A DNA stretch of 47,702 nucleotides. Source: a virus. Within the stretch, counting starts at the first letter, position 1. The number at the start of each line of letters is the position of its first letter. Location: positions 1 through 47,702 of IMG/VR virus record IMGVR_UViG_3300010430_000076, one strand, 5' to 3'. The notes below the pieces were generated by a model. It was not told where the DNA came from, searched no databases, and saw nothing but the letters and a program-made list of their open reading frames with translations. Below, one piece after another: positions 1-47,702 of this stretch. Made by a program: the position numbers and the translations under genes.

Positions 1-280
1 CATCCCGCTGTGCCTTGAGTGCGTCTATCTTCGCATCTTTTTCGGCTATCCATTCTTGAGCTATAACTACAGCGGCAACTACAGCGGCACAGGCATTACT
101 CCGCTGCTTTTTTTCGCTCTCAAGCTCTGCCTGTAGTGCATCGTTTTCGCTGAGCAGGGTGTCAGCATCTTCCCAGTCAAGGCAAAACTCACAGCCGTAT
201 TCGCCCTTTATTTCGGGTCTGTCGTGGTGGTGTCCACAGCACGCTATGTCTGCCTGTATCTGTTCCAGTTCATCGCTCAT
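1..280 (-). CDS. Cys/His-containing small phage protein, cut by window edge
   Basis: This open frame starts at ATG 280 and runs off the left edge after 93 codons without a stop. The start overlaps the stop of the upstream winged-helix gene as ATGA, so the two are translationally coupled. The N-terminal half contains CCGHHH and, about 15 residues later, CEFC, a spacing that could hold a zinc ion. The remainder is charged and predicted helical, with an Ala/Val-rich stretch near residues 70-80. No family was recognised. It is the last visible gene of the leftward early operon. Confidence 0.7.
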   Translation of the reverse strand, partial: MSDELEQIQADIACCGHHHDRPEIKGEYGCEFCLDWEDADTLLSENDALQAELESEKKQRSNACAAVVAAVVIAQEWIAEKDAKIDALKAQRD

Positions 281-564
281 AGCAGCTCCTCCTGCTTGGG
301 CTCGAGGCCCACAAAATAAACCATGCGCCGCGTGACCGGGCATTCCTGCTTGTAGCCCTGCTCGATCAGCGGGCCGTTATCCTTGAGCATGGGTGTGACT
401 AGCCCGCTCACTGTTGCAGTGTCGTAGCCTAGGGCCTGCGCGATCTGCCGGCGTGATGTAGCGCCGCGCTTCGCCAGATAGTTCAGGATGCGCTGGCGCT
501 TGGTCCCGGCCTCACCACTGAGTTCGTGCTCCTGATAAGCCTCTGCGCTGCTGTCCCTACGCAC
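277..564 (-). CDS. Winged-helix-type DNA-binding protein
   Basis: This is a 95-residue protein. The frame is open upstream to 621, but I chose GTG 564 because AGGAG lies 7 bases before it and it overlaps the stop of the upstream gene (GTGCGTAG). After the linker the segment RQRILNYLAKRGATSRRQIA, then ALGYDTATVSGLVTPMLKD, reads as a winged helix: helix 1, a short turn, a recognition helix with T/S-rich contacts, and a wing ending in ligand-free beta residues. The lack of other domains suggests a small transcriptional regulator of the phage. MarR/Lrp-like arrangement is inferred from pattern only, and the target is unknown. Confidence 0.65.
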   Translation of the reverse strand: MRRDSSAEAYQEHELSGEAGTKRQRILNYLAKRGATSRRQIAQALGYDTATVSGLVTPMLKDNGPLIEQGYKQECPVTRRMVYFVGLEPKQEELL

Positions 565-781
565 TGTCAGTCTCCTGTAACAGATCGGCACGCCGGCGCT
601 TGTAGGTCCGCACGCGATCATTGCGGTACAGATCGAGGCCCTGATTCGGAACGCGCCCGCCGGGCAGCGTGACCCAGATCGTGACGCATGGCACGAGGTT
701 GGTGCACAGCCGTTTGTTGTAGCTGCTCCAGTGCGTGCCTATCCAGAGGCTCAGCGGCCGAAATAAAATACCCCACTTCAT
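557..781 (-). CDS. Conserved-looking small phage protein, unknown function
   Basis: This 74-residue protein has its start ATG at 781 overlapping the stop of the upstream zinc-ribbon gene (ATGA). It is rich in Trp, Tyr and basic residues. An N-terminal hydrophobic part (MKWGILFRPLSLWIG) is followed by NKRLC and PCVTIWVTLPGG, then a very basic tail (RTYKRRR). It has no clear membrane helix or catalytic motif. The N-terminal pattern is one I associate with small uncharacterised proteins of Pseudomonas-type phages, but I cannot name a function. Confidence 0.65.
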   Translation of the reverse strand: MKWGILFRPLSLWIGTHWSSYNKRLCTNLVPCVTIWVTLPGGRVPNQGLDLYRNDRVRTYKRRRADLLQETDSA

Positions 782-1017
782 GACTTCTCCTTGGTGGCCA
801 GTCCTAAGCCCTCAAGCGCATCCTTGAAGCGCTTAACCGGTGCTGTGGCTATCCTGATGCAGTTACTGCACGGCTCCACCTTGTGCGTGACATTCATCAC
901 GCTGCCGTGACACTGCTGCATATAGGTTTCATAGCTCAGTCGGGCTCCGCACTTGTTGCAGGTAAACACCGTCTCCAGCTTGTTGGCCGGGCTGCTCGTT
1001 TCAATTTTCTGGCTCAT
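778..1017 (-). CDS. Small zinc-ribbon protein
   Basis: This 79-residue protein has ATG 1017 preceded by AAGGAG at good spacing. It contains a CNKC pair, a QQC, and a CSNC pair spaced for a single zinc ribbon (about residues 20-52). The C-terminus is a short basic helix. It is one of several small Cys-rich proteins in this operon. A nucleic-acid or protein contact role is likely from the fold, but nothing more specific can be read. Confidence 0.7.
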   Translation of the reverse strand: MSQKIETSSPANKLETVFTCNKCGARLSYETYMQQCHGSVMNVTHKVEPCSNCIRIATAPVKRFKDALEGLGLATKEKS

Positions 1018-1029
1018 TGGCTGCTCTCC

Positions 1030-1221
1030 TTATACTTCCCACTCATAGCCGCATTCACGGCAGGTCAGCTCGTTCTCGTTGTCACCAGTGCCCTCGCACT
1101 TGGCGCAAACGCCGCCGCCATTCTCTGGGCCTGCTGAGCCTGTGCCGTGGCACGCCTCGCAGACCGGGTGATCTACCTTGATGCCCTGACAGGACGGACA
1201 CTTGCGATCACCGGCCTTCAT
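1030..1221 (-). CDS. DnaJ-type Cys-rich zinc-binding protein
   Basis: This 63-residue protein is almost entirely four CxxC pairs: CPSC, CEACHGTG, CAKCEGTG and CREC. The CxxCxGxG pattern is the one found in the central zinc-binding domain of DnaJ chaperones, here without the J domain. The start overlaps the stop of the upstream gene (ATGA). Small DnaJ-zinc-finger-like proteins of this type are common in phages. A chaperone or protein-binding role is only an inference. Confidence 0.75.
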   Translation of the reverse strand: MKAGDRKCPSCQGIKVDHPVCEACHGTGSAGPENGGGVCAKCEGTGDNENELTCRECGYEWEV

Positions 1222-1460
1222 GGCCGATCACCGCAGCGAAACTGTTGCCATGCCGGGATTGCGTAGCACTGGGTGCCGTCCCTGAGCTCCCACTGCAGAA
1301 ACTCCTCGCGCGGCGGCGCTATTCTGTGGTGATACTCGTCCGGCTCGATTGGCGGAGCGTCTGGCGAGGTCTGCGCCCAGTGCGCGCCCATCTGAAAGCC
1401 CACTGCAATAGAAGCAGCCACAAGAATCAGGTCCACGGTTTTCTCTGCCCATTTATTCAC
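1218..1460 (-). CDS. Small membrane-anchored protein, unknown function
   Basis: This 80-residue protein starts at GTG 1460, with GGAG 7 bases upstream. Residues about 8-27 (VDLILVAASIAVGFQMGAHW) form one hydrophobic segment, probably a membrane anchor or signal. The rest is polar, Pro-rich and ends in CYAIPAWQQFRCG, with two Cys that could pair in the periplasm. It lies directly downstream of the SprT-like gene, which also has an N-terminal hydrophobic segment, so both may act in the envelope. No family was recognised. Confidence 0.65.
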   Translation of the reverse strand: MNKWAEKTVDLILVAASIAVGFQMGAHWAQTSPDAPPIEPDEYHHRIAPPREEFLQWELRDGTQCYAIPAWQQFRCGDRP

Positions 1461-1461
1461 A

Positions 1462-1899
1462 TCAAACTCCCAGTAAGTCAGGGTCCCCGCCTAAATCGAG
1501 AACGATAGAGCGCCACTCATCACCGTGCGGATACTGGCCTACGCCGCCATATTTGGCGCACATAACCATGTGAGCCACCTCGTGCGGGATGGTGGATTGA
1601 AAGATATAGCCGTAACGGCTGGCCACGATCTCGGCGTTATAGACAAGCCGCCGATTGTCACAGTCGATTACTGCCGCGTGCTCAGTCAGGCTGAATCCTG
1701 CCGGCATTTCATAGCTAATCACGATCTCATAGACCGGGATATGCACGCTGTACCGGTGGGCTGCAACGATCTGGGTGATCAGCGTGGCATCGATCACCTC
1801 CTGACTGCCGGCCGGCAGGGGGCGCTCATGGCTTGCGCCACCCACCAGCACGGCGATCACAGCTGCTATTGGCAACAGATTCATAACGGCCCGCCTCAT
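1462..1899 (-). CDS. SprT-like zinc metallopeptidase with N-terminal signal or anchor
   Basis: This 145-residue protein has the zincin motif HEVAH at residues 106-110, followed by PHGDEW (His125, Trp129) and then a DLGGDP turn. That is the active-site pattern of SprT-like peptidases: two His from HExxH plus a downstream His as zinc ligands, and Glu107 as the base. Residues about 6-22 are a hydrophobic segment, so the domain is probably exported or membrane-tethered, unusual because SprT proteins normally act in the cytoplasm. The start is ambiguous. ATG 1899 overlaps the upstream stop (ATGA) and gives MRRAVM; ATG 1884 has GAGG about 9 bases upstream and drops the two Arg. Substrate unknown. 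Confidence 0.75.
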   Translation of the reverse strand: MRRAVMNLLPIAAVIAVLVGGASHERPLPAGSQEVIDATLITQIVAAHRYSVHIPVYEIVISYEMPAGFSLTEHAAVIDCDNRRLVYNAEIVASRYGYIFQSTIPHEVAHMVMCAKYGGVGQYPHGDEWRSIVLDLGGDPDLLGV

Positions 1900-2678
1900 T
1901 TAGCCCGGCGCGTAACGAGCTGGGGGTCGTTAAAGACACGGATGCCCGGAATGTCGGTCTTATCCTTGAGCGCCTTCACTTCTGAGTTGAGCATCGGCTT
2001 GCGCACGCACTCAATCGGTTCTTTCAGGTACTTGGCTGGAACCTTGGTAATGTCCTCGACCTCCCACACCCAGTTGTCACGCAGGTCGGCAGAGCTGCCC
2101 ATAGCGCCCTTGGTTTTCTCGGCCTTGGCGACCGATGCCGGTGGTGGCGGGGCCTTGAGGTTGTCGAGTTCCTGACGGGCTTCTGCGGCCTCCTGAGCGG
2201 CATCAGATGCTGCGGTTTCGTCGCCGGATGCCTCGGCGTCCTTGCGGGCCTGCTCGGCGGCCTCTTCGGCTTCGCGGGCTTCGCGCTCTGCTTTTTCACG
2301 AGCTTCACGCTCCTGACGGGCCTGATCTTCGGCCTGCCGCTGCAGCTCCAACGTCCGGGCCTTCACCAGTCCGGCAACACGGTTTGCCGCGGTCTTGGCT
2401 GTCTCTATCGGGGCGTTAAACTCTTCATTGACCCGCTTCTGAATCTCGCGAGCGCCGGCAGTTGCTTCTTTACGCTGCGTGTCGAGGTCGTTGGCATAAC
2501 CGCGGGCCTGCGCCACGAACTCCTTGGCGATAGCCATTTCTTCCTCGTTGGTGATCTCGGTCAGCTGATCGGCTTCGGTACACAACAGCTCAACCAGCTC
2601 GCGGGTTTTCGTGGCAGCCTCTACCTGATTGAGGCTGGTGATGATCGTCGGCAGTGGCTGCCTTGTGGGTTCGTTCAT
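1896..2678 (-). CDS. Coiled-coil protein of the phage recombination operon
   Basis: The frame is open upstream to 2828, but ATG 2678 is the likely start. AAGGAA precedes it and it overlaps the exonuclease stop (ATGA), giving 260 residues. Residues about 20-100 are helical; about 105-175 form a long Ala/Glu/Arg coiled coil; an acidic Ala-rich linker and PPPPA follow. The C-terminal domain contains WVWEVEDITKVPAKYL and IPGIRVFNDP, a pattern I associate with proteins encoded beside YqaJ exonucleases and RecT annealases. It may organise the recombination machinery. That role is inferred from position only. Confidence 0.75.
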   Translation of the reverse strand: MNEPTRQPLPTIITSLNQVEAATKTRELVELLCTEADQLTEITNEEEMAIAKEFVAQARGYANDLDTQRKEATAGAREIQKRVNEEFNAPIETAKTAANRVAGLVKARTLELQRQAEDQARQEREAREKAEREAREAEEAAEQARKDAEASGDETAASDAAQEAAEARQELDNLKAPPPPASVAKAEKTKGAMGSSADLRDNWVWEVEDITKVPAKYLKEPIECVRKPMLNSEVKALKDKTDIPGIRVFNDPQLVTRRAK

Positions 2679-3355
2679 TGCTTGTTCCTTTTCAGTGGTT
2701 TGAACATTTCGAGAATGGCTTGCGCGTCGGGCTCTTTGGGCTCGAAGGCTTCGCCAGTGGTGTAGTGGTCCAGAAAATAGTCGAGCTTCTGCAGCATGCG
2801 AGCCTCGTACTCCAGATCGCGCAGGCACTTAACCTCAAACCAGCGATACTCATCACTGGTCTCGCGCGGGTCGAAGCTCGCAAACGTAGCGTAAGGCGCG
2901 TCAAGGCAAGCCATCTGCAGCGCGGCCTGCGGTATGTATTCGGTGGGAACAGTGCCGCCCTTGATGTAGGCCTGATGCACGGCCGGGTTGTATGGGCACT
3001 TAATTTCCAGCGGGATAAGATGGCCGGCCTCGTAGTAGCAATCATCCAGCGACACACCAACCCAGCGCCGATAATGGGCGGCCTGATCGTCGTGCCACTC
3101 GTACCAGCCCGGGCCCAGCAGCTCAGTGCCGGGGTGCTTCTCCCAGTAGATGCCGGCCGCTATCGGCTCGTTCCTGATGCCCCAGTCCATGGCCACTATC
3201 CCAGACTCCACGCCTAAGATCGGCGGATTCTCGGCCTCGCGGTTCAGCTGGGCCGCCAGCGTGTTCAGCGCTTTGTAGCCGCCGGTCATGATCGTGGCCA
3301 TAACGGAGCCCGTTACTTTGCCGGCCCGGGCTTGTGCGTGCTCTTCGGGGGTCAT
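2675..3355 (-). CDS. YqaJ/lambda-Exo-type 5'-3' exonuclease
   Basis: This 226-residue protein matches the YqaJ viral recombinase (PD-(D/E)XK) pattern. KVTGS lies near residues 13-17, DWGIRNEP near 57-64, an Asp in GVSLDD at 100-105 where the metal-binding Asp is expected, and the catalytic LEIKCP at 116-121, followed by a Tyr/Gln-rich helix (YIPQAALQMAC). It would chew one strand of double-stranded DNA to make 3' tails for RecT. It shares the operon with recT, and ssb is transcribed divergently from the same control region, a standard two-component phage recombination set. The family's usual SPDGL is SLDDC here, a mild deviation. Confidence 0.88.
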   Translation of the reverse strand: MTPEEHAQARAGKVTGSVMATIMTGGYKALNTLAAQLNREAENPPILGVESGIVAMDWGIRNEPIAAGIYWEKHPGTELLGPGWYEWHDDQAAHYRRWVGVSLDDCYYEAGHLIPLEIKCPYNPAVHQAYIKGGTVPTEYIPQAALQMACLDAPYATFASFDPRETSDEYRWFEVKCLRDLEYEARMLQKLDYFLDHYTTGEAFEPKEPDAQAILEMFKPLKRNKQ

Positions 3356-3597
3356 GTTCGTGCCTTCATTAGTCGGACCATCTGGGCCAGAGCCGTGCGC
3401 AGCGGCGGGTCCTCTGGCCGTCCCTTATCGTCGCTCCAGAACAGCACGCGCTTATCTGGGCCTTCGTGGCGCTCGCGCCGGTTATCCCACTTGCAGCTGG
3501 TGCCGTAGCGCATCTGCTGTACGGTGCCGTCGCTCAGAAACACCCAGTAAAGCCCCGACTCTCTCGGGCTTAGCGACATGCGTGGAGTCCAGCTCAT
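3352..3597 (-). CDS. Hypothetical protein between zinc-ribbon protein and exonuclease
   Basis: This 81-residue protein has 4-base overlaps with both neighbours, so it is embedded in the operon. It contains a beta-rich core (SGLYWVFLSDGTVQQMRYG) followed by a basic, charged segment and a C-terminal helix. No metal or catalytic motif is visible and no family was recognised. Confidence 0.65.
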   Translation of the reverse strand: MSWTPRMSLSPRESGLYWVFLSDGTVQQMRYGTSCKWDNRRERHEGPDKRVLFWSDDKGRPEDPPLRTALAQMVRLMKART

Positions 3598-3830
3598 GAC
3601 GGCACCTCAATACCCATGGCCCGCAAGTACCGGAACGGCACGCGCCTGCCACATTCGGAGCACCTCGCGTTTACAGGCTCCTGAGTCGGCACTATCTTGC
3701 TATCAGGTTTGCCGGGAGCCGTGGCGGTGAGGCATTGTTTCGCCCACACCACCCACGAAAAAGTAACAGGGGCCGAGCCACACTTCGGGCAGCGCAACGG
3801 CTCCTCGTCCTGTATCGGCCCTGTTTTCAC
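3594..3830 (-). CDS. Zinc-ribbon protein
   Basis: This 78-residue protein has CPKCG near residue 14 and [13 protein letters not shown] near residue 57, a classical two-knuckle zinc ribbon with an intervening Trp/aromatic strand ([11 protein letters not shown]). The start is GTG 3830 and it overlaps the tatA stop as GTGA, so its translation is coupled to tatA. Function unknown; nucleic-acid or protein binding is the general expectation for the fold. Confidence 0.7.
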
Positions 3831-4018
3831 TGAGTGTCCTCCGGCGGCCGCTTCAAATCTTCCTCGATGCCCTCGAGGTCCTCGCCTGCTGATCGCAGGC
3901 CTTTAACAAAGTCGCCCAGATCGTGGCCGAGTGTTCCGATCTTCTTGGTGCCGAAGATCAGGACAACAATGGCCAGCACAATGGCGAGCTGCCAAACACT
4001 AATGCCTCCAAGTCCCAT
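3827..4018 (-). CDS. tatA: TatA/TatE-family twin-arginine translocase subunit
   Basis: This 63-residue protein lines up with bacterial TatA along the whole core. [20 protein letters not shown] forms a short membrane helix (about 6-22), then the FGTKK hinge (22-26) and an amphipathic helix ([18 protein letters not shown]), ending in an acidic tail. Gln10 fits TatA/TatE rather than TatB, which has Glu there. The Phe that is functionally important in the amphipathic helix of E. coli TatA (F39) is Leu41 here. TatA multimers form the passage for folded proteins at the inner membrane. ATG 4018 has AGGAG 7 bases upstream and lies 2 bases after the recT stop. At 63 residues it is nearer TatE than TatA in length. 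Confidence 0.9.
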
Positions 4019-4020
4019 GG

Positions 4021-4965
4021 TTACGCTCCTGTTGCTGGGTTGGTTTTACGATACTCGGCAAGGTGCTCCAGCAAATCCGCCTTAACCGCGTCGAATTGAT
4101 CGGCCGGTATGTTGTCCGCCGAGGTGAGGCCCATGGCGTTAGCCTTGCGCTTGAGCCATTTGTTAGCCGCCGGGCCGTCGAGGCCGTCAGGGCTGTCGCA
4201 CAGCGCCTGTACGAGCTCCATCTGCTGCTCGTCGCTGACACAGACATACTGCTCGGGGGGCTCTTCGGCCTCGTCTTTGAACGCCGGGTCGTACTTGTCC
4301 ATAACGCTGAGCATGTGCTCCATCAGGCCTCCATCATCAATCGGCCAGAACTTGCTGGCCCGCCTGATCACCGCCTTGATCTGCATCTGGTCTTTCCATG
4401 GGCCGCGCCACACTGCGCCGCCACCTTTTCTGCTTAGCGCATGCTTTTCTACTGCGGCGAGCTGGTTGGCGTCCATGATTTCAATGTGCCGGCCGCCGTT
4501 GTTGAACTGGGCAATGCAGTACGCTGCCACCACCTCCGCGTTGCTTTTCTTGACCGGGTTCTCGTCATGTATGAGGTGCTTGCCTGTTTCGTCGGTCCAT
4601 ACGCGGAACTGCTCGCCCTCGTAGACGATGCCGCACTGAACCTCTTTCAGGGTCTTGGCCTTAAAGGCCAGATGAATCAGCCCGCGATAGCCCGGGGTGA
4701 ATGTAACTTCGTCGCCGTATGGCACGAGGTAGGCATGTGACAGCCGCGGGGACAAGGATAAGCCTGAAAACGCAACGTCCAGCATAGGAACGTTGAACGC
4801 ATCAGGGTTTCTTGTAGCGATCTTGGTCAGCGTGCTGTTGCGCCCGACGATCTGCTCGAGGTACTGCTTCTCGGCCGACCACTTGATTGTGTCGAACACC
4901 CGCGCCTTTGCAAACTTAGACGGGAGACTCTTGTTTTTCTTGAAAAGCTCTATATTACCTGCCAT
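4021..4965 (-). CDS. recT: RecT-family single-strand annealing protein
   Basis: This 314-residue protein has the RecT pattern: an N-terminal helical part, [21 protein letters not shown] and [20 protein letters not shown] (about residues 53-97), then [15 protein letters not shown], a Lys/Arg-rich [19 protein letters not shown], and a variable acidic C-terminal region. RecT proteins anneal complementary single strands and drive strand invasion after exonuclease resection. It is the first gene of the leftward operon from the divergent region at 4966-5057. The YqaJ exonuclease lies four genes downstream and SSB is divergent, so the recombination genes are interrupted by tatA and small zinc proteins. 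Confidence 0.93.
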
Positions 4966-5057
4966 TTACCTGCTCCGTTTCTTAATAAATAGGCTGTTTT
5001 GTAGAATACTATGCTATAACAGCACCATGATGCAATACCTTATGAGGGCAATCTGAT
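4966..5057. promoter_or_regulatory. Divergent intergenic control region
   Basis: These 92 bases separate the leftward recT operon from the rightward ssb operon and are the only divergent junction in the window. The region is AT-rich compared with its surroundings. On the plus strand TGCTATAAC (5012-5020) is a good extended -10 element, about 38 bases before ATG 5058. On the minus strand TTGCAT (5035-5030) and TAGTAT (5011-5006) are spaced 18 bases, a weak candidate for leftward transcription. Both would be host sigma70-type. No operator repeat was convincing. Confidence 0.5.
5012..5020 (+). promoter_or_regulatory. Extended -10 promoter element for the ssb operon
   Basis: TGCTATAAC matches the extended -10 consensus (TGn followed by TATAAT with one mismatch). 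There is no good -35 at 17 bases, which is typical of extended -10 promoters. Transcription would start near 5027 and read the plus-strand operon from 5058. Confidence 0.4.
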
Positions 5058-5654
5058 ATGAACTGGTTAAAACGACTCATGCTTAACGCTATAGGCATTA
5101 ACCCGCGGTACGAGGTTCGCCGATTCTCGGCTACAGCTCAGCGCAAAACCGCTGGGACACTCCTGCTTGATACCCCCAATTACAAGCGGGCCCGAACCCG
5201 CATCGAGGACAACCCGCCCCCGATTGGTCATTATGATGTGCTGTCGGCGCACTTCCAGATCACGGCCACGGCCACCACGCTGAGCGGCGTTAGCGACGCT
5301 ATTGATAAGGCCGAGATAGATGAGGCCCTACCGGCGAGCGACAAGCTCTCCGAGGTAATGACAGGCACTGACGATACAGCAGACTTCTTTAAGGTCCGTG
5401 TTAAGGGCTCATTCCCGCAGACCGAGATACCCGAAGAGGACGCGGAAATGCAGCAGGACGCTGACATGATCGTGGAGCCTGACCCTATTGACCCGGAAGC
5501 AGATCGCATTGAGCGCGGCGGGAACCCTGACGCGCCCGAGCATATCTGTGACTGGGTTGGTCCATTGGGCCCTAACAAGCTCAATGTGTACATGCCAACG
5601 TGCTCTATTTGTGGAGCCGTAACCGATGAACAGGAGTTCCAGAACGATGGCTAG
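5058..5654 (+). CDS. Hypothetical protein with C-terminal Cys/His cluster
   Basis: This 198-residue protein is the first gene of the plus-strand operon. ATG 5058 has a GAGG about 10 bases upstream. The N-terminus is basic and amphipathic ([13 protein letters not shown]), the middle is acidic and low in hydrophobics (many Asp/Glu around residues 80-165), and the end has HICDW and CSICG, a possible zinc knuckle. Its stop overlaps the ssb start, so the two are coupled. An acidic protein upstream of ssb could contact DNA-replication proteins, but I do not recognise the family. Confidence 0.75.
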
Positions 5655-6096
5655 AGGCGTAAACAAAGTAATACTGGTAGGGAATCTGGGGTCTGACCCC
5701 GAGATTAAATACATGCCCAGCGGGCAGGCGGCAGCCAACCTGTCGGTGGCAACCAGCGAGAGCTGGAAGGATAAGCAGACCGGCGAGCCAGTCGAGAAAA
5801 CAGAATGGCACCGGGTTGTTGCCTACGGCCGGCTGGCCGAGATCATGGGCGAGTACCTCAAGAAGGGCTCCAAGGTCTATATCGAGGGCAGTCTGCAGAC
5901 CCGCAAGTGGGAGAAAGACGGCATTGATCGTTACACCACTGAGATCAAGGCCCGGGAAATGCAGATGCTCGACAGCCGCGGCGGCCCAAGCGAAGGCCAT
6001 GGCCGTGGTGGCGACTATGCCGCAGCGAAGGGCGGCGACGCACCGGCAGCTCAGGCCACGCGAGCGGCTGAGATTGACGATGATATTCCGTTCTGA
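5647..6096 (+). CDS. ssb: Single-stranded DNA-binding protein
   Basis: This 149-residue protein is a bacterial-type [23 protein letters not shown] at the start, then [52 protein letters not shown] and YTTEIKA, which together form the OB fold (residues 1-110). A Gly/Ala linker follows and it ends in DDDIPF, the acidic tail that binds SSB-interacting proteins. ATG 5647 was preferred over the earlier ATG 5626 because AGGAG lies 10 bases upstream and the protein then begins with the canonical N-terminus. It would protect single strands made by the exonuclease and during replication. Confidence 0.95.
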
Positions 6097-6398
6097 TGAA
6101 CAGGGAATTAAATAAACTATTTATTTCCCTGACTCTGCTGCTGGTCTGTGCTACCGGGTGCAGTCCAGTGGTAGAGCTGGCCGTGGGCCACAAGATCGGC
6201 AACGGCACGTTCAACAGCTCTGAGGGTGGCGATAACCCCACCTTCACCGGCCGGATACGTCAGGACCTATCCAAGCACCTGTTTGTCGAGTACGAGCACA
6301 TCAGCCACATCAAGAACGGTAAGCCGTTCAACGACGAGCCTGAGCTCTATGTCGATCAGCTGAATGTCGGCGTGCGCTTCGGCCTCTGGGGGCACTGA
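6096..6398 (+). CDS. Small lipoprotein with outer-membrane-like beta segment
   Basis: This 100-residue protein has a signal peptide (ISLTLLLVCATGC) ending in a lipobox-like ATGC; Ala at -3 is less common than Leu. The mature part is beta-strand rich (FTGRIRQDLSKHLFVEYEHI and YVDQLNVGVRFGLW), with the EHISH segment reminiscent of the His/Ser loop in PagL-type outer-membrane deacylases, but far too short for a full barrel. It overlaps the ssb stop. Small phage lipoproteins made early often block superinfection, which is a possible role here, or it could be a lysis-related lipoprotein. Function is not established. Confidence 0.65.
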   Translation: MNRELNKLFISLTLLLVCATGCSPVVELAVGHKIGNGTFNSSEGGDNPTFTGRIRQDLSKHLFVEYEHISHIKNGKPFNDEPELYVDQLNVGVRFGLWGH

Positions 6399-6640
6399 TG
6401 GATAAGACCTTCTGGGTATGGACCGCGCTGATCTGGACGCTGATTGCTGGCTACTGGCTGGTTCAGCTTGAGCGTAAAAAACGCGAGCTAGAGATCAGCA
6501 AGCGCTGCAACTACATTTACTGGCGGGCCCTTCGCCGGGTACAGTCAGAGTCGCAAGATCACGGGCACGCGCAGCAGATCGCTGCGGGTGGAATTGAAGC
6601 CGCAGACACGGAGCGCAAAGGTGGAACACAACGGCGATAA
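6398..6640 (+). CDS. Single-pass membrane protein, unknown
   Basis: This 80-residue protein has one N-terminal membrane helix (residues about 5-24, FWVWTALIWTLIAGYWLVQL) followed by a basic, charged helix. Positive charges after the helix suggest N-out, C-in topology. It overlaps the lipoprotein stop by one base. Paired with that lipoprotein it superficially resembles an inner/outer membrane spanin pair, but the order and the cytoplasmic-looking tail argue against that. No family recognised. Confidence 0.6.
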   Translation: MDKTFWVWTALIWTLIAGYWLVQLERKKRELEISKRCNYIYWRALRRVQSESQDHGHAQQIAAGGIEAADTERKGGTQRR

Positions 6641-6689
6641 GAGTCTCTGGGACCTCGACTGGTTTCAGAAAATGATGGGAGCACTGTAA
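6621..6689 (+). CDS. Possible 22-residue peptide
   Basis: A short frame starts at GTG 6621, with GGAG 7 bases upstream, overlaps the end of the previous gene and ends in TAATG, where the next gene begins. The peptide is VEHNGDKSLWDLDWFQKMMG plus two residues. It is aromatic and acidic. Context and Shine-Dalgarno support translation; it may exist only to couple the neighbours. Confidence 0.4.
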   Translation: MEHNGDKSLWDLDWFQKMMGAL

Positions 6690-7060
6690 TGGGACAACAT
6701 CACAACAGGCGGCATAACCACCGCAAAGACAAGAAGAAGCAGATCAGGGCTGAGCGAGCGCTACGCACCAAGGCTGATCGCCATGCCAATGCCGGCAACC
6801 CGATGGCCATGGGCATCGGCTTCCTGTCGGCCCTCGGTAAGTCGTATCGCCGGGCCAGCTCAGGCGCTGCCCGGGTCCGGCACGCATTCCACCGGCGCAT
6901 GCGGCCAAAGACCGAGGCCAAAGAGAAGGCTCGGCGTCTGCGGCAGCGCGCGGCCGGCACCCTCGACCAGTTCCAGCTAATAACATGCCCGGCTACGCGC
7001 ACGGCGCTGGGGCCCGGCAAGTCTAGCGCTCTCAACAACTGGCGGAAGGTGATCGCATGA
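6689..7060 (+). CDS. Very basic hypothetical protein
   Basis: This 123-residue protein is rich in Arg, Lys and His, with an N-terminus (HHNRRHNHRKDKKKQIRAER) that suggests nucleic-acid binding. It contains a short Gly/Ala hydrophobic stretch (about residues 40-50) and a basic helix. No catalytic motif is visible. It overlaps the next gene by 4 bases. Confidence 0.6.
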   Translation: MGQHHNRRHNHRKDKKKQIRAERALRTKADRHANAGNPMAMGIGFLSALGKSYRRASSGAARVRHAFHRRMRPKTEAKEKARRLRQRAAGTLDQFQLITCPATRTALGPGKSSALNNWRKVIA

Positions 7061-7521
7061 GCTCGCTTAATGACGTGAGCGGCGCGACAGATCGCTACGT
7101 TTACTACAAGGGCAATTACAAATACCAGCTCGCAAAGCCCTATATCGCCTCGGTACTCGAGCTCGAAAACCACCCTCCGGCACACATCAGGTCTGATGGC
7201 GGATTTGCGTTTGTCTCTCTGCAGCCAGACGGCTCGTTACTGATCAACGAGGGTTACGCATGGGACGGTGCCAGCGGCCCTGCCCGCGACACGAATAACA
7301 TCATGCGGGCCAGCCTTGTCCATGACGCCCTGTACCAGCTGGGCAGGGCCGGCAAACTGAACTACAGCAGGCGGAAGGCCGCCGATCAGGCGTTTCACCG
7401 CATCTGTCTCGAGGACGGCATGAGCCGCTTCCGGGCTTGGTATGTCTACAGGGCCGTGCGCATGTTCGCTGCCAAGTCGTTCACTGACCCCAGTACGCGG
7501 CCACTGCAGGAAGCTCCCTAG
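7057..7521 (+). CDS. DUF1353-like protein
   Basis: This 154-residue protein has the DUF1353-type pattern: GYAWDGASGPARDT (about 68-81), then SLVHDALYQLGR with a conserved His-Asp, AADQAFHRIC, and a final YRAVRMF. The HD...AD arrangement hints at a metal or small-molecule site, but the biochemical role of the family is not known to me. It is the last gene of the plus operon, and its TAG stop shares the palindrome CTAG with the stop of the convergent giant gene. Confidence 0.75.
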   Translation: MSSLNDVSGATDRYVYYKGNYKYQLAKPYIASVLELENHPPAHIRSDGGFAFVSLQPDGSLLINEGYAWDGASGPARDTNNIMRASLVHDALYQLGRAGKLNYSRRKAADQAFHRICLEDGMSRFRAWYVYRAVRMFAAKSFTDPSTRPLQEAP

Positions 7522-10500
7522 AAATGCTCTGACAGCGGGGCAACCCGAGACATAATCTCATTGCGCCGGTTGGTCAGCACGATCAGCCGGCGCTGTTTTT
7601 CATCATCCGTCAGCGCACTCGCGTACACCTTCTTGATCTCACCGTTGACCTTCCTGACCTCGCTCACAAGATCGTTCAGCTGCTTGCGCACCATCAGCTT
7701 GCTCTGGTTCTCGCCGAGCAGCTCCCGCGCTCCGTCGATCAGGCCGGCAGACTTGCGGGCGTTCAGTGATCGATAGATCGAGTTGGCCTCTTCGGTCATG
7801 TTGTAAAGCTGGCTGCTGTACTTGGTGCTGCGTGGGTCAGGGTTACGCCAGAAGCGCTTGATCACCGGGTAGTCACGAATGTCTTTGGTCGGCCGATCTT
7901 CGAGGCCGAACACACCGCGCGCGGCCACATCAGACATGCTGAGCAGGTAGCTGCCCGTAGTACCGAAGTAGGCGCGAACAAGGTGCTCGAGGCGCTGCGG
8001 TGATCTCATGGCGTCCGGCAGCCAGTCCGGCAGCTCCTTGCCCATTACCCGGGCGGTCTCGCTGGTCCAAGGGCTGTACTGGTCCTCTGGTACGCGGCCC
8101 TGCTGGGCGATACCCACAATCGGCTGCTTCCGGAAGAAGTCTTTATTAGCCCAGAGCTCTGCTACAGGCTTGGCCAGCTGCGGCACCGGGTTGAATGCCA
8201 TGGTATCCATCAGCATGGCCAGCCCGCGTTCTTTAACCACGTTCCAAGGGTCACGGCCCGAGGCCTTGCGCCAGATGCGCTCAGGGATAGTGGCGAAGAT
8301 CGCGCCGTGCTCAAACGGTTTCGGGATACGGAAGTGCTCACCCTTGACGCCGTTCTCCTGATCGCGACCTATCCAAATGTGCCAGTACAGGTCCTTGTCC
8401 CATTCCGGCAACAGCTCGTAATCCTCGTTGTCCCAGTTTCTCCAAAGCAGGGCCAGCGTAACCATCATCAGCGACAGGCCCTTGGTCAGGAACGCCTTCC
8501 GGTTGTTCTCGTAGGCGCGGCCCATGCGATACAGGCCCTGTATACGGGCGTTCATGAACGGCACAGAACCGATCAGAAACTGAATTACCCGGTGATCGCC
8601 GGACATGGTGAAGTTGAGCACGTCCCGGGCCTGATAGGCCGCTTCGGCCACAGAGCCGCCAGCGTCGCGCACACGCTTGAAGGTGGCCACGCGGTTGGCC
8701 TGCTCTGAGGCGTTACCAACACGCCGCCAGAAGCGCCACCAGCCTTTAGGCGAGACCACAGAGTTCATGAACGTATCAACCTGCCCCTTGGGCAAGCGAT
8801 GCGTCAGGAGCTCTCTCACGTCCTCTGGGTTGGTGTCATAGAAGCCACCGCCACCGGCCCCGGCGAGCATCAGTGAGATCATGTCCTCATCTTCATCCCA
8901 CGCCTTTTTGAGGCCCTTGATCGAGTCGGTGGGAACCAGCCCGGCCTCTGACTGCACAAAGGCCGCCATAGTGTCGCGCATGAAGTTAGCCAGCATGAAC
9001 GCGGGGTCAGCTGTAACGAAGGTGGTCAGGGTGGTCTTGGCACCTCGGAACAAGCTCATCACGTTGTCGGCCCGCTGGGTGCCGATACCCTGCAGGGTCC
9101 TCAGTAGCAGCGGGTCCTCAACGCGGAAGTACTGGCGGTCCCCGCCTACCAGAACACTCACGATATCCGGCCCCTCTGGCGCGACCTTGCGGAAGAACAG
9201 GGCGTAGCTTTCGCGCTCATCCTCTTCCATATCTTCGATCTCTTCGCGGGTGTAGCCCATTTTCTCCAGAGCTCTGTCCAGCTGGTCCTCGCCGATCTTG
9301 ATCGCTTCTGTGCGCTTGGGCACACGGAATAGTGCCACGTCCTCGTAGGCCTCGGCGATGCGCTGCATGGCCACGTTCCGGAAGCTCGCGTCGATCAGGT
9401 AAGTGGTGTTCATGATCATGTTCTCAAACACATGGCCAAAGCGACGCTCACTGCCCTTGTATTTGTATATCCGGCTGGCTGCATCAGCTACGCCGCCGCC
9501 CTTGCCTGTAGGCTTGCGGCCCGTCACGCTCTGGTACAGCTCGGGGAACTCGAACTCTTCAACAGAACGATAGAACGGCACATAGCTGTTGTTCCGCCAG
9601 AGCTCGCGCTCAGACGAGTTCAGCACGCCAGCGCTTACAGCCAGATCGAGAACCTCGTTATTGAATTTCAGCCACTGCTTGTGAACCTCGTCAAACAGTA
9701 TCTTGCCGTCAGCTGTCTTGTACTTCTGGCCGGCCTTGATGATCTTCTCGATATCGGCAAGCTGCCCGTCATACTTCATGAACTCCTTGCCTTGGGCCAG
9801 AAGTTCGCGGCCACGCAGGGCCACCGCGTAGGCCTCCCAGAGGTGCATAAGGTTGCCCTCTTCGTGGGTGGTCAGCGGCCGGAAGATTTCAATGATGCCC
9901 TTGCGGCCCTTCTTGGCTTGAAACGAACCGTCCAGATATACCGGGACGCCGGCCAGCATTACACCAGTCATGACGCTCGATATATTCCGGGTGGCCAGTA
10001 CCGCCTTGTACGGTGATACGCTTGCATCCAGTATCTCGCCGTAAACCTCACGCTCCAGCTCTGCCAGACTAGCGGCGCTGTCGAGTATGGCCTGCTTCAC
10101 TGCCACCTTGTCGATCTGCAGGACCTTGGCCACGAGAGCGCGCAGGCGGTCCATCAGCGTGTAATCTTCGCGGGGCTTGTCCATCCAACGATCGATGATC
10201 GCCTCGCTCTGGGCGTCGCCCAGCGCACGCTGGCGGTGGAAAACGCTGTGCATGGGCCTGCGGTTCTTTTCAGCAAACTCTTTACTGGTAAGCTCGCGCG
10301 CGATCTCCTTCATCGCGGCCTCGGCTGTCTTGAGGTTTGGCTTGCCCATGCCGTAGCGCTCAAACATAACGCTCTCGGCGGCCATCATGATGCTCCGGAC
10401 CGCTGCGGCCTGTGGGTTCTTGGGCTCATCATCGTAGTCGGCCGGGTCGCCATAGGCGCTGCCGATCTCCGTCAGCCGGCGCACAAACGTGTCGAGCTTG

Positions 10501-13500
10501 TCGCTGTTCATCGGGTCCTCGATGAACTCCTGTAGGCGGAGCATGGATAGCGGGTCGTCCAAAGCGGCGTCCATAATGCCGCGCTCCTCTGCGCTGATGT
10601 GCCGGGCCCCAATAGGCGCTACCTTCGCAAAGGCCGGTGTACGCTCATCGAGCTCACCCTCTTCGCGGCCAGTTACCTTGATCAGGTCCTCGTCCCAGAT
10701 CACATAGACCCGGGCGTTAGGAGCCGCGGCATTGCCCTGTCCGAAGTGGCCGGGGATACCAAAGTCCAGCAGTGTCAGTGACACGGTTTTCTGTGCAAAG
10801 AACACCGCGGCCCCGTAGTTCTTGTCTTTGACATAGCGACCTATAACGTTCCAGATCGCGCTGTCCATACCGGAACCCGGGCGCTGCAGCCTCTTCTCCA
10901 TGGCCAGCCCAGCCATCCCGCGGTAAAGAAGCTCGCCGCTCATGTTCCAGAAGTCCTTACCCACTGCGCGCTCGAGTGTTTCGAGGTGGCCCAGCGCATC
11001 CAGCCAGTTACGCAGCTTCTCGAGGTTGGCCCGGATAGCGGCGCTCTGCATTTTCTTGCCGGCCTGCGACCCTAGCGGTGCATCCCAGTTCAGCAGCTCG
11101 TGTTCCTCTGGCACATCGAGTTCCAGCAGAGACCCGGGCTTGATCGGGCGAGCAGGAATTACCACCTTGGTGTCTTGCAGTATTTTCCGGGTTTGCTCGG
11201 CACCCTCTTTGGTGATGCCGTACTGTTCCATTATCCGCTCTCTAACGCGCGTCTCGTTTTCCGGGTCCACTGACATTTGATGGCCCAGAGACCTCAGAAC
11301 GCCATACACCTGTGCACTGGTATCGTCACCACGATTGTTGGCCTTGCCGATCATCCGGGTAAGCTGGTCGCTGCTGTACTCGCGGCCACGGTATTTGATT
11401 TTAATCCGGTACTGGTCCCAGAACGCGGTGCCCCGGCCCATGGCCCGGCCGCGATAGGTCTCATCGGCGTATTCTTTGCTGTCGGTCGCATAGAGCCCCC
11501 AGCCAGCGGCCTGAATGCCAGTGCCGTTGCCAATGTATTTCAGCATAAGGCGTTCAATGCCGGTCATGGTGCTGCCGTGCCAAGCTCTAGCCTGCAATGG
11601 TGTTCGCAGCAAAGCCTCCGGCTTATTAACCTCGCCAATGTCCTGACGGCTGCTAATCTCGTTAGTCACATTGATGCGCGACTGGTCCCATGTCACGTAG
11701 TTCGAGTGTGGCGAACCTTCGCGTGACAGGCGCTCCGCCCTCGCCTTAATACCGGGGATACCAATGGTGCCCAGCCATAGTGACACATGCTTGTCGGTGC
11801 GGGTGCCGGCCGTCCAGTCTGAAACAACCCCGCTCAGCTCTACCCGGTCCGGTAAGGCCTCGTGCACATAGTCGTTTTCCAGCGCACGATAGAAGTGGTG
11901 GCCAAGGTAGGAGTCCAGAGCATCGGACATTGTGTTCATAAACGAATTTTCTAGGCCTTCATCAATGGCCTTCCAAATCTCTGCGGGAATCTTCTGTATA
12001 GCTTCGAGAACGCTGTCTGGCTGCTGGTCCAGAGGCAGGTCCCAGTGGAGCATTTCACTATCATCGGGCACCTCAACCTCCACAAGGGAGCCCGGCCGGC
12101 CAGCGTTTTTGATTATCTGGACCTTGCCTTCTAGGCCTTTGAGAAACGCAATACCCTTCTTGAGCTTTTCTCTGCGGTAGCCCTGCACTTTCGCCACAAG
12201 CGCCAGCAGCCCTATCTCACCAGCCTCCCGGTCTATGTCGCTAAGCTCGTCCAGTTTTGCTTGCCAGCTTTCAATGCCGTATTCCACGCTGCCGCCACGG
12301 GCCGCGCTATAAAGAGCATCGAGCTCTGGCACAGCCATACGCGAGTTTTCCCGCTCTATATCGATCTCGGCGTTAATGTCGGCCAGCCGTTTCTTTAGCG
12401 CGGCTTGGCCAACGGGATTTTCGTAATAAATTTTCAGGCGCAGCTCTTCGGCGATTTCTTCCGCATCTTCGCTCAGCTCCCGCACACGGTCACTTGCCGC
12501 CTGCCGCTCCCTTGATACATAGTCCAACAGATCGGATGCCAACCAGCGCCCTCCATTGATCTCGATAACATTGTTATCAATGCCGTCACCGCGAGGCCGG
12601 TGGTGGTTCGCTATAGGCGAGTGAGAGCTTGTGTAAAAGCCCCAGCCGAGCATTTGCGCGCCCTGCCCTGTCCCAACGAAGGTTAGGTCCACGCCCTTTG
12701 TGATGAGGTCGTGTATATAGCTGCCATGGAAGGTCTTAGCTTGTAGCGGTGTGCGCACCGGCTCGCCGTTGCGGGTTTTTACCTTGGCCAGATCGGCATC
12801 GAACAGCACGATGTTTGTGGCAGCCTCGCCGGAGGCCATGGTTTCGCTGTCCACATAGGTGATGCCGGGAACCCCCTCCTCGTTAAGGGCCTCAGAGATC
12901 ACTCGCTTCTGCCCGGGCTGGCCTGACGGGTATCCCTTATCAGCAAGCTGGGAGTCTCCAATAGCGCCAGTCAAATAGACATAAGCGGCCCCGCCGGTCT
13001 CTTTGTCTTGCAGGGTCTTGGCCATATCGGGCCGCCCGATCTTTACAGCCGCCCGCTGTAGCGCAGCCTTTATCTCTGGCTGGTCGCCAAGCGGTGCATC
13101 CCAGTCAAGCATTTTGGCTATAGCTTCGTCTGATATTTCCACCTCATAGAGCGCGCCTTTACGGCCCATGGCCCGCATTTCGTTGGCCACCTTCTCGGCG
13201 GCCTCGCGGTATTCGTCTGACGAGTCGGCATAGATTTCCTCGAGCTCGTCCGGGCTCTCGTGCATCATTGCCCGTTCCCACATTTCAGCCTCGAGGTAGT
13301 TCTCATTGAAGGCCGCCGCTTGGTTCTTGTCGAAGTAGCGTTTTTCAATATCAAGATCGCGGGGCAGAAAGCGCTTAGCCACACCCGGCACCATCGAGAA
13401 GTACAGCCCGTGACCATACGCTTGCACACCCTCGCCGGTTCCCACGGCGTCCATGTTGAACCTGTCGAACTGGTGCGGGCCGGCGTGGTACGCCTTGGCA

Positions 13501-16500
13501 TGCAGGGCCACGCGGTCCAGCTCGGCCTCAAGATCAGCCAGCTCTCTGGCAGCATCATCCGGCATGCCGTCCTGATAGCGCGGGTCCTGCTTAATGCTGT
13601 CGATCTGGTCCTGCAGGTTGTTGATATGGTCTAGCCGACCCATTTGGTAGTCGGTAATGCGGTCCAGAGCGTCGCTGAGCGCCTGTAGCGAGGCGTCAGG
13701 GTCGTTCAGCACTGAGGCCACCCCAGCGCCTGCCAGCAGGCTGTTGACGGCCTGTGCACGCTGCTCGTACTTCCTCATGCCAGTTAGTATCAGCTGATCA
13801 ACTTCTTTGTCAGAGAAGCCCTGCATGATACCCAGCCGGCGCAGGAAGGCCCGGACAGCAGCGCGAACTTTGTTGATCAGTCTTTTGTCTATGCCCAGCT
13901 CTACGGCCAGCGCGATGATCTCGAGAATGTGTGTATCAGAACCGGCCTCAATCCCGCCCACTTCCCCGGGCCGCTTACCCTGCCGCTCCATCACAATGGC
14001 AGCCAAGGCCATGATGCGTTTATTCTTGGTGTTGTACAGGTTGCGCACCATATCGAAGAGGTCTTTAAATTCAGGCTGGGACTCAAGACCCAGATGCCCG
14101 AACACCTCGTGCAGCGCGATTTGCACCGCATGATCTTGGTCTCTCAGGTTGTCAGCAATCAGGTACTCCGTGCGGGTGCCCGGCAACCACAGGCCCTCAG
14201 TCCTGCTAACGTCCATAAAAACCCTATTAACGGGGTCCCATCGCGCGCTGGCTGGCAGATCGTCCGGACTCTGCACGATCTTGAATGTAACGAGGTTGCC
14301 CATAACGGCCCGGAGGCGTGCCGTGAACTTCATGACCTGCTCTACGGTCAGGCCCTTGCGCTTGGGTGGTTGCTGCTCCTGCCCCGAGCCCTCCTGCTCC
14401 GCAGCCCCCTGCTGGAACAGTGCAGCCCGGCGACTGCCGTAAACGGGGTTCTTGACGAGCACGAGCCCGGCGATCTGTATCACCTCTTCTGCCGATACTA
14501 CTGGCCGACCGTTCTCGCGGTTCCAAAAAAAGCTGTGACGCTCAGGGTCATACCCGACTTGAATCCAGTCCGGGTCCTTCATTGCCTGCTCGGCGCGCTG
14601 CCGGGCCTGCAGCCTGCTCATTGGCTGCCATGCGCCCTCGATGCGAGCAATCGGGCCTTTAGCTGCGCCCTTCGCTATTTTGAGCGCGCCCTGTTCTGGG
14701 GCCGCAAAGGCCGCTCCTGTAACAGAGCCATAGGCGGTATAGCCAATGCGCTTGCCCGCGGTGCTGCCGCCAGACTTCTTGTGCACAGTTACGACCCACC
14801 GACCATGGCGGCTGTAAGCCGGAATATCCAGACGCAAGGAAACCGCCTCGCCGGCTGGCAGATCGTGGGGCTTGTTGATGTGCGGAACTTTGTTCTTGTC
14901 GAGAGCCTCGGCGATCTCCTGATCACTGGCCATATCCGGAACCTTCTCGTAAGGCTCAAACGGCTTAGCCCGGTTCACTATGTTGTCGTACTGCTCTTGC
15001 GTGATCTCTCCACGCTCGAGCCGGCCCACGGCATCCTGCACAGGCTTAACGCGCTTAGTGACCTCGTTGAACGGCATGTCAACGCGACGGGCCTGCAGCG
15101 GAGCTCGTGGCGCAACCGGGTGATCATTCGGGATTTTCTGCTTCCAGTCGGTGATCGGCTCAAGCCCAACCTGCTGGCGTAGTTCGTTATAGCGAGTGCG
15201 CGCCAGCGCTATCATTTTCCGTTTTGGTGCGTCTTTTGCTGCGCGTACCAACTCCCCCCAACCATAAGCCCCCCCAAACAGGCGACCTCGGTGCTCGTTC
15301 ATTTCTTTGAGGATTGCTGGGTCTGGAGCGGCCGCGGCCTGCAGCGGGGTCCGCATGGCCGCCGTGATCTTGTCAGCCAGCTGCGTGTATGCCTTCTCGA
15401 GGGCTGTCATTTTCTGCCGGCTGATGTACCCAGCCTTGCGGTGCCGCTCATCCAGCGGGCCGTCTACCGTATTCTCTTCGGCCATATCCACGAGGTTCTC
15501 GCGGATTCTGTAGGCCATATCCTCGTTGACCTCGTTCCAGTCTGAAAGGATTAGTCGGCCGTTCTCTACGCGCGGCAGTGTCCAGCTGTCTGGGGGCTCG
15601 AGATCATTGGCCTCGACACCCTCGGCCTCCGCCCCTTTATCCGGGTCCCAGAACTCTTCCATGGTGCCCAGCGCCCACTCAACGGCCTCGATCTGATTGG
15701 CGTTAAGCGGAATGCTGGTCTCCGGCGCACCCCTCGCCTGTAGCGGGGCCCGCTTCGAGTGCAGGCCTGCGCGGTTGGCAAAATCATCCTTGCCGCTACG
15801 AGTGACCGCCGACTCTTCGGGGCCAAGCTCGTGGCCAAACAGGTACAGGTTCATTGCGTCTTTTGTGGCCTGCGGCAGCCGGCCGTTCTCTGACTCAAAC
15901 CCGGCAAGGTTCATATCATCGTCGCGGGCCTTGGCCTCTGCGATAGCCTCTTTCTGCAGCCACTTTTCAACGCGCTTGAGCGAGTTGGTGATCTTCTGGC
16001 TGCTGTTCATGTCGATCTTCGGGAACGCCGAGGTCAGCCGGCCGCTGGTGGTGGTGGCCTTGTCGCCCTGTCCGAGCATTGCCGGCTTATAGACCGGCTT
16101 ATCGGCATCATCGAATAGTTCCTGCAGGCGCTCTTGCGTGCGCGCTGACATGAATAGATCGTTTTTCTGCTGCTCGGCCTGCGCATCGACAAGCCAGTTC
16201 ATGGGGCGCAGTTTGCCCGCCTTGCGAATCGCGTTAGCAATCATTCGGAAAAGGTGAATCCGCTCGTTCATGTAGTCCGAATTGTCTTGGTTGTCTGGCG
16301 CACTATCGTCCATGGCGGCCAGCTCTGCGACAGCTTTCTCTACGCTGTCCCGGGCCTTTTTCATTTCTGCCGGCGTTAGAACATCGTCAGTATCGGCCGG
16401 GGCCTCTTCCGTGTCTTGCTGGAAGCCGTAGCGTTCTTCGGGGTCGCCGCCCGTCTCCTCATACAGCCGGTTGGCTTCTGATCTGGCGGCGGCTAGATCG

Positions 16501-19500
16501 GCCTGCAGTTCTGCCAGCTCTTCCTTGTATTCGGCAGCATCTTCGCCGTTGGCCTCACGTCGAGCCACAACCTCCTCGACCTCGAGCACCTCGCGGCTGA
16601 GCTCCTGAGCCTTCTGCTCTGCAGCCTCATAGTCCTTGCGCGGTTTTTCCGCTACTTCCTTCTCGGCTTTTTTGGCAGCAGCCTTTTCTGCCTTGGCCTT
16701 CTGCTGTTGCCTAGCAATGGCCTCATCAAACGCGGCACGCTGGCCATTTTCCTCAATTTCATTTTCAAGATCGAGCTGGAGACTTATCGCCTCGAGCAGG
16801 CTGTTCAGCGCCGCTATTTCACTTTCGCGGGCCTCTTCGGTGTTCGTGTCTACACTGGGCGAATCGCCGTAGCGCCAAGCGGCTTCCTCTTTGTCGCCGG
16901 TGTATGCCTCGAGGGCGTTGTACAGCTCCTGAGTGGGCTCGCCGGTCAGGTATTTTTTGGGGATGCCTTTCGCGCCATACCCGGCAGATGGACCTGCGGC
17001 TTTATTGTCCTCGTTGGCCTGATGGGCATCACGTCGGAGCATCAGCAGGTCCCAGAACCCCTCGTTCTCTAGCGCTTCCTCATCCTCTTTGTAACGCTCA
17101 TACAGCGCGTCCATGGCAGCAACGTCGTTGGCCTTAATTGCCGCTTTGACCTGCGCAAAAAACTCCTCGTCAACGGGGCCTTCGGTACTAGCTTCCTGAC
17201 TAGCTTCCTCGGGCTGAGATTCAGGCTCTGCAACGGGCTCCGGCGTTTCCTGACTAGCTTCGGTGTTAGATTCTGGCTCCATCTGCTGGGCCAGCTTCGA
17301 CAGGATGCCATCGGTTTCCTCGGCAGCCTGCTCCTGACCGGCCAGATCGGCATCAGCTGCGCCCTCTTCGCGGGCCGTGCTGTTCATGGCGATATCGATT
17401 GTTTCAGATAGCAGGGCTTCCTGATCTTCGCGCCACTTGTCGGCGGCCTCTTGGCCCTCGAGTATCACCATCTGTTGGTGTATTTGATCGGCCTCGCCCT
17501 CGTTGATTCCGAGGTCGCGTTTCATTACGTCCTCGCCAACACCCAACGGGTCATTACCCAGCGACAGGTGGGCCTTGATCAGCTCGGCCTGCTCGCGCGC
17601 TTTTTGGTAGTTCTGCTCGAGCTGCTCGCGGTTACGGGCCTTCTGCTGGGCAGCAGCCTGCTCGGCCACCTCTTCGTTACTGGGTGGCTCGATGCTGAAT
17701 ACATCGGTCCAGTCGGCCGGGTCGTAGCTCTCGGCCTCGAGCGCTTCCTCGATGGCCCGGCGCTCTTCCGGAGTCTTGGCCTCGGCCGCCAGTTTGTCGA
17801 TCTTCGTGAAGTCGATATCGCCGATAACATCGTCTGACTTGAGGGGCTCCATGGCCTCCGCCAGCTTGTCCTCGAATGACTGGCCCTGCTGATCTGCCCC
17901 TACGGTCTCTTGCGCCTCAGTCGGAGCTTCCGACAGGCCCCAGCCATCGTCCGGGTCATACCCGGCTTCCTCCAGCGCCTTGCGGACAGCCCCGATCTCC
18001 TCGGCGGTGCTGGCAGAGCTCGCCACATTCTCCATGTCCTCGAACTCGCCAGACTGCAGGCCGGCCTCGGCCTTTTCCAGCCGGGCCTGAAAGTCGCCGC
18101 CCAGACCGCCGCCGCCGGGCGGCGGGGGCTCGCCATCGTCCTGATCGTCGGGTTGCTCACCCAGCTCTGCCGGGGTAGAATCTTCCGATGTTTCCGAAAC
18201 AGATTCTGCAGGTTGTTCAGCTTCTTTTTGTGCTGCTGATTCTTTGGCTGCTGCTTGCTTACGCTGGGCCTCTGAACGCAGACGAGATTCGATTTCGAGG
18301 GCCCGTAAAATCTTCACCGCCTCTTCGGGTTGAAGATCAAGATTACCGTCCTCATCTGGAGTTAGGGCCCTACGAGCAATTGCCTCCGCGCCGTCTCGGT
18401 CTGCCCCGGCATCAACTGCACGAGCCGCGGCTTGTAACACGAAGTCTTGTTCTTGATTCTCTTCCCGTTGAGCATGTTCGCCTTCGATATCGGTCTCTGG
18501 GCTGGAGAAGCCGAACACTGCGCCCATTGCGGAACCTGCCGCCATCCCCGAGGTTACATCCTCGAGCAGGCCTTCCGTTATCTCCTGATCAGGATTGATC
18601 TGCTGGAACGCCATGTTACCGAGCAAAGACTCGGCGGCGCTCTGAGCGCCCTCCTGCAAGGTTTCACCAATACCACCAAGCGCCAGTGACCCCAGCCGTG
18701 TCCGGGCCAGACTCGCAACACTGCCGCCCCAGAGTGGGCCGGTCATAGCACCCATAGGGGCACCTAGCAGCCCGGTGGTGGCGGCAACCATGCTGCCCAC
18801 TTCCTGAGCCAGCTCTGTGGCCACAACGTGGCTGGCGTACTGCAGGCGCTCCATTGGCTCCATGCCTTCGGCCGAAGCGAACACTTCCTGAAAGCGCTCG
18901 TTTTCCCACATCAGCTGAGGGTCAGCCTTCATCACACGCTCATAGGTGTTGTGGCCGCCCATCATGCCGCCGACGATGCCCTCACCAGCGCCGGCACCAA
19001 CAACACCCAGAGCCCGATCTACGCGGATAAGTTTCTTGCGGGCCTGATCTGCCCCTGCCCCGGCAACACGCTTGTAAAACTCAAGGTGTTTTGTGCCTGC
19101 GGCCGCTTTTGTCACCGCCGCCCGATCTACGGCGTTTTTCAGTATGGCCCGGCCAAACGGGTTGGCTGCAAGCTGCAGGCCCTTAGTTATAACCATGCCG
19201 CCGCCCATGCCGGCAACGGTTCCCGGTAAAGCCTGACCGGCCATGCGGGGAATCTTAGACCAGTTCACGTCCCATGAACCGTCCGGGTTTACGTTCAGGA
19301 AGTCAGACGTGGCCTCGTGCTTGGCCTCTTCGGAGTACTTGTCAAACCAGTACTCGACGGCACTATCGCCGGCCTCGTTCACGAAATCTGCAGCGCGCTC
19401 AGCGCCAACCTGATCAAGCGCCCAGCCTACGGCCTTGGCGAACTGGCCGGAGCCCACGCCCCAGTCAGACACCAGATCGCTCATCTTGCCGTCGTTAGGC

Positions 19501-20006
19501 TTCTCAAGGCGCTGTGCCGCGCTCTGGCGCTCACCCAGCCACGCCTCATCACCAAACGGGTCGAAATCCTCCAGACGGCGCTCAGGGGCCGCCTGAGCCG
19601 GCTTTTCCCAGACTTTCTTGTAGTTCTTGGTGAACCAGTCAGCCTCTTCGCCGCTGTCGAACTCTAGGTATTCGCCGGACTTTATGGCGTGCCGGAACGC
19701 ATCGCTGCCGTCGCGCTGGAGCAGCTGACCGTCACTTTCCTGCGTAATGTTGGGGTAGGCGATATAGCGGCCGTCCTGCTCACCCCAGCTCATCAGGTGC
19801 GAGCTGCGGGTGCCGTCGCCGTTATCGATCGATGGGTATTTGTTTGGCTCGAGGATTCGGTGAACAAAGTTCTTGTCGGCATTGTTCTCCAGAAGGCCCC
19901 TGACTTTCAGGGTGTCTGGGTCCTCAACGAAATCAGGCGCGTCAGTGCGCGCCGGTGTGATCTGCGGGCCGTCCCAGCCCGGGTCCTCGAAAGGGTCGTA
20001 TGCCAT
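7518..20006 (-). CDS. Giant polyvalent protein, probable ejected virion protein (4162 residues)
   Basis: This is a single uninterrupted frame of 4162 codons. The N-terminal part (about 45-137) has FVHRILEP, GRYIAYPNI and EADWFTKNYKKVW, a pattern of ejected or internal phage proteins. Residues about 180-510 are Gly/Ala-rich and amphipathic; 510-1250 are acidic coiled coil and low-complexity linkers. Later come a VVSAEEVIQIAGLVLVKNP domain (about 1640-1860), a zincin with HEVFGH at 1966-1971, three ART-like modules (about 2170-3112), and an LPD38-type region to the end. Domains are joined by [LF]QA[RK] motifs. It is the last late gene, after other internal proteins. Injection into the host with the DNA is inferred, by analogy with known polyvalent proteins. 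Confidence 0.9.
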   Translation of the reverse strand: MAYDPFEDPGWDGPQITPARTDAPDFVEDPDTLKVRGLLENNADKNFVHRILEPNKYPSIDNGDGTRSSHLMSWGEQDGRYIAYPNITQESDGQLLQRDGSDAFRHAIKSGEYLEFDSGEEADWFTKNYKKVWEKPAQAAPERRLEDFDPFGDEAWLGERQSAAQRLEKPNDGKMSDLVSDWGVGSGQFAKAVGWALDQVGAERAADFVNEAGDSAVEYWFDKYSEEAKHEATSDFLNVNPDGSWDVNWSKIPRMAGQALPGTVAGMGGGMVITKGLQLAANPFGRAILKNAVDRAAVTKAAAGTKHLEFYKRVAGAGADQARKKLIRVDRALGVVGAGAGEGIVGGMMGGHNTYERVMKADPQLMWENERFQEVFASAEGMEPMERLQYASHVVATELAQEVGSMVAATTGLLGAPMGAMTGPLWGGSVASLARTRLGSLALGGIGETLQEGAQSAAESLLGNMAFQQINPDQEITEGLLEDVTSGMAAGSAMGAVFGFSSPETDIEGEHAQREENQEQDFVLQAAARAVDAGADRDGAEAIARRALTPDEDGNLDLQPEEAVKILRALEIESRLRSEAQRKQAAAKESAAQKEAEQPAESVSETSEDSTPAELGEQPDDQDDGEPPPPGGGGLGGDFQARLEKAEAGLQSGEFEDMENVASSASTAEEIGAVRKALEEAGYDPDDGWGLSEAPTEAQETVGADQQGQSFEDKLAEAMEPLKSDDVIGDIDFTKIDKLAAEAKTPEERRAIEEALEAESYDPADWTDVFSIEPPSNEEVAEQAAAQQKARNREQLEQNYQKAREQAELIKAHLSLGNDPLGVGEDVMKRDLGINEGEADQIHQQMVILEGQEAADKWREDQEALLSETIDIAMNSTAREEGAADADLAGQEQAAEETDGILSKLAQQMEPESNTEASQETPEPVAEPESQPEEASQEASTEGPVDEEFFAQVKAAIKANDVAAMDALYERYKEDEEALENEGFWDLLMLRRDAHQANEDNKAAGPSAGYGAKGIPKKYLTGEPTQELYNALEAYTGDKEEAAWRYGDSPSVDTNTEEARESEIAALNSLLEAISLQLDLENEIEENGQRAAFDEAIARQQQKAKAEKAAAKKAEKEVAEKPRKDYEAAEQKAQELSREVLEVEEVVARREANGEDAAEYKEELAELQADLAAARSEANRLYEETGGDPEERYGFQQDTEEAPADTDDVLTPAEMKKARDSVEKAVAELAAMDDSAPDNQDNSDYMNERIHLFRMIANAIRKAGKLRPMNWLVDAQAEQQKNDLFMSARTQERLQELFDDADKPVYKPAMLGQGDKATTTSGRLTSAFPKIDMNSSQKITNSLKRVEKWLQKEAIAEAKARDDDMNLAGFESENGRLPQATKDAMNLYLFGHELGPEESAVTRSGKDDFANRAGLHSKRAPLQARGAPETSIPLNANQIEAVEWALGTMEEFWDPDKGAEAEGVEANDLEPPDSWTLPRVENGRLILSDWNEVNEDMAYRIRENLVDMAEENTVDGPLDERHRKAGYISRQKMTALEKAYTQLADKITAAMRTPLQAAAAPDPAILKEMNEHRGRLFGGAYGWGELVRAAKDAPKRKMIALARTRYNELRQQVGLEPITDWKQKIPNDHPVAPRAPLQARRVDMPFNEVTKRVKPVQDAVGRLERGEITQEQYDNIVNRAKPFEPYEKVPDMASDQEIAEALDKNKVPHINKPHDLPAGEAVSLRLDIPAYSRHGRWVVTVHKKSGGSTAGKRIGYTAYGSVTGAAFAAPEQGALKIAKGAAKGPIARIEGAWQPMSRLQARQRAEQAMKDPDWIQVGYDPERHSFFWNRENGRPVVSAEEVIQIAGLVLVKNPVYGSRRAALFQQGAAEQEGSGQEQQPPKRKGLTVEQVMKFTARLRAVMGNLVTFKIVQSPDDLPASARWDPVNRVFMDVSRTEGLWLPGTRTEYLIADNLRDQDHAVQIALHEVFGHLGLESQPEFKDLFDMVRNLYNTKNKRIMALAAIVMERQGKRPGEVGGIEAGSDTHILEIIALAVELGIDKRLINKVRAAVRAFLRRLGIMQGFSDKEVDQLILTGMRKYEQRAQAVNSLLAGAGVASVLNDPDASLQALSDALDRITDYQMGRLDHINNLQDQIDSIKQDPRYQDGMPDDAARELADLEAELDRVALHAKAYHAGPHQFDRFNMDAVGTGEGVQAYGHGLYFSMVPGVAKRFLPRDLDIEKRYFDKNQAAAFNENYLEAEMWERAMMHESPDELEEIYADSSDEYREAAEKVANEMRAMGRKGALYEVEISDEAIAKMLDWDAPLGDQPEIKAALQRAAVKIGRPDMAKTLQDKETGGAAYVYLTGAIGDSQLADKGYPSGQPGQKRVISEALNEEGVPGITYVDSETMASGEAATNIVLFDADLAKVKTRNGEPVRTPLQAKTFHGSYIHDLITKGVDLTFVGTGQGAQMLGWGFYTSSHSPIANHHRPRGDGIDNNVIEINGGRWLASDLLDYVSRERQAASDRVRELSEDAEEIAEELRLKIYYENPVGQAALKKRLADINAEIDIERENSRMAVPELDALYSAARGGSVEYGIESWQAKLDELSDIDREAGEIGLLALVAKVQGYRREKLKKGIAFLKGLEGKVQIIKNAGRPGSLVEVEVPDDSEMLHWDLPLDQQPDSVLEAIQKIPAEIWKAIDEGLENSFMNTMSDALDSYLGHHFYRALENDYVHEALPDRVELSGVVSDWTAGTRTDKHVSLWLGTIGIPGIKARAERLSREGSPHSNYVTWDQSRINVTNEISSRQDIGEVNKPEALLRTPLQARAWHGSTMTGIERLMLKYIGNGTGIQAAGWGLYATDSKEYADETYRGRAMGRGTAFWDQYRIKIKYRGREYSSDQLTRMIGKANNRGDDTSAQVYGVLRSLGHQMSVDPENETRVRERIMEQYGITKEGAEQTRKILQDTKVVIPARPIKPGSLLELDVPEEHELLNWDAPLGSQAGKKMQSAAIRANLEKLRNWLDALGHLETLERAVGKDFWNMSGELLYRGMAGLAMEKRLQRPGSGMDSAIWNVIGRYVKDKNYGAAVFFAQKTVSLTLLDFGIPGHFGQGNAAAPNARVYVIWDEDLIKVTGREEGELDERTPAFAKVAPIGARHISAEERGIMDAALDDPLSMLRLQEFIEDPMNSDKLDTFVRRLTEIGSAYGDPADYDDEPKNPQAAAVRSIMMAAESVMFERYGMGKPNLKTAEAAMKEIARELTSKEFAEKNRRPMHSVFHRQRALGDAQSEAIIDRWMDKPREDYTLMDRLRALVAKVLQIDKVAVKQAILDSAASLAELEREVYGEILDASVSPYKAVLATRNISSVMTGVMLAGVPVYLDGSFQAKKGRKGIIEIFRPLTTHEEGNLMHLWEAYAVALRGRELLAQGKEFMKYDGQLADIEKIIKAGQKYKTADGKILFDEVHKQWLKFNNEVLDLAVSAGVLNSSERELWRNNSYVPFYRSVEEFEFPELYQSVTGRKPTGKGGGVADAASRIYKYKGSERRFGHVFENMIMNTTYLIDASFRNVAMQRIAEAYEDVALFRVPKRTEAIKIGEDQLDRALEKMGYTREEIEDMEEDERESYALFFRKVAPEGPDIVSVLVGGDRQYFRVEDPLLLRTLQGIGTQRADNVMSLFRGAKTTLTTFVTADPAFMLANFMRDTMAAFVQSEAGLVPTDSIKGLKKAWDEDEDMISLMLAGAGGGGFYDTNPEDVRELLTHRLPKGQVDTFMNSVVSPKGWWRFWRRVGNASEQANRVATFKRVRDAGGSVAEAAYQARDVLNFTMSGDHRVIQFLIGSVPFMNARIQGLYRMGRAYENNRKAFLTKGLSLMMVTLALLWRNWDNEDYELLPEWDKDLYWHIWIGRDQENGVKGEHFRIPKPFEHGAIFATIPERIWRKASGRDPWNVVKERGLAMLMDTMAFNPVPQLAKPVAELWANKDFFRKQPIVGIAQQGRVPEDQYSPWTSETARVMGKELPDWLPDAMRSPQRLEHLVRAYFGTTGSYLLSMSDVAARGVFGLEDRPTKDIRDYPVIKRFWRNPDPRSTKYSSQLYNMTEEANSIYRSLNARKSAGLIDGARELLGENQSKLMVRKQLNDLVSEVRKVNGEIKKVYASALTDDEKQRRLIVLTNRRNEIMSRVAPLSEHF
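7800..9450 (-). other. LPD38-type C-terminal region of the giant protein
   Basis: From about residue 3520, the sequence has RRFGHVFENMIMNT, then TLTTFVTADPAFMLANFMRD, SEQANRVATFKRVRDAGGS, GSVPFMNARIQGLYRM, a hydrophobic helix (GLSLMMVTLALLW) and GEHFRIPKPFEHGAIFATIP. This reads as the large polyvalent protein-associated domain 38, usually C-terminal in such proteins. Its function is not known; a membrane-contact role is suggested by the hydrophobic helix. Confidence 0.65.
10669..11588 (-). other. ADP-ribosyltransferase-like module 3 of the giant protein
   Basis: This module covers about residues 2807-3113. It follows PLQAR directly with AWHGSTMTG, then GNGTGIQAAGWGLYAT, LLNWDAPLGSQ, and ends GIPGHFGQG...VYVIWDEDLIKV. 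All landmark motifs of modules 1 and 2 are present, with divergent sequence between them. Confidence 0.7.
11667..12740 (-). other. ADP-ribosyltransferase-like module 2 of the giant protein
   Basis: This module covers about residues 2423-2780. It follows PLQAK directly with TFHGSYIHD, then GTGQGAQMLGWGFYTS, an inserted charged helical region, MLHWDLPLDQQPD, and an end GIPGI...NYVTWD. It shares every landmark with module 1 but is longer, through a helical insert around 12200-12500. Confidence 0.7.
12781..13496 (-). other. ADP-ribosyltransferase-like module 1 of the giant protein
   Basis: This module covers about residues 2171-2409. It begins YHAGPHQFDRF, followed by GTGEGVQAYGHGLYF, the pattern of the polyvalent-protein ART fold, with His2174 and the Tyr of GLYF in the places of an H-Y-E type active site. 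Later it has MLDWDAPLGDQPE and ends GVPGITYVD...NIVLFDADL. It is the most complete-looking of the three modules. Confidence 0.75.
13780..14330 (-). other. Zincin-like metallopeptidase domain of the giant protein
   Basis: This domain covers about residues 1893-2076. A strand-rich lead (TFKIVQSPDDLPASARWDP) is followed by YLIADNL, then LHEVFGHLGLE with His1966, Glu1967 and His1971 (an HExxGH spacing, one longer than HExxH), and DTHILEIIALAVELG, whose Glu could be the third ligand. The same arrangement recurs in other phage polyvalent proteins. It could process this protein or a host target; which is not visible. Confidence 0.65.
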
Positions 20007-20035
20007 AGTTTTATGGCGGGACCTGCCTTGTTCAC

Positions 20036-21262
20036 TTAGCGCTGAGCTGCGCCTCTGCCGCGGGGCCGGGTGTTGCTGTTCTGCCTGATCAGCGGCTTCA
20101 CATCACCTCCAACAATCCGCGCAAATTCTCGCTCAGTCCAATCGTCCAGCAGTGCCCCGCTCATTCCTTGTGCTTTTCCTTGTTCACGAATGTAGTCCAT
20201 CACGGCCTTGCGTGCGCGTACCGATTCCGGAGCCGGTGGCCGCACTCGACCCTGCGCAGTCTTGCGAGGGCCGCTGTCCGTAGCCATGTAGTCGTTCAAC
20301 AGCTTCGCCAGATCGGCATCAGTTTCTGGGCTCAGTGTAATGTTTTCTGCTCCAGCGCGCGCCTGCTTCTGCCGGGCCCGCTTGTTCTGCATGCGCTTGC
20401 CACGGCCGGCAAAGGTGTTATCTCCGCTCACGGTCTGGGCCGCAGTGCCGCCTCCCTTTTCGCGGAGCTTCTCTGCGGCATACTCGTCTGAATCATAGTT
20501 AAGCTGCTGGTCGCCGCTGGCGACGCGCTCACGAGCCGCCACGAAATCCGGGTCCTGAGTGTCTGGCGGAACCGGCCGGCGCTTCTTGCCGCCGCCCTGC
20601 GCCTGTCGGACCTCGCCAGAAAACGAGCTCCAGTCCTGATTCGCTAGATGCTGTGCTGAGCGCCTTGGTATCCCTGCCTGCTCGTAGTAAAGCGCCAGAT
20701 CGGCGGGCGACTCAAGCCCAATATAACCGGCCGAGACCTGTGCAACAGCATGGCGGCGGGTGGCCGCATGTCTGGCCTTGCGGCGCTCGCGCTCGTTGCT
20801 GTCAAATTCTGGTGTGCCTTTTTTCCACAGGTTCTCTGTGGCATTAGTTTTGAATGTTTCGTCAATTCCGTTCAGCTCGTCGCGCAGATCAAGCTGACTG
20901 TCGTAAATGTCCGAAGCAAGCAGCCGGCCGTTGCTGCCACTACCGCGGCCAGAGCCCTCTCCGTAGCGCTGACCACCAAGCGCCAACTCGTGGGCCTGCT
21001 CGTCCTCGCGCACATAATCGTCGCGGCGGGCCTGTCCGGCCTTGGCGTCGCCCTCGAGCTTGCCGGCGTGCGTGGTCTCGTCCTTGCGGAGCCGGCTGGC
21101 GTTTCCCTGCCGGAGCATTGTGCGGTTGTGCTCAATAGCGGCCTGCTTCTCGCGCCACGAGCGGTCCTCGGCGTTTTCCTCGCGCTGGAAGTGGCGGTCT
21201 CCGAGTCGGCCAAGGCCTTCGCCGGCCACCAGTAGCGCTTTGCCTAGCTGCTCATTGCTCAC
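20036..21262 (-). CDS. Probable internal virion protein
   Basis: This 408-residue protein starts MSNEQLGKALLVAGEGLGRL. It is highly charged (Arg, Glu, Gln), mostly helical, with Gly/Ser linkers (GEGSGRGSGSNGR) and a basic C-terminus (NTRPRGRGAAQR). No enzyme motif. The position immediately before the giant gene and after other Ala-rich proteins is that of internal/ejection proteins in podoviruses, which is the basis of the call. Confidence 0.6.
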   Translation of the reverse strand: MSNEQLGKALLVAGEGLGRLGDRHFQREENAEDRSWREKQAAIEHNRTMLRQGNASRLRKDETTHAGKLEGDAKAGQARRDDYVREDEQAHELALGGQRYGEGSGRGSGSNGRLLASDIYDSQLDLRDELNGIDETFKTNATENLWKKGTPEFDSNERERRKARHAATRRHAVAQVSAGYIGLESPADLALYYEQAGIPRRSAQHLANQDWSSFSGEVRQAQGGGKKRRPVPPDTQDPDFVAARERVASGDQQLNYDSDEYAAEKLREKGGGTAAQTVSGDNTFAGRGKRMQNKRARQKQARAGAENITLSPETDADLAKLLNDYMATDSGPRKTAQGRVRPPAPESVRARKAVMDYIREQGKAQGMSGALLDDWTEREFARIVGGDVKPLIRQNSNTRPRGRGAAQR

Positions 21263-21963
21263 GATGGCAGCCCCGGCAGACCCTGCTCCTGCTGTGGGGC
21301 GGGGGTCTCGTTCTGGTAGTTGCCGTTGGCCGCAATACCCGCAACAGCCTCCTGAAAGTTGGGGGCCAGCTGGCCGGAATCGGCCTCTTTACCGATCTGC
21401 ATGGCCAGCACGTTCTCGGCTTCACGCATGTACTCGTCACGATCACCGGAGTTCAGCATGTCCTCACCACGCATTCTGTTGGTTTCAGCAAAGGCTAGTT
21501 CAACAACCTCCTGATATTCGGGGCTGCCCTCCTTCATTTCCATGATGCCAGCCGCAGAGCCGACCTCCATGATGATGTTGATCTGCTCGTCCTGAGCGTG
21601 ATACACGGCATCTGCCATCAGTTCCACGCCTGCCTGCTCGGCGGCATGCTCAATCTGGTCGGCTATAGCGCGGTGGGCCCGGGCCACGTTGACGTATAGC
21701 GGGTCGCCGGTCTTGTTGAGCCGCTTCGCGATCTGGGCGTTGCCCTTCTCGCTGTAGGCAAATTCTGCGAACTGGCCGACGATCTGGTTATACATCATCT
21801 GCTCTTCTGGTGAGACCTGATCATCGCCCATGGGCTCCATGCCCGGCGGTACTCCGGTGGCGCGCGCTTCCGCGGCAGTGCCGCCAACTAGCGGCTTGGG
21901 CTCGGCGACAGCTTCTTGAGCCTGTCCCGGGGTTGCTGCATCAGGCTTTACGAGCGGTTTCAT
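21259..21963 (-). CDS. Hypothetical protein of the internal virion gene cluster
   Basis: This 234-residue protein has a Pro/Ala-rich N-terminus, then acidic helices (QMMYNQIVGQFAEFAYSEK and QIEHAAEQAGVELMADAVYH), and ends in a Gln/Pro-rich tail. It overlaps both neighbours by 1-4 bases. It is not recognised; gene order suggests a structural or ejection role. Confidence 0.6.
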   Translation of the reverse strand: MKPLVKPDAATPGQAQEAVAEPKPLVGGTAAEARATGVPPGMEPMGDDQVSPEEQMMYNQIVGQFAEFAYSEKGNAQIAKRLNKTGDPLYVNVARAHRAIADQIEHAAEQAGVELMADAVYHAQDEQINIIMEVGSAAGIMEMKEGSPEYQEVVELAFAETNRMRGEDMLNSGDRDEYMREAENVLAMQIGKEADSGQLAPNFQEAVAGIAANGNYQNETPAPQQEQGLPGLPS

Positions 21964-22865
21964 TATCCGTACCTCGTGACCTCAGATTTAATCAGGGGCT
22001 GCACGCCGGTGTCCATCATTACGGGGGCCGGCATAGGCTTCGCCTTCGCGGCCTGTGGAACACCGGCTGTTGCCGCTGCTGATGAGCTGTAAGGATTACC
22101 GTCAGGGGCTGTTGGGGCATACGACGTTCCGCCACCGCCACCCTCGCTACCATAGAACGAGCCCCGGAATTTCGCGCGGGCCTCGTACTCTTCGTCAATA
22201 CTCGGCTGCATAAATGCACCAACTGCCTGCAGGCCGGTTGATGCCAACAGCAGTTTGTCGCTGGTGGACATGCCGGCGTTAACTGCGACCCCACCACCAC
22301 CGGCCCCACCACCACCGACCGCTCCGCCAGTGACGCCGTTGCTCGCCAGAACAGAGCTGGTCTCAGATGCCGTGCCCAGCGACACACCGCCATCTAGGGT
22401 TGCTGTGGCGGCCTGTCCGGCCGCTTCCACCGCGCCGGGAGCCGCGCCCACAGAACCCATGCTGCCTACTGCAGCGCTTGCGTTAGCAGCGCCGGCCGCT
22501 GCCTCGATTGCGGCTGCATTACCAAGCATGGCCGTTGATACTGATGCGCCTGTCGCAACTGATGCGCCACTGGCCAGACCGCCACCCAAACCAATGTTGG
22601 CTGCGGCCTGACTAAAGATTCCGGCACCCGCCACACCATTAGCAGCGAAGCCCGGAGCCGATGCGATCATAGGGGCCGCCGCCGGCATAAACGATAGCGC
22701 CACCCCGAATGTGAAGTAGGCCGCCACCGCCATCACCACTACCTTCGCGATAGCTGGCAGGGCTTTCAGAACCCTCTTGAACACTTTGCCGACACCCTTG
22801 ACAACCTTCTTGATGCCTTTGCCGACAGCTTTAACTCCCCGTTTTACGAAGTCGCCGATTCCCAT
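21963..22865 (-). CDS. Membrane-active-looking Ala/Gly-rich virion protein
   Basis: This 300-residue protein starts with a cationic amphipathic segment, MGIGDFVKRGVKAVGKGIKK, that continues as VVKGVGKVFKRVLKALPAI and then a hydrophobic helix (VVVMAVAAYFTFGVALSFM). Residues about 70-200 are almost only Ala, Gly, Ser and Val, and then GGGGAGGGG. The N-terminus resembles a membrane-lytic peptide, fitting a protein that inserts in or crosses the host membrane during DNA ejection. ATG 22865 has AAGGAGG six bases upstream, a strong site despite a 35-base overlap with the upstream gene. Confidence 0.65.
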   Translation of the reverse strand: MGIGDFVKRGVKAVGKGIKKVVKGVGKVFKRVLKALPAIAKVVVMAVAAYFTFGVALSFMPAAAPMIASAPGFAANGVAGAGIFSQAAANIGLGGGLASGASVATGASVSTAMLGNAAAIEAAAGAANASAAVGSMGSVGAAPGAVEAAGQAATATLDGGVSLGTASETSSVLASNGVTGGAVGGGGAGGGGVAVNAGMSTSDKLLLASTGLQAVGAFMQPSIDEEYEARAKFRGSFYGSEGGGGGTSYAPTAPDGNPYSSSAAATAGVPQAAKAKPMPAPVMMDTGVQPLIKSEVTRYG

Positions 22866-23319
22866 GGCTGGCCTCCTTTGTCATTGTGAATACGTGGGCA
22901 GCTTTTGTCATGCCGTTGCCCGTGTAGCACACGTCGTAACGATCATCCGTGATCTGGTGCGCTATGCCCAGCGTAACAACGGCAACAGCAGGTATCGACC
23001 ACGCCCAGTCCAACAGATCGGCTACCAGCAAGGTGCCAGCCTCGTCAGACGAAAAACTCAACATGGGCGCTACAACGCCCTTTTTACTCCCGGAGAACCA
23101 AAGTCGCTGAGCCTGAGCCATGGCGGCTCCGACGATCTTCTCGCCGTCAGTCGCGACCACGAGCCGGGCCATCTTGTTCGAGATCGCATACCGAAACGTG
23201 CTCATGACCTCGAGCTTCTGGGCCGAAATGCCCTGATAGGGGCTCACGCCCTTGGCGTTCTCCAGAAACTGGAACAGGTTAAACAGGTCCGATTCACTGG
23301 CTTTGCGTACTGTGATCAT
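22831..23319 (-). CDS. GNAT-like acetyltransferase-fold protein
   Basis: This 162-residue protein begins ITVRKASESDLFNLFQFLEN, the beta1-alpha1 pattern of GNAT folds, then RLVVATDGEKIVGAAMAQAQ (beta2-beta3), and VVTLGIAHQ followed by TGNGMTKAAHVFTM near the end. The usual Q/R-x-x-G-x-G/A acetyl-CoA loop is not clear, so it may be a non-catalytic GNAT fold. GNAT-like proteins often sit between tail and internal-protein genes in podoviruses. The 3' end overlaps the next gene by 35 bases. Confidence 0.6.
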   Translation of the reverse strand: MITVRKASESDLFNLFQFLENAKGVSPYQGISAQKLEVMSTFRYAISNKMARLVVATDGEKIVGAAMAQAQRLWFSGSKKGVVAPMLSFSSDEAGTLLVADLLDWAWSIPAVAVVTLGIAHQITDDRYDVCYTGNGMTKAAHVFTMTKEASHGNRRLRKTGS

Positions 23320-24500
23320 CAGTTAAGCCCAAACGACGCCCGCGAGGGCATGGTGTTCTTTTTCAGCCAGCTGGACAGCGCAAACCCGTCGCGTTTCTGG
23401 TACTCCTCCTGCCAGCCGCTAAGTGCGTCCTTATAGGCTTTTTCGCGCGTCTCGGTCTCTGGGTCCGGCGGCGGCTGATAGCCCTGCTCGCGCCAGCGCG
23501 GCTCGGTGTACCCCTCCACAGAATCAGGAGACAGGGCTCGGCCGGGCCACCACGTATCATCCCAAACGCTCGACTGCTCATAGTACGAGGCCAGCAGGTC
23601 CAGATCGTCCATGTAGCGCTCCCGGGCCATATTTACAGCGTTCTGCTGCTGATCGGCTTTGAGGCCCTGAGTGCTGTAAATACCCTTAACCTCTTCGGAG
23701 AATGCGGCTTGACGCTGGGTGATGCTTGCAAGGTACTGCTGGCCATAGGCCAAAGTGCCGTTCTGGTTCATCTGCTCTAGCGTGGCCAAGTTCTCAGTGG
23801 CAGCGATCGCTGCGGCCTGCCCGGCAAGCGTGATGTTCTGGCCGCCGCGCTGGGCCGCGAGAATCATGGCCCGGCCAATGGCCTGCTCGTAGTACGGGGC
23901 CATGTCGCTGTTCCGGATGCCTTCGGGCATCAGGCTCATAGCGTCCTGCACCTGCAGGGCAACCGGTTGCGGCAGCTCCTGCATGAAATCTTCCATGGCG
24001 GCGTTATAGCTTTCGCTCGCGCCCTCGATGTTGCCCTGTACGATCTCGCGCACACGGTCCAGATTCGCCATCTGCTCGGGCGTCGGTGGGGCCACGCCCT
24101 GATCATCAGGGGCCATGGATATCTGGCTCTCTGGGGTTTCTATCCCGGGAGCAGCGCCCTGCGACTGAACGGAAGGCACGAGCGGCTTAGGTGTCTCGGG
24201 GGTCGCCGTGGCGTTCACCTGCAGCGGCTCCGGCGCACTCGTGCGAGAACTGGTGTCAGTGTCTGTTTCGCCGTAGAGCTCAGGCCGTTTTTGGTCCCTG
24301 ATGCGCGATAGTGTACGGCTGATAGGGGTCTGATCGGTGCCAGAAGGCCCCGACGAGCTGGTGGGTTCCGGGGTCTTAACGAGTGTTGGCTCCGGGCTTA
24401 CAGGGGCCTCTGGCGCACCCGTGTTGGCCGGGGCCGGGTCATTGGGCGTAATTGAGCCCAATTTCTTTTGAACCATTTTTGATGCCACTGCGCCAAGCAT
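23319..24500 (-). CDS. Structural-like hypothetical protein
   Basis: This 393-residue protein has a long Pro/Ser/Thr-rich N-terminal third (to about residue 150), then an Ala/Gln/Met-rich helical core (YYEQAIGRAMILAAQRGGQN) and a C-terminal region with WWPGRALSPDSVEGY. Neither enzyme motif nor membrane helix is visible. Its position between the lysis genes and the ejection-type genes suggests an internal or tail component. Confidence 0.6.
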   Translation of the reverse strand: MLGAVASKMVQKKLGSITPNDPAPANTGAPEAPVSPEPTLVKTPEPTSSSGPSGTDQTPISRTLSRIRDQKRPELYGETDTDTSSRTSAPEPLQVNATATPETPKPLVPSVQSQGAAPGIETPESQISMAPDDQGVAPPTPEQMANLDRVREIVQGNIEGASESYNAAMEDFMQELPQPVALQVQDAMSLMPEGIRNSDMAPYYEQAIGRAMILAAQRGGQNITLAGQAAAIAATENLATLEQMNQNGTLAYGQQYLASITQRQAAFSEEVKGIYSTQGLKADQQQNAVNMARERYMDDLDLLASYYEQSSVWDDTWWPGRALSPDSVEGYTEPRWREQGYQPPPDPETETREKAYKDALSGWQEEYQKRDGFALSSWLKKNTMPSRASFGLN

Positions 24501-24694
24501 TACCCGCTCCTGTCTCTATCATCGAAATAATACCCTAACCCGCATAACTTTCCATCACTTACGACCAACTCCTCTGCCTCTGCAGACCAGCGAGCCGTTT
24601 CCTCAAACCACTGGTGTAGAGCCGCGCTAACAAGCTTGACCTGATCTGGGGCTACATTCTTAACCTTGAGGCCAGTGTCCGCAACCCGCGACAT
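24500..24694 (-). CDS. Small hypothetical protein
   Basis: This 64-residue protein is mainly one amphipathic helix (VKLVSAALHQWFEETARWSA) and ends YYFDDRDRSG. Its stop overlaps the next start by one base. No recognised domain. Confidence 0.55.
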   Translation of the reverse strand: MSRVADTGLKVKNVAPDQVKLVSAALHQWFEETARWSAEAEELVVSDGKLCGLGYYFDDRDRSG

Positions 24695-24695
24695 A

Positions 24696-25148
24696 TCAAA
24701 ACAGCCGGCTTAGCCAGCTGGCCTCCGCGCTTCCCGTGATGATCGCCTTCTTATCGTCACTGCGCTTTTTCACATACCCGAGATAGCCGGCACCAAATAG
24801 CACGTAGAGCTCGCGGGGCAGAGACTCGAGGTAGGCCTTCATCCCGGCCGAGGCCGATTTAACCTCCTCTGGGTACCAGACCCCGAGTATCCCGAAGGGG
24901 ATGGCCAGCAGGATAAAGACGTACATCACATACAGGAATGTTGGCCGGGCCCGGGAGGTCCACGGGTCCTTTGACTGGGCCTCGATGGTGATCGCCTTGA
25001 GCTGGTTCTCTTGCTCGCGGAACTCCCCGTCCTGCGCCATTTTGGCCAGCTCGAGCTTGGCGGCCTGCCGATCGGCGGCATCCGGCACGACCTTATCGAT
25101 CAGCTTGCTGCCGGCCTCTAGTATTGTTCCTATCACTGGTACACCCAT
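24696..25148 (-). CDS. Holin, 3TM gene-transfer-release type
   Basis: This 150-residue protein begins with an amphipathic segment, then Ala/Gln-rich helices leading to DPWTSRARPTFLYVMYVFIL, the signature I associate with the 3TM holin family (W-T-S-R-ARP before the first strong membrane helix, about 70-90). A second hydrophobic segment follows (about 112-124), ending in YVKKRSDDKK. The holin would permeabilise the inner membrane at lysis. The M15 endolysin two genes upstream completes the cassette. Confidence 0.8.
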   Translation of the reverse strand: MGVPVIGTILEAGSKLIDKVVPDAADRQAAKLELAKMAQDGEFREQENQLKAITIEAQSKDPWTSRARPTFLYVMYVFILLAIPFGILGVWYPEEVKSASAGMKAYLESLPRELYVLFGAGYLGYVKKRSDDKKAIITGSAEASWLSRLF

Positions 25149-25161
25149 GGGCCATACTCCA

Positions 25162-25575
25162 TTAGTTGCAGTCGTATTTCTTGCCTTCGGTCCTATGCTT
25201 GCTGCCAGTCAGGCGCTGGTATCGGCGGTATTCGCCCTCAACGCCCTTGAACTGGTTGCCGCACAGGTAGTCGTGAATCTCTGACTTGCTGTACTCGCTT
25301 GGCTTATTGTCTTTGTGCTTCTTGTGTTCGTTCAAAGCCCACGGAATGTTACGCAGCACCAGATCATGCTCTACGGCTCTGGCTGACTGCTGTAGAGGCT
25401 CGATCTGCTGTAACACTTCCTGCTTGGTCGCGTAATCACCGTTCTCAACTTCCTGCACTGTAGCCGGCTCGATGCTGTCGGGCACCTCGATCTTGTCCAC
25501 GATCAGCCAGATAGCAGCAACAGCTGCCGCTATACCGCCCCAGTCCTTTACCTTCTGCTTTGTTTCTTTAATCAT
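25162..25575 (-). CDS. Possible inner-membrane spanin-like protein
   Basis: This 137-residue protein has one N-terminal membrane helix (WGGIAAAVAAIWLIVDKI, about 12-29) followed by a polar, helical, Lys/Glu/Gln-rich region with two Cys. It sits between the endolysin and the holin, where i-spanins are often found, and its topology (N-in, C-out) would suit. The Cys pair and beta-like end are not typical of Rz. An outer-membrane partner is not evident here. Confidence 0.45.
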   Translation of the reverse strand: MIKETKQKVKDWGGIAAAVAAIWLIVDKIEVPDSIEPATVQEVENGDYATKQEVLQQIEPLQQSARAVEHDLVLRNIPWALNEHKKHKDNKPSEYSKSEIHDYLCGNQFKGVEGEYRRYQRLTGSKHRTEGKKYDCN

Positions 25576-25988
25576 AGAATTAGCTCAAAGTGTCCGAGGT
25601 CCTGAAATGTCTGATCATCAATCACATCATCATCCCGGTCCCAGTTTCCGCCCCAGCGCAGTTTGTAGCCCAGAATAAATGCCGTCTGCATGACGAGCCC
25701 GGCCACATAAACAAACTCGTTCTCGTCCTGCCACCTGATCGGATACGGCGCGATATCGATAGCAATGGCGAGCCCGTGCATCTGGCCCTCGGCATTGACG
25801 TTGTGTTTCGAGTTAGGCCATTGCGTTTTGGACAGCCCACGCCGGAATAGATCGTCCTGCTCATCCTTGTCGCGGAAACCAGAGAGCACAGTGATATCAC
25901 GGTGATCGACCACCATTTCCATAATCTCAGCTATCCGTGGGTCCACGGTGTCCAGAATCTCGCGCGATTTTTTACCAAAGCTCGGCAT
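25572..25988 (-). CDS. Endolysin, M15-family L-Ala-D-Glu-type peptidase
   Basis: This 138-residue protein is a VanY/M15 peptidase: VLSGFRDKDEQ, then SKHN with His62, AIAIDIAPYPIRW with Asp78, and LGHFEL with His133, the three zinc ligands, and LRWGGNWD before the last. It cleaves a peptide bond in peptidoglycan stems, as in T5 endolysin. No signal peptide is present, so release depends on the holin encoded downstream. The length is that of a single catalytic domain. Confidence 0.9.
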   Translation of the reverse strand: MPSFGKKSREILDTVDPRIAEIMEMVVDHRDITVLSGFRDKDEQDDLFRRGLSKTQWPNSKHNVNAEGQMHGLAIAIDIAPYPIRWQDENEFVYVAGLVMQTAFILGYKLRWGGNWDRDDDVIDDQTFQDLGHFELIL

Positions 25989-25995
25989 ATCCCAC

Positions 25996-26589
25996 CTAGT
26001 CGGTTATAAACTTATCGTCCTGAATAATCTGTTGCTGGCGCTGTATCTGCCGCAGCAATAGCTCTCTATTGTTGCGTCTTAGCTCATCGACCTGCGCCTG
26101 CAGGGAAAGCAAGAGCCCCCAGAGCTTTTCGTCAACGGCCTGACGGGTTTCGGCCTCATCATCGATCTCGGCCTCGAGGTCCTTCTCTGTCTCGTTGATG
26201 ATCGCTATAACTGCGGTTATATCTTCCTTGCGATCTATGCGCTCAGCTATGGTCATTTCCGCTACAGGCTTCACAACAAGCTGCGTGTAGGCCGCGAAGC
26301 CGCCAACCATGATGACAATGAAACTCAGAAAAACCCCCATCCAGCCGATCAGCGTGCCGTTGGTAATCCCTTGTGAGCCAGAAAATTCATCCCGAAGTTT
26401 TGCCTGACCCTTTTGCACCTCGGATATGGCAGAGGTCATTCGGTCAATGGCGCGCTCGGTAGTGCCAGCAAACGCTTGAAATTCTGTTACAACCTTTGTG
26501 ACCTGCTGCCGCAGCTCATTGGTGGTCGAGTACAGCTCCTCGATATGTTCGCCGTGCTTCCTGCCATTTATTTCTGGTTCGTCAGACAT
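25996..26589 (-). CDS. Coiled-coil protein with one membrane helix
   Basis: This 197-residue protein has a coiled coil (about 15-70), one membrane helix (GWMGVFLSFIVIMVGGFAAY, about 82-101), then a second long coiled coil rich in Glu, Asp, Gln and Arg to the end (LLRQIQRQQQIIQDDKF). It lies just upstream of the endolysin in the transcription direction. It could be part of lysis timing or a spanin-like element, but is too long on both sides of the helix for a standard one. Confidence 0.55.
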   Translation of the reverse strand: MSDEPEINGRKHGEHIEELYSTTNELRQQVTKVVTEFQAFAGTTERAIDRMTSAISEVQKGQAKLRDEFSGSQGITNGTLIGWMGVFLSFIVIMVGGFAAYTQLVVKPVAEMTIAERIDRKEDITAVIAIINETEKDLEAEIDDEAETRQAVDEKLWGLLLSLQAQVDELRRNNRELLLRQIQRQQQIIQDDKFITD

Positions 26590-26597
26590 GGGGGCTC

Positions 26598-27005
26598 CTA
26601 TGTAGCCACATACTGGCTGTAGTCGTGGATTCGGTGCGGCCTGAACAGGTTGCAGGAAGCCAAAATTACCGTGATTCGTTCTGATGAGCTCATGGCAAGG
26701 CTGTCCAGCTTAATCTCTTCGTAGGACCCGCTGAAAAAGTGCGCCGTACCAAGCTCGTGTTCTGAGCTGAACGCCAGCACATGAAGCTCGTGGCTGAGCG
26801 GGCAGAAAAAGCCCTCGCCGCGCTTAATGCGGCCAAGGACGCTAACGCTGCCGATTATGTCGGACTGATTGTATGACAGATACAGCCAGTGATTGGCCCG
26901 GTCTACATGCTGCTGCTCTAGTTGAGCCACCACGTTGCTAGGGCTGTCGCTGATATCGCGCCACAGCACAGAGACATACGGCTTTTCATCGTCGATATCA
27001 GTCAC
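26598..27005 (-). CDS. Hypothetical protein, tail-region
   Basis: This 135-residue protein has an acidic start (MTDIDDEKPYVSVLWRD), a beta-rich core (HWLYLSYNQSDIIGSVSVLG), a C-x-L-SHELHVL segment, and ends HRIHDYSQYVAT. A His-rich pattern exists, but no HExxH. It overlaps the upstream gene by 4 bases. No family recognised. Confidence 0.55.
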   Translation of the reverse strand: MTDIDDEKPYVSVLWRDISDSPSNVVAQLEQQHVDRANHWLYLSYNQSDIIGSVSVLGRIKRGEGFFCPLSHELHVLAFSSEHELGTAHFFSGSYEEIKLDSLAMSSSERITVILASCNLFRPHRIHDYSQYVAT

Positions 27006-27397
27006 GGGAAGTCCACCCGGGCCTGTTCTCTGGCCAAATGGTTGTTCGACTCTATAGCCAAACTAATCCGGGTGCCTGTAAGCGGTGTAAGCTCTTCGAT
27101 GTGCAGCGCCGCAAGAGCGCCAAAAAACTGCAGCTTTAGACCATCCTCAAACTCGTTAGAACTGAGGTCGATCGACAGCATTTCTGGCGTCAGAACCGAC
27201 CAACCACCAACGCTCGGCAGCGGCCGGCCGCGCACCCTGAACTCGCCTGCCGTAATTAACCCGGGGGCCTTTGCGCCGAAGTGCAGGTTGTGCCGGCTTT
27301 TACGCTGGTGTTTTTCATTGAGCACAACAGTGACCGGGAAAGTGACAACATCACTGTCCGCGATGATAACTGTTTTTGCCCAATGGCCTGAACTCAT
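27002..27397 (-). CDS. Hypothetical structural protein, tail-region
   Basis: This 131-residue protein is beta-strand rich (TVIIADSDVVTFPVTVVLNE), with alternating hydrophobics and no membrane helix. It overlaps both neighbours by 4 bases. Gene order after the tail tube gene suggests a tail or fibre accessory; no function can be read. Confidence 0.55.
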   Translation of the reverse strand: MSSGHWAKTVIIADSDVVTFPVTVVLNEKHQRKSRHNLHFGAKAPGLITAGEFRVRGRPLPSVGGWSVLTPEMLSIDLSSNEFEDGLKLQFFGALAALHIEELTPLTGTRISLAIESNNHLAREQARVDFP

Positions 27398-27861
27398 GAC
27401 TCGGCCTCCAGTGTGATCTCTATGATCACCTCGCCCGGCATAGCGCCGGTGCCCGCGCCATCAGTCAGAACCTCGATTGCACCGAATGCCGCGACGGTAT
27501 TATCGGCCGTGGGAACGACCGGGGTTTGCACGGTGCCCAGCACCTCCGCGCTCGCAATCGTGAGGGCTGGCATGGTTACAGCAACCCCGCCGATCTCCAG
27601 TGTGATCGCCGTAGCCGCGCCGCCGCCATTGGCCGCGTCGTTGACCACGCTAACATTGGTGATTGTGCCGGCCAGCGGAGCGATTACATATTGGCTCTGC
27701 GCGCCGTTGTTCAGGTCAGCGAAGCGACACCGAATATAGTGCTTCTCCAGCGTGGCTATAGCGTCCTCAACCGCCTCTAGCTCGTTGCGCATTTTCTGCG
27801 AACTGCCGTGCGAGCCGCTTATCGGGTCGCCACTTGGTGAGTAAAGTCTTGAGCTTGACAT
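27394..27861 (-). CDS. Beta-sandwich-like structural protein
   Basis: This 155-residue protein has a short helical N-terminus (LEAVEDAIATLEKHYIRC), then a long beta-rich Ala/Gly/Thr/Val region resembling phage head-fibre or tail decoration sandwiches (SQYVIAPLAGTITNVSVV; MPGEVIIEITLE). The stop and next start overlap by one base. Function as a virion surface protein is inferred. Confidence 0.55.
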   Translation of the reverse strand: MSSSRLYSPSGDPISGSHGSSQKMRNELEAVEDAIATLEKHYIRCRFADLNNGAQSQYVIAPLAGTITNVSVVNDAANGGGAATAITLEIGGVAVTMPALTIASAEVLGTVQTPVVPTADNTVAAFGAIEVLTDGAGTGAMPGEVIIEITLEAES

Positions 27862-30779
27862 TATGTTCTCCGGTCTTGGCGGCGCTGGCGAAAAGTGGTA
27901 GCCAGCCCGCGTAGCGTATGCGGGGGGTCAGAGGCGGTGGTGCCGGTAAGCAGCAGCCCAAAGTTCACGCCTTCGCCCTCCATTTTGAGGTGAATCATGC
28001 CCTGCACGGGTTTGTCCCATGTAAAGTTATCCCACGTAAAAGAGTCCCAGTTGCCGCCACCGGCGGTACTGGGCAGGGCGATCAGCCCGGTCTTGCTGTA
28101 ATTCGGGTCCGACAGGTTGTATTCCCACTGGGCCGATAGCGATACCGAGCTGCCGATCAGGCAATCGAGGCGGGCCTGTGCGTATTTCTTAAACGTCATT
28201 GGGCTCTTGTTGTGAACATAGGGGAGGCGAATGTGGTACGACATTTCAGCCCCGTCGAAGCTGTTGCCGGTCTCCATTTCGTATATCCAGCCGTCTGTAT
28301 CAGCGAAGAACGCACGCTCCAGCCCGGCCCGGCTCTCTTCGCAGACTATGCACTCCGGCACAATCGGCATTTCGAGCATCATCAGGCCTGACACTTTCTT
28401 GTCTTTAAACCCAACCGAAATAATCGTGCCATCGTCAAAGAAACAGCGATATCGGTTCTTCCGGCGTAATACCATGGAGCCTTTAACGCCGACCTCGCCC
28501 TGCACGAGCCGGTCAATCACCGGCTGTATCTTCTCACTGATCGAATTGTCCACGTAGTTGCCGAAGCGGTCTGTGGACTGCAGCGTAGCAAAGCCCTGAT
28601 CGTCAAAGAATATGCCGCCGCCAATCCAGCCAATGCTGTCGGCCCGAGCGCCGGCGCGCTGGTTGAATTTCTCAATCTTGAAGTTGGCCGCACTGTCACC
28701 GGCCAGAAAGTAGGCCTGATTCCGGGTAAAGATAAACAGAGTGCCAGCCATTTCCTCCAGATACCCTGTGATCTCGTCGCCTACAGCCATCTCCTCGGCA
28801 CCGGTGATCACCTTCCATGCCAGCGGGTCGGCCAGACTTGAGTGCTGCGACGAGCCGCCCGAGAACCCTAACCAGAGGTGCAGCTTGTGCACGCCTATGT
28901 GCTCAGGTGTATCGGTGGTCATGCCGGTTGTGATCTGGGTGAACACGTAACTGCTCTGCTCGCCCTGATCGGTGAACTCAAAGGCCTTGTCTACGCCGCT
29001 TACGCCGTACATCGAGTAGCGGTCTGTGTGGCCTGAGAAGTTGTAATTGCGGAACCGGTACTTGCCGCCCGGCTGTAGCGTGGGGGCCTCGGTGGCCACG
29101 CTGCCGTCAACGTCTGCAATGGTGGTTGCGGTCCCGTATAGATTGATATCTTCGCCGGTAGCCCATGTGCCGTTTACGTCACTCACCACGAAGTAGCCCG
29201 CCGCGTCCACGCCCCACGCGCCACTGGTGGTCACTACACGCTCGACATAGGCATCAGCTGAGGACGTGCCGCCCTCAATGCGCGTTCCGGGCAGAGGCGG
29301 CTGCTGAGCGGTCCCTACGCCCGTATCGAAGTACAGGATGGTGTTGGGTATGATCTCGAGCCAGCCCCCGCTGGTGGACTGGTACATTTTGCCTGTAAGG
29401 CCGTCCGTGCTGTCGCGGAAAGCATACAGATTGTCGTTATAGAACCATAGGCCTCGTGGCGGGCCCGAGCCCGGCACGGCCCCTATACTGCTCACATCGG
29501 CCGCGCTGCCCAGTGACATGTAATAGGCATGCAGCGCCGGGTCTGATTCGCCCTCCTGATCGTTGGTGCCGTTACTGGTCATGCCGGTGTCTACAGCACC
29601 GATCTCAAGAGCCTCGCCTACCTGAAACGCGCCCGTGTCGCCGAAAATAAGATCGCCCGTGTAGTAGCTGGCCGTCGCGCCTTCGGTTTTTACATAGGTG
29701 CTCGCCTCTGGCGGCGAGCTGTAGCCGCCCGCCAAGTCCTTCTGGACCTGCAGGCCACCCATCAGGTAGTGGTAATTATCTAGGTTGTTATCATCATAGT
29801 CCCAGTACCAGCTGGGCTCGCTTCCGCCGGTCCTGACAGCCCCCTGATAGAACTTAATGCCGAACTGGCCACCGCCGCTGATACTGGCAACACGGAAGGT
29901 AAGCGTGACATGAACCGCAGGAAAAACATCTGTAGCCGGCACGTCTGTCGAGTCATAAACAGCTGACACGTCTGCATTGCCGGTATCCCAGATCGCACTG
30001 CGCCCATCGTTGTACTCGGACTGTTCCCTGAAATTAGCGACCCGAACTTGCAAAGCCCCGGCCCCGCTGCCAGCAGCGTTTTCAAACGTGACCTCGCCGC
30101 CTGTCGTAACAATCTCCAACCCGGAAAAGAATGCGCTCGGATTGTTGTTAACAACCCTTGCGTCGTGGGCACACCAAAAGTCTATCTGCCAGTACTGACC
30201 AACGCTGTCGGCTGTAAAATAATCGTCCGGAGTCTCAAAGCCGTTATAGCTGTTACCCTGATCTGATACAGCATTGTCCTGCATGGCATTCAGCACAATG
30301 GTGTCGCCGAATTTCGTGGGATAGCTCAGAGCATTGCTGGCGGTGTCGCTGTCCAGCGTCATGTATTTGAGCGGCGTGTAGTGCGCGTTCTCAAAATCTT
30401 CTGACCAGATATTCTTGTTTTCTATAGACAGCTGGCCATTATCAGTGAACGCCAGTATCGTGCCGTCAGCGCCACTGTCGGCTCCTACCACCACGTCCCC
30501 GACCTGCGGATATGGCAAGGGCACGTCCTCCGATTTCCACGGCATGTGCCAATAGGTGGGCAACCCGACCAAGGTGCCATCAAAGCGCTGATAGCCCTTT
30601 ATGCGCTCATAGCCGCCGTCTACGCCCATTTCGTAGTTAATGGCGGACAGGCACTGCCCGGGGCTGATGGCGAGCTCTGAGTCAACGAGGTTCAGGCCGC
30701 CCGCAAATGCGATTACATCCTGCTCTGTTTTACCCCACTTAGACCGCTGGCCCCTGATTGCTTTGGATATATCAAGCAT
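27861..30779 (-). CDS. Tail tube/stabilisation protein (tubular B-like)
   Basis: This 972-residue protein begins with VIAFAGGLNLVDSELAISPG and NYEMGVDGGYERIKGYQRF, a pattern of podovirus tail nozzle or stabilisation proteins, followed by a long beta-propeller-like region with many repeats of Trp/Tyr/Gly strands, and a middle section GTLFIFTRNQAYFLAGDSAA typical of the same family. It directly follows the adaptor gene and overlaps it by 8 bases. It would form the distal tail tube through which DNA passes. Confidence 0.8.
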   Translation of the reverse strand: MLDISKAIRGQRSKWGKTEQDVIAFAGGLNLVDSELAISPGQCLSAINYEMGVDGGYERIKGYQRFDGTLVGLPTYWHMPWKSEDVPLPYPQVGDVVVGADSGADGTILAFTDNGQLSIENKNIWSEDFENAHYTPLKYMTLDSDTASNALSYPTKFGDTIVLNAMQDNAVSDQGNSYNGFETPDDYFTADSVGQYWQIDFWCAHDARVVNNNPSAFFSGLEIVTTGGEVTFENAAGSGAGALQVRVANFREQSEYNDGRSAIWDTGNADVSAVYDSTDVPATDVFPAVHVTLTFRVASISGGGQFGIKFYQGAVRTGGSEPSWYWDYDDNNLDNYHYLMGGLQVQKDLAGGYSSPPEASTYVKTEGATASYYTGDLIFGDTGAFQVGEALEIGAVDTGMTSNGTNDQEGESDPALHAYYMSLGSAADVSSIGAVPGSGPPRGLWFYNDNLYAFRDSTDGLTGKMYQSTSGGWLEIIPNTILYFDTGVGTAQQPPLPGTRIEGGTSSADAYVERVVTTSGAWGVDAAGYFVVSDVNGTWATGEDINLYGTATTIADVDGSVATEAPTLQPGGKYRFRNYNFSGHTDRYSMYGVSGVDKAFEFTDQGEQSSYVFTQITTGMTTDTPEHIGVHKLHLWLGFSGGSSQHSSLADPLAWKVITGAEEMAVGDEITGYLEEMAGTLFIFTRNQAYFLAGDSAANFKIEKFNQRAGARADSIGWIGGGIFFDDQGFATLQSTDRFGNYVDNSISEKIQPVIDRLVQGEVGVKGSMVLRRKNRYRCFFDDGTIISVGFKDKKVSGLMMLEMPIVPECIVCEESRAGLERAFFADTDGWIYEMETGNSFDGAEMSYHIRLPYVHNKSPMTFKKYAQARLDCLIGSSVSLSAQWEYNLSDPNYSKTGLIALPSTAGGGNWDSFTWDNFTWDKPVQGMIHLKMEGEGVNFGLLLTGTTASDPPHTLRGLATTFRQRRQDRRT

Positions 30780-31503
30780 TCACGTCAGCGTAACCGGGAA
30801 CTTCTACCAGTATCGGCTCGTCCACCTCACTCATGGTGTCGTGCTCGTGGCCGGCTAACTGATCAGCGCGCAACTGCTCCAGCAGTGTCGCGTACTCGGC
30901 CGACATGTAACTGATAACTTCCGGTGCTGCCTCCTTACCACCATACAACATGCCCGCGCCCACCACGATGATGCGGTGGTAATCCTCGGGAATCATGGGG
31001 GTGTCGCCTTCGCTCTCCAGTCGAGCAGGTCTCCGCCAGAACTCGGCGGTCATGGTGTAGGCCTGATCGGGCGGAGTATCAAGAACAATCGACTGGTCTG
31101 GCTTGACGCTAAAGTTCTGCGGCATGCCGGCCTCTGGGTGTGTGCCGGGCTCAAAGGTCCGGCGGAACTGTTGCCAAGGCACATACCTCAGCTCATTCTG
31201 GGTGTCCTGCGCCTTGTTAAGCCAGAACGATCTGCGGTCCCACTGGCGCACAGAAACACTGCTGTTGCTGTTTGCCGGGGCGTCCCGATCTGAAACAACC
31301 AGCGATTCGCTGTATGTGGTCCACAGGAAACGCCAGTCTTTGTGCAGGTTGTTGACGTGATCGTTGGCCCGTGCAATCCAGTTCACGACATTTGCAAGCT
31401 GTCCGGTCTGGCCTGTAACGGCAGCAGGAACCTCCCCGCCACCCTCGGCCCCGGCTATACCTAGTTCAGTGGTTAGCTCCTGACATAGCTGCAAATAGTT
31501 CAT
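30772..31503 (-). CDS. Head-tail adaptor (tubular A-like)
   Basis: This 243-residue protein has MNYLQLCQELTTELGIAG, WIARANDHVNNLHKDWRFLW and FWRRPARLESEGDTPMIPED, a pattern I associate with phage adaptor proteins (P22 gp4/gp10-like, T7 gp11-like). Mixed helical and beta content, no membrane helix. Its place between head genes and the long tail-tube gene fits the ring that joins portal and tail. Confidence 0.75.
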   Translation of the reverse strand: MNYLQLCQELTTELGIAGAEGGGEVPAAVTGQTGQLANVVNWIARANDHVNNLHKDWRFLWTTYSESLVVSDRDAPANSNSSVSVRQWDRRSFWLNKAQDTQNELRYVPWQQFRRTFEPGTHPEAGMPQNFSVKPDQSIVLDTPPDQAYTMTAEFWRRPARLESEGDTPMIPEDYHRIIVVGAGMLYGGKEAAPEVISYMSAEYATLLEQLRADQLAGHEHDTMSEVDEPILVEVPGYADVNA

Positions 31504-31512
31504 GGTCTGTCA

Positions 31513-32025
31513 TTAGTCCTTTTCCGGGCCAAATCGCTTATCAAGCAGCAGCTTGATATTGGCATTTTTCATTCCAGTGCCGGTAGCGGGCTTCATTTCC
31601 TGCCTTTCCACCATTTCGGCGATCACGCGGAAGTTCAGCTCTTGGAGCTCCTTGCGCACGCTCTGGCGATCGCTCCCGGCAATCTTAGTGTCGATCACGT
31701 CCGTGACCTTTTCGTTGTCCTTGGTGTTCCGGTTGTCGGCCTCGCCGGGGGTTGGCGTGGTCGCGCCTTCCGGCGACCGTGTGCCTTGTGTCTGTGGCGG
31801 CGCGCTCTTCGGCGGTGTGGGTGGGGCCTTGGGCTCCGCCTTCTCCGCAAGCATCGCTTTGTAGTCCTCAGTGCTCATGAGGACCTGCTCAGGCGTCATG
31901 TAGTTGCGGTGAATATCAAAAGCGTTGCCGTCCTGCAGGTAGCGCTGCGGGCCGCTTGCGTTGCGCACACGGCCGTAACCGCGAGCGCTGTCAAAAACTG
32001 GTGTTTTGCTAGTCGTGTTGGGCAT
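31513..32025 (-). CDS. Hypothetical protein with Pro/Thr-rich linker
   Basis: This 170-residue protein has YLQDGNAFDIHRNYM and PEQVLMSTEDYKAM near the start, a Pro/Ala/Thr-rich linker (about 65-95), then a basic helical end with NANIKLLLDKRFG. ATG 32025 has AGGAG 8 bases upstream. It lies downstream of the capsid genes and of a terminator. Possibly a head-completion or assembly protein; not recognised. Confidence 0.6.
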   Translation of the reverse strand: MPNTTSKTPVFDSARGYGRVRNASGPQRYLQDGNAFDIHRNYMTPEQVLMSTEDYKAMLAEKAEPKAPPTPPKSAPPQTQGTRSPEGATTPTPGEADNRNTKDNEKVTDVIDTKIAGSDRQSVRKELQELNFRVIAEMVERQEMKPATGTGMKNANIKLLLDKRFGPEKD

Positions 32026-32091
32026 GTCTAATGCTCCTAGTCGGTGGGTATCAGTATGCTGTTGGCGTAACGATCATCTAGTTCAGGCGCT

Positions 32092-32118
32092 AAAAACCGG
32101 CCCGGGAACCCCCGGGCC
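32092..32118 (-). terminator. Rho-independent terminator
   Basis: A perfect 8-base-pair stem, GGCCCGGG with CCCGGGCC (32099-32106 and 32111-32118), closes a 4-base loop. On the minus strand it is followed after two bases by TTTTT (32096-32092). It stops leftward transcription after the 61-residue gene. Confidence 0.8.
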
Positions 32119-32136
32119 AGCTCTTCGGCACCCCGA

Positions 32137-32322
32137 CTAGCAGATCGTGTGACCGCCCGGCGCAGAAGTCTTGGGATTGGCCTGTGGCTTCTGGTCCTTA
32201 CCTACAGAGCCCATGCCGTGCTTAGACGGCGTTTTGTCGATCTTGGACTTGTGAGTAGTACCAGAGTGCAGGCCTGCTGAATCCTGTCCGGTGTGCTTTC
32301 TGTTTCCATGCGCTCTAGCCAT
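32137..32322 (-). CDS. Small basic protein flanked by terminators
   Basis: This 61-residue protein is Lys/His/Gly/Thr-rich and almost free of hydrophobics (MARAHGNRKHTGQDSAGLHS), ending GGHTIC. ATG 32322 has AGGAG 8 bases upstream. It lies between two strong terminators just downstream of the capsid operon. Its isolation suggests independent control. Function unknown; the composition suggests a disordered, possibly nucleic-acid-binding or virion-associated protein. Confidence 0.6.
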   Translation of the reverse strand: MARAHGNRKHTGQDSAGLHSGTTHKSKIDKTPSKHGMGSVGKDQKPQANPKTSAPGGHTIC

Positions 32323-32348
32323 GGTAATTACTCCTATGTAACTGAGCT

Positions 32349-32374
32349 AAAAGGGACCGGGCCCGAAGGCCCGG
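32349..32374 (-). terminator. Rho-independent terminator after capsid genes
   Basis: A 7-base-pair stem (CCGGGCC/GGCCCGG, 32357-32363 and 32368-32374) closes a CGAA/TTCG tetraloop, a very stable loop on the minus-strand RNA. It is followed by TTTT (32352-32349) after four bases. It would reduce leftward read-through from the capsid operon. Confidence 0.8.
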
Positions 32375-32386
32375 CTTACCCGGATT

Positions 32387-32848
32387 TTACCACCATGCGA
32401 TAACGATGGTGACAGCAGCGATACCGCCCGGCGTGCCGCCGGTCGGGGCCAGATAGGTGGCCACGATCTCTGCTATATCATCACCGCTCGCGCCAACGTC
32501 AAAGACACCCGGGCCAGCAAGGTCATTGTCACCCAGCTGGTTTTTCAGGGTATCTGCATCGATTGCCAGAGCGTCCGCGAGGTTGAAGTTAGCCCCAACA
32601 TCAGCAGCATCCGGTATGCGCATATCGCAGTATTTATCGGCATCCGTGCCGTCACCGATCTGAACGCCACCCTCGGTGGTATCGTCAGTAAAATCTTCGG
32701 TAATGTCATGGATGAGAATTTCCTCGATGCGGCCGCGGGTTACGCCGCGAGGCACACGAATCGGGAAGGTGGTGGTTCCCGCACCGAAGTCAATACTGAC
32801 TTCGTTGTACGAGATTCGGGCAGGATTGTCGTATGTAAGTCCGTTCAT
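32387..32848 (-). CDS. Capsid-associated protein, possible decoration protein
   Basis: The frame is open to 32863, but ATG 32848 is better. GGAG lies 8 bases upstream and it overlaps the capsid stop as ATGA, giving 153 residues. It is beta-rich and acidic (NEVSIDFGAGTTTFPIRVPR, EEILIHDITEDFTDDTTEGG), ending AAVTIVIAWW. Translational coupling to the capsid gene and termination just after suggest a high-copy head component such as a decoration protein. Confidence 0.65.
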   Translation of the reverse strand: MNGLTYDNPARISYNEVSIDFGAGTTTFPIRVPRGVTRGRIEEILIHDITEDFTDDTTEGGVQIGDGTDADKYCDMRIPDAADVGANFNLADALAIDADTLKNQLGDNDLAGPGVFDVGASGDDIAEIVATYLAPTGGTPGGIAAVTIVIAWW

Positions 32849-33849
32849 GATGCAGACTCCCATTTAAGGACCCGGGCTTCGGAGTTGCCGAACCCTGAGT
32901 GCACCAGACCAAAGCCGCCCAGATAGTACCAAGCGACACCCTTTGAACGCCCGAAGTCAGTCGGAATCTTGCCGCGGATTTCTTCGGGGATACAGATGGC
33001 TTCTGCCACAGTATCCTCGCCGAGGAAGAAGGCCCAGTCTGACTCGCCTTGGTCCCACGCATCGTTTTCGGTGCGGAAGGTCCAACCTGCTGCTACAGCA
33101 TCGATAGCGCCGCCTGCAGCAATGTGGGTCTGCTCAATGAAGCGCACACCTTCGTAGCGCCCGATCTCGCCGTTCATGATCTTGGCGGTGCCGGTCTCCA
33201 CATACTTGTGCAGGGCTTCCAGTTCGTCTTTGAAGGGGCGGAACGTAGTAGGCCGGGCCACGCAGTAGTAATCATCGTCTGCGTAGGCCGGAATGTTCCG
33301 CTCTTTCATTTCGTCAACGATGCCCTTGATGTGGGTGGTGCCCAGCGGCTTGTTGTTTTGGGTGGTCGTAGCCACCGAATCGTCAACAATTACGCCATCA
33401 CCAGCACCTGAGCCACCGTCAGGGACGGCGGTAAGCGGGGTTGCGTTGAACTGGTTGAAGGCAGCGCCGTCGAGCGTTTTCACTGCATCGAGTTTCAGGA
33501 CCTTGTTGATGATCTCGGTAACAGGCACCTTGCTCAGATCGTCCAGCTTTTCAGTGAACGGTACAGAGTTGCCGTATTCCGTGATCTCCAGTTGGCCCTG
33601 AGTGATCGTGAAATTCGTCTCAGGCATGGCTTCTTGCTCATTGAGCTCGCCGCCGCCTGTTGCCACGTTTGAGAAAACGTCCCAGTTGAAGTACTGGCCT
33701 TTACCCAAACCCTTATTTGTCGCGTCCTTGGCATCACAGAACTGGCGGAAGCGAATCATCGGCTGCACGACAATGCGCAGCAGAGACGATAGCTCGTCCG
33801 AGTACATGAAACCGCCAAGTGCGTTGACACTCCACAGTTGTCCAGCCAT
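32845..33849 (-). CDS. Major capsid protein, N4-gp56-like
   Basis: This 334-residue protein has the pattern of N4-gp56-type capsid proteins: MYSDELSSLLRIVVQPMIRF, FCDAKDATNKGLGKGQYFNW, MPETNFTITQGQLEITEYGN, NSVPFTEKLDDLSKVPV, and FNQFNATPLTAVPD near the middle, with a C-terminal WYYLGGFGLVHSGFG. It has the HK97 fold and builds the shell. It follows the scaffold gene. ATG 33849 has AAGGAG eight to nine bases upstream, a strong ribosome site suitable for a highly expressed gene. Confidence 0.88.
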   Translation of the reverse strand: MAGQLWSVNALGGFMYSDELSSLLRIVVQPMIRFRQFCDAKDATNKGLGKGQYFNWDVFSNVATGGGELNEQEAMPETNFTITQGQLEITEYGNSVPFTEKLDDLSKVPVTEIINKVLKLDAVKTLDGAAFNQFNATPLTAVPDGGSGAGDGVIVDDSVATTTQNNKPLGTTHIKGIVDEMKERNIPAYADDDYYCVARPTTFRPFKDELEALHKYVETGTAKIMNGEIGRYEGVRFIEQTHIAAGGAIDAVAAGWTFRTENDAWDQGESDWAFFLGEDTVAEAICIPEEIRGKIPTDFGRSKGVAWYYLGGFGLVHSGFGNSEARVLKWESAS

Positions 33850-33900
33850 CAGTAAATCTCCTTGAATAGAGTTTTAGACCCGGACACAGTGGTTAAGAGG

Positions 33901-35136
33901 TTAGGTAACTGGCTGGTTCCTTAGCTCCCGCTGTTTCCGGACGAAATCGCTGCCGCTTTCTGGCTTGGACTTTGGCTCGGGGGCGGGGGTGTGGGGGGCA
34001 GATGCGCGTCCGACTGGGACTCTAGTTCGACGTTTCAGAACAAGGCGGCCCTCTACGATCTGGGTCTCCATGTCCTTCTCGGTGTCGGTGGGCCGTATGT
34101 CCAGCGACTCGAGCGGCTCCCCTTTAAGCATCTTGTCAGTGCGATCACATGCTTCGCGCACGATCTCGTTGAGTGATGCGTCCGCAAAAAGTGGGCTGTC
34201 TGTGACCCGTTGTAACTGGGCCTCGGCAGCTGCGTAGGCATCCGGATTCTCTTCAAAGGTAAGGTGTGGATACTCTTCGGCGAAAACGCGGTTAGCCTCT
34301 ACCACTTCTGGGTCTGTCTGCGGCGTGGGTTCCGGCGAACTTATCTGGCCTTCATCCCTTAGCCGGGCTAAGGTCTTATCAACCAGTTCATCCTCTGTTG
34401 GGGTGGAAACCTGCTGGTTTCGCCCGCTCAAAACTTCGGATAAGGCCTCTGCGACTTGCTTTTTAGCTTCGGCCTCTGAGCCTGAGAACACGCCTGTTAC
34501 GAGCTTTTCAGCTACCGTCTCAAGCAGTTCCTGCTCTATTTCGCCAGTAGCGCCCGCGGGTGGCTTCTGGTTCCCCGTCTCCTCGGCTGCCGGGGGTGTA
34601 TCGGTAGGAGCTTCCGCTGCGGCTTTGAGCCTCGCTTCGCGCTCTTGGAGGTCGGTGTCCCAGCTCCGTAGTTTCGCCTCGTAGGTAGAAACTCGTTGCA
34701 TGCGAACATCGGCTGCAACCTGCTTTTGAAGTTCTGTTTTGCCGCCAGCCTGATCGATCTGCTCTTGGCTTACTTCAATGTCTTGACCGTACACCCTGAT
34801 GGTATCGGTCTCAGCATTGCTGTCAACAACTAATTCTACCTCTTCGGCCTCGTCCTCTGCTGTAGCAGACTCGTCCGGGGCATCATCGTCGCTAGGCCGG
34901 ACACCGGTGGCCTGATGCTTGAGCTCGGCCACGTTGTCCGCGTTTGTTTCGTCGCCCACCTCATTAACCTCATCTTCGCGTTCTTGGGCGGCCGAGGCAT
35001 AGATCGCGGCGCGATCATCCGGAATAATTGCCTTGCTGCTAATCTCTTCGGCTGTTTCTGCAGCTTTTTCCTCCGGGGTTAAATCGTCTTTAACGGCTGT
35101 ATCCGGCTCTTCGCCGGCTTTTGCTTCGCGTGGCAT
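33901..35136 (-). CDS. Scaffold-like protein
   Basis: This 411-residue protein is very acidic and helical through the first 300 residues (EEISSKAIIPDD, EDEAEEVELVVDS), contains IRVYGQDIEVSQEQIDQAGG, and ends in a basic segment (LVLKRRTRVPVGRAS; FVRKQRELRNQPVT). This composition and its place between portal and capsid genes are those of phage scaffolding proteins, which bind capsid subunits through a basic C-terminus. Confidence 0.75.
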   Translation of the reverse strand: MPREAKAGEEPDTAVKDDLTPEEKAAETAEEISSKAIIPDDRAAIYASAAQEREDEVNEVGDETNADNVAELKHQATGVRPSDDDAPDESATAEDEAEEVELVVDSNAETDTIRVYGQDIEVSQEQIDQAGGKTELQKQVAADVRMQRVSTYEAKLRSWDTDLQEREARLKAAAEAPTDTPPAAEETGNQKPPAGATGEIEQELLETVAEKLVTGVFSGSEAEAKKQVAEALSEVLSGRNQQVSTPTEDELVDKTLARLRDEGQISSPEPTPQTDPEVVEANRVFAEEYPHLTFEENPDAYAAAEAQLQRVTDSPLFADASLNEIVREACDRTDKMLKGEPLESLDIRPTDTEKDMETQIVEGRLVLKRRTRVPVGRASAPHTPAPEPKSKPESGSDFVRKQRELRNQPVT

Positions 35137-35150
35137 GTCGTTCTCCTATG

Positions 35151-35510
35151 CTAGTCGGGTATTTCTTGGTCCATAAAATCGGCTGTGCGCAGCGTTTTCT
35201 CGGCTTCTTGGCTGGCCGCTACGGCCTCGCGCAACGCCCCTATCACGAGCTGGGCCGCCTTGGCGGCCAAATGCGCAGCCGCCACAGCGTCGCTGCCTAG
35301 ATCATCTGCGTCGAGGATTGTTGTTACAGAGTTCTCGAGCACCGCGTGCATGCGGTTTGTGAGATACACGCCCACAGGATGGCTCTCTTGGAAAGCCTTG
35401 ACCTGCTCACCGAACTGAAAAACCTCTACATCAGTGCGGAAGGCCTCACCGGCAGATTCGATAAATTCTTGGGCCAGCTTGGCCTCTTGTTCCTCGAGAG
35501 TGTCCGCCAT
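35151..35510 (-). CDS. Hypothetical protein between portal and scaffold
   Basis: This 119-residue protein is helical and Ala/Glu-rich (VAAAHLAAKAAQLVIGALRE). There is one base of overlap with the portal gene. It could be a portal- or scaffold-associated protein, but nothing specific is visible. Confidence 0.6.
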   Translation of the reverse strand: MADTLEEQEAKLAQEFIESAGEAFRTDVEVFQFGEQVKAFQESHPVGVYLTNRMHAVLENSVTTILDADDLGSDAVAAAHLAAKAAQLVIGALREAVAASQEAEKTLRTADFMDQEIPD

Positions 35511-37819
35511 TATCCGGCGGCCCCGGGAATGCTGCCGTAGTTGTTCCGGCTGATCGTGCCGCCGCGATCATCGCCGGGAAGGTCCATAGCACCCTCGCTC
35601 TCACCACCCTTCTGGGCCGCTGGGCTCCAGTATTCACGCTCCTGAGTCCTGATCTCGTTGCTCAGGGCCTCACGCTGCAAGAACATTTCGCGGCGCTTGA
35701 TATCGTTCTGCTCCAGTTTGATCTGGTGGTCTAGTTCTGCGACGCGCTGCTTCATGCCGATCATTGCGGCCTCGCGGTTGTCCTCGGCCTGCATTCTGAA
35801 CCGCTCGAGCTCGATGCGCATCTGCTCTATGCGCTCGCGAGACTCGTTCTGCAGGTTTATACCCTCCAGCTTGGTCTGGCCCTCGACCTGCTTCGTTTGA
35901 ATGGTCTGCTCGAGCTCCTGAACCTTCTGCTCCAGAGCCTGAACCTGCGGGTTCTGCTGCTCGTCCATGACCCCCGGGAAGAACCGGCTGCCATCCTTGT
36001 GGCCCACGGCACCGAAGGTCTCTCTGATCAGTTCGTTTACGTCGGCCTGCATCAGGACGTGCGGAGCGAAGCGGGCCACGGTGTCGAATGCAAGCGCCAG
36101 TTTCTCGATGCGCTTGCTTGGGTTCGTGCTGTTAAAGCCCACGTTGACCTTCACCTTCACGTTGGTGGCCAACAGGTTGAATATCTGTTCCATGCCGGCC
36201 CCCTCAAGGCCTTTGATATTGCTTGCAGCAACACGCATGATCGTTGTATCGGTCTCATAGACAGCCTCGAGTGCAGCCAACTGCTTGAGAACTGGCTCTA
36301 CCCACGTCTCGCTGAACGTGCGGATACTGAACTCTTTGATCTCATTGGCCGACTCGCCCAGCATCTGCATGCCGCCAACGGTTTCATTTAGCCGGCGGTT
36401 GGTCTGCACGCTGGCCCCGTCGAAGTTGCCAAGCAGTGAGTCAAAGTCGGCGTTGAGGTAGTCCTGCTCGCGGTAGGAGCTGCCCGTCACATCGTCGGTG
36501 GGTATCACCTTTACGTCGCGCTCGATATCCGTCACAGGCGTCGCTGAGCCAGCTATATTGCGCGTCAGGCTTCGTATGTCTACGCCCCGGCCCCTCGCCA
36601 CGAGAAACCGCTTGTTCATAGCCAGCCGCACATTATCCATACGCAGATTCGCCACGTCGTTCAGCTCGCTCTGCAGGTCTTTGGTCAGCTGGTAGTCAGA
36701 GCTGGGATACTGGCGGTGTGCCTCAATGTTACTGGTGCCCAGAACCCAAGGCCGCAGGCCATGGGCGTGGGCTTCGCTGAGCTCCTGAACCTCTTTCGAG
36801 AGCATAATGCTGGTGCCAATGGTGTCCCACGTCATGTCTAGGCCATCAACCTCGGCCACGACACGGTGCACCCAGACGATCTGATACTGGCCTATGCCGG
36901 CAAAGGCCTGATACGAGTCAAGGCGGTGGTCGCCGTCTCGGGCCTTACGAATGCTGTCCCAGTCCTGCTTAATCCCGCTGGTAAGGGTCTCTGTAGAGTA
37001 CTCCCGATAGTGGCCCTGCTCGATGAGCTCCTCGATCTCATAAACGTACATCGGAATCAGCTCGATCACGTAGGGGCTGGTGTTGATCGGGTCGCGCCAA
37101 TCTGAGCTCGGGTCCCAGCGCATGTTCTCAATCGGAATCAGGGTGACGCTGGGCTTGTCCTCTTTTAGCAGGGTCTCGCGGACGATGCGCTCCCGGGTTT
37201 CGCCGGTCTCCATGTCCTCGTATTGCTCCGTAACGTCGTACTCGCGCTCCGAAAAGCGCCAGTCCTGACGGCTGCACACCACGCCCGCCGATCTGGCGCT
37301 CTGGGCGGCACCGATAACGGTCTGATACCAGAGAATGTCGTGCTCAAGGCGGTAGTTCAGCAGAAAGGTCTGCAGGTCTGCGGCCAGCTTCTGCTCTTTG
37401 TCGCGCTCGTCAACCGGTTCGCAGTAAACCACATCGGAGGTGCTGAAAAAGGCAATGGCCGTGGCGGCTTCGCCCTTCCTGATCGAGGTCCGCGTGCGCG
37501 GCCGGTAGTAATTGGATTTCTTGCGGTACTGCTCGGTATGGTATTTCGAGCCCCGCGGGTGCTCGCTTCGGAAAGCCCGGGCGTTCTCTTCCTGTTCACG
37601 CCGGATACAAGTGTCAAACCAGTTTTCGCTACTGGAGTAGGCCTCTTGACCGATTTTTAGGTATTTCTCGTCACCCTCCTGACTGAGCAGTTCGGTTTCA
37701 CTCAGTCCCTCGCTGTCTGTCTCTACAATGGTTTCGCTGGTGTTGGGTACGCGATCGTCGGGGCCCAGCATCTTCGCCTGAGTGCGCTTGTCGCGTCCTT
37801 CCATTGGTGCTACGCCCAT
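35510..37819 (-). CDS. Portal protein
   Basis: This 769-residue protein has the size and layout of large podovirus portals. The N-terminal part carries ENWFDTCIRREQEENARAFR, and RPRTRTSIRKGEAATAIAFF. Middle strands follow (SVTLIPIENMRWDPSSDWRD), then NLRMDNVRLAMNKRFLVARG, typical of P22/N4-type portals. The C-terminal 170 residues form a long coiled coil (KVQELEQTIQTKQVEGQTK), the barrel region. It forms the DNA gate at the head vertex. Confidence 0.85.
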   Translation of the reverse strand: MGVAPMEGRDKRTQAKMLGPDDRVPNTSETIVETDSEGLSETELLSQEGDEKYLKIGQEAYSSSENWFDTCIRREQEENARAFRSEHPRGSKYHTEQYRKKSNYYRPRTRTSIRKGEAATAIAFFSTSDVVYCEPVDERDKEQKLAADLQTFLLNYRLEHDILWYQTVIGAAQSARSAGVVCSRQDWRFSEREYDVTEQYEDMETGETRERIVRETLLKEDKPSVTLIPIENMRWDPSSDWRDPINTSPYVIELIPMYVYEIEELIEQGHYREYSTETLTSGIKQDWDSIRKARDGDHRLDSYQAFAGIGQYQIVWVHRVVAEVDGLDMTWDTIGTSIMLSKEVQELSEAHAHGLRPWVLGTSNIEAHRQYPSSDYQLTKDLQSELNDVANLRMDNVRLAMNKRFLVARGRGVDIRSLTRNIAGSATPVTDIERDVKVIPTDDVTGSSYREQDYLNADFDSLLGNFDGASVQTNRRLNETVGGMQMLGESANEIKEFSIRTFSETWVEPVLKQLAALEAVYETDTTIMRVAASNIKGLEGAGMEQIFNLLATNVKVKVNVGFNSTNPSKRIEKLALAFDTVARFAPHVLMQADVNELIRETFGAVGHKDGSRFFPGVMDEQQNPQVQALEQKVQELEQTIQTKQVEGQTKLEGINLQNESRERIEQMRIELERFRMQAEDNREAAMIGMKQRVAELDHQIKLEQNDIKRREMFLQREALSNEIRTQEREYWSPAAQKGGESEGAMDLPGDDRGGTISRNNYGSIPGAAG

Positions 37820-37823
37820 CGCC

Positions 37824-38378
37824 CTATGCTCCCGGTGTTCTTACAGCAAGGTGTCTGACAATCTTACCAGCTTTGTCTTTAAAGTCCTTAACGGCTATAT
37901 CTAGCCTGCCGCCACGTATCGCTTTGTCGATTATGCCGTCACGAGCCCGGCGGCGCTCTTTGCCGTCGCGATCTGTTATGTCGATCACGGCGCAGCCGTT
38001 GAGGTCGTAGGTAAGCAGCCGCAAATACTCGCGCTTAAAGCGAGACCTAGGCAGCCCGAACCTCTCGAGGAACTGGCCGGCCTGCTCAACCACGACAGCC
38101 AGTGACGGGTCGTTCACGATCTCCTCGACGCGGATTCTAACGCCGTAGCCGTCTGTCATAAAGGCCTGCGTGAATATATTGATCATGCCGCCTTCCGGGT
38201 CTGGCTGTATGGTCCAGCGCCAGCCCGGGAACTTGCAGCTCAGCTTATAGCCAACGTCCTTACACAGATTTATCCATGTGGCCGGCAGGAACTCCAGTTC
38301 GTTTGGGTTATCAACTACCGAGTTTTCCCTGTCGGCCCGGGCGTTGTATTCATCGTTTGTCAGATCGCGCCTACTCAA
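37824..38378 (-). CDS. Hypothetical head/tail protein
   Basis: This 184-residue protein starts MSRRDLTNDEYNARADRENS. It contains a mixed fold with WRWTIQPDPEGGMINIFTQA and LRLLTYDLNGCAVIDITDRD. Not recognised. It lies between the 451-residue protein and the portal gene and overlaps the former by 4 bases. Confidence 0.6.
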   Translation of the reverse strand: MSRRDLTNDEYNARADRENSVVDNPNELEFLPATWINLCKDVGYKLSCKFPGWRWTIQPDPEGGMINIFTQAFMTDGYGVRIRVEEIVNDPSLAVVVEQAGQFLERFGLPRSRFKREYLRLLTYDLNGCAVIDITDRDGKERRRARDGIIDKAIRGGRLDIAVKDFKDKAGKIVRHLAVRTPGA

Positions 38379-39730
38379 GTCGGGTTATCCTTCTGGTAGA
38401 AGTTGCGGCCGCCGAACTCATAGTCGGCGACCCTTTCGCGAGGCCCGTCATAGGCCCGTTTCAGTATGTCCACGCTGGTCGATTTCCGCTTGACCGGCTT
38501 CTTGCTTATGGCTCTGGCGCTCTGGCGGCCGATCATGAGGTAGATCATGCGGACCGACTCGTTGGCCTCGGTGAAGTTCAGCATCATGCCGCCGTCAGCT
38601 GTGAGCCCCTCTAGGGCCGCTACCGCCTGCGGCTTCTGGTCTGGGTCTCGATGTACCCGAATGATCTCGCTGTCGCTGTGGCGGCTCTTGGCGGGCTTAG
38701 GCGTGGCAACGGGCATGGTGCCACCAGATACGCAGGTCTGATTAGCCATGCCGCCACTGACGCCTATGCTAACCCCAATGCCGTCCTCGTCGGTATTGTC
38801 GGCGGCAACTCCAGCGCCGAACAGCAGCACAAACTCTGGCGCGAGCTCCTCGCGGCCCAGTGTGTGTCGGCCGGTCTCTGTTGGCGTGTTGATCTGGCCA
38901 ATGGCGGCCTCATAGCCCGGCTGCAGCTTGATGCCTACGGCCGTTACCAGCATTTCTGTTGAGCCTTCCTCGCGGGCAGCGGTAAAGCCGCTGGCGCTAA
39001 ACAGCCCGGCCGAGAAGGTATTGACCGTTGAGCTGTTCGGCTCCATGGACGCAATAGCAGTATCGTTATCACGCATTGTGGATTTGGCGTTACTGGTGTT
39101 GTTAGCAAACTGCTCCCGGTAGCCGGCAGACAGCATTGCAGCGCCAACGGCCCCCTGCGGTATCCCTGCGGCCAACCCCAGCGTGCCACTGTTGTCCTTG
39201 TTTGTGGTGGCGTTCCCGGCCGACAGAAACAAGATCACATCGGGCTCAAAAGCCATCGACACGGAAACGCTGCCGGAAGCTGGCAGCGTAAACTCGGCGA
39301 TATCCATGTCCTGCACACCGTCTCTCATAAGAATTGATGAGTAGAGGTGCGCACCAGCGTTGCCAACGGTGAAATTAAGCTCAAAGCCGTCTGTAACCCT
39401 GTCGCTATACACGCCCCGGGTCAGCAGCGTGCCGTCAGTCTGCGGCTCCAGCTGGTTGACCACGCCAGCTATCGATGCCTGCGAGTAGGCGCGGACCGGC
39501 GCGTTATCGTCGCGGTGCGAAGAGCCAGCAAAACACTGCTTGCTGGGGTTCATGAAGCCGATCATGGGGGCCATGCCTGCGGCCTCTGTATCGATGGCGG
39601 TAGCCCCCGAGGACAGAACGAGAGCCATGTTGGGCACGCCGATTCCAGACACAACCACGTCCTGAGTCTCGATGGCCTCTGGGGCCGCCTGAGTCACGCG
39701 GCCGTGCATCAAATGTCGGTTATAGCCCAT
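38375..39730 (-). CDS. Beta-rich structural protein, possible fibre or head spike
   Basis: This 451-residue protein is rich in Gly, Ala, Ser, Thr and Val with repeated beta patterns (QDVVVSGIGVPNMALVLSSG; FELNFTVGNAGAHLYSSILM; VSMAFEPDVILFLSAGNATT), and ends in a Lys/Arg-rich part (SKKPVKRKSTSV). It could be a virion surface protein. The exact start is uncertain: ATG 39730 has only weak upstream signal, and ATG 39709 (MHGRVTQ) is an alternative. Confidence 0.55.
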   Translation of the reverse strand: MGYNRHLMHGRVTQAAPEAIETQDVVVSGIGVPNMALVLSSGATAIDTEAAGMAPMIGFMNPSKQCFAGSSHRDDNAPVRAYSQASIAGVVNQLEPQTDGTLLTRGVYSDRVTDGFELNFTVGNAGAHLYSSILMRDGVQDMDIAEFTLPASGSVSVSMAFEPDVILFLSAGNATTNKDNSGTLGLAAGIPQGAVGAAMLSAGYREQFANNTSNAKSTMRDNDTAIASMEPNSSTVNTFSAGLFSASGFTAAREEGSTEMLVTAVGIKLQPGYEAAIGQINTPTETGRHTLGREELAPEFVLLFGAGVAADNTDEDGIGVSIGVSGGMANQTCVSGGTMPVATPKPAKSRHSDSEIIRVHRDPDQKPQAVAALEGLTADGGMMLNFTEANESVRMIYLMIGRQSARAISKKPVKRKSTSVDILKRAYDGPRERVADYEFGGRNFYQKDNPT

Positions 39731-39760
39731 TCATCAACCCTACTACAGCTGCTTTTTGAT

Positions 39761-40033
39761 TCAAGCGGCTACCGGCGGCAGGCCTTCCTTGAAGGCCGGC
39801 TCCGCAAAACCACATTGCAGCTTGAACAGATCGAGCGCCATGGCCGGCATCGCCCGGAAGCTCGGGTTGGGCTTGCCGTCCTTTTCTGGCGGGGCAAACC
39901 ATGAGCACACGTAGGCCTGCTTGTAGCCCGTGATCTCGATCAGCAGCCGCATTCGCTGGTTGTTAAGTTCCGGCCGGGAAGCAAGCAGCTCCATCAGCTC
40001 GGCGTTATTGTCGGGGTGTGTCTGCTTACTCAT
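39761..40033 (-). CDS. Small HTH-like protein next to TerL
   Basis: This 90-residue protein has LLIEITGYKQAYVCSWFAPP in the middle, the Gly-x-x-x-x-x-Val-x-x-Trp layout of a helix-turn-helix (ITGYKQAYVCSWF), followed by FRAMPAMALDLFKL. GGAGG sits just before ATG 40033. Adjacent to terL it may be a small terminase or a regulator, but the order (after terL) is unusual for terS. Confidence 0.6.
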   Translation of the reverse strand: MSKQTHPDNNAELMELLASRPELNNQRMRLLIEITGYKQAYVCSWFAPPEKDGKPNPSFRAMPAMALDLFKLQCGFAEPAFKEGLPPVAA

Positions 40034-41508
40034 TCGACCTCCGGTTCATACATGTCTGATTCGCCGGCCCACGAGAGGTTTTGCTTGACTGGCGACACCT
40101 GCGCAAAGGTAAGCGCTAGTGCGTCAGCAAAGTCAGGGCTCGCGATGCCACGTTTTCTCATATCGTCTTTGGACTCCAGCCGCATCAGGTTGGAGTTGTC
40201 ATACGCATACTCTGGACCGATCAGATCGGCAAAGAGCTGTTTCTCTGCGGGAATGTCGGCGTGGGCCAGCCACTCCCTCATTCGATACCACCACTCTATG
40301 CGCGGATTGTAGAACACGCGCTTATCAATTACCTCTTTTCGCTCGCCTGCATAGGCCGGAATAATGTTGTACCCGCGCTGCAGGAGTAACAGGTAAACGC
40401 CATGGCCATAGCCCACGGCATCGATAAAGATCACGTCAGGCTCCCACTCGTTAATGTACTGACCTATGTAGCCGGCGATCTTTACAGGGTCAGCCTCGCG
40501 GAAGTGCGGCATTTCGGGCTTGAGCTTGGGGCCCTTACGCATACAGATAACCGTCTCTGCGTCGCCGTAAGAACCGATATCGACGCCCATGAGCTTCGGT
40601 AGGGCCCCCGGTATGGTTTCGTCCTTTATGTCCCGCATTTGCGCGGCCTCTGCCACGTCTGACGGGATGAGCTGCTTCGGGCCGGCCGCAGGGAACCGGC
40701 CCAGCACGCGAACCCTCACAAAGTCAGAGTCCTCGCCATAGTCCTCTATCCATTTGTCGAGCTGGCGTCTATCTGCCATCTTCGCCGTGCGACTGTCCAC
40801 GCGCATGGTTATCCAGCGCTTGGCAAACTTGGTCCAACACTCCCTGAAACGCCCGGTATTCTTGGTGGGGTTCCCGAAGCAGAGCCACATTGCGCCGGGC
40901 GTGGTCATAGCGCCCTCGGCGGTTTCCCAAATGATATCGTCAATCTCTGAGGCCTCGTCGAACAGCATCAGTACGTGCTCTTCATGAGTACCGGCGAATG
41001 CGCCGGCGTGGGCAGCGTTCCATGGAACGGCTGTGCCGAACCACGTCTCTGGGTCGCTGCGCATCTTGATCTGGGTCGCGGTGTAGTCGAACCAGTGGCC
41101 GTGTATGGCCATTTCCTTCCACTTGGCCAGCTCTCGCCACGTCTTGGTAGTGAGCTGGTTGCGGGTGTTAGCAGTTACAACGATCTGCGGGTTTGGCCGG
41201 GTCGATATAAACCAGAGGATAATCCAGCTGGTCATGGCGGTCTTGCCGATGCCATGGCCCGAGGCCACGGCCATTTGGATGGCCTCGTTATCGGGAAAAC
41301 CGTTCCTGATCTCCTCGCCGAGCCGGGTCAGCAGCTTTGTTTGCCACTCATCAGGGCCTTCCTCATCAGCCAGCCGGGTGCCGGGCTGCCCCCACGGAAA
41401 CACGAAGTACACGAAGCCCAGCGGGTCTCCGTAGAACTCGGCCATCTTCTCGGCAAGGAAGTTATCGTCATATCGCTCTTGGGGGTGTTCCGCTGCGGCG
41501 ATATCCAA
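40030..41508 (-). CDS. terL: Terminase large subunit
   Basis: This 492-residue protein has a Walker A motif, SGHGIGKTA (83-91), and Walker B, VLMLFDEASEI (DE at 184-185), for the packaging ATPase, then an RNase-H-type nuclease with GVDIGSYGDAETV (Asp310), VIFIDAVGYG (Asp363) and SPDFADALAL (Asp459, Asp462). It powers DNA packaging into the head through the portal and cuts the genome. The start is TTG 41508, with GGAG 9 bases upstream; later in-frame starts would truncate the conserved N-terminus. Confidence 0.93.
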   Translation of the reverse strand: MDIAAAEHPQERYDDNFLAEKMAEFYGDPLGFVYFVFPWGQPGTRLADEEGPDEWQTKLLTRLGEEIRNGFPDNEAIQMAVASGHGIGKTAMTSWIILWFISTRPNPQIVVTANTRNQLTTKTWRELAKWKEMAIHGHWFDYTATQIKMRSDPETWFGTAVPWNAAHAGAFAGTHEEHVLMLFDEASEIDDIIWETAEGAMTTPGAMWLCFGNPTKNTGRFRECWTKFAKRWITMRVDSRTAKMADRRQLDKWIEDYGEDSDFVRVRVLGRFPAAGPKQLIPSDVAEAAQMRDIKDETIPGALPKLMGVDIGSYGDAETVICMRKGPKLKPEMPHFREADPVKIAGYIGQYINEWEPDVIFIDAVGYGHGVYLLLLQRGYNIIPAYAGERKEVIDKRVFYNPRIEWWYRMREWLAHADIPAEKQLFADLIGPEYAYDNSNLMRLESKDDMRKRGIASPDFADALALTFAQVSPVKQNLSWAGESDMYEPEVE

Positions 41509-41520
41509 TGTCTGGAGCTC

Positions 41521-41745
41521 CTAGGCTGCTGATCGCTTCGCCCAGCAGTAACGCTCGTGCTCTTTCGACATAAATACATCGGAGCTACGATAGCTACCCA
41601 CATAGACGATCTCGCGATCATTGGGGCTAACATCAACCAGCTGCGAGGCACGCTCCAAGAACTCCGCAGCACTGGGGTTGGTCTTTGTTTTCAGCAAAAA
41701 GGCTTCGTACTCCTGCTTCGAGCCTGCCATTACTAGCAGTTTCAT
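41521..41745 (-). CDS. Small hypothetical protein upstream of terL
   Basis: ATG 41775 begins a longer frame, but ATG 41745 has AAGG at 7 bases and gives MKLLVMAGSKQEYEAFLLKT, 74 residues. A Rossmann-like beta-alpha-beta start is followed by IVYVGSYRSSDVF. The pattern recalls small proteins that precede terL in other phages, without a known function. Confidence 0.6.
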   Translation of the reverse strand: MKLLVMAGSKQEYEAFLLKTKTNPSAAEFLERASQLVDVSPNDREIVYVGSYRSSDVFMSKEHERYCWAKRSAA

Positions 41746-41812
41746 TTCAGCACCTTGTAGAGTCCGTTCTACCATGGTGGAAATGATACAGATAATCTGG
41801 GGTTTCTACAAA

Positions 41813-44401
41813 TTAAACGCTTACACCGAAGCCGCGGAGCAGCCTGAGTACGGCCGCATACATCATGGACCCGTCCATCGTCATGCCGTCCTTGCTGACG
41901 AATGCGAAGCTGATAGTCGGCGTGGACTGCGTGCCACCAAACGAGGTGTTTCCGAGCTTGATCGTGTCATTGGGCACGCCGTTTACGGCGGCATCGCCGG
42001 TCTCGATGTTGTAGCCATTCACAAATGCGTCTGTGCGGCTGGTGCTGGCAGGATTCTGGCGACGGCACATATAGAATTTTTTATCCATCAGGTCTGTGCC
42101 GTAGGTGATCTCAGTGCTGACCAGCCGGGCCGCGTTGGTGTTCATACAGTATTCCGTCTCGCCAAGGCTTTTGGCCTCGAATGTTACGCGCCAGCGAGCA
42201 TTTGCAGCCGAACTGCACTCAAACATTTGCTCTGTAGCAAACTCTGCCAAGTCAATAGGCGTACCGTCATACACAAACACACCAAACGCATAATTGCTGG
42301 CATCGACGCTTTCATCTGTCGGGTTGAAGCCGGTATCAACAAGTTGTCCAGCGTCATCACGACCACTCAGGTCATAGCCGTTGGCGTTGTGTCCGACATT
42401 AGCGTGAAGCGTACAGGCATCGCCGGTAATGATGCCGATCTCGTTGTAATCGAAACCACTGCAACCTATCCAAAAGTCGGCCATGCCTTCGAGCGCGCCG
42501 AAGCTCGCCAAATCCTCGGCAAACTGCCTGAGCGCCGCTTTCTGGGCGTCTGTGGCATCAGGGCAGTTCTCGGTGAAGTCTAGACCCGATGCGTTGCCGT
42601 TCACGGCCGCGCGGAGCTGGGCCGGCGTAGTCGGGATAATGCCGTAATCGTCCTGCTCGGCCACGATCTCGTTGATCAGCGCCATGAAGTCCTCGATGTA
42701 GTATGAGGTCCCGCCCGGCGGGTTGGTCTGGTTTCCGCCTGTATCGATATCGTGCATGATCGTGGCCAGCGTCGTGCCTACGTTACGCACGGTGTTCTTG
42801 AGCTGGCGGTCAATGAGGTCGGTGTAGGTATCAATCGTGCCGCCGCTGTCCTCCACGATCAGGCCCGGGATGGTCATGACCTGAGAGTAACCGCCAGAGG
42901 CCCCGTCTCGGTGAGACATGAATGCGCATATATTCGGCCAAGAGGTCCGACTGGACTTAATACCGAGCTCCAGCAGCACGCTGAACAGCACACGCTGCCA
43001 AGCCTCGCCGCCATTGCGATACCCATTACCCGGGAACACTGCGTCATAAGCACCGCGCGGCCAGCTCGTGCCGGCAGGCACGGCCGGGATATAGCTGTTG
43101 GGGTCAAGCAGGAAGTCCTGATTGCGCGTTATATCTGCGAGCAGGTGGGCCCTGCAGGCCTCAAAGTCGGCAAATGATGTGAGCACGCCCGTGCCCCACG
43201 GGCACTCGGCGTCGCCCAGATCGGTGGCGTCAGCGAGGCCGCTGTTGCCGCAGTCGTACTCAATGTTGTACTCGTCAACAATCGTATAGGCCACGGGGCC
43301 TGCGTTATACCCGGCCGGTACTGCGACACTAACCGTGATCGTGCCGCCGGCTAGAAGCCCGTGAGGGCAGCCAGTCTTGAACGTAATCCGGGCGGTAGTG
43401 CCGCTCGGGTTCGTCATGCTGTCGCGCCAGCCATTGGGGAACTGCACACCGCCTGTCAGGTCTGACCAGTATAAAGTTGAGTGCACGCCAAGGTGGTGGC
43501 CGGCATCGTACAGGTCCTTTAGCTGCTGCCACGTCATGGTGGTGCCAATCCCGCCGATTATCGAGTTCGCGATGATCGCAAACATTCCCTTAATATCGTG
43601 CTCGTCCATCTTCTCGACGACGGTTTTGTTGTAGTCAGGGTCGCTGGCCGCAACAAGCGTATTGCGGGTCTCTACGGGACCGTCGAGGCCATCGTCGAAG
43701 TACGGAATAAACGCCGAGCGCTTCATGCGCCGATTAAAGGTAAAGCCCCCGAACACACACTTGTAGTCGCCGTTGTCACCCCAGTTAGCCTCTGGCCAGC
43801 CGTTAGGCGTTCCGGCCGAGTCGCCTTGCACGAGCCTGATCTGGTCACAGCCATCGGTAGTGAGGTCGATCAGGCTGCCCTGAGTCCGGAATATCTCGCG
43901 GGCCGGGTGATAACCCACGGTTTTATTGTTTATGTTCCAAGGCATGCCCCACAAGCAGTTCCAGCCGGGGTGCAGGGCATCATTGCTGTAGTACCTGATC
44001 TCCTGAACGCCTCCGCTTGAGCTGTTACGGAACTGGAGCGCAAGATATTCATCTGAGGAGAATGTGGCGTAAGCCAGCCACACCCAAGCCATGAACACAT
44101 CGTAGTCCTGATAGGTCTGAATGCCGGCAGGGTCGTCCCAGACCACACCCCAACCGGACGTGTCTGTTGCGAGCTGTAGCCCCTTGCCGAAAAGGCTGGG
44201 GTTGTCGAGCTGGCGGCTGTAGCCGCTGCCGAACATCGATAGGTTTGGGTCAGCCAGATCGCCATCGCATAGCACCGTGCCGTAGTCGGTGGCGAGCATC
44301 TGTACTGGTTTGCGCCCCTGCAGGGGGTCCACAAGCGGCGAGAACAGGGCCGGGGCTCTGGGCGAGTGATCACCTAGCGTTCTGCGGCTCCGGGCTTTCA
44401 T
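41813..44401 (-). CDS. Tail protein with NodB-type polysaccharide deacetylase domain
   Basis: This 862-residue protein has an N-terminal virion-binding-like part (about 1-60), a beta-rich domain (60-225), then SAFIPYFDDGLDG (DD at 236-237, the catalytic Asp pair of carbohydrate esterase family 4), DEHDIKGMFAIIA, and GHHLGVHSTLYWSDL (307-311), where the family's H-S/T-x-x-H has Tyr311 in place of the second His. IMHDID near residue 550 fits the last motif. The C-terminal 250 residues are beta-rich and may bind sugars. It probably deacetylates host surface polysaccharide during adsorption, if the altered metal site is active. Confidence 0.7.
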   Translation of the reverse strand: MKARSRRTLGDHSPRAPALFSPLVDPLQGRKPVQMLATDYGTVLCDGDLADPNLSMFGSGYSRQLDNPSLFGKGLQLATDTSGWGVVWDDPAGIQTYQDYDVFMAWVWLAYATFSSDEYLALQFRNSSSGGVQEIRYYSNDALHPGWNCLWGMPWNINNKTVGYHPAREIFRTQGSLIDLTTDGCDQIRLVQGDSAGTPNGWPEANWGDNGDYKCVFGGFTFNRRMKRSAFIPYFDDGLDGPVETRNTLVAASDPDYNKTVVEKMDEHDIKGMFAIIANSIIGGIGTTMTWQQLKDLYDAGHHLGVHSTLYWSDLTGGVQFPNGWRDSMTNPSGTTARITFKTGCPHGLLAGGTITVSVAVPAGYNAGPVAYTIVDEYNIEYDCGNSGLADATDLGDAECPWGTGVLTSFADFEACRAHLLADITRNQDFLLDPNSYIPAVPAGTSWPRGAYDAVFPGNGYRNGGEAWQRVLFSVLLELGIKSSRTSWPNICAFMSHRDGASGGYSQVMTIPGLIVEDSGGTIDTYTDLIDRQLKNTVRNVGTTLATIMHDIDTGGNQTNPPGGTSYYIEDFMALINEIVAEQDDYGIIPTTPAQLRAAVNGNASGLDFTENCPDATDAQKAALRQFAEDLASFGALEGMADFWIGCSGFDYNEIGIITGDACTLHANVGHNANGYDLSGRDDAGQLVDTGFNPTDESVDASNYAFGVFVYDGTPIDLAEFATEQMFECSSAANARWRVTFEAKSLGETEYCMNTNAARLVSTEITYGTDLMDKKFYMCRRQNPASTSRTDAFVNGYNIETGDAAVNGVPNDTIKLGNTSFGGTQSTPTISFAFVSKDGMTMDGSMMYAAVLRLLRGFGVSV

Positions 44402-44404
44402 GGG

Positions 44405-44716
44405 TTATTTATTCTCGGTGATTACTACTTGAGCGGCACCGGTGCCGCCAGTGCACTTCCAGCTATACGTGCAATCAACGTCTGGGACCACAAGCGGGCC
44501 AGCGTAGTCGGCCGTGAAGTTTAGGCCCTCTACGTCAACGAAGTCGGCATTATCGCTGCTCGACTTCGGCCGCATACCGATGGTGATATCGTGGCCATTG
44601 ATGCCGCTGACATGTATCCCGAGAACGCCGTTCTTGTTGCTGCGGCCGATCTCAAACGTGTTTCCGGCATCACCGTATGCGTCGCCAGCCGATACTGATA
44701 GAACTCGCTCTGCCAT
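44405..44716 (-). CDS. Small beta-rich virion-like protein
   Basis: This 103-residue protein has alternating hydrophobic strands (GVLGIHVSGINGHDITIGMR; LNFTADYAGPLVVPDVDCTY) and a C-terminus VVITENK. It resembles small tail or decoration proteins. AGGAG precedes ATG 44716, and it is 3 bases upstream of the tail gene, so it may be a tail-fibre partner. Confidence 0.55.
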   Translation of the reverse strand: MAERVLSVSAGDAYGDAGNTFEIGRSNKNGVLGIHVSGINGHDITIGMRPKSSSDNADFVDVEGLNFTADYAGPLVVPDVDCTYSWKCTGGTGAAQVVITENK

Positions 44717-44744
44717 CTGTCTGCTCCTGATCAGGTCTCCCGTG

Positions 44745-44773
44745 ATTGTTTAACAGCCGGGCTTTCAAGTCAA
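44745..44773 (-). promoter_or_regulatory. Possible promoter upstream of tail genes
   Basis: On the minus strand TTGACT (44773-44768), 17 bases, AACAAT (44750-44745) matches the sigma70 spacing with one mismatch at -35 and two at -10. It lies in the gap before 44716 and would drive the small beta-rich protein, the tail deacetylase and terL. Confidence 0.35.
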
Positions 44774-45067
44774 TTACTTAACTATCTCAATCTTGGCTGC
44801 ATCGGGCGTGATCATCGCCGAGCCATCGTCAGACCACATAAACCCGGACCGCTGGCCGTTGAACACGCGGACACACCGGTGATGCTCCTCGTGCCCTAGC
44901 GGCAGATCGCAGCACAGGCCCATGTCGGGGTAGCCGTCAGGCTGGTGGTTGCACTTCTCGATTTCAGGGATGGCCGGCCGGCTGGGCATCAGCTTGGCTG
45001 AAAAGATATACAGGCTGAACACCGTAAAGGCGACGCCGGCCAAGAACCAAAGCAAGCTAACTAACAA
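44774..45067 (-). CDS. Membrane-anchored protein with Cys/His-rich domain
   Basis: This 97-residue protein has an N-terminal membrane helix (about 2-25, SLLWFLAGVAFTVFSLYIF) and a C-terminal domain with CNHQPDGYPDMGLCC, LGHEEHHRC, a possible metal site on one side of the membrane. The start is TTG 45067 with GGAG 8 bases upstream, within the short gene before it. Not recognised. Confidence 0.6.
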   Translation of the reverse strand: MLVSLLWFLAGVAFTVFSLYIFSAKLMPSRPAIPEIEKCNHQPDGYPDMGLCCDLPLGHEEHHRCVRVFNGQRSGFMWSDDGSAMITPDAAKIEIVK

Positions 45068-45171
45068 CAGTTTCTCTCCACAAACGCCATCAGTGAAAGG
45101 ACCCAGAGGCTGAACACCAAGCAGGCTATGATCATTAGGACTGTGGCCGTGCTTGTCCTGAGTCTAGCCAC
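45061..45171 (-). CDS. Possible 36-residue membrane peptide
   Basis: A frame from GTG 45171 to TAG 45061 encodes about 36 residues: a basic start then IIACLVFSLWVLSLMAFVE and a C-terminal RNCC, one membrane helix. ATG 45135 is an alternative 24-residue start. It overlaps the preceding gene's stop and the next gene's TTG start, as expected in this compact operon. Weak ribosome site, so moderate doubt. Confidence 0.4.
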   Translation of the reverse strand: MARLRTSTATVLMIIACLVFSLWVLSLMAFVERNCC

Positions 45172-45412
45172 GCGACCCAACCATACTGATCGCGTGCGGT
45201 AAGTTGCTCGCCCGACTCATCAGCTCCAGAGCGAAATCTCGCTGAATCATGTCGTACTCGATCACCACAAAATCGTAGAGCACTGATTTGCAGGCTCCGC
45301 ACACAAAGACGGCCCGGCCCCGGCACTCGATCTTGCCACCCTCTTCCTTGTGGTCGAAATCGTGCTCGCACAGCGTGCACGGGGCATGGCTAGGTGTATC
45401 GTCTGCGGCCAT
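45164..45412 (-). CDS. Small zinc-finger-like protein
   Basis: This 82-residue protein has CTLCEHDF (about residues 12-19), an IECRG and CGACKSV, spaced for a zinc ribbon, then an amphipathic helix. It overlaps its upstream neighbour (the short Tat-signal gene) by 23 bases. Function unknown. Confidence 0.65.
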   Translation of the reverse strand: MAADDTPSHAPCTLCEHDFDHKEEGGKIECRGRAVFVCGACKSVLYDFVVIEYDMIQRDFALELMSRASNLPHAISMVGSRG

Positions 45413-45626
45413 TCTCGTTTACCTCCCAACCCATAGATCGCATGTGATTGTCCCTAATCGCCTGCCACTTGGCAAACGAGTCGTTGTACATGACCGTCTC
45501 GGTAGGCCCGGTAAAGTCGGTTTCGTCCTCCATGGAGAACCGCGGCGGGGTCGGAGCCAGCTTGGCGCTGATCGCCACGGCCGCCACTGCCATCGTCACT
45601 GTTTTTAGAAATCCGCGTCTATTCAT
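45390..45626 (-). CDS. Short exported protein with Tat signal
   Basis: This 78-residue protein begins MNRRGFLKTVTMAVAAVAIS: the twin-arginine motif NRRGFLK, a moderately hydrophobic Ala/Val core and a polar AKLAPTPPR region, the layout of a Tat signal peptide. Mature residues (about 30-78) are acidic then basic (YNDSFAKWQAIRDNHMRSMG), without Cys or catalytic motif. It is close in sequence, over the first 25 residues, to the protein at 45954-46565. Tat cargoes are folded before export, and this phage also encodes a TatA. Cargo or decoy are both possible. Confidence 0.65.
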   Translation of the reverse strand: MNRRGFLKTVTMAVAAVAISAKLAPTPPRFSMEDETDFTGPTETVMYNDSFAKWQAIRDNHMRSMGWEVNENGRRRYT

Positions 45627-45954
45627 TGCTCTTTCTCGGTGATGGGACCAGTACCGAGCCCATGTTGTTGGGTAGGACCTCGCCGCATCCGTAACAGCGC
45701 CTTAATTCGCCCGGCGCGACAGGGCTGCCATCTGGCTTGCGGGCCTCGGCCGAGCTTGGCTGCATGTCGGCCAGATAATACTCCTCTCGGTACTGAAACG
45801 CTGGTTTCCGGCACTTAATGTGTTTCAGCATCAGGAACCCGGGCTCTGTCGCGGCCTCTCGGGCCGCAGCAAACCAGTCGATGTTGTCGATCTTCTCGCC
45901 GAACTCTTCCTTGCTGATGCTCAGCGGCCGCGGGGTGTCGCCCTTGCCTGCCAT
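45619..45954 (-). CDS. Hypothetical protein with Cys knuckle
   Basis: This 111-residue protein starts MAGKGDTPRPLSISKEEF, a start I associate with small proteins of T7-like and related phages, and has KHIKCRKPAF and RCYGCGEVLPNN, two Cys pairs that could bind zinc. It sits between the two Tat-signal genes and overlaps both. Function unknown. Confidence 0.65.
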   Translation of the reverse strand: MAGKGDTPRPLSISKEEFGEKIDNIDWFAAAREAATEPGFLMLKHIKCRKPAFQYREEYYLADMQPSSAEARKPDGSPVAPGELRRCYGCGEVLPNNMGSVLVPSPRKSNE

Positions 45955-46565
45955 CAGGCTACGTCCGTCCGCCAGAGCGGCTTGTAGTAAGCCACGGCAT
46001 CAGACAGGTGCGACTTGCCGCCAACCGGTCCCACGGCCTTGATCGGGTCCTGCACCATAAAGGCCTCACCGGGCTTGCAGTGCGGGTTTGCATGAAACTT
46101 TACACCTTGGCGCTGGAGTAGCTTGGCCTCTTCGGGCCGGACCACATACTCATACCGCAGGGCCTTGATCTCGTTGTGCTTGGCCTCTTCAACAAGGTAC
46201 CGTAGCATCTGCTCTGAAAGTGTTGTCTTGCCGAATGCCCGGCCTCTGGCAAACGCATACTCGCTGCCATACTTCGGCATCGGTATGTCGTAGGGGGTAA
46301 TTTCATCCATCACCACGATATCAAAAGCCCGGCCGCGCAGGTGCTGGCTCTGCTGGGCCCCGTGGGCCACAAACGTGCAGCCCCGATAGTTGCCGATCAT
46401 GCCGTTCATCAGGCCCGAGACGTTCACATCAGCGAACTTCTCTGCCAGATCGGCAGCCGCAACAAGGCTATCCTCCAGCTTTGGTAGAGGTGGGGCCATC
46501 CTTGCAGCGATAGCTACTATGGCTGTAGCCGCCACTGCCTGTTTTAGAAACTGCCGTCTGTTCAT
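45954..46565 (-). CDS. Tat-signal-bearing protein with an ATPase-like segment
   Basis: This 203-residue protein begins MNRRQFLKQAVAATAIVAIA: NRRQFLK, an Ala-rich core and ARMAPPLPK, a good Tat signal. The following domain has GNYRGCTFVAHGAQQSQHLR, RAFDIVVMDEIT (81-88, resembling a Walker B of the terminase/ATPase type) and FARGRAFGKTTLSEQM, which lacks a regular P-loop. An ATPase fold with a missing nucleotide site is possible. The start overlaps the upstream stop (ATGA). If exported, a nucleotide-binding role would be unexpected; a Tat signal that holds a protein at the membrane is another possibility. Confidence 0.6.
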   Translation of the reverse strand: MNRRQFLKQAVAATAIVAIAARMAPPLPKLEDSLVAAADLAEKFADVNVSGLMNGMIGNYRGCTFVAHGAQQSQHLRGRAFDIVVMDEITPYDIPMPKYGSEYAFARGRAFGKTTLSEQMLRYLVEEAKHNEIKALRYEYVVRPEEAKLLQRQGVKFHANPHCKPGEAFMVQDPIKAVGPVGGKSHLSDAVAYYKPLWRTDVA

Positions 46566-46843
46566 ACCGATCTCTTGAATAGGTTTTCGTATATCCGCTC
46601 TACCCAGCTCGCCTTTCCGGGCCTCGCGCGTTGAAATGTGATCGTGCCGGGCTCCGGGCAGAGCTTACGCTGAAAGCCGGGCAGCTTCATATTGTGCTCG
46701 AGCTGCTCCTCCGAAGTCTTGCCTAGCGCGGTAGACGGCTTCCAGTGATGGCTCCCGTCTGGCTGGGCCTCGTAGGTGCCGTACATGACCTCGACACGCA
46801 TGGGCCTGCGCCCGACCTCCGGGGGCCGGCTGATAAATATCAA
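46562..46843 (-). CDS. Small hypothetical protein
   Basis: This 93-residue protein probably starts at TTG 46843 (AAGG 7 bases upstream; overlaps the previous stop as TTGA). ATG 46801 (MRVEVMYGTYEAQ) is an alternative. Contains HHWKP, a basic middle and a C-terminal amphipathic helix (WVERIYENLFKRSV). No family recognised. Confidence 0.55.
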   Translation of the reverse strand: MIFISRPPEVGRRPMRVEVMYGTYEAQPDGSHHWKPSTALGKTSEEQLEHNMKLPGFQRKLCPEPGTITFQRARPGKASWVERIYENLFKRSV

Positions 46844-47271
46844 CTCCTGACCTTCCTGAGCAGGACCCTCTTGGTATAGGGAACCTCTTCGTTCTGCAGA
46901 AGTTCGTTGTGGTCTCCGTATTTGCGCGCCAAAAGTATCTTGGGCCAGATTTGCTGCCGGACTACAAGCCTCGGCTCCATCGGCTCATCAAAGGAACGCG
47001 GAAAGCTACTGGCGCGCTCAACACCGAACCTACCAAACTTGTAGCCTACCACCGTGTAGGTGGTATCAAGGAACCTGACACGCTGACCCAGCCGAAACTC
47101 GTCCTTCATGGCCTCGTTTTCGCGCTGGCAGCGCTTCTCAGCTTTTTTCAGCTTCTTGTCGAGCTTGCGCCCGCGCCGGGCCTTAGCTCTCTCGTTATCG
47201 CGGGCCTCGTCAATACGGCGCTCGACCTCGCTTTCAGCGAGCCTACCGATCTCTACTCCCAATACCTTCAT
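46840..47271 (-). CDS. Hypothetical protein with basic helix and beta domain
   Basis: ATG 47271, with AGGAG 7 bases upstream, gives 143 residues; the longer frame to 47325 lacks a ribosome site. An N-terminal Lys/Arg/Glu-rich coiled region (about 20-60) is followed by a beta part (RLGQRVRFLDTTYTVVGYKF) and a C-terminal KRVLLRKVRS. Unknown function. Confidence 0.6.
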   Translation of the reverse strand: MKVLGVEIGRLAESEVERRIDEARDNERAKARRGRKLDKKLKKAEKRCQRENEAMKDEFRLGQRVRFLDTTYTVVGYKFGRFGVERASSFPRSFDEPMEPRLVVRQQIWPKILLARKYGDHNELLQNEEVPYTKRVLLRKVRS

Positions 47272-47296
47272 TGCTTTTCTCCTGCGTTGTGGGCGC

Positions 47297-47626
47297 TCAC
47301 AGCGGCACCCCGGCGTATTTCTCAACGATCTTGCGCATGTCGGCCAAGTGGTTCTGGGTGGCCTCGAGCTGGCCGGCCGCTCCGGGTCGGTTACTCGGGC
47401 GAAGCCCAGCGCGCCAGAGCTCGTCCATCAGCAGCTGGGCCTCATTCTCATCGAGCTGCGCCATGGGATTCGGGTAGCCGGCCACGCCTTCATCGAGAGG
47501 GACCTGCTTGTAGGTGTGTTCCACATGGAACAGCTTGCCATCGGGGGCCTCTTCGAGGTGATACAGGCACAAATCAAACCCGCGCTCGGGCTGCCGCATG
47601 GCTCTAATCAGGGTCTTGTTAAACAC
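47297..47626 (-). CDS. Hypothetical phage protein
   Basis: This 109-residue protein begins at GTG 47626 with GGAG about 7-8 bases upstream and overlaps the stop of the cut gene at the right edge. It has LFHVEHTYKQVPLDEGV, then an acidic helix (NEAQLLMDELWRAGLRPSNR) and a C-terminal helix. The LLMDELWRAGLRP-type segment recurs in uncharacterised phage proteins. No function assigned. Confidence 0.6.
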   Translation of the reverse strand: MFNKTLIRAMRQPERGFDLCLYHLEEAPDGKLFHVEHTYKQVPLDEGVAGYPNPMAQLDENEAQLLMDELWRAGLRPSNRPGAAGQLEATQNHLADMRKIVEKYAGVPL

Positions 47627-47702
47627 GATAGGTCTCCATGTTGATTATGCTCTCACCAGCTTCCGTCAGGTCCCAGTCAAACCGGGTTAGGCCGGCATCG
47701 AG
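47619..47702 (-). CDS. C-terminus of a gene cut by the window edge
   Basis: The last 27 residues of a leftward gene, ending TAA 47619, are visible: TRFDWDLTEAGESIINMETY and two more. It overlaps the next start. Not identifiable from this fragment. Confidence 0.6.
   Translation of the reverse strand, partial: LDAGLTRFDWDLTEAGESIINMETYRV

Follow-up and report, generated by a model that had tools for sequence, protein, structure and literature searches.

In the twin-arginine (Tat) export pathway of bacteria, the twin-arginine motif is read by TatC, and TatA joins once a substrate has bound; the pathway rejects unfolded cargo and can export hitch-hiking partners (PMC6708511; PMC9527704). Bacterial Tat substrates (TIGR01409/PF10518) carry an N-terminal (S/N)RRxFLK motif, an uncharged Ala/Val core and a Pro/Ala end, and the phage proteins described here share these features as well as the leader length. 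They differ in being phage-encoded, in lacking a cofactor domain, in their very small and variable bodies, in the head-protein copies present within these bodies and, often, in the lack of an AxA cleavage site.

A further set of related systems is represented by capsid-sensing immunity. The capsid protein is a direct immune trigger of CapRel (PMC9712102) and of Thoeris (PMC11312562), and Lit/Gol is cited as capsid-triggered immunity in the former paper. The phage leader genes copy the proteins that are known triggers in capsid sensing (CapRel, Thoeris ThsB and Lit/Gol), including, in the case of locus L306, a T4-type gp23. However, CapRel, Thoeris and Lit are host genes, whereas the leader genes are phage genes, and the connection made here is by analogy. 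Tab, a prophage-encoded block of virion assembly, is similar in that a small phage protein acts against the assembly of another phage, which corresponds to one of the rival models considered below, although Tab targets tails and possesses neither a Tat leader nor a capsid copy. No report of phage TatA, phage Tat signals or capsid-fragment decoys was found in the open-access full-text literature, and a class of genes in which an export leader is fused to a piece of the phage's own capsid protein is apparently undescribed.

Two predicted Tat-leader genes in the window

The window, i.e. the whole stretch of DNA analysed here, comprises the complete IMG/VR record (47,702 bases, linear class, without end repeats) of a podovirus-type phage, the terminase of which exhibits about 40-53% identity to those of vir555, Vibrio phage 1.021 and Pseudomonas phage AF. 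One ORF of 4,162 aa (7518-20006) represents an internal-virion or polyvalent-type giant protein. Five minus-strand genes, in the order 93, 203, 111, 78 and 82 aa, form a cluster in which starts and stops overlap by a few bases, which is the pattern of a real phage gene cluster. Two genes with NRRxFLK leaders had been proposed in an earlier note on this DNA, and both ORFs (78 and 203 aa) were confirmed at 45390-45626 and 45954-46565, respectively, on the minus strand. The features relevant to the analysis are as follows.

46562..46843, minus strand: 93-aa gene that overlaps the 203-aa gene at the start of the latter (ORF)
45954..46565, minus strand: 203-aa protein with a Tat leader and a capsid-like segment (ORF, both start and stop overlapping; TIGR01409 17.0 bits)
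46482..46565, minus strand: predicted Tat leader of the 203-aa protein, residues 1-28 (MNRRQFLK, an uncharged Ala/Val core and APPLP)
46314..46439, minus strand: capsid-like segment of the 203-aa protein, residues 43-84 (alignment to own major capsid protein)
45619..45954, minus strand: 111-aa gene between both leader genes, overlapping each (ORF)
45390..45626, minus strand: 78-aa Tat-leader protein (TIGR01409 27.5 bits; body without detectable relative)
45543..45626, minus strand: predicted Tat leader of the 78-aa protein, residues 1-28 (14 of 24 residues the same as in the other leader)
40030..41508, minus strand: large subunit of the terminase, encoded downstream of both leader genes (phrog_2, 8e-38)
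32845..33849, minus strand: major capsid protein (MCP), from which the segment is copied (match to phrog_1357, major head protein, at 2.3e-15)
33094..33207, minus strand: capsid-gene stretch for residues 215-252, matched by the 203-aa protein (alignment)
3827..4018, minus strand: phage-borne TatA, 63 aa (PF02416 and TatA models)

The 78- and 203-aa proteins start with MNRRGFLKTVTMAVAAVAISAKLAPTPP... and MNRRQFLKQAVAATAIVAIAARMAPPLP..., respectively. Tat-signal prediction agreed with the earlier assignment, as both leaders (27.5 and 17.0 bits, respectively) scored above the cut-off (16.7 bits) of the curated NCBIfam model TIGR01409 TAT_signal_seq; with Pfam TAT_signal, the leaders scored 17.9 and 15.4 bits, below the cut-off of 22.7. 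A rule-based six-frame scan of the window identified exactly these two Tat-like starts, the chance expectation being 0.017 per 47.7 kb (order-3 Markov genomes of the same composition). In both leaders, the core following the twin-arginine motif is uncharged, moderately hydrophobic and within a length of 12-20 residues. By eye, a possible signal-peptidase AxA site (AIA-A) was seen in the 203-aa protein, and no clear AxA was seen at the usual place in the 78-aa protein. No redox-cofactor motif was found in either cargo, as had been claimed. The two leaders share 14 of 24 residues, an identity equalled by just 1.6% of leader pairs from different contigs, and 47 of 84 nt, with unrelated bodies (z 0.4). 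Judged by their sequences, both are genuine, predicted Tat signals. Profile searches revealed no family match of note for the 111-aa gene between them and no family match for the 93-aa gene.

The leader-gene class and its relation to TatA

Genes of this kind were searched for in IMG/VR using an exact DNA pattern for MNRRxFLK, with nothing demanded after the Lys. The AAC-codon pattern was present in at least 119 stretches (80 loci among the matches listed) and the AAT-codon pattern in 115 stretches (complete). Nearly all of the AAC matches listed (>70) were true starts of ORFs of at least 50 aa with an uncharged hydrophobic core, and among the 65 non-redundant proteins from these listed matches, 38 were recognized by Pfam TAT_signal and 36 by TIGR01409. 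Approximately 40% of the AAT-pattern matches were chance matches or failed the leader test (MNRS..., short ORFs), one cause being that MGN includes Ser codons as well. The bodies of the leader proteins are mostly orphans of 57-240 aa, with few PHROG matches, mainly to head and tail proteins. Leader genes are thus rare in absolute terms and scattered over unrelated phages, and the class is very probably real. In the relative G001 (L003), a leader gene starting with MNRRQFLKGMLAAGATVIA..., with a leader above the Tat model cut-off, is located immediately upstream of the portal gene. The closest relative found with the gene order of the window, G018, carries one gene whose N-terminus, MKRRNFLAFLGFAPAAP, is related and which is located within 31595-32065, upstream of the terminase; this Tat-like start was below the cut-off of the Tat-signal model and was not reported by it.

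The leaders behave as a mobile module, judging from their distribution over different genes. For example, five genes with unrelated bodies share the leader MNRRDFLKGTAAAGAAAVLPL, the DNA of which is 89-99% identical among them over 72 nt; the upstream sequences of these genes are unrelated bar one exception, and two of the genes are present in one phage. The leader DNA of L144, L350, L359, L340 and L324 contains a perfect 13-bp inverted repeat, GCACCGCTGCGGC-GGGA-GCCGCAGCGGTGC, which encodes the hydrophobic core, and this repeat of the shared leader may represent a mobile unit. Two or more leader genes were detected in 16 of 71 contigs, so that the two leaders of the window are typical of the class; the highest number, five, was observed in a single phage, G119 (L438, 423-13367).

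The TatA at 3827-4018, likewise claimed before, was shown to be real (PF02416 35.1 bits, cut-off 21; up to 7.7e-18 in NCBIfam), the best-scoring models being those for TatA/TatE and not TatB. Its alignment retains the conserved Gln at the end of the N-terminal region, the Phe-Gly hinge and the amphipathic helix of bacterial TatA (PF02416), from which it differs in its short 63-aa form and its location beside recT in a phage, without tatB or tatC; no TatC was found in the window. The closest TatA proteins are gammaproteobacterial, the best being a Halieaceae TatA (69% over 54 aa), which suggests the host group. The distance of '42 kb' between TatA and the cargoes given in the earlier note is probably an artefact of the linear contig. 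Both in G018, which is syntenic with the window, and in vir555, a circular phage, recT/erf and an exonuclease are located upstream of the terminase; the recombination genes of the window are found at the opposite contig end, on the strand that also carries the leader genes. This gene order indicates that TatA is probably encoded on the strand of the cargoes and upstream of them, at a distance of ~5 kb plus a gap of unknown length, and the simplest reading is that the contig was opened in the terminase-upstream region.

Ordinary export had been proposed for these genes, with phage TatA setting the capacity and phage cargoes making use of it; in this reading, the cargoes would be unrelated and would be destined for the periplasm. 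The combination of TatA with two leaders in the window, and of TatA with a leader gene 2 kb away in an unrelated phage, is consistent with this proposal. However, a general role of TatA as capacity partner of the cargoes was not supported, since it was present in only 1 of 115 other leader-selected viral contigs (1/72 in the AAC scan, among the matches listed, and 0/43 in the AAT scan), and the capsid segments described below would be left unexplained, making ordinary export quite improbable. TatA is also absent from G001 and G018, the nearest phages with a Tat-type leader, and in view of this absence and its rarity the leaders must normally use the host Tat system.

The sole TatA-bearing contig among the 115, G021 (L263/L264, IMGVR_UViG_3300033149_006404, region 15685-20968), is a real, unrelated phage with a portal and a terminase. 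Its TatA (75 aa, 20741-20968) differs from that of the window and is encoded 2 kb from the leader gene (18554-18847); a second leader-like start, MNRREAFRNIGAGA, was observed at 15685-15981. Using the TatA of either the window or G021, tblastn identified no real phage TatA in 50,697 annotated phage records, the seven records matched by the window TatA being apparently bacterial contigs filed as phages, and a viral-contig search with the window TatA, singly or as a 13-sequence alignment, returned no relative. On these counts, TatA is an occasional addition and not the core of the leader class. The two independent captures of TatA beside leader genes (window and G021) are suggestive, and a loose link across phages is possible. 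A function of TatA as a holin was considered and rejected: the window encodes a separate holin-like gene with multiple helices (24696-25148, by eye) and its own M15-type endolysin in a lysis cassette with adjoining small membrane proteins (25572-25988, by eye), so that TatA is not needed in this role.

Head-protein segments in leader-protein bodies

Residues 43-84 of the 203-aa protein were found to align with residues 215-252 of the MCP of the same phage (IMNGEIGRYEGVRFI / LMNGMIGNYRGCTFV). In a comparison of this cargo with 4,279 proteins from about 70 phages, the phage's own MCP ranked first, followed by the MCP of the nearest relative, G018, at the same place. The cargo-MCP score was reached by 0 of 20,000 shuffles for residues 41-90 and by 4 of 20,000 for the whole body, and the 203-aa ORF was the best of 559 six-frame ORFs for own-MCP similarity (score 65, compared with 59 and 53 for the next-best). 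At a z of about 6 (6.2), the match is weaker than that of any other clear case. The 203-aa protein, combining a predicted Tat leader with an own-MCP segment, is accordingly a member of the proposed class. The leader is the sole class feature of the 78-aa protein, the body of which gave no capsid or other match and, in a viral-contig search, no relative. Residues 85-203 of the larger protein gave no convincing match, tblastn with the cargo gave no match in annotated phages, and the AlphaFold model of the 203-aa protein alone was unusable (pLDDT 36).

The 'ATPase-like segment' attributed to the larger cargo in the earlier note was not upheld, as GpA_ATPase scored 15.4 bits (cut-off 25.6) and no similarity to the own TerL was seen (z 1.4). 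A terminase/ATPase reading of this protein, which would call for Walker A followed by Walker B in the order of the family and for a significant profile match, was rejected, the Pfam match being sub-threshold; an M15 peptidase reading was likewise rejected, the match scoring 18.4 bits (cut-off 23.2) and spanning 19 residues. The earlier interpretation had recognized the Tat signals and TatA, and had overlooked the main feature, i.e. the capsid segment present in the larger cargo and in many relatives.

To place this segment in the wider class, each leader body was compared with all ORFs of its own genome by BLAST and by Smith-Waterman alignment with shuffles. In a first sample (about 45 contigs with 56 leader genes, from the AAC matches listed), 8 of the 56 genes matched own-genome proteins by BLAST; all targets were 305-412 aa in length and were major head proteins by PHROG, except for the G047 target, which had no PHROG match. 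Own-MCP z values were 17 (G055), 15 (G031), 14 (G083), 12 (G001) and 11.5 (G075), with lower values of 7.8 (G047), 7.3 (G043), 6.8 (G030) and 6.2 (window); the MCP identity of the G047 and G030 targets was assigned through relatives or by eye, and all others were PHROG-confirmed. A further body (G052) matched its own portal-like protein (z 12). The copied capsid region was shown to vary, being N-terminal in G031, G055 and G075, C-terminal in G001 and G083, and internal in the window, G047 and G030. Among neighbouring genes of similar size in this sample, no match was identified as a capsid protein.

For an independent second sample (AAT scan, 24 contigs, 35 leader genes), it was forecast beforehand that at least 10% of bodies would show an own-capsid z of at least 6. 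Values of 30 (G093), 25 (G095, leader gene at 574-864), 17 (G102), 12 (G096) and 9.7 (G120) were obtained with PHROG-confirmed targets, and a second leader gene of G093 matched the C-terminus of the same capsid protein (z 6.7). The two leader genes of G093 (L401, 3310-3612 and 3772-4206) thus copy the N-terminus and the C-terminus of one capsid protein. In G094, the body matched the own, PHROG-confirmed portal (z 9.9). Across both samples (about 70 contigs), 15 of 91 leader genes matched the own MCP at z≥6, compared with 1 of 129 neighbouring genes (Fisher 9e-6), these controls being neighbouring ORFs rather than curated genes, some of which may be non-genes and the targets of which were partly identified. 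The single control match is a leaderless gene adjoining the leader gene in G102 (L419, 24475-24915); it carries the capsid N-terminal motif YIPEIWS and thereby copies the capsid N-terminus a second time in this phage. Furthermore, the leader gene ranked first for own-MCP similarity among 215-934 six-frame ORFs in 14 of the 17 listed phages. About 80% of bodies gave no capsid or other match; as the contigs are metagenomic and often incomplete, the fraction with a capsid segment is a lower bound.

The copied pieces comprise 20-55 residues, mostly of the MCP and sometimes of the portal or terminase. An entire terminase large subunit starting with a Tat leader was found at L092 850-2421 (G043 27785-29359), and another leader gene of this phage matches its own capsid protein. 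In a comparison with 50,697 annotated phages, the L314/L316 protein matched the major head protein of Tunturiibacter phage Tunturi_3 (1e-9). The L306 protein matched T4-type gp23 capsid proteins at residues 95-131 of a Klebsiella phage Miro protein (2e-4), a part of gp23 that may lie near the Gol peptide or overlap it.

These data bear on whether the products have a function. If the leader and its ribosome-binding site were a promiscuous start module that captures random pieces, the products would be functionless debris, and the occurrence of the same leaders on unrelated, mainly orphan bodies is what such a process would yield. However, the captured pieces derive overwhelmingly from the capsid gene, which represents about 2-3% of the genome, and such pieces are not a feature of neighbouring genes (1/129). 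Moreover, at about 35-60% identity the pieces are not fresh, yet they are still open and overlap their neighbours; debris is therefore unlikely. A second possibility is that a dominant-negative capsid peptide at the membrane poisons the head assembly of superinfecting relatives. The segments track the own capsid protein, with the own MCP as the top match, and assembly-blocking exclusion is known, e.g. Tab, which acts on tails (PMC10884400). Unless suitably timed, or unless the phage itself were insensitive, such interference would also affect the phage's own assembly, and it would leave the leader without an obvious use, and we consider it distinctly unlikely.

Possible action of capsid segments at the membrane

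The leader-capsid fusions arose independently in unrelated phages and capsid families, and this recurrence points to a selective force on the recognition of capsids, exerted at the bacterial membrane or across it. We lean slightly towards an explanation in which these small phage genes, each consisting of a mobile Tat leader and a fast-changing body that often contains a short copy of the own head proteins, place a capsid mimic at the membrane. As the phage lacks TatC, the leader would be read by the host TatABC, and TatBC, the receptor in the inner membrane, would receive the body; a folded body, or one with a folded partner bound to it, could then be transported across this membrane. The capsid segment at the membrane would mimic the capsid protein. 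In the reading preferred here, the mimic would be a decoy and may bind a host capsid-recognising factor, e.g. a capsid-sensing immune protein, which would then be held at the membrane or exported through Tat hitch-hiking. The captured TatA of the window phage and G021 may provide more translocation capacity for such complexes, the class as a whole having no need of TatA.

The decoy was tentatively ranked first, with a tether for head assembly just behind, because capsid proteins trigger bacterial immunity. Drawn by analogy with capsid sensing, the specific decoy reading is held with low confidence. Held with slightly lower confidence is its extension to counter-immunity by Tat hitch-hiking, in which the baits would strip the cytoplasm of head-protein sensors and a few phages would add TatA. 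Several observations may weigh against the decoy. The folding of a capsid piece of 20-55 residues is doubtful, while Tat rejects unfolded cargo (PMC6708511). As different capsid regions are copied in different phages, a single common binding target is not obvious, and one leaderless neighbour (in G102) also carries a capsid segment.

Alternatively, the leader could anchor a capsid, portal or terminase peptide in the membrane, where it would capture the phage's own head proteins and nucleate or position procapsid assembly or packaging. The copied proteins represent exactly the head-assembly set (MCP, portal and terminase), some leader genes are located beside the portal gene (G001) or between terminase and portal (L077/G031), and T4 proheads start at the membrane. 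Conversely, leader gene and capsid gene are on opposite strands in 6 of 17 phages (G055, G030, G047, G045, G093 and G095), so that the leader gene is probably not a late head gene there; in addition, transport by Tat would leave the body on the wrong side of the membrane. Such a tether is a doubtful explanation, although one that we take seriously. We regard as highly improbable that the leader proteins saturate or block the host Tat translocase, the body serving as an unfolded plug: the bodies are short and probably unfolded, and unfolded Tat cargo remains with the translocase (PMC6708511), but capsid segments would not be required and a phage TatA would counteract the block.

If the decoy reading is true, the leader genes would represent a new kind of counter-defence and a natural bait for finding capsid-sensing immune proteins, and if the tether is true, the picture of the assembly site in such phages would change. 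Both readings are directly testable with small, easily expressed proteins.

Other properties of the leader proteins were also observed. A post-leader motif, LLWxPGxKxIFLP or IFLPPxGGW, is common to G093, G095, G098, G055, G030, G026, G031, G120 and L102, and within the fetched contigs was seen in leader-type proteins and hardly elsewhere. In L088, L093, L097, L069 and L124, the leader is followed by beta-helix or tail-spike-like bodies of the pectate-lyase type, which are possibly exported depolymerases.
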